Part shown: positions 1 through 32,935 of the stretch, in pieces
Position numbering within the stretch: the stretch's first letter is position 1
How the letters are laid out: every line of letters starts with the position of its first letter
NCBI GenBank assembly: GCA_020434205.1
Contig: JAGRBF010000154.1
Coordinates: 1 to 32,935 of the forward strand
Reading direction: 5' to 3'
Origin: Calditrichota bacterium
GTDB taxonomy: Bacteria > Calditrichota > Calditrichia > RBG-13-44-9 > J075
DNA: 32,935 bases
Notes under the pieces: model-generated
What the model was told of the DNA's origin: nothing
The model's input: the letters and a program-made list of their open reading frames with translations, nothing else
The model's database searches: none
Translations under genes and position numbers: made by a program

Positions 1-411
1 CATAGCATGATTGAACTAAATCCGCACAATCTTCATTTTTTGATTTTGCCCCGGTCAGCGGGCCTTTACAACCATTTTTGCAGTGGCCGACAGTGCTTCA
101 TCCATGGAAATTAAGGGCTTTCGATAGCAGGTTTTTCTATACGGGCGGCAGGCCCGGGACAGGAATAGGAAAAAAATTTCCGGCTTACTAGGCAATTCCT
201 TTGGTCAAAACCTGGCGAAGGGTAATTTTTGAAATTAGCCTATGCTGTTGTTAATAAAAGATTTGATGTTGTATTTGTAATGCTTTGGTATAGTTGTTGA
301 CACAAAATTGAAGGAGGACATTCATTTCGGACGTTCGGAGGCAGGTCCAGTTGTTGTCTGTTGGAAACGGTTTTCTAAATTTATTATTCATTAATCTTGC
401 TGGGAGATGTT
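1..411 (+). other. Non-coding leader upstream of the Asp-box secreted protein
   Basis: I find no convincing gene here. A TTGACA hexamer lies at 297-302, but the match 17-18 bases downstream is only half of a TATAAT, so a sigma70 promoter is possible rather than shown. A strong Shine-Dalgarno-like AAGGAGG at 311-317 has no usable start codon after it. The ten bases GTTCGGAGGC at 333-342 recur exactly in the terminator stem after the gene (2242-2251). The first 250 bases are AT-richer than the coding DNA and carry no recognisable structure. Confidence 0.4.
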
Positions 412-2232
412 ATGTCCAAATTTTTTACTGTAGCAATAATTGTTTTGCTGGCATTCGGCTCCATCCAGGCTCGTGAGCTGGCCAAAGTCAAAAAAGCCGG
501 TCCGGCCGAAACCGAGCAGCTTGTGCAGCGCCTTAGCGAAGGGCATTATGTAACGCCGGTTCTTTCCCCCAATCGCGTAGCGGTTGAATTGGGTCGCACT
601 TTTTACGACTACGCCACCAACAACGTCACCGCCCGTCAAATGGCCTGGGCTGTCGATTCTCAGGATGGTGTAGACGGTATTCACTTTGTATTTATGAAAA
701 TTTTCCCCGCTGCAGGCGAGCGCTACGTTAACTACGATTATTACGATCTGGTCAACGGCCTTTTCTATGGGAATCAGCCCATTACCACCGATGCCCGTAC
801 CGGTTGGGGCCGGGTGGTCAACGGTACCGACGACCGCGCTCTGGTGAGCATGCACGGCGGCGGAACCCGTCTGTTTTATGACCAAACCGAAGCTTCCGGG
901 GTTTTCACCTCCACGGTGGACGGCTCTACCGGCAGTACCTTCCCGGGTGTTTCCCGCATTGGCGATCGTATTTTCTTCATCACCAACGGTTCCGCAGGGG
1001 ATTACGCCGTAACCGATTCCATTCTGATTTCCGATGATAATGGCGCTACCTGGACCAGCGGACCGGGCTATTCCCTTCAGGACATCATTGACCCGTTAAC
1101 GGTTGGCACCAACTCCGAAATGTGGCCCAGCCTGAACCCCACCGATCCCAACGTGGTGGCAATGGTTCACGCGCCGGACATTACCGCTAACGCCCCCACC
1201 GGCGAAGTTGTGGTTGCTTACGGCACTATTGGTACTTCGGGGATGACCTGGACCGAAACCGGCGTTGTGAACGACGGTGAAGTTTACAATACGGACAAAG
1301 GTGCTACCCAATACATCGTGGAAAACTTTGGCCAGGTTAACGGCTTCTACACCCAGGACGGAACCTACCACGTGGTAATGGGTGCTGTTCAGGGTATTCT
1401 GGACACCCTCGCTTCCTCCCTGATCGACAACTTCCCGATTCTGTACTGGAACGACAATGCCCGCAGCCTGATCGAGCTGACCTCCGATGCAGCCGATACC
1501 CCGGCTGATACCAATACCATCAACAACCTGGCCGCGCTGCGTCCCGGAAACGGTCTGGGTAACTCCTATCCCTCCCTCTCCGAAGGCCCCAACGGCGAGC
1601 TGTTCGTGGTTTGGAACCAGTGGGAAGATGATGGCAACGGCGGTTTGGTTAGCGTTACCCCGGCCGGCGGCACGGAAGTATTCCTTACCGATATCTGGGG
1701 TGCATTCTCCGCAGACGGCGGCGCCTCCTGGAGCGAGCCGGTTTATATCGCCGGACAATCCGGGGTTGCTGAATCCTTCCCGATTCTCAACAAAAATTTT
1801 ATCTATGAAAACGGCGAAGCCACCATCGACGTGATGTATCTGGAAGACACCAACCCGGGCGTTTCTCTGTTCGCCGGCGGTAATGACGCTTCCGAGTGTA
1901 TCTGGTACTATGAGCGGGTTACCCTGGCGGTTACCGGCATCGGCGATGGCGGCAATCAGGTTGTTGCTTCCGATTTCAAACTGGAGCAAAACTATCCTAA
2001 CCCCTTCAACCCCACCACCACCATCAGCTACGAAGTCAGCAAAGCTGCCGACGTAAATCTGGATGTGTACAACGTGTTGGGCGAAAAAGTCGCTTCTCTG
2101 GTTAGCGGCCGTCAAAATGCCGGTTCCTACACCGTAGATTTCGACGCTGCCAGCTTCTCCTCCGGGATCTATTTCTATACCCTGACCTCCGGTTCGGTGA
2201 AGATTACCAAGAAAATGGTTCTGATGAAGTAA
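412..2232 (+). CDS. Secreted Asp-box (BNR/sialidase-like) protein with type IX secretion sorting domain
   Basis: This 606-residue protein is predicted to be exported by Sec and then carried across the outer membrane by the type IX (Por) system. The ATG at 412 is preferred over an in-frame TTG at 397 because GGGAG lies 5 bases upstream and the product then opens with a clean signal peptide ([20 protein letters not shown]). Two Asp-box motifs, SDDNGATW (about 207-214) and SADGGASW (about 433-440), suggest a beta-propeller like those in sialidases and other BNR proteins, but no catalytic set is evident, so a binding or structural role is as likely as an enzyme. Residues 521-606 form the Por C-terminal domain, with [11 protein letters not shown] at its start, a VYNVLGEKV strand and a final KKMVLMK. 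It has its own strong terminator and is probably transcribed alone. Confidence 0.85.
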
Positions 2233-2239
2233 GGTTTTT

Positions 2240-2275
2240 CGGTTCGGAGGCCTTGTGCCTCCGAACCGTTTTTTT
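2240..2275 (+). terminator. Rho-independent terminator after the Asp-box protein
   Basis: A perfect 12-bp stem (2240-2251 with 2257-2268), a 5-base loop and a run of seven T starting at 2269 begin eight bases after the stop codon. This separates the first gene from the receptor operon that follows. Confidence 0.93.
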
Positions 2276-2656
2276 GGGGTTTGGGTTGTGAGACGAAAAG
2301 CTGGAAAGAAATACGTTACAGTTGGCTTCCGGGGGTATCGTTTAGACCTTGATATTGATTTGAAATGGGGCGTCCCGCCCGACAGCGCTTTTCGTGATCG
2401 TCGCACTCCCTAACCGGGCCTCCCCCACTAAACCATTTCCCCCACCCAATTACGTGCGGACGGAAAATCTCCCGGGATGGGAAGGCTCCCGAACCGCGCG
2501 GCAAAAGTGTCCTCTTCTCCGGAAAATGCCCTGCAATCAGGCCAACTTTGCGTCTCCGGAGAAACCAGAATTCGAAAATAAAATTTCTGAAAACAACACC
2601 TTATCCGAAATAGCATCAACCTTACTCAATACCTGCCAACACCAATTGGAGGCGAA
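2276..2656. other. Intergenic region before the TonB receptor operon
   Basis: This gap of about 380 bases has no supported gene. A plus-strand frame of 88 codons runs through its second half and overlaps the next start codon, but its Pro/Asn-rich composition and lack of a ribosome site argue against it. A 9-bp inverted repeat (TTCTCCGGA at 2515-2523 with TCCGGAGAA at 2555-2563, 31-base loop) lacks a T-run and could be a leader hairpin or operator. The promoter for the three downstream genes should lie here, but I cannot fix it. GGAGGCGAA just before 2657 is a good ribosome site. Confidence 0.4.
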
Positions 2657-5635
2657 ATGACAAAGCGGCTACTTTTTTGTCTGTTTCTTTTAGCCCTGGT
2701 TTCCATGGCCTATGCCCAGTCCGCCGGTAAGATCAGCGGGGTGGTCACGGATCGGGAAAGCGGTGATCCCCTTCCCGGGGTCAACGTGGTGCTCGAAGAA
2801 ACCTTTTTGGGAGCTTCTACCGATGTAGACGGCTTCTTTGTAATCCTGAACGTTCCCCCGGGAACCTACACCGCCGAGTTCTCTTACGTGGGATACACCA
2901 CGGTGGAGATGGAGAACATCCGGGTGGTCGGTGATGTAACCAAACGCCTGGAAATTCAACTGTCCTCCACCACCCTGGAACTGGACTCCGCAATCGTGAT
3001 TGTGGCGGACCGCCCCTTTTTCGAAACCGGGGCTACCAACACCGTGCGGGTTCTGGATTCCGAGGAAATCGAGCGGGTCCCGGTTAAGGGCATTAACTCG
3101 ATCGTCGCCTTGAATGCCGGGGTTGTATCCTCGGACGGTTCGGGCGGGGAAACCGACAACGCCACGGTAAACGTGCGCGGGGGACGGGGCAACGAAACCC
3201 TGATCGTGGTCGACGGGATTCCCTACAACGACCTGATTTTCGGAAACGCCACCGGAACCATTCCGGATAACGCCATCGAGCAGGTTTCTTCCCAGATCGG
3301 GGGCTTCAGCGCCAAATACGGCAGCGCCCAGTCCGGGGTTATCAATATTACCACCAAAGGCGGGGCCTCCCATTATTTCGGTGGTCTGGAAGGGGTCACC
3401 TCCCAGCTTACCGACGATTACGGCTACCGTTCCGTCAGCGGATCCATCGGCGGCCCCTTTTTACCGGGCAACCGCAACTATTCCTTCTTCGCTTCCTACG
3501 AATATGTGGAAACCGATGACGATGATCCCAAGGCGATCGGCAACGTGATCCCGGGTACCACCATTCTCCCGGATGATGATAATGAAGAAGCCTACGTGTT
3601 TGCCGGGATCAACGATCCCAAAAATCCCGAAAACGAAAGCCGGCTGAATCGTTTTACCGCCAAGATGACCGCCGCTTACGACACCTGGAAGTTTACCGCC
3701 AGCGCCAACGGCTCCTTCCGCCGGGCCCGCTCGGTGGTCAACAGCTACCGCAAGCACAATTCCTATCACAATCCACGGGTCAACGACGATGTGGTGGGAC
3801 TCTCGCTGCGCGCCACCAACTTCCTGACGGAAACGACTTACTGGGACGCCAGCCTTAACTACAAAAATACCTACAACGAAACCGGCGACGGCTTCTGGTT
3901 CCGCAATGTGGAAGCTTATGGGGATGCTTCCCTGAATTCGGCGGCTTTCCCGGGTATTAACTTTCTCCACAGTTCCCTGGTGGGGCAGGATAACAGCAGC
4001 GGCACCGGCCCCGGGGTTTTCTACGGGGAAGGGCGGGTCAACAACCGCTACCGCCAGTATAACATCGAGTCCCTGTCCTTTAACCTGAACTTCACCAGCC
4101 AGGTTCAAAACCATCTGCTGGAAGTGGGTGGGGAACTCAGCCGCAACACGGTGATGTATTACAACATCAACCCGGTTGGCCTGGCCAACTACAACGCCAA
4201 TGATCCGGACGTGATCCGGGATCCTTCTCTGCTGCGCAGCCGGGAATCCCGCTATGCTTCCGTGCAGCCGTTCTTCTACGGCTACGACCTGTACGGCAAT
4301 GCCCGCGACACCGGATTCCTCGGTTTCGGCGGGGATTCCCGCGACCGCTTTCTGACGGTTGACGGTGAGACCTTCATGGAGGCCCGTGCACCCAATCCGG
4401 TTATCGGGGCCCTGTATCTGCAGGACAAAATCGAATTTCAGGATTTTATCCTGAACGCCGGCTTGCGCTGGGATTATTTTATGCCGGATTATTTCCGTCT
4501 GAAGGATGAATTTGTGCCTTACGGCAGCGGTAGCCTGGCCGAGCGCCTGGAAGCCGCGGACCTGGAAGAAATGCCCAGCGAAAACTACCTCAGCCCGCGT
4601 CTCGGTTTTGCCTTCCCGGTAACCGAAAAGACGGTATTCCACGCCTCCTACGGCATTTTCCGCCAGGCCCCCCGGTTAATCGATATCTACGGTTCCTGGT
4701 TTGCTTTCGAGTCTCTGGAAATCGACGATGCCCGCCAGGCGGACAACGGCTATCTGCAGTCTGAGAAAACCACCCAGTACGAGTTCGGCTTCAAACAGCA
4801 GATGGGTGAGATGGCCAGTCTGGACATCACGGCTTACTACAAAAATATCGAAGGCCTCACCAACGTGGTCAGCAAGTTCTACGTGGTGGGAACCGACTCG
4901 ACCCGGCGCTGGCTGACCACCGACAACACCGACTTCGGGACGGTTCGCGGTTTGGCCACCTCTTTTAACCTGCGCCGCCTGGGCCCCGTTTCCGCGAAGA
5001 TCGACTACACCATCTCGGTCGCCGAAGGAACCGGTTCCAGTCAGTCCAGCTCCTACACCGCGGCTTTCCGCAACAACAACGGGGAAGTCCCCAAAACCAT
5101 CGCCCCGCTGGATTTCGACCAGCGCCACACCCTGACCGCCAATTTCGACATTCGCGGCAACAAGGGTGACGGTCCGGGAATGGGCAATTTCTACCCCCTG
5201 GAAAACGCTGGAGCCAATATTCTGGTCTCCTTTAACAGCGGTCGTCCTTACACCCCGCTTCAGGAAGAAAGCGTGATGCCCGGCTCCAGTTCCAATCAGG
5301 GCGAAGTTACCCAGTATATCAATTCGGCCCGTCAGGGCGGTATCTTCCGGGTGGACCTGCGTCTGGACAAACAGTTCCGGATCTCCGGCCTGGATGTTAA
5401 CCCCTATCTGGTGGTGCTGAACCTCTTTGACCGGGACAATTACAACGACGTTTATCAATCGACCGGAAAACCGGATGACACGGCCTGGTTGCAAACCGAG
5501 GAAGGCGAGGGCGCTATCCAGAGTGCGGATCAGAATGCCGAAGCCCTGATTTCCGATTACAAAGCCCTGGAGCGCGATCCTGGTAATTACGGTATCCCGC
5601 GTATGATCCGCCTGGGCGTCAAGCTGAAGTTCTAA
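2657..5635 (+). CDS. TonB-dependent outer-membrane receptor with carboxypeptidase-regulatory-like N-domain
   Basis: This 992-residue protein should be a TonB-gated 22-strand beta-barrel importing an unknown ligand. In order it has a signal peptide (1-20, ending AYA before QSAG), a carboxypeptidase D regulatory-like domain (about 25-102, GKISGVVTDRESGDPLPG ... DVDGFF), a short acidic/hydrophobic stretch near 108-118 that could be the TonB box, a plug (about 120-236, with VNVRGGRGNETLIVVDG and GFSAKYGSAQSGVINITTKGG-type motifs), then the barrel ending in a terminal Phe (VKLKF). GGAGG sits six bases before the ATG. It opens a unit with the 1032-residue exported protein (35-base gap) and the PorV-like protein. 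There is no SusD-type lipoprotein beside it, so it is not a classical Sus glycan system. Confidence 0.92.
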   Translation: MTKRLLFCLFLLALVSMAYAQSAGKISGVVTDRESGDPLPGVNVVLEETFLGASTDVDGFFVILNVPPGTYTAEFSYVGYTTVEMENIRVVGDVTKRLEIQLSSTTLELDSAIVIVADRPFFETGATNTVRVLDSEEIERVPVKGINSIVALNAGVVSSDGSGGETDNATVNVRGGRGNETLIVVDGIPYNDLIFGNATGTIPDNAIEQVSSQIGGFSAKYGSAQSGVINITTKGGASHYFGGLEGVTSQLTDDYGYRSVSGSIGGPFLPGNRNYSFFASYEYVETDDDDPKAIGNVIPGTTILPDDDNEEAYVFAGINDPKNPENESRLNRFTAKMTAAYDTWKFTASANGSFRRARSVVNSYRKHNSYHNPRVNDDVVGLSLRATNFLTETTYWDASLNYKNTYNETGDGFWFRNVEAYGDASLNSAAFPGINFLHSSLVGQDNSSGTGPGVFYGEGRVNNRYRQYNIESLSFNLNFTSQVQNHLLEVGGELSRNTVMYYNINPVGLANYNANDPDVIRDPSLLRSRESRYASVQPFFYGYDLYGNARDTGFLGFGGDSRDRFLTVDGETFMEARAPNPVIGALYLQDKIEFQDFILNAGLRWDYFMPDYFRLKDEFVPYGSGSLAERLEAADLEEMPSENYLSPRLGFAFPVTEKTVFHASYGIFRQAPRLIDIYGSWFAFESLEIDDARQADNGYLQSEKTTQYEFGFKQQMGEMASLDITAYYKNIEGLTNVVSKFYVVGTDSTRRWLTTDNTDFGTVRGLATSFNLRRLGPVSAKIDYTISVAEGTGSSQSSSYTAAFRNNNGEVPKTIAPLDFDQRHTLTANFDIRGNKGDGPGMGNFYPLENAGANILVSFNSGRPYTPLQEESVMPGSSSNQGEVTQYINSARQGGIFRVDLRLDKQFRISGLDVNPYLVVLNLFDRDNYNDVYQSTGKPDDTAWLQTEEGEGAIQSADQNAEALISDYKALERDPGNYGIPRMIRLGVKLKF

Positions 5636-5670
5636 TCCAAGTAGACAGCCGTGAGAAACGAGGACTTATT

Positions 5671-8600
5671 ATGAAATTGAGATCTTTAACCTTGTGCCTG
5701 TTCATCCTGGCCCTTTCGTTTACGGCCGGCGCCCGGGAAAAGTCCGGCGGCGAGGGTGAAGGCTTGCAAAAATCCGCCATCATCGGCGAGATTAAACGGA
5801 TTGCGGTTAACCGCATCAACCTGCCTCTGGAAAACAACGGGGATGTGGGGCAAAGTGGTGCCTCCTGGTTCCCCAACGGCCAGGAGAGCCTGTCCTTCCT
5901 GTTTGCCGGAGGGCCGGCCATGTCCGGTTATGTAAACGGGGATCTGAGAACCGCCTGGATGGCCTCGGCCTCCCGCCAGTACGAAACGCAACCCGGCCGA
6001 ACCGGAAGTGCTCCGGATGATCCGCTGGCCAAATTTTACATCGTGGACAACCGCAAGGACAGTTTCGGCTCTGCGGCCTATGTGGACTGGGCCAATGCTG
6101 TGGCCCTGGGCGCGGATTATCAGGACCTGGACGGAAACGGCTCCTACGATCCCAATACCGACCGCCCCGATATTCTGGGCGATTACACCATGTGGTGTGT
6201 GTATAACGACGGGACCCCGGCTTCCGCACGCACCGAACTGGGAACCCTGCCCATGGGCATCGACGTGCTGCAAACGGTCTGGGCCTTCGAACGCTCCGAC
6301 CCGCTGGGCAATGTGGTTTTTATTCGCTACCGGATCGTCAATGCCAATCCTTCCACCGATATCGACGATTTTATCTTTACCGCGTGGGTGGATCCCGACC
6401 TGGGAGATCACCTGGACGACCTGATCGGTTGCGATATCGAACCCAGCCTGGGCTATATTTATAACGACGGGGACGACAACCAATACGGTTCCTCTCCCCC
6501 GGCTTTCGGTATCGACTTTTTCCAGGGCCCCATTGTGGAATCGCCCGGGGATACCGCTTATCTGGCCCGCGGTCCCTACTTCGGCGTAGAGGCCGTCCCG
6601 CACTACCGCAATCTGCCGCTGACCTCTTTTATGTATTACATCCAGAGCGACCCGACCCTCGGGGATCCCGCCAATGCTCAGGAAGCCCGCAACTACCAGG
6701 AAGGCGGGATTGACCGGCTGGGAGATCCGGTAGATCCTTCGCTCTACGGTACCGGCGGGGAAGCCACCTCGGATTCCAACTATTTTTACAACGGGGATCC
6801 CGTAGCCGGAACCGGTTGGCTGGACACCCGTCCCACCGACAAACGTTTTATGATGAACACCGGGCCTTTCCAATTGGCCGCCGGAGACACCCAGGACGTT
6901 GTGGTTGCCTACATCGTTTCCCGTGGCGCCAACGCCCTGAATTCCCTGAGCACCCTGCGTACCCACGATATTTTGGCGCAGGCCGCTTACGACAACAACT
7001 TCCTGGCCGCCCCGCCGCTGCCGCCGGTTAACGCCTATGTTGAGGAGAAGAACAACGCGGTGGAATTTACCATCGACCTTCGTGCTCAACGCGAATACGG
7101 CCTTCAGCAGGACATCGTTGGCCAGGTTGGTTGGGAAGGAATTCAGATTTATCAGGTGCGCACCGACGACTTTGATTCGGAAACGGTGAACGGTTTCGAT
7201 AATATTCGCCTGCTGGCCACCTACGACCTCAACAATGAGTTCGGCAATCTGTATGTCGATACCGACCAGGGCCGGGTGTTGGTTTCCAACGGATTTGGCA
7301 ACCTGGATTCCAGTGACGTATACGGCGTGGAATTCCCCACCCTGCGCTTCACGGTAACCGAAGATGCTTTTACCGGCGAACCGTTGATCAACTATACCAG
7401 CTACAACTTCGCCATTGTGCCCTACGGGCTGAACGTCGACCTGGCGACTCTCAATGAAAATACCACCACGGCGGACGACTACGTTCTGCCGGGGGGAATT
7501 TTTGGCAAACCTCTGCAAACCGGTCGTTTTACCGTTATGCCCGGTGGCTCGGAAAACGTTCCCTTCGGTTCTTCGGAAGCTTCCCGGGTGGCCGGGATCA
7601 GCGAGGGGCGCCTGAGTGTGGAAGTGCTGGATCCGGATGCGGTTAAAGGTGATACCTACCAGGTCAGCTTTTTCGGCAACGGCAATTACTGGAAAATCGA
7701 CAACCAAACCACCGGTACTAACGTCCTGGACAGCCTGACCTTTCAGGCGGTGGACCAGAACACGGTGAGCTTCCCGGTGGTCGACGGTGTGGCCTTCCAG
7801 CTCTACGACGTGGCCGACAGCCTCAAGAGCGTTGCTGTTACCGCAGACAGCGTTTGGCTGCAGGGCAATAAACTGTCCGGTTTCGGAGATTCCCTGCTGT
7901 TCAACTGGGGTTTTGACCTGGCCGTATATGCCCAGAATAATCCCAGCATCGAGCGGGTGGGCATTAACGTCAATACCCAGAAACAGGATTATTTCCCGGT
8001 CCGCCTGGTGGTCGATACCGCCCCAAGCGCCGCCACCCAGGCCTATTACTACACCCGGAATCAGCAGCTTTTCCTGGCCAACTTTTACGGCGGATTGGTC
8101 AACAGCACCGTCAGTGCTTTTGACATGAGCGACCCCAACAATCCCCGCCAGCTCAATATTCTTTACAATGCCTTAAACGGGGAATTGCTCTTTACCCCGG
8201 GCAACACCAACCTGATTATGGTGATGAATACGGATTACAACACCGGCGATGTCTACAACCCCAACGGGGGCAGAGAATTCCGCGAGGACGTATACATGGT
8301 GGCCAATCTGGAGCTGGCTACCGGAGCGGGGTTGGGCGCCAGCCAGATGATTTTCGATGTAACTCCGAGTCGGCCCAATAACGACGAGGTGGTTTACGAA
8401 GTGGCCACCGCGGACTTGTTGCCGGTTCAAAGTGAAGAAGAAAAGCAGGATATGCTCGGGATGGTCAATATTGTTCCCAATCCCTACTATGCTTACAGCG
8501 CCTACGAAGAAAGCTATGATGCACCGGTGCTGAAATTTACCCACCTCTCCGGTCCGGCGACCATCCGGATTTTCAACCTGGCCGGCCAGTTGGTGAAAAC

Positions 8601-8769
8601 GATTGAGAAAACCGATAGCGCCGTGGAAACGAGCTGGGATCTGCGCAACGAAGTTGGGCTGCGGATCGCCTCCGGCATGTATATTGCCCATATTGAGGTA
8701 AGAGGCGTCGGGGAAAAGGTGCTTAAGTTTGGTGTTATTCAGCGTGAAGACCGGATCGATCGTTTCTAA
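5671..8769 (+). CDS. Large exported protein with sorting-tail-like C-terminus
   Basis: I do not recognise the function of this 1032-residue protein. It starts with a clear signal peptide (MKLRSLTLCLFILALSFTAGA), with GAGG about 10 bases upstream of the ATG. The body is rich in Asp, Gly, Asn and aromatic residues, as expected for an all-beta secreted protein. The last about 105 residues (928-1032) resemble a type IX sorting domain: IVPNPYYAYSAYE, then IRIFNLAGQLVKTI, a WDLRNEVG strand and SGMYIAHIEV, ending in a charged tail (REDRIDRF) instead of the usual KKM(V/I)xxK. It lies between a TonB receptor and a PorV-like protein with short gaps, so I infer it is exported or surface-anchored with their help. 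An extracellular ligand-binding role is equally possible. Confidence 0.75.
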   Translation: MKLRSLTLCLFILALSFTAGAREKSGGEGEGLQKSAIIGEIKRIAVNRINLPLENNGDVGQSGASWFPNGQESLSFLFAGGPAMSGYVNGDLRTAWMASASRQYETQPGRTGSAPDDPLAKFYIVDNRKDSFGSAAYVDWANAVALGADYQDLDGNGSYDPNTDRPDILGDYTMWCVYNDGTPASARTELGTLPMGIDVLQTVWAFERSDPLGNVVFIRYRIVNANPSTDIDDFIFTAWVDPDLGDHLDDLIGCDIEPSLGYIYNDGDDNQYGSSPPAFGIDFFQGPIVESPGDTAYLARGPYFGVEAVPHYRNLPLTSFMYYIQSDPTLGDPANAQEARNYQEGGIDRLGDPVDPSLYGTGGEATSDSNYFYNGDPVAGTGWLDTRPTDKRFMMNTGPFQLAAGDTQDVVVAYIVSRGANALNSLSTLRTHDILAQAAYDNNFLAAPPLPPVNAYVEEKNNAVEFTIDLRAQREYGLQQDIVGQVGWEGIQIYQVRTDDFDSETVNGFDNIRLLATYDLNNEFGNLYVDTDQGRVLVSNGFGNLDSSDVYGVEFPTLRFTVTEDAFTGEPLINYTSYNFAIVPYGLNVDLATLNENTTTADDYVLPGGIFGKPLQTGRFTVMPGGSENVPFGSSEASRVAGISEGRLSVEVLDPDAVKGDTYQVSFFGNGNYWKIDNQTTGTNVLDSLTFQAVDQNTVSFPVVDGVAFQLYDVADSLKSVAVTADSVWLQGNKLSGFGDSLLFNWGFDLAVYAQNNPSIERVGINVNTQKQDYFPVRLVVDTAPSAATQAYYYTRNQQLFLANFYGGLVNSTVSAFDMSDPNNPRQLNILYNALNGELLFTPGNTNLIMVMNTDYNTGDVYNPNGGREFREDVYMVANLELATGAGLGASQMIFDVTPSRPNNDEVVYEVATADLLPVQSEEEKQDMLGMVNIVPNPYYAYSAYEESYDAPVLKFTHLSGPATIRIFNLAGQLVKTIEKTDSAVETSWDLRNEVGLRIASGMYIAHIEVRGVGEKVLKFGVIQREDRIDRF

Positions 8770-8814
8770 ATCGATCTTAAGCAGGGATTGAATCTCAAAA
8801 TTGAGGAAAAAGAG

Positions 8815-9828
8815 ATGCAAAACAAACTCATGATCATCGCACTCCTGCTTTTGGCCATGCTGACCAGCACCTGGGCAGGAGACGTAAACCGGATCGGCAC
8901 AGCCAGCGGTAGCCAATTGCTGATTCCCATCGGGGCCCGGTCCATCGGGATGGGCAATGCCCCGGTCGCCAGCATCGGCGGCACCGAGGCCATTTTCTGG
9001 AATCCGGCAGGGATGTCCGCGGTTAAAACCGCGGAAGTTATGTTCAACAACATGCAATACCTGGCGGATATCGACGTGAATTATCTGGCCACCGTCTACA
9101 ACGGCGGGCTGATCGGGTCCTTCGGGTTCAGCATCCAGAGTCTGGATTTCGGCGATATTCAGGAAACCACGGAAGAAATGCCGGACGGTACCGGCCGGAC
9201 TTATTCCCCCACTTATATGGTGGTCGGGGCGTCCTACAGCCGGCTTTTGACCGACCGCATCAGCGCCGGGGTTACCGGAAAATTCATCTACGAAGGTATC
9301 CAGCAAACCAGCGCTTCCTCCATTGCTCTGGACATGGGGGTTCAGTACACCTTCGGCAGTAACCTGTCGGTCGGGGTAGTGATGAAAAACATCGGCACAA
9401 AGATGCGCTTCGACGGGCGGGATATGGAACGCTCTTTCCGCCTGGGGAATCCCACCAGCGATAACGGTTACTACCGCGCTGTTTCCCAGGAATCCAATAT
9501 CCCCTCGGTGTTTTCCTTCGGTCTGGCCTATCGCTACAACGTCAACGAAGAAAACCACTTCAACGTCAACGGGACCTTCAGCAACTACAACGAAGCCTCC
9601 GACCAGCTCTACGGGGGGATCGAATACAGCTTTAAGGACTTTTTCTACCTGCGCGGGGGTTATGCTTACGAAGCCCAGGGAGACCAGGACCAATTGTTCG
9701 GCGGTGCCTTCGGAGCCGGTCTTACCTATCCGATGGGTAATATGAACGTTATCTTCGATTACGCCTATCGCCAAATAACCGACTACTTCGACGCCAACAG
9801 TATTTTTACCCTGAAGCTGAGTTTCTAG
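8815..9828 (+). CDS. PorV/PorQ-family outer-membrane beta-barrel protein
   Basis: This 337-residue protein belongs to the PorV/PorQ (UPF0164-like) family of FadL-like barrels. In known type IX systems, PorV collects cargo from the translocon and passes it to the attachment complex. The signature is near the N-terminus: an IPIGARSIGMGNAPVA-type segment, then GGTEAIFWNPAGMS. Alternating beta strands follow, and the protein ends in a Phe (FTLKLSF), typical of outer-membrane barrels. The ATG at 8815 is chosen over an in-frame TTG at 8788 because GAGG lies 8 bases upstream and it gives a good signal peptide (MQNKLMIIALLLLAMLTSTWA). It is last in the three-gene unit and is followed by a terminator. 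Pairing with one exported protein suggests a dedicated partner rather than the genome's general PorV. Confidence 0.85.
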   Translation: MQNKLMIIALLLLAMLTSTWAGDVNRIGTASGSQLLIPIGARSIGMGNAPVASIGGTEAIFWNPAGMSAVKTAEVMFNNMQYLADIDVNYLATVYNGGLIGSFGFSIQSLDFGDIQETTEEMPDGTGRTYSPTYMVVGASYSRLLTDRISAGVTGKFIYEGIQQTSASSIALDMGVQYTFGSNLSVGVVMKNIGTKMRFDGRDMERSFRLGNPTSDNGYYRAVSQESNIPSVFSFGLAYRYNVNEENHFNVNGTFSNYNEASDQLYGGIEYSFKDFFYLRGGYAYEAQGDQDQLFGGAFGAGLTYPMGNMNVIFDYAYRQITDYFDANSIFTLKLSF

Positions 9829-9851
9829 TCGCGGTATTCCGAATTGTGAAT

Positions 9852-9883
9852 AAAAAAGGGCGGGTGAAAACCTGCCCTTTTTT
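9852..9883 (+). terminator. Rho-independent terminator after the PorV-like gene
   Basis: The hairpin GGGCGGGT-GAAA-ACCTGCCC (one G-T pair) has a GAAA-type loop, is flanked by a run of A on the left and ends in six T. It closes the receptor / exported protein / PorV unit about 24 bases after the stop codon. Confidence 0.9.
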
Positions 9884-10000
9884 GTTTGGGGTGTTTGGGC
9901 AAATGACCGGGACGGCGTAATAAAGGGAGTAGGGTTCGGAAAAAAGGACAAAAAACCTTATTTTTTTACGCAAAAAAATGTTCCAATTGCAGATTGTCAC

Positions 10001-10028
10001 TTGACCCCGGGTAAAATTTTGGTAATAT
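10001..10028 (+). promoter_or_regulatory. Candidate sigma70-type promoter for the transglycosylase operon
   Basis: TTGACC (10001-10006) and TAATAT (10023-10028) are separated by 16 bases in the 300-base gap after the PorV terminator, followed by an AT-rich stretch and about 155 bases of leader to the next ATG. The rest of the gap (9884-10185) holds A- and T-runs but no gene. This is a consensus match only. FCB bacteria often use a different promoter consensus, so it remains tentative. Confidence 0.4.
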
Positions 10029-10185
10029 ATTAAATTACAGTTAGTTAGTTTTGTGATTCCGGGGAACGCTCCCTCACCAAAAGCGTTCTATAATTCCCGG
10101 ACTTGCTTCCGATAATAAGATTCTGGCGCGAAACGGGAGCCCGTGTTGTCCCGTTGCAGGTATTACCCATCACCCCATTTTTATC

Positions 10186-12432
10186 ATGAAAAAAGCATTT
10201 TTTCCCAGCACCAAAACCGTGTTGCTAACCGTCCTCTTTTCGGCGGGGATCAACCTTTTATTTGCCCTGCAGCCTCAGCCGGAACCCGATCCCTTTTTCG
10301 AAGCCACCCGCCTTTACGAACTGAAACAATACGGAAAAGCCCTGGAAACCTTCCAGCAGGCCATCGCCGAAGTGCCTTCCCTGGCAGACCGCTATCCCGA
10401 GGTGATGCTCAAGATTGCTTATTGCTATTACCGCACCGGACAATTTGAGGAAGCCGCCCGTCACTTCAGCGATAAGAAGGCCCTGATCCCGGAAGTGGAA
10501 GATTACGTGCGCTATTTTGCCCTGCGCTCCACCCTGGAAGCAGGCCATAGCAAAGAAGCGCGCCGCGGCCTGCGCAACTTCAACCTCACCATTCGCGATA
10601 CCCGCCTGCGGGTGCAAAGCGACTCTATTTTAGCGGAGCTGTATTTCGAAATTCCCAATCTGGATTCCGCCCGTTTCTACTACCGCCGCCAGCTTAATTA
10701 CGGGGATGTCAACAAGGGCGATATCCTCAGCCGCCTGGTGGATGTGGCGGTGAAGGCCCGCAACAAAAGCGACCTGGAGGAATACGGGTTCGATCTGCTG
10801 CGGCGCTACCCCTTTCACAAGGGCAGCAAAGCCGCTTACCGGGAGATTATGGCCCGCTACCGGGGGCGCATTTTCCCCGGTTCCAAGCTCAGCAAACTGT
10901 TCAAATACCTGAGTGTTACCGAGCAGTTTGTAGAAGCGGAAAACCTCCTCAACGTTCAGCAGCGCCTGGGCGCCAACGGCGAACAGGTGCGCTGGTACCG
11001 CATTCGCCTGGAATACGACAAAAAGAACTACTGGGCGGTTTCCCAGGAATGCCAGAGCCAGCGCGCCACCTTCCGCCAGGCCACTTACCTGCGCGAGGTA
11101 GACCTGCATATCGCCCGCTGCTATATGCGCCTCGGTTTTACCGATAAGGCGGTGGAAGGCTACGACGAATTTGCCCGCCGTTATCCCAACGATGCCCTGA
11201 CCCCGGAGGTGTTGTGGGTTATCGCCTGGCTCTCCGAGAAAAAAGGCGATATCGATGCCGCCCGCGGGTATTACAAACGGCTGATTACCAAATACCCGCG
11301 CTACGAGTTTGTTTCGGAATCCCGGTTTCGCATCGGGCTGTCCTATTACACCCAGGACAGCCTGGCCCTGGCCCGCAATTACCTCAATACCGCCCTGGCT
11401 CACGATAACGATGAAATTGCCCAGAACCGCTACAAATACTGGATCGCCAAAACCTATGCCCGTGAGGGCGATTCCCTGGAATACCGCCGCCAGCTGAAGG
11501 ATCTCTCCAGCAATCCCTTCGACGATTATTACTCTCTCAAGGGATTTCTGCTGACCAGCGACGGTCGGGAGGTCAATCAGTTTGTTGATAGCCTGTTATG
11601 GGAAATGCATCACAAAGAGACGAGTTATTTGCCCCAATATTTGGACAGGTTTCAGAAGCCGCTTCTGGTCCACGATATTTTTGGTGAACGTTTTGCCCAG
11701 CGGGAACTCAACCACCTCGCCAGCGCCATGGACAGCCCGGAATGGGAACTGCTCTATGCGTTGGGAGAAGTGAATGAGCACATGCAGAATTTCGGGCGCG
11801 CATTCCGGATCTATAACCGCCTCTTCCTGCGCAACTTTTCCCGCAAAGACTGGCGCGAATGGCTCTTCCTGGTAAAACATCTCTACCCCCTTTATTTTAC
11901 CGGGGAAGTTAACCAGTACGCCCGGGAATGGAATCTGACCCCGGCCAGCATCTGGGCGGTCATCAAAAAGGAAAGCGCCTTCGAACCGAACGTAATGTCC
12001 TATGCCAATGCATACGGCCTGATGCAGATTATTCCGCCGACGGCCAACCGGCTTACCGAAAGCCTGGGATTGGCCATGGAAGATGTCCGACAGCTCTACG
12101 ATCCCAATTTTAATATCCGGCTGGGCAGCTATTACCTGTCCGAACTGCTGAAGCGCTACGATGGCAATTTGTATTACGCCCTGGCTGCTTACAACGCCGG
12201 CGAACACCGGGTGGACCGTTGGAGTAAAGTCCTGAACACCGATGACGATGACTTCTTTATGGAGAACATCGAATTTGAACAAACCCGTACCTATGTGCGC
12301 GGGGTGATGAAGTTCTACTGGATGTACCATCTGCTGATTCATCCCTATCAGGTTCCCGAAAATCAGCTGGTTAATTTTCCCCATAAGGTGGCCAGAGACC
12401 CCTGGTTCCGGGAGCCGGAGGCGTTCGAATAA
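10186..12432 (+). CDS. Slt-type soluble lytic murein transglycosylase with helical-repeat N-region
   Basis: This 748-residue periplasmic enzyme should cleave the MurNAc-GlcNAc bond of peptidoglycan to give 1,6-anhydro ends. A signal peptide covers about residues 1-27. A long alpha-helical region follows, with TPR-like repeats (for example YELKQYGKALETFQQAI and the SRFRIGLSYYTQDSLALA area), as in Slt70. The C-terminal SLT domain shows IKKESAFEPN with catalytic Glu596, GLMQI (611-615) and AAYNAGEHRV (667-676), all in the expected order. The usual length for this type is 600-750 residues. No good ribosome site precedes the ATG, which is common in FCB leaders. The MltD-like gene starts 14 bases after its stop, so the two are very likely co-transcribed. 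Confidence 0.92.
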   Translation: MKKAFFPSTKTVLLTVLFSAGINLLFALQPQPEPDPFFEATRLYELKQYGKALETFQQAIAEVPSLADRYPEVMLKIAYCYYRTGQFEEAARHFSDKKALIPEVEDYVRYFALRSTLEAGHSKEARRGLRNFNLTIRDTRLRVQSDSILAELYFEIPNLDSARFYYRRQLNYGDVNKGDILSRLVDVAVKARNKSDLEEYGFDLLRRYPFHKGSKAAYREIMARYRGRIFPGSKLSKLFKYLSVTEQFVEAENLLNVQQRLGANGEQVRWYRIRLEYDKKNYWAVSQECQSQRATFRQATYLREVDLHIARCYMRLGFTDKAVEGYDEFARRYPNDALTPEVLWVIAWLSEKKGDIDAARGYYKRLITKYPRYEFVSESRFRIGLSYYTQDSLALARNYLNTALAHDNDEIAQNRYKYWIAKTYAREGDSLEYRRQLKDLSSNPFDDYYSLKGFLLTSDGREVNQFVDSLLWEMHHKETSYLPQYLDRFQKPLLVHDIFGERFAQRELNHLASAMDSPEWELLYALGEVNEHMQNFGRAFRIYNRLFLRNFSRKDWREWLFLVKHLYPLYFTGEVNQYAREWNLTPASIWAVIKKESAFEPNVMSYANAYGLMQIIPPTANRLTESLGLAMEDVRQLYDPNFNIRLGSYYLSELLKRYDGNLYYALAAYNAGEHRVDRWSKVLNTDDDDFFMENIEFEQTRTYVRGVMKFYWMYHLLIHPYQVPENQLVNFPHKVARDPWFREPEAFE

Positions 12433-12446
12433 ACCCTGAGTAAACC

Positions 12447-15227
12447 ATGCATCAGATAAGCCGATTGTCCAACCCCAACCCTCTTTGCTCTGCATTACCC
12501 CGGTTAATCGGCCTGGCCGGGTTTGTTATGGCCGCTCTGATGCTGACCTCCACCCTGGTTGCCCGCGACCTTCCCCACGGCAAAGCTCTGGCCAAAGAAG
12601 TGGCTTTCTGGAAGCGCGTTTTCGCCAAAACCCCCTCAACCCAATACATTATCCACGATTCGGATAAGCTGGACATTGTCTACGGCGTGGTGACCATCGC
12701 GGACACCAGCCTGAGCAATCGGGCCGTGGAAGATTCCCTGGAAGCGCTCAAAAAACCCTATGCCCGGATGCTGCGCAGCTTTGCAGCCGGCAAGGTGGAT
12801 CTGCGCATGCTCTCCCCGGCAGAAGTGGCGATTTATCAGCGCTTCGCCGAGGTGGATGAGCCGGATAAGTTCAATACCGCCATTCGGCGCCTGCGCGCTC
12901 AAAAAGGTATTCAGGATAATTTCAAAGCCGGGGTAACCCGCTCCTTTGCTTACCTGCCTTATATCCGCAAGGTGTTTCGGGAGGAAGGGCTGCCGGATTT
13001 CCTGGTATACCTGCCCCATGTGGAATCCTCCTTCAACCCCATTGCCCGCTCCCACGTCGGCGCGGCCGGCATGTGGCAGTTTATGCCCGGCACGGCACGT
13101 TCCTTTATGAAGGTGAACCGCGTTAAGGACGAGCGTTACGATCCCTTTAAGGCCACCCACGGCGCGGCGCGCATGCTCAGCTATAACTACCGGATCCTGC
13201 AGGATTGGGCGCTGGCTATTACCGCCTACAACCACGGTTTGGGCAGTATGAAAAAGGCCAAAAAGCGCTTTGGGGATTACGTGACCATTCGCGAGAATTA
13301 CCTGCGCCGCTCCTTCGGCTTTGCCTCGAAAAATTTCTACCCCGAGTTCCTGGCGGTGGTGGAAATTATGGATAGTCTGGCGGTATACTTTCCGGACATC
13401 GAACGGCACATACCTCCGGAATTTCAGGAGATTCAGACCCCGGTGGATCTGCGCCTGGACCAGTTCTCCAAAATCTCGGGAATCCCCGATTCCCTGCTGC
13501 GGGCGCTGAACCCCGGATACCGCGAAGATGCCTGGGAAGGGCGCCGCATCGTTCCTCAGAATTATACCCTGCGCCTTCCCCTGGAAAGCGACGCCGCCCA
13601 CATCATCGCACAGTTAAACGGCAGCATGGAGGATTATCGCAAGGTGCGGGTGGTGATGCGCGGCAGCGATCCCGCCCAGGTGGCGGTAGGCGGGCCGGAA
13701 TTGCTGTGGCAATCCCAGCGGGATGCCCTTGCTTCTGCCCAGGCTCTGAAACATTTGGTGCTGGATGCTCCCCGGCAGTTGTTCCCCGAACCGGAACCGG
13801 AAGCCTTGTTTGTGCGCGCTACGCCGGAAGCCCTCCCGGTCAGCTTTGCCGAAAGTGCAGTGGCGGTTTCCCTGTCTGCCGGGATCGGTCCGGTCGCCCC
13901 GGTGCGTAACGTTCTTTCTCCGGAGCGCATGCATTTGCGGGATGTGGAAGCAGAAGATGACCCGGAGCTCCTGGCGGAGGTTCGCGCCGACGCCGCTGTC
14001 TCCCAGCCGCTTGCCACTCCGGCGGAAGCCCCCCGGCGGACTGTTGAGGAAGCCCAGCTGGCGGTTCAGGCCCCGCGTCCGGCCCTTCCCGAAACCCAGC
14101 CCGCTCCCGCCGAGTTGGTGGCAGAAGGGATCGCCGGAATGTATTCCCGCCATTTACCCGCAGATCGCCCCTCCTCAGCGGATCCGGCGCTGGTCTTGTA
14201 CGTGCGCAGCGAGAGCGAAAGTCCGGATCCCGCCGAAGTGGTTCTCGCCGAAAATACGCTGAGTGGAAACCCGGTAACCTCCCGGGGACCACGGGCGGAA
14301 AATCCGACGGTGTCCGAACGGAACCTGTCGGTTAAAGCCGCTTTACCTCCGGTTAATCTGGAAGAGGGACGCACCCTGGCCGCATTGGAAAATCCGCGGG
14401 CCCTCCCTTCCGGCGCCGGTGCCGGCCTTTCCGAAAGGCAGTTGACGGTTTTGGCCGAGGAAGCTCAGCCTGCCGGAGAAACCGCGTTGGTGGCCAGTAC
14501 CTTCCAACGCCCGGAAACCCGCTCGCCCCTGGCGCTGCAGTCCCGCTCCGGTGCGCTTCCGGAAAATGCTCTGGAAACCCGCACGAGTGGGAATACCCCG
14601 GTAGACCTGTCCGGCTCGGGCCTGGAGGCCGCTTTGGCGGTTAAGCGCGGGCCGCAGGAAACCCTGCCCGGAACGGCTCCGGTGGAATCCGCTTATCAAA
14701 TGCGCCCCGGCGCTTCCCAACCTGCCCGCCCGGAAGCACCGCTTTCCCGCCCTGCCCCGGTGGCCTTTAAGGGAAATCAGGTGGGCATGGATGAGGTGCT
14801 GACCCTGCTGATCCGCCAATTGACCCCGGTTGGGGAAAAAACCACCGTTTTTCCCGAAGAGACCATTGGGCATTTCGGGGACTGGCTTAGTCTGGATACC
14901 GGGGATATCCGCCGCCTCAACGGCATGAAAAGCGGGCAGGCCCTCCTTTCCGGCCAGCCCATCCGCATCAGCTTCGAGGGGGTAAACGCCGATCGTTTCC
15001 TGCGCCGGCGCCTGCGTTTCCACGCCGGATTGCTGGATCACTACTTTCCCAATCAGGACAGCATCGAACTTACCGATTACCGGGTTCGCTCCGGTGATAA
15101 CCTGTGGCGCATTGCCAACCAAAGCTCCGCCATTCCCCTAAACCTTTTGCTTTACTTTAATGAGTGGGATAAATTAATGCGTCTTCAACCCGGGGATCTG
15201 GTCAAACTGCCGGTTCTGGAGCGCTAA
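12447..15227 (+). CDS. MltD-like lytic transglycosylase with long Pro/Ala/Glu-rich linker and LysM domain
   Basis: This 926-residue protein has an N-terminal membrane or signal segment (about 20-39). Its SLT catalytic domain carries LPHVESSFNP with catalytic Glu193, then AAGMWQFMPGTAR and ITAYNHGLGSM, which is MltD-type. Residues 329-378 form the MltD-style module that ends in QNYTLRLP. A low-complexity stretch of about 345 residues (425-770), rich in Pro, Ala, Glu, Ser and Arg, follows and looks disordered. The C-terminus has a degenerate LysM-like segment (about 804-845) and a good LysM (878-922, YRVRSGDNLWRIA ... LQPGDLVKLP) for peptidoglycan binding. E. coli MltD is about half this size, so the linker is the odd feature. 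The STAS gene starts 9 bases after the stop. Confidence 0.9.
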   Translation: MHQISRLSNPNPLCSALPRLIGLAGFVMAALMLTSTLVARDLPHGKALAKEVAFWKRVFAKTPSTQYIIHDSDKLDIVYGVVTIADTSLSNRAVEDSLEALKKPYARMLRSFAAGKVDLRMLSPAEVAIYQRFAEVDEPDKFNTAIRRLRAQKGIQDNFKAGVTRSFAYLPYIRKVFREEGLPDFLVYLPHVESSFNPIARSHVGAAGMWQFMPGTARSFMKVNRVKDERYDPFKATHGAARMLSYNYRILQDWALAITAYNHGLGSMKKAKKRFGDYVTIRENYLRRSFGFASKNFYPEFLAVVEIMDSLAVYFPDIERHIPPEFQEIQTPVDLRLDQFSKISGIPDSLLRALNPGYREDAWEGRRIVPQNYTLRLPLESDAAHIIAQLNGSMEDYRKVRVVMRGSDPAQVAVGGPELLWQSQRDALASAQALKHLVLDAPRQLFPEPEPEALFVRATPEALPVSFAESAVAVSLSAGIGPVAPVRNVLSPERMHLRDVEAEDDPELLAEVRADAAVSQPLATPAEAPRRTVEEAQLAVQAPRPALPETQPAPAELVAEGIAGMYSRHLPADRPSSADPALVLYVRSESESPDPAEVVLAENTLSGNPVTSRGPRAENPTVSERNLSVKAALPPVNLEEGRTLAALENPRALPSGAGAGLSERQLTVLAEEAQPAGETALVASTFQRPETRSPLALQSRSGALPENALETRTSGNTPVDLSGSGLEAALAVKRGPQETLPGTAPVESAYQMRPGASQPARPEAPLSRPAPVAFKGNQVGMDEVLTLLIRQLTPVGEKTTVFPEETIGHFGDWLSLDTGDIRRLNGMKSGQALLSGQPIRISFEGVNADRFLRRRLRFHAGLLDHYFPNQDSIELTDYRVRSGDNLWRIANQSSAIPLNLLLYFNEWDKLMRLQPGDLVKLPVLER

Positions 15228-15236
15228 GCATTTCCT

Positions 15237-15599
15237 ATGGCGACATTTTCAACACGATGCGAGCAAAACGGCCCGGTGGCCGTGCTACGATTGAAAGGTC
15301 GCCTGACGGAGCACCATGCCGCCCAGACCGTCCAGCAGCAGATCAAAAGCCGGATTGAAGCAGGTGTTGTCCTGATCGTTCTCGATCTGCAGGAGCTGTC
15401 CTGGATGAACAGCACCGGTTTGGGCAGTTTGATGGCCGGCATGAGCAGCCTTCGCCAGTCGGGCGGCAATGTTTGCCTGGCCCGGGTGCCGGAGAAAATT
15501 CACAATATCCTGATGATCACCAAGCTGGTGGAAATTTTCCCGATCGAAAAAAGTGTGGACGCCGCCGTTGCCTTCCTGGCCGGAAGCAATCCGCGTTAA
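15237..15599 (+). CDS. STAS-domain anti-sigma factor antagonist-like protein
   Basis: This 120-residue protein is a single STAS domain of the SpoIIAA/RsbV type. Such proteins bind an anti-sigma factor or other partner when unphosphorylated and are switched off by phosphorylation of a conserved Ser. The motif is plain: VLIVLDLQELSWMNSTGLGS, where the candidate phospho-site is Ser59 and the TGLG turn follows. It starts nine bases after the MltD-like gene and is followed 75 bases later by a histidine kinase. No RsbW/SpoIIAB-type kinase or sigma factor is encoded nearby, so its partner is elsewhere or is unconventional. The family call is firm; its role in this operon is inferred. Confidence 0.9.
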   Translation: MATFSTRCEQNGPVAVLRLKGRLTEHHAAQTVQQQIKSRIEAGVVLIVLDLQELSWMNSTGLGSLMAGMSSLRQSGGNVCLARVPEKIHNILMITKLVEIFPIEKSVDAAVAFLAGSNPR

Positions 15600-15674
15600 C
15601 CACCTGCCGGCCGCCCCCGCCACTACCCTTTACAGCACCAATTGCTTCAGAAGAAAACCCGGAAAGGTTCCGTT

Positions 15675-17432
15675 ATGACCGACAAAACCGTCAGGGAAAT
15701 GGATCGGATAGACTGGGAACGCCTTTTTCAGCAAAAGGAAAAAGAGCTTTATTCCATCCAGCGCATCGGCAAAGCCCTCAGTTCTACCCTGCGGATCGAG
15801 GAACTGCTGCGCCTGATTATTCAGGAAATAACCTCCTTGATGGACGCAGACCGCAGCTCCCTGTTCATCGTCGATCACGAGAAAGGGGAGATCTGGTCCC
15901 AGTTTGCCCAGAAGGCCGAGATTCGGGAAATCCGCCTGCCCATCGGGCGGGGCATTTCCGGCTACGTCGCCCAAACCGGGGAAGTCATCAATATTCCCGA
16001 TGCCTACCAGGATGAGCGCTTCGACCCCGCCACCGATAAAAAAACCGGTTACCACACCCGTTCGATTTTATGCATGCCGGTCTGGGAACCCCACGGCAAA
16101 CCGGGCGAACGCCGGGTAACCGGGGTAATCCAGGTGCTCAACAAACGCGACGGGGCTTTCTCCGGGGAGGATGAGGATCTGTTGGAAGCCCTGGCCGCTC
16201 AGGTGGCCATCTCCATTTCCAATGCCCGCCTTTATCGCCGTCTGGAGAAAAAATACCGGGAAATGGACCTCCTCTACGACTTCGAGCAAATGCTCAACGT
16301 GGAAAACGACCTGGGGGAACTGACCCACAAAATCCTGGAACGCACCGTCGGCCATCTTCAGGCGGAGTGGGTTTTCGCCTTCCTTCCGGGTGAGGGCAAG
16401 TACAGCTTTTTTGCGGTGGCGGGAAGCCTGCAAGGGTTTCGCCAAAGCGCCACCACCGTTCCCCTGGGGTGGATCCACCTGATGGAAAACCTCAGCCGGG
16501 AAGGCCTGCTTAAAAACTGGGGAGATGCCTGCGCCTTTTTCGGCCTCGGAGAGACAGAACCGCCCTCCGGCGAGCTTCAGCTGATCAGCGCTCCGGTGCC
16601 CTTTTCCGAGGAACAAACCGGGACCATCTGGGCCCTGGTGGATGGGGTGGGACGCTCCGCCCAATGGGAAGATGACCGCATGCTGATGGATCTGGTGGGG
16701 CAGAAAATCTACCGGGCCCGGGAGATTGAAACGCTGCGCGGGGATTTGCTGAAGCAGGAACGCCTTTCCGCGATCGGTCAGTTGATGAGCACCATCGTAC
16801 ACGACATCCGCGGTCCCGTGAACACCATTTACGGATTTGTCGATTTGATGAAGGATGCCGACGCCAGCCAGGGCGAGCGCGAAGAATACGCCGAGATCAT
16901 CCGCTCCGAATTTCAGTCCGCCATGAACCTGATCACCGAAGTTCTGGATTTTGCCAAGGGCAAAACCAGCATCCTGGCCCGGAAATCCAGCGTGGCCAAC
17001 CTCCTGAAACGCTTCCGCCCCCGCCTGGAACAGATGGGGCAGAAATACAATACCGAGGTGGAGGTGGAGGTGCAGAGCCAGCAATTGCTCTACATCGATG
17101 TGGAAAAACTCAACCGGGTTTTTTACAACATCACCAAAAACGCCCACGAGGCCATGGGGGAGGGGGGGCGCTTTCTGTTCCGGATTTATGACGACAGCGA
17201 GGCGGTGGTTTTTCAATTTACCGACAACGGTCCGGGGATTCCGCGGGAAATCCAGGATCGCCTTTTCGACTCCTTCGTGACCTCCGGGAAAGAAGGCGGC
17301 ACGGGATTGGGGCTGGCCATCGTTCAAAAAATCGTGGCGGAGCATCACGGCAGCATTGCCATCGATTCCCAACCCGGCCAGGGCGCGACTTTTCGCATTT
17401 CCCTTCCCATCTACCGGCCCCCCTCTGCCTGA
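15675..17432 (+). CDS. GAF-domain sensor histidine kinase
   Basis: This 585-residue kinase has no membrane segment and should be cytosolic. The ATG at 15675 is chosen over an in-frame TTG at 15642 because GGAAAGG lies 7 bases upstream. A first GAF domain (about 41-186) has an INIPDAYQDERFDPATD-type loop resembling the NKFDE region of cyclic-nucleotide GAF domains. A weaker GAF-like region covers about 200-350. The kinase core has the phospho-acceptor His376 in an HDIRGP H-box, an N-box (YNITKNAHEAM, about 484-494), DNGPGIP (517-523) and GTGLGLAIV (542-550). No response regulator is adjacent. Position after the STAS gene suggests that it acts on that branch or on a distant regulator; this is inference. 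Confidence 0.92.
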   Translation: MTDKTVREMDRIDWERLFQQKEKELYSIQRIGKALSSTLRIEELLRLIIQEITSLMDADRSSLFIVDHEKGEIWSQFAQKAEIREIRLPIGRGISGYVAQTGEVINIPDAYQDERFDPATDKKTGYHTRSILCMPVWEPHGKPGERRVTGVIQVLNKRDGAFSGEDEDLLEALAAQVAISISNARLYRRLEKKYREMDLLYDFEQMLNVENDLGELTHKILERTVGHLQAEWVFAFLPGEGKYSFFAVAGSLQGFRQSATTVPLGWIHLMENLSREGLLKNWGDACAFFGLGETEPPSGELQLISAPVPFSEEQTGTIWALVDGVGRSAQWEDDRMLMDLVGQKIYRAREIETLRGDLLKQERLSAIGQLMSTIVHDIRGPVNTIYGFVDLMKDADASQGEREEYAEIIRSEFQSAMNLITEVLDFAKGKTSILARKSSVANLLKRFRPRLEQMGQKYNTEVEVEVQSQQLLYIDVEKLNRVFYNITKNAHEAMGEGGRFLFRIYDDSEAVVFQFTDNGPGIPREIQDRLFDSFVTSGKEGGTGLGLAIVQKIVAEHHGSIAIDSQPGQGATFRISLPIYRPPSA

Positions 17433-17471
17433 TCAAAAGCGGAGCTTGGCTTTTTGATCGCTATTAGCGAT
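17431..17471 (+). terminator. Hairpin pair overlapping the kinase stop codon, possible weak terminator
   Basis: GATCAAAAGC (17431-17440) pairs with GCTTTTTGATC (17449-17459) with one extra T, and ATCGCT-ATT-AGCGAT (17457-17471) forms a second small hairpin overlapping the first. There is no T-run after either, so termination is possible but unproven. They could also be alternative structures or an RNA-stability element. Confidence 0.4.
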
Positions 17472-17609
17472 ATTGCAACCCGGAATACGATTCGGGGACC
17501 ATCCGCTGCGGGGCTGCAGGGAGCCGTTCCCACTGCCGGATAATGCTCATCTTGCCACAGTAGAACCAGTGAGGGTGGTCTATTGAATGGGTCCCAGGAG
17601 GTCCCTGCC

Positions 17610-18563
17610 ATGTACGATTGGGATAAACTCTCGTTTTATTATCACCCCATTTTTCTCGAACACCTTGCCGGTATCGACCATCCGGAAAGCCCCGACCGGC
17701 TGCGGATCATCATGCGCTACCTGAAGGAGCAGGGGGTTTGGGACCGGCTGACCATCAAAACCCCTGAGCCTGCCGACCTGAAGTGGATCCGCACCAACCA
17801 CAGCCCCTCTTATATCGAATCCGTGGAAGCGGCCTGCCGCCACGCGCCCGCCTTTCTGGACGGGGGCGATACCATTGTCACCGAAAAATCCTACCTGGCA
17901 GCCCTGCACGGGGTGGGCGCCTGCCTGAGCGGGGTGGACGATCTGCTGGCCGGGGATTATCACTCGGCCTTCTGCCTGATTCGCCCCCCCGGACACCACG
18001 CCGAATATTCGGAAGCGATGGGGTTTTGCCTGTTCAATAACGTGGCGATTGCCGCTCGTTATGCTCTGGATCGCTACGCCCTTCAGCGCATCTTCATTAT
18101 CGACTGGGACGTCCATCAGGGCAACGGCACCCACCACAGCTTTTACAGCGAGGCGGAAGTTTTTTTCGTCAGCATTCATCAATGGCCGCTATATCCCGGG
18201 ATCGGTGCGGAGCACGAAACCGGCCGGGGGGTAGGGGCCGGTTATACCCTCAATATTCCCCTGCCGCCCAACCAGGGAGACGAGGTTTATCTGGCCGCCT
18301 TTACCGACCGGATTATCCCGGCCATGAGGCGCTATCATCCCGACCTGCTGATCCTCTCCGCCGGATTTGACGCCCACCAGGGAGATCCCCTGGCTCAGAT
18401 GAACCTCACCACGGAAGTTTTTGCCGAACTGACCCGTTTGCTGCGCCGGGAAATGCTCCCCCGGGGTGGGAAAGTGCTCTCCGTCCTGGAGGGGGGATAT
18501 CATACCCTGAACCTTGCCGAAAGTTTGCTGGCCCATCTTCAGGCCCTGGTCGAACCGCTCTGA
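17610..18563 (+). CDS. Histone-deacetylase-fold amidohydrolase (AcuC / acetylpolyamine amidohydrolase type)
   Basis: This 317-residue zinc hydrolase should remove an acyl group from lysine side chains, polyamines or a related amide. The ATG at 17610 is supported by AGGAGGT seven bases upstream; an in-frame TTG at 17583 is less likely. The family motifs are complete: HPESPDR near the N-terminus, RPPGHHAE with the His129-His130 pair, IDWDVHQGNGT with zinc ligands Asp167 and His169, SAGFDAHQGDP with zinc ligand Asp254, and EGGYH with the catalytic Tyr297. All key residues are present, so it should be active. The physiological substrate cannot be read from sequence. It lies about 100 bases before pcm, and both act on protein or side-chain modification. 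Confidence 0.93.
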   Translation: MYDWDKLSFYYHPIFLEHLAGIDHPESPDRLRIIMRYLKEQGVWDRLTIKTPEPADLKWIRTNHSPSYIESVEAACRHAPAFLDGGDTIVTEKSYLAALHGVGACLSGVDDLLAGDYHSAFCLIRPPGHHAEYSEAMGFCLFNNVAIAARYALDRYALQRIFIIDWDVHQGNGTHHSFYSEAEVFFVSIHQWPLYPGIGAEHETGRGVGAGYTLNIPLPPNQGDEVYLAAFTDRIIPAMRRYHPDLLILSAGFDAHQGDPLAQMNLTTEVFAELTRLLRREMLPRGGKVLSVLEGGYHTLNLAESLLAHLQALVEPL

Positions 18564-18662
18564 AAAATAAACTTGCGCGCGAATTCCGGGGAGCCCAAAT
18601 TGATGTAGTGATCCGGGTAACGAGGCTCCCAGGGGGGCCGAACCGTTCCCGAAAGGACCGGC

Positions 18663-19319
18663 ATGGAAATTAAAGATACTCGACTTTCCCGCGTGGCGGA
18701 GGCCTATACCCGGGAGCGGCTGGAGATGGTGGAAAGCCAGCTGGTTGCCAGAGATATTGCCCAGCCGGATCTGCTTGCCGCTTTCAAACGGGTACCCCGG
18801 CACCTCTTTGTACCCGCAATCGCCCGCCAGCAGGCTTATGCCGACCATCCCCTTCACATCGGAGACGGCCAGACCATTTCCCAACCTTACATTGTTGCCT
18901 ACATGGTGGAGCGCCTCCGATTGGGCAAGGGGGACCGGGTTCTGGAAATCGGCAGTGGCTGCGGATATCAAACCGCAATTCTGGCCGAATTGACCGCCGA
19001 AGTGTGGTCCCTGGAAATCCGGCGCACCCTGGCCGAGGACGCCCGGCGGCGCCTTCATGCCCTGGGGTATCAGAACGTGCGGGTCCTGCATGCCGATGGT
19101 TATGACGGGCTGGCGAACCAGGCCCCCTTCGATGCCATCATCCTCTCCGCCGCGCCTCCTCGTATCCCCCGGGAGCTGATTTCCCAACTGGGACAAACCG
19201 GCCGTCTCATTGCCCCGGTGGGGGTGGAAAACCAGCAACTGGTATTTGTTTCCAAAACCGAAGGCGAACTAAAGCTGGAACCCGACCTCGCGGTGCGTTT
19301 CGTTCCCATGACCCGGTAA
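18663..19319 (+). CDS. pcm: Protein-L-isoaspartate (D-aspartate) O-methyltransferase
   Basis: This 218-residue enzyme uses S-adenosylmethionine to methylate isoaspartyl residues in damaged proteins and start their repair to Asp. Typical features are GDGQTISQPYIVAYM (67-81), the SAM-binding motif I VLEIGSGCGYQTA (93-105), an acidic strand-end residue in VWSLEI and a GRLIAPVG strand (180-187). The length matches the family (about 205-220). GAAAGGACC lies just upstream of the ATG. It stands as a small unit with the deacetylase-fold gene ahead of it. In many genomes pcm is near surE and rpoS, but neither is present here. Confidence 0.95.
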   Translation: MEIKDTRLSRVAEAYTRERLEMVESQLVARDIAQPDLLAAFKRVPRHLFVPAIARQQAYADHPLHIGDGQTISQPYIVAYMVERLRLGKGDRVLEIGSGCGYQTAILAELTAEVWSLEIRRTLAEDARRRLHALGYQNVRVLHADGYDGLANQAPFDAIILSAAPPRIPRELISQLGQTGRLIAPVGVENQQLVFVSKTEGELKLEPDLAVRFVPMTR

Positions 19320-19423
19320 GCAACGCGGCTAATTTCCCTTAATTTCAAAAACACGGTGGGTTTCTGCAATTCTGGATGTTCCGGGGATGAATGCCCGGGC
19401 AGATTTGCAGAGGGATTGGTTTT

Positions 19424-20089
19424 ATGCGACTTCTTTTTTGGGGGATGGTGACCCTGTTCCTGACAAGCGGCTGCGACAGCGATCGTTTCCTGGGTTATAA
19501 TTACGAAGCCCGTAAAGTCGCCCAGTCTTTGAAGATTACCGGGCGGATTTCGGACAGCCGGACCGGGGCGGGCGTTCCGCGCGCCCTTATCAATATCGGC
19601 GGGCAAACGGCCAGCTGCGATTTTGCGGGCAATTTCTCCTTTAATTATCTCACCACCGAGGACGTGGGGTTGGGACAAACTCAGCCTCTGGTGGTATCCT
19701 CGGAAAAATATTTCTCCCATGTGGCGGAATTAACCCTGTATCCGGACGCCAATAATCTCAATATTGCTCTGGAATATGCCGCGCCCATTGTTCTGGCCAG
19801 CGGACATGCCGGTGGGGAGGTTTGGGCAAATGTGCGGGACTATCAGGGGGTGGACAATCTCAGCACCGTACAGGTAAGCGCCTATTATTACAACCCGGGC
19901 ACCCGCCAGACCCGGGAATTCTTTTTTCCCATGGTGCGGGATCAGATTCTGGACGGGGAAACCGCCCGCTACACCGGCACCCTGCCGGAAAGCGTGGAGG
20001 ACCAGACCTGGGGACTTACCACCGCCTTCTATTTTATCAATCCCCGCGATAAGGACGGTTTTACCGATCGTTTCCGCTATCAGTTTTAA
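19424..20089 (+). CDS. Lipoprotein paralog 1 of a tandem triplet (C-D-S-D-R-F-L-G family)
   Basis: This 221-residue lipoprotein has no function that I can name. The ATG at 19424 (GAGGG nine bases upstream) is chosen over 19391 because it gives a compact lipoprotein signal ending LTSGC, with the lipid-bearing Cys17. The mature N-terminus reads CDSDRFLGYNYEAR. Next comes a carboxypeptidase-regulatory-like beta domain (about 36-110, ITGRISDSRTGAGVPRA ... FAGNFSFNY), then YAAPIV, a DYQGV segment and FFPMVRDQILDG, all found again in the two following genes. Acidic residues right after the Cys fit the surface-export signal seen in Bacteroidetes lipoproteins, so I infer an outer-membrane, possibly surface, position. 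It heads a cluster that ends in a TonB receptor. Confidence 0.82.
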   Translation: MRLLFWGMVTLFLTSGCDSDRFLGYNYEARKVAQSLKITGRISDSRTGAGVPRALINIGGQTASCDFAGNFSFNYLTTEDVGLGQTQPLVVSSEKYFSHVAELTLYPDANNLNIALEYAAPIVLASGHAGGEVWANVRDYQGVDNLSTVQVSAYYYNPGTRQTREFFFPMVRDQILDGETARYTGTLPESVEDQTWGLTTAFYFINPRDKDGFTDRFRYQF

Positions 20090-20122
20090 AGCGGGGACGG
20101 CGGACCATTAAAGGATCTCAGG

Positions 20123-20848
20123 ATGGCCAGGTTACCTAAAAATCCATTTGTTTTGCTGCCGGGAGGGTTATTGCTGATGCTGCTTCTCTCCGCGGGCTGT
20201 GATACGGATCGTTTCCTGGGGACCAAATACAGCGCCGACGCCATTGCGGCAACCGCGGAGATCAATGGGGTGATCAGCGATACCCGGACCGCCCTGCCGG
20301 TGCCGAGAGCCACCGTTTCCGTGGCCGGCCAGAGCGCCCGCACCCGGCCGGACGGGACCTTTAAACTCAACTATATCCTCGGAAACAGCGAAACCTACAA
20401 TGCCCTTATTCCGGTAACCGTTTCGGCAACCAATTATCTGCCCCGGCACCTGAGCGTGGCGGTTTATCCCAACGGAACCTACTTTACCGCCAGCCTGGAA
20501 TACGGGGCGCCGATTATCCTGGACGGTTCGGTGGACAGCACCGTGTCCGATACCCTGGAAGCCCCGCTTTTTTGGGGAAATGCGGTGGTCATGGACTATC
20601 AGGGGGTGGCGGATATCGATTCGGTTTTGATCGAGCTGTTTTACTGGAACCCGGACAGCGTTTCCGGCTTCCTGCGTCGTTTTCCTCTGAGGCGGGTGGA
20701 GAACCTGGACTCGCTCACCGGGCGCTTCCGGGGGGAAATTCCCGAAGCCCTGGAAGCGTATCAACTGACGCCCCCCCATTTTACGATTTTTGCCGTAGAC
20801 CGCTTTCCCTTTCGGGTCAGCCGGGGGTTTCTGTTTAGCAGGCCGTAA
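20123..20848 (+). CDS. Lipoprotein paralog 2 of a tandem triplet
   Basis: This 241-residue protein has a lipoprotein signal ending LLSAGC (Cys26) and the mature start CDTDRFLGTKYSAD. Its layout matches its neighbours: a carboxypeptidase-regulatory-like domain (INGVISDTRTALPVPRATVSV ... PDGTFKLNY, about 48-120), LEYGAPII, then a second beta domain with DYQGVADIDSV, a FYWNPDS strand, FPLRRVEN and FRGEIPE. It differs from paralog 1 by a longer N-terminal signal and an extra segment before DYQG. AAGGA lies seven bases before the ATG, and the gap to paralog 1 is 33 bases, so the genes are one transcription unit. Function unknown; the regular domain plan points to a structural or ligand-binding surface protein. 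Confidence 0.82.
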   Translation: MARLPKNPFVLLPGGLLLMLLLSAGCDTDRFLGTKYSADAIAATAEINGVISDTRTALPVPRATVSVAGQSARTRPDGTFKLNYILGNSETYNALIPVTVSATNYLPRHLSVAVYPNGTYFTASLEYGAPIILDGSVDSTVSDTLEAPLFWGNAVVMDYQGVADIDSVLIELFYWNPDSVSGFLRRFPLRRVENLDSLTGRFRGEIPEALEAYQLTPPHFTIFAVDRFPFRVSRGFLFSRP

Positions 20849-20889
20849 GGTGGCTCTGGCATAACTTTAACGAAAGATAGGGTGCTGTA

Positions 20890-21624
20890 ATGCTCCAGAA
20901 AAAAAAATCCCCGGGCCGGCCGGGGTTGTGGCCGATCCTGTTGTTGCTGCTTTGGATGGGCGCCGGCTGCGATTCCGACCGCTTCCTGGGCTCCAATTAC
21001 GAAGCCCGCTCGGTGGCCAGCGTGATCCGCATCGAAGGGGAATTGCAAAACGTCTTCACCGGCGATGAGGTGGACAGCGCGGAAGTCAGCATCAATTTCC
21101 AGCGCGCCTATTCCGGAGTAGACGGGCATTTTAGCCTGAATTACGTTCTGGAAGCCAATACCGGCATGAGCGTTCCGGTGCCCCTCACCATCCGCGCAGA
21201 CAAATATTATCCCATCGATACCACCCTGACGGTTTTGCCGGCCGATAATTACCTCAACGTTTCCCTGACCTACGCCGCACCGCTGGTGCCCTTTTCCCAG
21301 CGTTTCCCGCCCGGATCCAACCCGGATGCCTATCCCATAGAGGCCCTGGTTTTTGATTATCAGGGGATCGCCACCGTCGATTCGGTTAAGGCGATCGGCC
21401 TGTATTGGGACGGGACCTACAAAATACGGGTGGAAACCACCTTTCCCATGGTGCGCAGGCAGGTGGTCGATCAGTATTCGGCCTGGTTCGAGGGGGAACT
21501 GCCGGGCTTTATCTACAATCTCAACGTGCCGGAGCCGAGTCTTTCGGCGATCTATTCCGGGATTCACGGGATCTACGTCCGGGATAATGAGGGATACTGG
21601 CAGAGGGCCTTTTTTACCTACTGA
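20890..21624 (+). CDS. Lipoprotein paralog 3 of a tandem triplet
   Basis: This 244-residue protein has a Lys/Arg-rich signal start and a lipobox ending MGAGC (Cys27). The mature N-terminus, CDSDRFLGSNYEARSVAS, is closest to paralog 1 (CDSDRFLGYNYEARKVAQ). The regulatory-like domain (about 47-125, with SGVDGHFSLNYVLEAN), LTYAAPLV, DYQGIATVDSV, TTFPMVRRQVVD and a terminal aromatic (FFTY) follow. Shared PMVR and YEAR motifs suggest that paralogs 1 and 3 are nearer relatives than either is to 2. It starts 41 bases after paralog 2 and lies about 110 bases before the TonB receptor, so I infer that all four act together at the outer membrane. No catalytic motif is visible. Confidence 0.82.
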   Translation: MLQKKKSPGRPGLWPILLLLLWMGAGCDSDRFLGSNYEARSVASVIRIEGELQNVFTGDEVDSAEVSINFQRAYSGVDGHFSLNYVLEANTGMSVPVPLTIRADKYYPIDTTLTVLPADNYLNVSLTYAAPLVPFSQRFPPGSNPDAYPIEALVFDYQGIATVDSVKAIGLYWDGTYKIRVETTFPMVRRQVVDQYSAWFEGELPGFIYNLNVPEPSLSAIYSGIHGIYVRDNEGYWQRAFFTY

Positions 21625-21734
21625 GGCGAATTGATCAGGCCAAATTTCAACGCCGCCGGGTGATCGCGGCGGCTTTCACACCAAAAATGCAGATACGGAG
21701 CATTATGTTACGGTTCGGAACAGGGGAAAAGAAA

Positions 21735-23996
21735 ATGGAAAGGCGCCATCACACCGGTTTGCTCCTGGGGTGGATGATCCTGATTGTCCTGGCGATGGCC
21801 CGGCCGGCGTCCGCTCAGGAACTGCGGGTCTCGGGAGTGGTTATTGATCTGCAAACCCGCAATCCCCTCAAAGGGGCGGATGTGTATCTCAAAACCCTGC
21901 GGGTGGGTTCCACCACCGATGAGGACGGCTTTTTCAGCATCGTGATCGCTCAACCCGCCCTCCCGGAGGATATTCTGGTGATCAGCTTCCTGGGCTATAA
22001 CACCCTGGAAATTCCCCTGAATGAGGTGGCGGAAAGGAAAGAAATTGCCCTGAGCCCCAATGCCATTCTGCAGGATTCGGTGATCGTCAGCGCTCAGAAA
22101 ATTGATATCGTCAACCAGGAAATTCCCCACGCCCGCACCGTGATCGATCAAACCCTGATCGAAATCCGCGGCACCAACGAAATCAGCAGCATTTTTAAAG
22201 GCGTGCCTTCGGTGCAGATCGAAGGTAATGAGGTGAGCGGCAAGCGCATTCAGATTCGCGGCAGCGATCCCAACGAGGTGAACGTCTACATCGACGGCAT
22301 TTCCATCAACAAGCTGGGGGTGGACAATGCCGCCGACCTGTCCCTGATATCTCTGGACAACATCGAAACCATCGAAGTCCTGAAGGGGGCCAATTTGACC
22401 CTCCTGGGGGCCGGGGCCTTCGGCGGGGTGGTCAACATCACCAGCCGTCGCTCGGTGGAGCGGGAGCTGATGTTCAAAACCCGGCACGGCAGCTTCGAAA
22501 GTCAGCAGTATGTCGGGGAGGCCAATCTGCCCTTCGGCAAACGGGTGGTGCTCAATTATTTCGGGCAGTACAGCGATATCCGTCCCCCTATCGAATTTCT
22601 GCCGGGCGAAGAGCGGGATCCCGATAAAAGCGAAAATGAAAATGTGGAAACCCGCCGCCAAAACCACAGCCTCAATCTCAATTACTACGGGGAACGGGGG
22701 CAGTTGAGCCTGCGCGGCCTGGCCTATTTTCTGGATTACCAAAAACCGCTGTTGACCAACGAACGCAAAAATTATCTGGGCGCCCTCAACTACCAGGGGT
22801 CGATCGGTTTCCTGCGGGATTTCGATTTTACGGTCAATTATATTTACGGGGATGACGACCTCATCCAGGAGGTCCGCGAACAACCCACCAGTTTTTCCAC
22901 CAATTTTATCTCCCAGAATCTGACTGCCCGCCTCCTGAAGCGGGTCACCTTCGGACGGGCCAACGAGTTTCAGTTTCAGGGAGAATACATCCACGACGAG
23001 CTGACCCGCGAGCAGTTTCAGGATAACGGGTTGGGAAATCCCATCAGCCTCTACGATGCCCTGCTCTACGAAAACCGCCTCAACCTGGCCGGGGTGATCG
23101 CCTTCAACGATGAAATCGCCGGCCATCGCAACCTGCACTGGAATACCCATATCGGGATGCGGGGGGATTTTCTGGCCACCGGGGATTCCTACTTTGCACC
23201 GACATTGGGCGCCCAGATCGAGTGGAAAAACGGATACTGGACGATGATCCCCTACGGCAGCTACGGCAAAAACGTGAAGTTTATTTCCCTTAAGGACAAT
23301 TCCCTGGCCGGGCTGCAGGGGCAGGATTCCACCCGCATCGGGGTGATCGCCTCGGTGGCCGACTCCACCCTGGAACGGCTGCCGCCGGAGATCAGCAATG
23401 CCGGGGAGATCGGGGCGACCTTTCAGTACGCCCGTCCCAATCGCCCTTACCGGGCTCTCAATTTCTCCCTGGCCCTGTTTCGCAACACCGTTTTCAACAA
23501 ACTGCTGCGCCACCCGGACCGCCCCTTTCTGATCCTGGCCCAGAATGGGCGCAACGTTACCAGCGGGATAGAAGCCTCGGCGGGGGTATCGCGACTGGCC
23601 GGGCACTTCGACATTACCGCTTCCGCCAGCATTTTTAATATTGATGAGCCCCTGGTCTATCCCTTTAAACCGGAACAGTCCCTCAGCCTGCAGACCGATT
23701 ACTTTAGCGGATTCGGATTTTATCTGAGCGTCACCGGCTTTTATCAGGGGAAAAGTAGCGGGTGGAAGGTCAAGGAAGCCGCCGCCGCGGAACTGCGCAT
23801 TACCCAGGATGATATTGAAGAAGAGGAAATCGGGGATTACGCGGATGTGGACCTGAGTGTGGGCTATCGTTTCCGCCTGGGCGGAGCGCAGATGAACCTG
23901 CAGTTTTCCGGCAACAATCTTTTTGATGCCAGCGGCTACCAGTTTTATTTGCTGGGGAAACGCAACCTGCAGGTTTCCCTGTCGGTAAGGTATTAG
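21735..23996 (+). CDS. TonB-dependent receptor following the lipoprotein triplet
   Basis: This 753-residue receptor is smaller than the one at 2657. The ATG at 21735 gives a standard signal peptide (about 1-27, ending PASA before QELRV); ATG at 21705 and 21660 are in-frame alternatives, the former with a GGAG upstream. In order come a carboxypeptidase-regulatory-like domain (32-107), DSVIVSA (114-120) as likely TonB box, a plug (130-240, RIQIRGSDPNEVNVYIDG and GAGAFGGVVNITSRR) and a barrel ending in a SLSVRY strand. Features such as FQFQGEYIHDELTREQF and FSGNNLFDASGYQFY fit siderophore- or cobalamin-type receptors in general, but the ligand is not readable. Linkage to three lipoproteins instead of SusD is unusual. 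Confidence 0.9.
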   Translation: MERRHHTGLLLGWMILIVLAMARPASAQELRVSGVVIDLQTRNPLKGADVYLKTLRVGSTTDEDGFFSIVIAQPALPEDILVISFLGYNTLEIPLNEVAERKEIALSPNAILQDSVIVSAQKIDIVNQEIPHARTVIDQTLIEIRGTNEISSIFKGVPSVQIEGNEVSGKRIQIRGSDPNEVNVYIDGISINKLGVDNAADLSLISLDNIETIEVLKGANLTLLGAGAFGGVVNITSRRSVERELMFKTRHGSFESQQYVGEANLPFGKRVVLNYFGQYSDIRPPIEFLPGEERDPDKSENENVETRRQNHSLNLNYYGERGQLSLRGLAYFLDYQKPLLTNERKNYLGALNYQGSIGFLRDFDFTVNYIYGDDDLIQEVREQPTSFSTNFISQNLTARLLKRVTFGRANEFQFQGEYIHDELTREQFQDNGLGNPISLYDALLYENRLNLAGVIAFNDEIAGHRNLHWNTHIGMRGDFLATGDSYFAPTLGAQIEWKNGYWTMIPYGSYGKNVKFISLKDNSLAGLQGQDSTRIGVIASVADSTLERLPPEISNAGEIGATFQYARPNRPYRALNFSLALFRNTVFNKLLRHPDRPFLILAQNGRNVTSGIEASAGVSRLAGHFDITASASIFNIDEPLVYPFKPEQSLSLQTDYFSGFGFYLSVTGFYQGKSSGWKVKEAAAAELRITQDDIEEEEIGDYADVDLSVGYRFRLGGAQMNLQFSGNNLFDASGYQFYLLGKRNLQVSLSVRY

Positions 23997-24012
23997 GGGA
24001 AGGGTTTGAAGA

Positions 24013-24076
24013 AGATCCTAAGAATGGGAGAGATCCTAAGATCTAATGTTCTAAATATCTTAGGATCTTAAGATCT
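24013..24076. repeat. Octamer-period palindromic array between convergent genes
   Basis: Units of eight bases close to TAAGATCT run in register from 24037 to 24076 (TAAGATCT, AATGTTCT, AAATATCT, TAGGATCT, TAAGATCT), and AGATCCTA-type copies lie just before. The array also contains a perfect 12-bp inverted repeat (24031-24042 with 24057-24068, 14-base loop). It sits in the 78-base gap between the receptor stop and the stop of the minus-strand gene, which it overlaps by two bases. It may act as a bidirectional terminator; its origin is probably a repeat expansion. Confidence 0.75.
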
Positions 24077-25034
24077 ACTGACTTTCCTGCCACGGCAGGC
24101 GATCCAGATCCAGATTTCCCCCGCTGATGATAATGCCCACCTTCTGCGCCTTTCCCCCGGGGCCTTTTTCCAGCAGGGCCGCCAGCGGCACCGCTCCAGA
24201 GGGCTCCACGATAATCTTCATCCGCTCCCAGATCAGGCGCATGGCACGGACGATGGCTTCGTCCGAGGCGGGATAAATGCGCTCCACATGCCGGGAAATG
24301 ATCGCGAAGGTTTTGTCCGCCAGGGAGGTGAGGAGGCCGTCCGCAATGGTTCTGGGATTCTGAGAGGGAATGATGCGCCCGGCCGCCAGGGAACGTATGG
24401 CGTCATCCGCGCCGGCCGGCTCCGCTCCCCAAACCGAGATGTCCGGGGCGAGTGCTTTGGCGGCAATAGCGGTGCCGCTCATTAAACCGCCCCCGCCCAC
24501 CGGGGCGATAATGGCGTCCAGATCCGTTATTTCCTCAAGCAGCTCAAGGGCGGCGGTACCCTGCCCGGCGATAATACGGTCGTTGTTGAAGGGGTGGATA
24601 AAAGTCGCCCCGGTTTCCGCCACCACCTGTTCCAGGGTTTCCTCGCGGGCCTGCAGGGTAGGTTTGCACAGGGTGATCCGCCCCCCGTATCCCGCAACCG
24701 CTTTCTGTTTGATCTTCGGGGAGGTCTCCGGCATAACGATGTGAGCGGGAATGCCGCGCATACGGGCCGCCAGGGCCAGGGCCTGGGCGTGATTCCCCGA
24801 AGAATGGGTAGCCACCCCGGCGGCTGCTTCGGCCTCGCCGAGAGACATCACCGCATTGCAGGCCCCGCGAAATTTAAAGGCCCCTACCTTCTGGAGATTT
24901 TCACACTTAAAAAAAAGCTGCATGCCGCAGATCTCGTTAATGGCCAGGGAGGTCAGAACCGGGGTGCGGTGGGCAAGGGGGGCGATTCGGGCCGCCGCCT
25001 CGCGAATATCGGAAATGCCGGGGATGTTGGTCAT
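24075..25034 (-). CDS. Fold-type II PLP enzyme: serine/threonine dehydratase or serine racemase type
   Basis: This 319-residue enzyme is the only supported gene on the minus strand. It should deaminate Ser/Thr or a hydroxy-Asp to the keto acid, or racemise Ser. Lys54 in GAFKFRGA is the PLP Schiff-base residue, HSSGNHAQ (77-84) binds substrate, PVGGGGL (178-184) holds the phosphate, and SGGN (304-307) contacts the pyridine. It ends soon after that, so it lacks the ACT-type regulatory domain of biosynthetic threonine deaminase (ilvA). VEPSGA (276-281) is nearer to the serine racemase / threo-3-hydroxyaspartate ammonia-lyase branch than to tdcB, but I cannot decide. No strong ribosome site is seen; an octamer repeat element lies just upstream. 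Confidence 0.88.
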   Translation of the reverse strand: MTNIPGISDIREAAARIAPLAHRTPVLTSLAINEICGMQLFFKCENLQKVGAFKFRGACNAVMSLGEAEAAAGVATHSSGNHAQALALAARMRGIPAHIVMPETSPKIKQKAVAGYGGRITLCKPTLQAREETLEQVVAETGATFIHPFNNDRIIAGQGTAALELLEEITDLDAIIAPVGGGGLMSGTAIAAKALAPDISVWGAEPAGADDAIRSLAAGRIIPSQNPRTIADGLLTSLADKTFAIISRHVERIYPASDEAIVRAMRLIWERMKIIVEPSGAVPLAALLEKGPGGKAQKVGIIISGGNLDLDRLPWQESQ

Positions 25035-25040
25035 GGGATT

Positions 25041-25067
25041 TCATGGTTACAGGGTTACAGGGTTATT
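25041..25067 (-). repeat. TAACC(A/C)TG octamer element upstream of the PLP enzyme
   Basis: Read on the minus strand, this is about three copies of an eight-base unit (AATAACCCTG, TAACCCTG, TAACCATG) ending seven bases before the start codon of the PLP enzyme. It matches 30194-30220, which precedes the aldehyde dehydrogenase, at 24 of 27 positions and in the same orientation relative to the gene. It could be an operator, a leader element or a recurrent repeat. Confidence 0.7.
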
Positions 25068-25178
25068 CGCTGATTGTTGATCGCTAATTGCCGACTGTTG
25101 ATCGCTGCTCGCTGCTCGCTGCTCGCTGCTCGCTGCTCGCTGCTCGCTGGTCGCTCGTCGCTGCTCGCTGCTCGCTCG
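25067..25178. repeat. 16-unit heptamer tandem array
   Basis: Sixteen seven-base units run in perfect register. The first five are diverged (TCGCTGA, TTGTTGA, TCGCTAA, TTGCCGA, CTGTTGA). They are followed by six exact TCGCTGC copies, then TCGCTGG, TCGCTCG, two more TCGCTGC and a final TCGCTCG. The array abuts the octamer element and lies between divergent genes. The remaining bases to purF (25179-25373) are AT-rich and should hold its promoter, which I cannot pin down. Slippage could change the copy number. Confidence 0.92.
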
Positions 25179-25373
25179 TTGCAAAATACCGTCTTTCCCC
25201 AAATATACCAAGGCGGATGCGGAAATGGAATTATCTTGTATAGCCTATTCCCAGATGTTATTTTTTTAAGCTAATACAGATTCGGTCGCAGACCTGGAAT
25301 CCCGTCCCAACCAACCGGGAAAGGGGATGGCGCCGGATCACTTTTTATTAGCCTTTCCATGGATGTATGCTTC

Positions 25374-26774
25374 ATGTGCGGAATCGCCGCTTATTACTCC
25401 CGAAATGAAGAAAATGCCGCCGCCAGCGTGGTAACGGAACTCTATGCCCAGCAGCACCGGGGTCAGGAGAGCGGTGGCATCGCCGCCTCCAACGGCCGGG
25501 AAATTACCGTCCGCAAGGCGATGGGTTATATTAAGGAGGGCATTTCCGGCGAGGACCTGAAGCGCCTGTCCGGGCGCCTGGCGATCGGGCACGTGCGTTA
25601 TCCCACCCGGGGAACCTCCGACCTGGCCATGACCCAACCTTACGTGATCGAAACCCTGAGCGGGCCGATCTACGCCATCGCCAGCAACGGCGATATCGTC
25701 AACTACGAGGAAGTGGCCGGAGAACTGCGGGTAAAAGGGGTGCACTTTTCCTCTAAAAACGACGGGGAATTGCTGGGGCGTTTTATCGTGTATTACCACG
25801 AGCGGGAAGGGATGGAAATCGCCGATGCCATCCGCCTGCTGATGCGCCGGATCAAGGGCGCTTATTCGGCGGTTTTTATCGCCCGGGATCACCTCTATAT
25901 CTTTCGCGACGGCTGGGGATTCCGGCCGCTAACCATCGGGCAAACCGCGGACGGGGACGTGGCGGCCGCCTCGGAATCCTGCGCCATGGACCTGATGCGC
26001 TGCGAAAACATGCGGGAAGTCGAGCCCGGAGAAGTGGTGGTGGTTACTCCCTCCAAAACTTATTTTCTGAGCGCCGAAGACGGCCTCATCAAACCGGTTT
26101 TCCCCATTCGCCGCCACTGCGTTTTTGAGTTGATTTATTTCGCACGGCCGGATAGCTCCCAGTTCGGGGAATATGTCTACGATGTCCGCCACAAAATCGG
26201 AGCGCGTCTGGCCGCCTATGATGAATTCGATGCCGATGTGGTGGTGCCGGTCCCCGATTCCGCCAATTTTATCGCCATGGGATACGCCAGCGCCAAGGGC
26301 ATTCCCTTCAATATGGGGCTGATTCGCAATCACTACGTGGGCCGGACCTTCATCCGCCCGGATCAAAACAGCCGGGACGAGGGGGTGCGCCAGAAATTCA
26401 ATCCTCTCAAGGATTTCTTCAACAACAAACGGGTGGTGCTGGTAGACGATTCGATTGTCCGGGGAACCACCATCCGCAAACTGGTGCGCATGGTTAAGGC
26501 GGTAGGCGCCCGCGAGGTGTACCTGCGCATCGGCTCCCCGCCGGTTACCCATTCCTGCTACTACGGGATCGATACCCCCGATAAGGAAACCCTGATCGCC
26601 AATCTCATGAATGTGGATGAAATCTGCGCTTACATTGGGGCCGACTCTCTCAAATACCTGACCATCGACGATCTGGCCAAATGCGTTAAACAGTCCGACC
26701 GCTTTTGCTATGCCTGTTTTAACGGAAACTACCCCTTGCCCAGGACCGCAGAACAACGGGGCAGCGCCTGCTGA
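25374..26774 (+). CDS. purF: Amidophosphoribosyltransferase (4Fe-4S, Bacillus-type)
   Basis: This enzyme makes 5-phosphoribosylamine from PRPP and glutamine, the first step of purine synthesis. The start at 25374 puts Cys2 (MCGIAAYY) in place as the N-terminal glutaminase nucleophile, giving 466 residues. An upstream in-frame ATG at 25359 would add MDVCF, which could be a tiny cleaved propeptide as in the Bacillus enzyme. The glutaminase half has QQHRGQESGGI, GHVRYPTRG and SNGDIVNYEE. The transferase half has the PRPP loop VVLVDDSIVRGTT (354-366). Cys249, Cys395, Cys445 and Cys448 match the 4Fe-4S ligands of the Bacillus type (HCVFELIYFARPDS, HSCYYG, FCYACFNG). FolB begins 13 bases after its stop. 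Confidence 0.95.
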   Translation: MCGIAAYYSRNEENAAASVVTELYAQQHRGQESGGIAASNGREITVRKAMGYIKEGISGEDLKRLSGRLAIGHVRYPTRGTSDLAMTQPYVIETLSGPIYAIASNGDIVNYEEVAGELRVKGVHFSSKNDGELLGRFIVYYHEREGMEIADAIRLLMRRIKGAYSAVFIARDHLYIFRDGWGFRPLTIGQTADGDVAAASESCAMDLMRCENMREVEPGEVVVVTPSKTYFLSAEDGLIKPVFPIRRHCVFELIYFARPDSSQFGEYVYDVRHKIGARLAAYDEFDADVVVPVPDSANFIAMGYASAKGIPFNMGLIRNHYVGRTFIRPDQNSRDEGVRQKFNPLKDFFNNKRVVLVDDSIVRGTTIRKLVRMVKAVGAREVYLRIGSPPVTHSCYYGIDTPDKETLIANLMNVDEICAYIGADSLKYLTIDDLAKCVKQSDRFCYACFNGNYPLPRTAEQRGSAC

Positions 26775-26787
26775 TAACGGGATAGCA

Positions 26788-27147
26788 ATGGATATTATTC
26801 GATTAAATAACATGGTTTTTTACGCCTACCATGGCTATTATGAAGTGGAGCAGGACCGCGGCCAGCGCTTTGAGCTGGATTTGGAAATGACCTGTAATTT
26901 CGATGCGGTGCGCGCTTCCGGGCAGTTAAAAGATACCGTGGACTATCACGCCGTGTACGAGCGGGTGAAGCGCATTTTTAACAGCAGCAAATTTACCCTG
27001 CTGGAAAACCTGATCGAAAAAATTGCCCAGGTGGTGCTGAGCGAATACGCGGTAAGCGCGGTGCGCATCCGCATTCGCAAACCGCAGGTGGCCATGGACG
27101 GATTGCTCGACAATGTCGAGATCGAAATTTTTCGGGAAAAACCGTGA
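26788..27147 (+). CDS. folB: Dihydroneopterin aldolase
   Basis: This 119-residue enzyme converts 7,8-dihydroneopterin to 6-hydroxymethyl-dihydropterin and glycolaldehyde in folate synthesis. The ATG at 26788 gives the normal family size and leaves a 13-base gap after purF; longer in-frame openings overlap purF and are unlikely. Family features are the N-terminal MVFYAYHGYYEVEQDRGQRF region (conserved His and Glu of the pterin pocket), DTVDYHAVYERV, TLLENLIEKIA with its conserved Glu, and VRIRIRKPQ with the catalytic-type Lys. Its stop codon overlaps the GTG start of folK (GTGA), implying translational coupling with the next step of the pathway. Confidence 0.93.
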   Translation: MDIIRLNNMVFYAYHGYYEVEQDRGQRFELDLEMTCNFDAVRASGQLKDTVDYHAVYERVKRIFNSSKFTLLENLIEKIAQVVLSEYAVSAVRIRIRKPQVAMDGLLDNVEIEIFREKP

Positions 27148-27656
27148 CCATTCCGGTTCTGCTGGCCCTGGGCAGCAACCTGGGAAACCGCGAGGACTAT
27201 CTGCGCCGGGCGGTAAAGGAACTGCGGGCGGCCGGCGCCTTAATGGCCATTGCCCCGCTGTATCGCACCCCGCCGATGGGCATTCTGGAACAGCCCCCGT
27301 TTTATAACACCGCGATAAGGCTGGATGTGCAATTAGCGGCCCGCGAGGTTCTGCAGTGCTGTAAGGACATTGAGGCGCGGGTGGGAAGGCGTCCCGGTAA
27401 ACGCTGGGGGCCCCGGGAAATTGATATTGATGTGATTCTCTACGGGCAACAAATCGCGGCTTTCGAGAAGTTGCACCTTCCCCATCGGGAATTCCGGAAA
27501 CGCCGTTTTGTGCTGCAGCCCCTGGCCGATATTGCCGGAGCCTTTCGCGACCCGCAGACCGGAAAAGCCCTGGAAACCCTGCTGCAGGAATGCCCGGACA
27601 GATCTTCTCTCGAACTGATAAAGCAAAACTGGTTTGCCGATGACCCACAATTTTGA
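27144..27656 (+). CDS. folK: 6-hydroxymethyl-7,8-dihydropterin pyrophosphokinase
   Basis: This 170-residue enzyme moves pyrophosphate from ATP to 6-hydroxymethyl-dihydropterin, the product of folB. The GTG at 27144 overlaps the folB stop by four bases and gives the usual HPPK opening (MTIPVLLALGSNLGNRE). The signature RWGPREIDIDVILYG carries the metal-binding Asp pair, followed by LHLPHREFRKRRFVLQPL, a canonical HPPK stretch. No ribosome site is needed if coupled. The deoxynucleoside kinase begins inside the last 17 bases of this gene. FolP is not nearby. Confidence is high from motif order and gene context. Confidence 0.95.
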   Translation: MTIPVLLALGSNLGNREDYLRRAVKELRAAGALMAIAPLYRTPPMGILEQPPFYNTAIRLDVQLAAREVLQCCKDIEARVGRRPGKRWGPREIDIDVILYGQQIAAFEKLHLPHREFRKRRFVLQPLADIAGAFRDPQTGKALETLLQECPDRSSLELIKQNWFADDPQF

Positions 27657-28299
27657 CGACCTGCGCTACATCGCCATCGAGGGCGTCATCGGGGTGGGCA
27701 AAACCTCCCTTGCCAACCGCCTCAGAGATACCCTGGAAGCCCGCCTTTTTCTGGAAGAGTTTGAAGAAAACCCCTTTCTCAAGGATTTCTACAAGGATCC
27801 CAAACGCTACGCTTTCCAGGTGCAGCTTTTTTTTCTGCTGAGCCGCTTCCGCCAGCAGGAGGAGATCGTCCAGTACGATCTGTTCAGCAGCCGGGTGGTG
27901 GCGGACTATATGTTTCAGAAGGACCGGATTTTTGCCACCCTCAATCTGGAGCCCAAGGAATTCAAACTCTACGACATGCTGGCCAGCATCCTGGAGCAGC
28001 GCATCGTTAAGCCGGATCTGGTGATCTACCTGCGCTCCAGCACCGACCGCCTGATGGCCAACATCGCCAAACGCGGGCGACAGTACGAAAAAGACATGTC
28101 GCGCGATTACATCGAATCCCTCAACAGACTCTACGACGAGTATTTCTGGAATTACGAGGATACCCCGCTGTTGATTATCAATATGGAAAACATCGACTTT
28201 GTCAACAATCGTTCGCATCTGGAGCAGGTTTTTACCGAAATTGCCCGACACCGCTCCGGGCGCAAGAATGTAACCATCGACCTGGGAAAGGGGGAGTAA
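27640..28299 (+). CDS. Deoxynucleoside kinase (dGK/dCK-like)
   Basis: This 219-residue P-loop kinase should phosphorylate a deoxynucleoside for salvage. The ATG at 27640 overlaps folK by 17 bases and is preferred over a TTG two codons earlier. The Walker A loop is IEGVIGVGKTSLA (13-25). FEENPFLKDFY resembles the E-x-x-N-P-F-L substrate region of the family, and DLFSSRVVADYMFQKD replaces the ERS-type motif. A lid-region Arg cluster (ANIAKRGRQYEKDM) and a LxxLYDEYFWNY segment are also typical. The base specificity cannot be read. FolK next to this kinase recurs in FCB-type genomes as I recall, but I cannot confirm a functional link. The next gene's ATG overlaps its TAA. Confidence 0.9.
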   Translation: MTHNFDDLRYIAIEGVIGVGKTSLANRLRDTLEARLFLEEFEENPFLKDFYKDPKRYAFQVQLFFLLSRFRQQEEIVQYDLFSSRVVADYMFQKDRIFATLNLEPKEFKLYDMLASILEQRIVKPDLVIYLRSSTDRLMANIAKRGRQYEKDMSRDYIESLNRLYDEYFWNYEDTPLLIINMENIDFVNNRSHLEQVFTEIARHRSGRKNVTIDLGKGE

Positions 28300-28514
28300 T
28301 GGGATTTCTGCTGCGCGTCGCCCTTTTTGCCGCCATTGTTTATTACGCCTACCGCTGGTTTACCCAGAATAAACTGCTCAACCGGCCTCGCCGCCCACGG
28401 GTGGGCAAGCGCCAAAAAGACAGCAATGCACAACCGCCGCTTTTTGATCCCCGCGATGTCGAGGATATCGACTACCGGGAGGTGAAACCCGGAAAACCGG
28501 ACCAGAACGAATAG
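28299..28514 (+). CDS. Small membrane protein of 71 residues, unknown function
   Basis: I do not recognise this protein. It has one N-terminal hydrophobic helix (about 3-22, GFLLRVALFAAIVYYAYRWF), then a basic Arg/Lys-rich stretch (28-42) and an acidic, Pro-rich tail (LFDPRDVEDIDYREVKPG). The likely topology is inner membrane with the charged tail in the cytoplasm. The ATG overlaps the kinase stop (TAATG), so translation is coupled, and the HD-GYP gene starts 10 bases after its stop. The tight packing and clear helix support a real gene. It might anchor or recruit a neighbour, but that is a guess. Confidence 0.7.
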   Translation: MGFLLRVALFAAIVYYAYRWFTQNKLLNRPRRPRVGKRQKDSNAQPPLFDPRDVEDIDYREVKPGKPDQNE

Positions 28515-28524
28515 GGAGCACATC

Positions 28525-30183
28525 ATGGATGGGGTTCAGCATTACTCGAAAAATGACCGGCTGAACAAGTTGCTGGACAGGGTGGTCAAGGAAGTCCGGC
28601 TTTTCGCCGAAGGTCAAATCCGGCGGGTCGACCGCCTGGCCCAGGTGGGCATCGCCCTCTCGGCCGAAAAGGATATTGCCCGCCTGCTGGAAAAAATTGT
28701 CGACGAGGCGATGGGGCTTACCCATGCCGATGCGGGAACCCTCTACACCGTCGACGAAGAACACCAGCGGCTTCGCTTCGAAATCATGAAAAATATCTCC
28801 ATGGATATCCACCTGGGCGGCAGCAGTGGGAAGGAAGTGGCTCTCCCCCCGGTACCCCTTTTCAAGGATGATAGTCCCAACTATACCAACGTGTCCTCTT
28901 TTGTGGGGCTCACCGGCGAAATTGTCAACATTCCGGACGTCTACGATGTTGATAAATTTGATTTTACCGGGCCCCGAAAATACGACAGCCAGACCGGCTA
29001 CCGCACCCGCTCCATGCTGGTGATTCCCATGAAAAATCATGAGAATGACATTATCGGGGTGCTGCAGCTGCTCAACGCCATCGATCCCGCCAGCGGCCAG
29101 CCCACCGTTTTTGCCGAGGAATACGTGGACCTGTGCGCCGCGCTGGCCTCCCAGGCTGCCATCGCCCTGGAGAACGTCAAGCTCATCGCCGATCTCAAGG
29201 AATTGTTCGAAGCGTTGATCAAGGTTATCGCTACCGCCATCGACGAAAAATCGCCCTATACCGCCGGGCACATTACCCGGGTTACCGATTTGACCATGAT
29301 GATTGCCCGAACCATCAACGAAACCGGCGAGGGCCCTTTTTCCGCGGTGAATTTTTCCCGCGATGAGCTGGAAGAGCTGCGCATCGCCGCCTGGATGCAC
29401 GACGTCGGCAAAATTACCACCCCCGAACACGTGATCGACAAATCGCATAAGCTGCAAACCGTTTTCGACCGTATTGAACTGGTGTCCACCCGCTTTCAGT
29501 TGATTCGCCAGGTGGCGGAGAACGAGTTCCTGCAACTGCGCCTGGATGCCGCGGAAAACCCCGGCGCCAATCTCAAAAAAGCGGAAGTGCGCCACCGCGA
29601 CCGTCTCGCCCAAATTGACGAGGATCTGGCCTTTTTGGTGAGCATCAATACCGGCCGGGAATTTCTGGACGATGCCTCCCTGGAACGCCTCACCGAAATT
29701 GCGGCGCGCACCTATTCGGTGGGTGGAAAAACCTATCCCTACCTCACCGAAAACGAACTGCAGAACCTCTCGGTTCGCCGGGGCACCCTGACCCCTCAGG
29801 AACGCAAGGTGATCGAAAATCACGCCCTGGTGAGCATCAAAATCCTCAAACAATTGCCCTTTCCCAAAAAGATGTCCCGGGTCCCCGAATATGCCGGGGG
29901 GCATCACGAAAAGCTGGATGGCTCCGGCTATCCCTTCGGGCTGACCGCCGAGCAACTGCCCCTTCAGGCGCGCATCATGGCTCTGGCGGATATTTTCGAG
30001 GCGCTCACCGCCCACGACCGCCCCTACAAAAAGCCCATGAAACTATCCCGGGCCGTTCAAATTCTCGCCTCCATGTGCGAGCAGAACCACATCGATAAGG
30101 AAATTTTCGATCTGTTTGTGGCCAAAGGTCTGCATCTGGACTACGCCCGTAAGGAATTGGATGAAGACCAGATGGATTTATAG
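28525..30183 (+). CDS. GAF / HD-GYP domain protein, probable cyclic-di-GMP phosphodiesterase
   Basis: This 552-residue protein has an N-terminal GAF domain (about 48-230) and a C-terminal HD-GYP domain. It should hydrolyse cyclic-di-GMP or a related cyclic dinucleotide in response to a small ligand. The catalytic parts are present: AGHITRVTDL, WMHDVGKI (His292-Asp293), GGHHEKLDGSGYPFGL (His460-His461, GYP 468-470) and LADIFEALTAHDRPYKK. About 168 residues separate HD from HHE, roughly 100 more than in compact members. The GAF loop EIVNIPDVYDVDKFDFTGPR resembles that of the kinase at 15675. GGGAG precedes the ATG. It is last in the tightly packed run from purF. Confidence 0.92.
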   Translation: MDGVQHYSKNDRLNKLLDRVVKEVRLFAEGQIRRVDRLAQVGIALSAEKDIARLLEKIVDEAMGLTHADAGTLYTVDEEHQRLRFEIMKNISMDIHLGGSSGKEVALPPVPLFKDDSPNYTNVSSFVGLTGEIVNIPDVYDVDKFDFTGPRKYDSQTGYRTRSMLVIPMKNHENDIIGVLQLLNAIDPASGQPTVFAEEYVDLCAALASQAAIALENVKLIADLKELFEALIKVIATAIDEKSPYTAGHITRVTDLTMMIARTINETGEGPFSAVNFSRDELEELRIAAWMHDVGKITTPEHVIDKSHKLQTVFDRIELVSTRFQLIRQVAENEFLQLRLDAAENPGANLKKAEVRHRDRLAQIDEDLAFLVSINTGREFLDDASLERLTEIAARTYSVGGKTYPYLTENELQNLSVRRGTLTPQERKVIENHALVSIKILKQLPFPKKMSRVPEYAGGHHEKLDGSGYPFGLTAEQLPLQARIMALADIFEALTAHDRPYKKPMKLSRAVQILASMCEQNHIDKEIFDLFVAKGLHLDYARKELDEDQMDL

Positions 30184-30193
30184 AATAGAGCCG

Positions 30194-30220
30194 AATAACC
30201 ATGTAACCATGTAACCATGT
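30194..30220 (+). repeat. TAACCATG octamer element upstream of the aldehyde dehydrogenase
   Basis: Three tandem eight-base units (AATAACCATG, TAACCATG, TAACCATG) lie 10 bases after the HD-GYP stop and 25 bases before the aldehyde dehydrogenase start. The element matches 25041-25067 at 24 of 27 positions when each is read toward its gene. The next bases carry the ribosome site CAGGAG. Confidence 0.75.
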
Positions 30221-30245
30221 AATAAAGCAGCTTACAGGAGAAACC

Positions 30246-31781
30246 ATGAAATCTATCCTCGAAAAACTGGGCATCGCCGGAGAAAATTACGGCGCATCCA
30301 CCGGAACCCAATGGATCAAAAATACCGGGGAGGGGAGTATCGCCGTTCATTCTCCGGTTAACGGCAAAATGATCGCCTCGGTCCACAAGGCCGGCGCCTC
30401 GGATTACGATGCCGTGGTTGCCAAAGCCAGCGAGGCCTTTAAGGTCTGGCGTATGGTTCCCGCTCCCCGGCGCGGCGAGATCGTCCGCCAGATCGGGGAC
30501 AAACTGCGGGAGTTTAAAGAACCTCTGGGCACCCTGGTCTCTTACGAAATGGGGAAATCCCTCCAGGAGGGATTGGGAGAAGTGCAGGAAATGATCGACA
30601 TCTGCGATTTTGCAGTGGGGCAGTCCCGCCAGCTGTACGGGTTTACCATGCATTCCGAGCGCCCTAACCACCGTATGTACGACCAGTATCACCCTCTGGG
30701 GGTGGTGGGCATTATTTCCGCCTTTAACTTTCCGGTGGCGGTTTGGGCCTGGAATGCCATGATCTCCGCGGTTTGCGGCAACACCAATATCTGGAAACCC
30801 TCTCCCAAAGTTCCCCTCACCGCCATCGCCTGCCAACACATCATGACCTCGGTGCTGGAAGCCAATGATGTCCCCGAGGGGGTTTTCGGACTCATTATCG
30901 GGGACAATAATTCGGTAGGCGAGCGGATGCTTAACGATCCCAACGTCCCACTGGTGTCCTTTACCGGCTCCATCGCGGTCGGTCGCCACGTGGCGGCCAC
31001 GGTGGCCAAACGTTTCGGGAAGTACATTCTGGAACTGGGGGGCAATAACGCCATTATCCTGACCCCGGAAGCCGACCTCAAGATGGCCGTTCCCGCCATT
31101 GTCTTCGGCGCGGTGGGAACCGCCGGGCAGCGCTGCACCACCACCCGCCGCCTGATTATCCATGAGGACATTTACGATAAGGTCAAGGAAAGTCTGGTAA
31201 AGGCTTACGGCACCCTGCGCATCGGTTCGCCTCTGGATGAGAAAAACCACGTGGGTCCCCTAACCGACACCCATGCGGTGCGACTGTTTGAAGAGGCCCT
31301 GGCGGCCGCCCAAAAAAGCGGTGGAAAACTCCTGCTTGGCGGAGAAAAGCTCAGCGGGGAAGGGTATGAATCGGGCTGCTATGTGCGCCCCGCTATTGTC
31401 GAGGCGGAGAATGATTTTCAGATCGTTCAGGACGAGACTTTTGCACCGATCTTATACCTGATCCGCTATAGCGGGGGAGTGGAAAACGCCATTGCCCTGC
31501 AAAACGGGGTTCGTCAGGGATTGTCTTCGGCGATTTTTACCCGCAATATGCAGGAGGCGGAGACCTTTCTTTCCCATGCCGGTTCGGATTGTGGGATTGC
31601 CAACGTCAATATCGGCACTTCCGGGGCGGAAATCGGCGGGGCTTTTGGCGGCGAGAAGGAAACCGGGGGAGGACGGGAATCCGGATCGGATGCCTGGAAG
31701 GCCTACATGCGACGCCAGACCAACACCATTAATTACGGCAGGGAGCTTCCTCTGGCCCAGGGCATTAAATTCGAAATCTGA
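30246..31781 (+). CDS. ALDH7-family aldehyde dehydrogenase (antiquitin / alpha-aminoadipic semialdehyde type)
   Basis: This 511-residue NAD-dependent enzyme oxidises an aldehyde to the acid; family members act on alpha-aminoadipic semialdehyde of lysine breakdown or on betaine aldehyde. Catalytic Cys297 lies in GTAGQRCTTTRR, the general base Glu263 in ELGGNN, and the substrate-entry segment reads FNFPVAVWAWN. The C-terminal stretch TSGAEIGGAFGGEKETGGG followed by RESGSDAWKAYMRR is the strongest ALDH7 marker. The length matches ALDH7 (about 500-510). AGGAG sits just before the ATG. It is probably a separate unit: it follows the octamer element and ends in a strong terminator. The substrate remains uncertain; other lysine-catabolism genes are not in the window. 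Confidence 0.93.
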   Translation: MKSILEKLGIAGENYGASTGTQWIKNTGEGSIAVHSPVNGKMIASVHKAGASDYDAVVAKASEAFKVWRMVPAPRRGEIVRQIGDKLREFKEPLGTLVSYEMGKSLQEGLGEVQEMIDICDFAVGQSRQLYGFTMHSERPNHRMYDQYHPLGVVGIISAFNFPVAVWAWNAMISAVCGNTNIWKPSPKVPLTAIACQHIMTSVLEANDVPEGVFGLIIGDNNSVGERMLNDPNVPLVSFTGSIAVGRHVAATVAKRFGKYILELGGNNAIILTPEADLKMAVPAIVFGAVGTAGQRCTTTRRLIIHEDIYDKVKESLVKAYGTLRIGSPLDEKNHVGPLTDTHAVRLFEEALAAAQKSGGKLLLGGEKLSGEGYESGCYVRPAIVEAENDFQIVQDETFAPILYLIRYSGGVENAIALQNGVRQGLSSAIFTRNMQEAETFLSHAGSDCGIANVNIGTSGAEIGGAFGGEKETGGGRESGSDAWKAYMRRQTNTINYGRELPLAQGIKFEI

Positions 31782-31824
31782 TCCTTTTTGACAGCTTAAC
31801 TTGGTAGCGTAATTTTTTCAAGAC

Positions 31825-31862
31825 AAGCAGGCGGTTCCGGTTGGGGCCGCCTGCTTTTTTTT
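31825..31862 (+). terminator. Rho-independent terminator after the aldehyde dehydrogenase
   Basis: AAGCAGGCGG (31825-31834) pairs perfectly with CCGCCTGCTT (31847-31856), with a 12-base loop, and runs into eight T. It ends the aldehyde dehydrogenase transcript. Confidence 0.93.
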
Positions 31863-32158
31863 CTGGCTCCGGTTCCGTTTGCGGGGTTCGTGTGTGATTT
31901 GTGTCAAGGAATGTTGTTCTGTTTATTTTAAACTTTTGGTATATACAATTCGTTGTATTCACAATGTCGCATTAATATACACAAATTTCGCAGAGATCCA
32001 TTAAGCAGTTGACCGGAATTGTATTGCCTGACCTGCCCTGTGGCTTGTGGTTTCCTGTTTAAGGTTAATGGTTTTTCACTTCGAGGAATGAGGATTCTGG
32101 GCCTCAATCCGCGGTGAGGAACGTACAAAATACAGGCAAGAATTTAGGAGGCAAAACA
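31863..32158. other. AT-rich upstream region of the small exported protein
   Basis: These about 296 bases carry no gene. The stretch is distinctly AT-rich between about 31910 and 31990 (TTTATTTTAAAC, TATATAC, TTAATATAC), so the promoter for the next gene is likely here. No pair of hexamers has proper spacing, and I do not assign one. Confidence 0.4.
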
Positions 32159-32599
32159 ATGAAAAAGTGGTCTGCAATTGCAACGATGGTTTTCGCTTTG
32201 GGCGTTCTGACGATCGCATGGTCCCTTCCCCAATCCGCAACCGCCGACGAACAAGCCCGGCTTACCGGCAATGAAAATCACAACATCGAATTGCTCGATG
32301 CTCAGCAAATGATCCATCACTTCCAGATGAACAATCCCGAGCAGGATGTCGTTGGCGGGTACTTCGGGAAAGCCGCATTCCAGCGCATTCTCAATCAGGA
32401 TGGCTGCGTCGGTATTCGTTATTATTTCGGCATCAGCGAAGACGGGCACCCCAACCTGGTGCTGGTCGGCGTGGATAAGCTCGGAAACGATCTGGTGAAG
32501 GGTGAGTTGGCCGAACGTTCCCTGCCCTGCCCGCCCATGTGCGGCGATTTGCGGCTGGACGAATATGTCGCTCCCCAAAGCCAGATCAGCCAGCGCTAA
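32159..32599 (+). CDS. Small exported protein of 146 residues, unknown function
   Basis: The ATG at 32159 follows AGGAGG by seven bases and yields a signal peptide (about 1-29, MKKWSAIATMVFALGVLTI ... SATA), so an earlier in-frame ATG at 32114 is rejected. The mature part is about 117 residues. The core GGYFGKAAFQRILNQDGCV, IRYYFGISEDG and NLVLVGVDKLGNDL resembles a recurrent but unnamed domain of FCB-type proteins as I recall. The C-terminus has a Cys-rich LPCPPMCGD. Three Cys in the mature part suggest a disulfide or metal site. It has its own upstream AT-rich region and downstream terminator, so it is likely a single-gene unit. I cannot assign a function. Confidence 0.8.
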   Translation: MKKWSAIATMVFALGVLTIAWSLPQSATADEQARLTGNENHNIELLDAQQMIHHFQMNNPEQDVVGGYFGKAAFQRILNQDGCVGIRYYFGISEDGHPNLVLVGVDKLGNDLVKGELAERSLPCPPMCGDLRLDEYVAPQSQISQR

Positions 32600-32702
32600 G
32601 GCCCCCGGTCCTTCCCTTTCCTAATGAGCCTGCCGGGCTTTTTGAGGCGGCTTTGGCAGGTGCCTGCGGAGACCTTCCCAGAATTAAAGTCTTCCTTTTT
32701 AC

Positions 32703-32734
32703 AGGGCTTCCTCTTCGGAGAAGCCCTTTTTTTT
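32703..32734 (+). terminator. Rho-independent terminator after the small exported protein
   Basis: AGGGCTTC (32703-32710) pairs with GAAGCCCT (32720-32727), with TTCG inside the loop and a run of eight T from 32727. It lies about 100 bases after the stop codon; the bases between hold only a weak imperfect hairpin. Confidence 0.88.
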
Positions 32735-32748
32735 GCCCGCTATCCCTG

Positions 32749-32899
32749 GTAGACAGTCAATTTTGCTTGGCCTATTTGGGACCTCTTAACCGTCACCCCG
32801 GTATGCTTTTGGGCCGGGGTACATACCCAACGTCCCGATGGATCCTGGCCTAAAGATTGCCGGGATGACGAACAGGACTTACTATAATTGACAGTCTAC
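32749..32899. repeat. MITE-like palindromic intergenic element
   Basis: Outer inverted repeats of 14 bases (32749-32762 and 32886-32899, 13 of 14 matching, GTAGACAGTCAATT type) enclose an 80-base palindromic element (32791-32870). The inner ends are CGTCACCCCGG and CCGGGATGACG, complementary but for one base. No protein is encoded. The inner sequence is of the CGTCATCCCGG kind often scattered in bacterial intergenic DNA. I see no clear target duplication. Confidence 0.6.
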
Positions 32900-32918
32900 T
32901 AAAAGGCTTTTGGTCAAT

Positions 32919-32930
32919 TGTTGCGCAACA
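32919..32930. repeat. Perfect 12-bp palindrome at the window edge
   Basis: TGTTGCGCAACA is its own reverse complement and could be a dimeric regulator's operator for a gene beyond the window edge. Nothing else supports this. Confidence 0.35.
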
Positions 32931-32935
32931 GAAGT

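Follow-up and report, generated by a model that had tools for sequence, protein, structure and literature searches.

Gene content across one uncultured bacterial phylum, in which a lipoprotein family and a clade of TonB-dependent receptors (TBDTs) are kept or lost together, points to an undescribed lipoprotein partner of a nutrient importer. We consider the best explanation, with a probability of roughly 0.6, to be a lipoprotein-assisted TonB importer that would work in the manner of BtuBG or XusAB with an undescribed two-domain beta lipoprotein. Lipoprotein-assisted TonB import is already understood from SusCD, BtuBG and XusAB of Bacteroidota; new here are the lipoprotein family and the repeated arrangement of one receptor with several lipoproteins. 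If a receptor–lipoprotein pair of this kind operates in another phylum, the principle would be wider than Bacteroidota and the fold of the partner free to vary, and the one-receptor, several-lipoproteins arrangement, if true, would offer a directly testable route to broader uptake. The 22-member profile of the family also gives access to proteins without a name in Pfam and NCBIfam.

Locus and lipoprotein sequences

The window (the whole stretch of DNA that was analysed, 32,935 nucleotides) carries three adjacent lipoprotein genes followed by a TBDT gene (Table 1). Open reading frames and an end-to-end alignment agree with a preliminary description of the locus that had reported three paralogues with a common tail, joint and DYQG motif ahead of a TBDT. 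The gaps between lipoproteins 1, 2 and 3 and the TBDT measure 33, 41 and 110 bases, and promoter and terminator patterns across this stretch did not rise above the chance level. An in-frame ATG at 19391 is an alternative start for lipoprotein 1 that would give 232 aa, while the best TBDT start is the listed ATG in a frame open from 21660. The methyltransferase gene pcm is also the upstream neighbour in G003, G004, G005 and G006 (judged by eye) and is thus conserved as a neighbour within the window's family; any part for it in the lipoprotein/TBDT system would be conjecture.

Table 1. Features of the lipoprotein–receptor locus, numbered from the first letter of the window.
Feature	Position	Strand	Evidence
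pcm, protein-L-isoaspartate methyltransferase	18663..19319	+	Pfam PF01135, 195.6 bits
Lipoprotein 1 (221 aa)	19424..20089	+	ORF; homologues by profile search
Lipoprotein 1, lipidated Cys and tail CDSDRFLGYNYE	19472..19507	+	Per-column conservation
Lipoprotein 1, domain 1, transthyretin-like (carboxypeptidase-regulatory-like) beta sandwich	19517..19774	+	AlphaFold2, Foldseek, hhalign
Lipoprotein 2 (241 aa)	20123..20848	+	ORF, alignment, tree
Lipoprotein 2, lipidated Cys and tail CDTDRFLGTKYS	20198..20233	+	Alignment, per-column conservation
Lipoprotein 3 (244 aa)	20890..21624	+	ORF, alignment, tree
Lipoprotein 3, lipidated Cys and tail CDSDRFLGSNYE	20968..21003	+	Alignment, per-column conservation
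Partner TBDT (~753 aa)	21735..23996	+	Pfam plug 80.7 bits, CarbopepD_reg_2 51.5 bits; own clade
TBDT N-terminal extension (PF13715, carboxypeptidase-regulatory-like)	21828..22088	+	Pfam, 51.5 bits
TBDT plug domain (PF07715)	22116..22430	+	Pfam, 80.7 bits
Threonine-dehydratase-like gene, convergent, downstream of TBDT	24075-25034	-	Named by eye

Aligned over their full length, the three lipoproteins are ~35% identical, and their likeness is far beyond chance because a profile made from them recovers homologues in 17 other genomes. Each has a signal peptide that ends in Gly-Cys and then reads CDSDRFLG (lipoproteins 1 and 3) or CDTDRFLG (lipoprotein 2); the common motifs are C-D-[ST]-D-R-F-L-G, a Y(A/G)AP joint and DYQG(V/I) in the second beta domain. 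The carboxypeptidase-regulatory-like domain of the preliminary description is faint at the sequence level, with Pfam matches under the curated cut-offs in lipoprotein 1 (PF13715, 15.8 bits) and lipoprotein 2 (PF13620, 21.5 bits) and no such Pfam match in lipoprotein 3. It is borne out by the fold: in an AlphaFold2 model of lipoprotein 1, for which as for all models here only the three window sequences were used, domain 1 (residues ~31-118) has a pLDDT of ~80-90, and Foldseek placed it on the transthyretin-like domain of human carboxypeptidase D (5aq0) with a TM-score of 0.78 (target length) and an rmsd of 2.7 Å. Judging from this model, the domain is real though weak by sequence. Domain 2 is modelled weakly (pLDDT about 45-65) and is predicted to be beta-rich; an Ig-like identity is a guess from secondary structure. 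A second model, of lipoprotein 3, was too poor (pLDDT 57) for a Foldseek search. Other Foldseek matches of the lipoprotein 1 model, namely teneurin, FN3 domains and cytokine receptors, were discarded for their rmsd of >10 Å and low TM-scores.

With the profile built from 22 family members, none of the Pfam and NCBIfam families reached its cut-off and only weak CarboxypepD_reg hits were obtained, and PDB sequences of solved structures yielded no match to the family beyond the common domain.

Partner receptor and conserved tail

The TBDT is ordered as N-terminal extension, TonB-box-like DSVIVSA, plug and beta-barrel. A profile made from 13 receptors encoded next to lipoprotein genes delimits a sharp clade, present in 18 of the phylum's 40 genomes at 915-1130 bits; the next TBDT in the phylum scores 218 bits, and among the 385 genomes searched none from outside the phylum gave a match at E <= 1e-60. 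The window's receptor fails the models for SusC/RagA (TIGR04056, 78.4 bits against a cut-off of 368) and the BtuB equivalog (TIGR01779, 69 bits against 600), and it lies far under the cut-offs for haem and siderophore receptor families as well; the nearest solved plug structure is that of BtuB. At ~750 aa it has the size of a regular TBDT and not that of SusC (~1000 aa), which suggests a small molecule (a metal chelate or cofactor) as substrate rather than a glycan.

Conservation in the lipoproteins is highest in the tail after the lipidated Cys (2.5 bits per column; domain 1 has 2.2 and domain 2 has 1.9), where the family consensus is [DE]-[KR]-[FY]-x-G-x-x-Y. In the numbering of lipoprotein 1, position +4 (D20) is acidic in 19/20 readable members, F22 is aromatic in 20/21, G24 is Gly in 16/21 and Y27 is aromatic in 15/21. 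The tail was not found in 13 other lipoproteins predicted within 368 kb of the window's genome. Being both family-specific and constrained, it resembles a docking segment more than a general address label, and the suggestion of the preliminary description that the DRFLG tail may dock to the receptor or a shared transporter fits these alignments; the receptor barrel would be the most likely docking site. Surface signals described for Bacteroidetes are K-(D/E)2, SDDDD or SDDFE (PMC5080379), and a count of at least two acids within the first six residues has served as a yardstick for surface lipoproteins (PMC12578637). With 13/21 readable members reaching that count, a role of the acidic residues as a surface signal, to which the preliminary description pointed, is not supported.

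The lipoproteins could instead face the periplasm as partners of the receptor on its periplasmic N-terminal extension, aiding assembly, TonB engagement or signalling and not substrate capture. Domain 1 is homologous to that extension according to hhalign (probability 95.7%, E = 8.9e-9), and its resemblance to a domain that is periplasmic in receptors counts against the importer reading; moreover, only 13/21 readable members have at least two acids among the six residues after the Cys. The domain is, however, common in many settings, with 46 CarboxypepD_reg matches in the window's genome, and sequence divergence is faster in the lipoprotein than in the receptor (mean pairwise identity 28% versus 40%), as is more usual for surface parts. 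We regard a periplasmic orientation as unlikely, and the lipoproteins of the putative importer are probably surface-exposed and tail-docked.

Distribution and co-occurrence

Profile searches, made first with the three window lipoproteins and then with the 22 members, detected the family in 18 of the 40 genomes of the window's phylum. Full-length matches were absent from 345 genomes from elsewhere in the taxonomic domain, and a further 396 genomes, from a SusD-rich phylum that is probably Bacteroidota (G101 has 15 SusD genes), gave no match to the profile, for which recovery of all 18 positives in the window's phylum served as the control. Weak matches in G255, G384 and G003:C132 cover only the domain 1 half inside larger proteins and were rejected. 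The three-sequence alignment was also used in a contig scan of 84,980 species, whose patterns were too strict for absence to be proven; its sole find, from a Salinivirgaceae MAG, is not a lipoprotein but the receptor domain of a SusC-like protein, and was set aside. Among the genomes searched, the family occurs only in the window's phylum.

Lipoprotein and receptor occur together in 17 of the 40 genomes and are both absent from 21 (Fisher p = 3.5e-9, kinship not corrected), which leaves one genome with the lipoprotein only, where its gene runs off the contig end (G001), and one with the receptor only, which is 87% complete and has no lipoprotein upstream of the receptor (G032). In 13 genomes the two genes lie side by side on one strand, with the lipoprotein first in 12 and the receptor first in G013. 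The view that the lipoproteins belong with the receptor, already put forward from the window itself, is upheld by this adjacency and by the presence of both in 17/19 genomes that have either. Pairwise identities of the two proteins are correlated (Mantel r = 0.83), a value that partly reflects species kinship.

Linkage without joint function is a further alternative, in which the lipoproteins would be independent adhesin-like or structural envelope proteins that accompany the receptor through shared ancestry or transfer. It could draw on the Foldseek matches to adhesins and pilins, which are weak and poorly superposed, and on family f1, whose lipoprotein and receptor genes lie mostly at separate loci, with several lipoproteins far from the receptor. 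Yet presence and absence switch jointly in at least four families (f2, f3, f4 and f5) and inside one genus (g14), in which G029 has both genes and G017, G033 and G036 have neither; the pattern is therefore not one inherited event. Adjacency persists, once in reversed order, amid neighbours that change from ABC transporters and Mla-type transporter genes to queuosine genes and malate dehydrogenase (named by eye from N-termini), and the genes are co-retained even when unlinked, as in G002, G003, G004 and G006, where they lie on different contigs. We consider independent function improbable, and the adhesion role that the preliminary description had allowed for found no support.

History of the triplet

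The tandem triplet, which had been presented as the defining feature of the system, is known from the window's genome alone: none of the other 17 lipoprotein-positive genomes has tandem copies, and each locus holds one. The preliminary description had held that homologues mostly single and never near receptors would speak against it; they are indeed mostly single, but 13 genomes have them beside the receptor, and the earlier interpretation as a whole is partly supported. At the syntenic locus of G005, a GAF histidine kinase gene, pcm, exactly one lipoprotein gene and the receptor gene are found, while G002, G003, G004 and G006 have a syntenic receptor without an adjoining lipoprotein and encode lipoproteins elsewhere in the genome.

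In the lipoprotein tree, whose support is moderate (82-94, with long branches), the window copies fall into two groups that also hold scattered copies of G002, G004, G005 and G006. Lipoprotein 2 groups with the single pre-receptor lipoprotein of G005 (82/80 support) and lipoprotein 3 is nearest to lipoprotein 1; a third group consists of scattered copies in G002, G003, G004 and G005. Since the window copies join separate groups together with scattered relatives, they are old paralogues, and two copies of one paralogue group and one of the other now stand next to the window's receptor. That an ordinary lipoprotein irrelevant to the receptor was triplicated locally and very recently, as the restriction of tandem copies to the window's genome might suggest, is very improbable and was rejected on the tree evidence: at 35% identity, the copies resemble one another no more than they resemble those of other genera, and they join separate groups with 82-94% support.

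Each receptor-bearing genome of the window's family has one clade receptor but between one and three lipoproteins, drawn from three old paralogue groups. It is a tentative idea that one TonB receptor is served by several diverged, exchangeable lipoproteins that share mainly the docking tail and hinge, so that substrate range would be widened through additional capture subunits instead of additional transporters.

Proposed mode of action and comparison with known systems

In the proposed importer, the receptor would act as an energised outer-membrane channel and the lipoproteins as its dedicated outer-membrane partners, anchored via the lipidated Cys, with the tail lying on a shared surface that is most likely the receptor barrel. 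The two beta domains, hinged at the invariant AAP, may capture the substrate or serve as a lid before handing it over to the receptor, which would then import it with TonB. Several diverged lipoproteins would serve the single-copy receptor in the window's family, perhaps as interchangeable capture subunits, and in the window's genome the three would be made within the receptor's own transcription unit.

The system has the adjacent, co-inherited TBDT and lipoprotein genes that mark the class of lipoprotein-assisted TonB-dependent uptake. It stands outside SusCD, BtuBG and XusAB because the families that define their lipoproteins or receptors were searched for and not found. In line with the preliminary description, which proposed an assembly of another kind than Sus, the lipoproteins are unlike SusD, BtuG and XusB by sequence. 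BtuB-BtuG, which takes up vitamin B12 in Bacteroides, likewise combines a TBDT of regular size with a dedicated lipoprotein partner, and its linker, which follows the lipidated Cys, extends along a loop of the receptor (PMC10404256). Unlike the lipoproteins here, BtuG is a beta-propeller, and our profile matches no BtuG chain among PDB sequences. A B12 role for the window's system is not supported, given the failed BtuB equivalog and the absence of Rfam matches, B12 riboswitch included, in 13 loci (147 kb). XusA-XusB, a xenosiderophore uptake system (PMC13142918), also pairs a TBDT with a lipoprotein, and XusB captures a small chelate; XusB is a DUF4374 protein, whereas 0/22 family lipoproteins match DUF4374.

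BamG-BamH of the Bacteroidota BAM complex (PMC12611786, PMC12578637) shows that a conserved, lipidated tail at the N-terminus can dock on a barrel protein, although BamG has a barrel of the FadL type, the complex serves to assemble outer-membrane proteins and no homology with the window's system was found. SusC-SusD and RagA-RagB share with the window's system a receptor whose N-terminal extension is carboxypeptidase-regulatory-like and a neighbouring gene for an outer-membrane lipoprotein, but the lipoproteins here are about half the size of SusD and beta-rich, and none of the 22 matches the SusD Pfam families (E <= 1). A true SusD is encoded elsewhere in the window's genome (G000:C261).

Gene neighbourhoods of the lipoproteins

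Three stretches of the window precede the three lipoprotein genes (Table). The consecutive genes for the TonB-dependent receptor, the 1032-aa protein, whose T9SS-type C-terminal sorting domain is a weak match, and the PorV-like barrel suggest a type IX secretion cargo unit. A large part of the neighbourhood that follows, with its lytic transglycosylase and histidine kinase genes, is kept in related genera.

Table. Features of the window and of a locus in genome G034.
Feature	Location	Remarks
611-aa protein	window 397-2229	Por_Secre_tail (type IX sorting) domain, confident
Oar/SusC-like TonB-dependent receptor, 1032-aa protein, PorV-like barrel	window 2657-9828	consecutive; receptor large (992 aa)
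Two lytic transglycosylases, then STAS protein and GAF-domain histidine kinase	window 10186-17432	transglycosylases adjoining, one with TPR repeats, the other with LysM
Second TonB-dependent receptor, then 282-aa lipoprotein	L065:3241-6345	genome G034

The G034 locus perhaps represents a distant second receptor-lipoprotein pair: its receptor scored 218 bits against the partner-receptor profile, and its lipoprotein, which had no Pfam match, has a similar-looking N-terminal domain and scored 15 bits against the family profile. Lipoproteins of the third paralogue group, scattered over other genomes, adjoin large secreted proteins at three loci (L042, L050 and L057); one of these proteins in L050 weakly matches Omp28, and a divergently placed SusC-sized outer-membrane protein also adjoins the lipoprotein in L042 and L057.

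Sequence variation and repeats

A cysteine lies shortly ahead of the conserved DYQG segment of domain 2 in 12 of the 22 aligned lipoproteins, usually with no obvious second cysteine, and is absent from the window copies (alignment column of V133 in copy 1, window 19820-19822). Elsewhere in the window's own genome, a single 769-aa open frame holds at least eight CarboxypepD_reg repeats (contig C566, about 12-2210).
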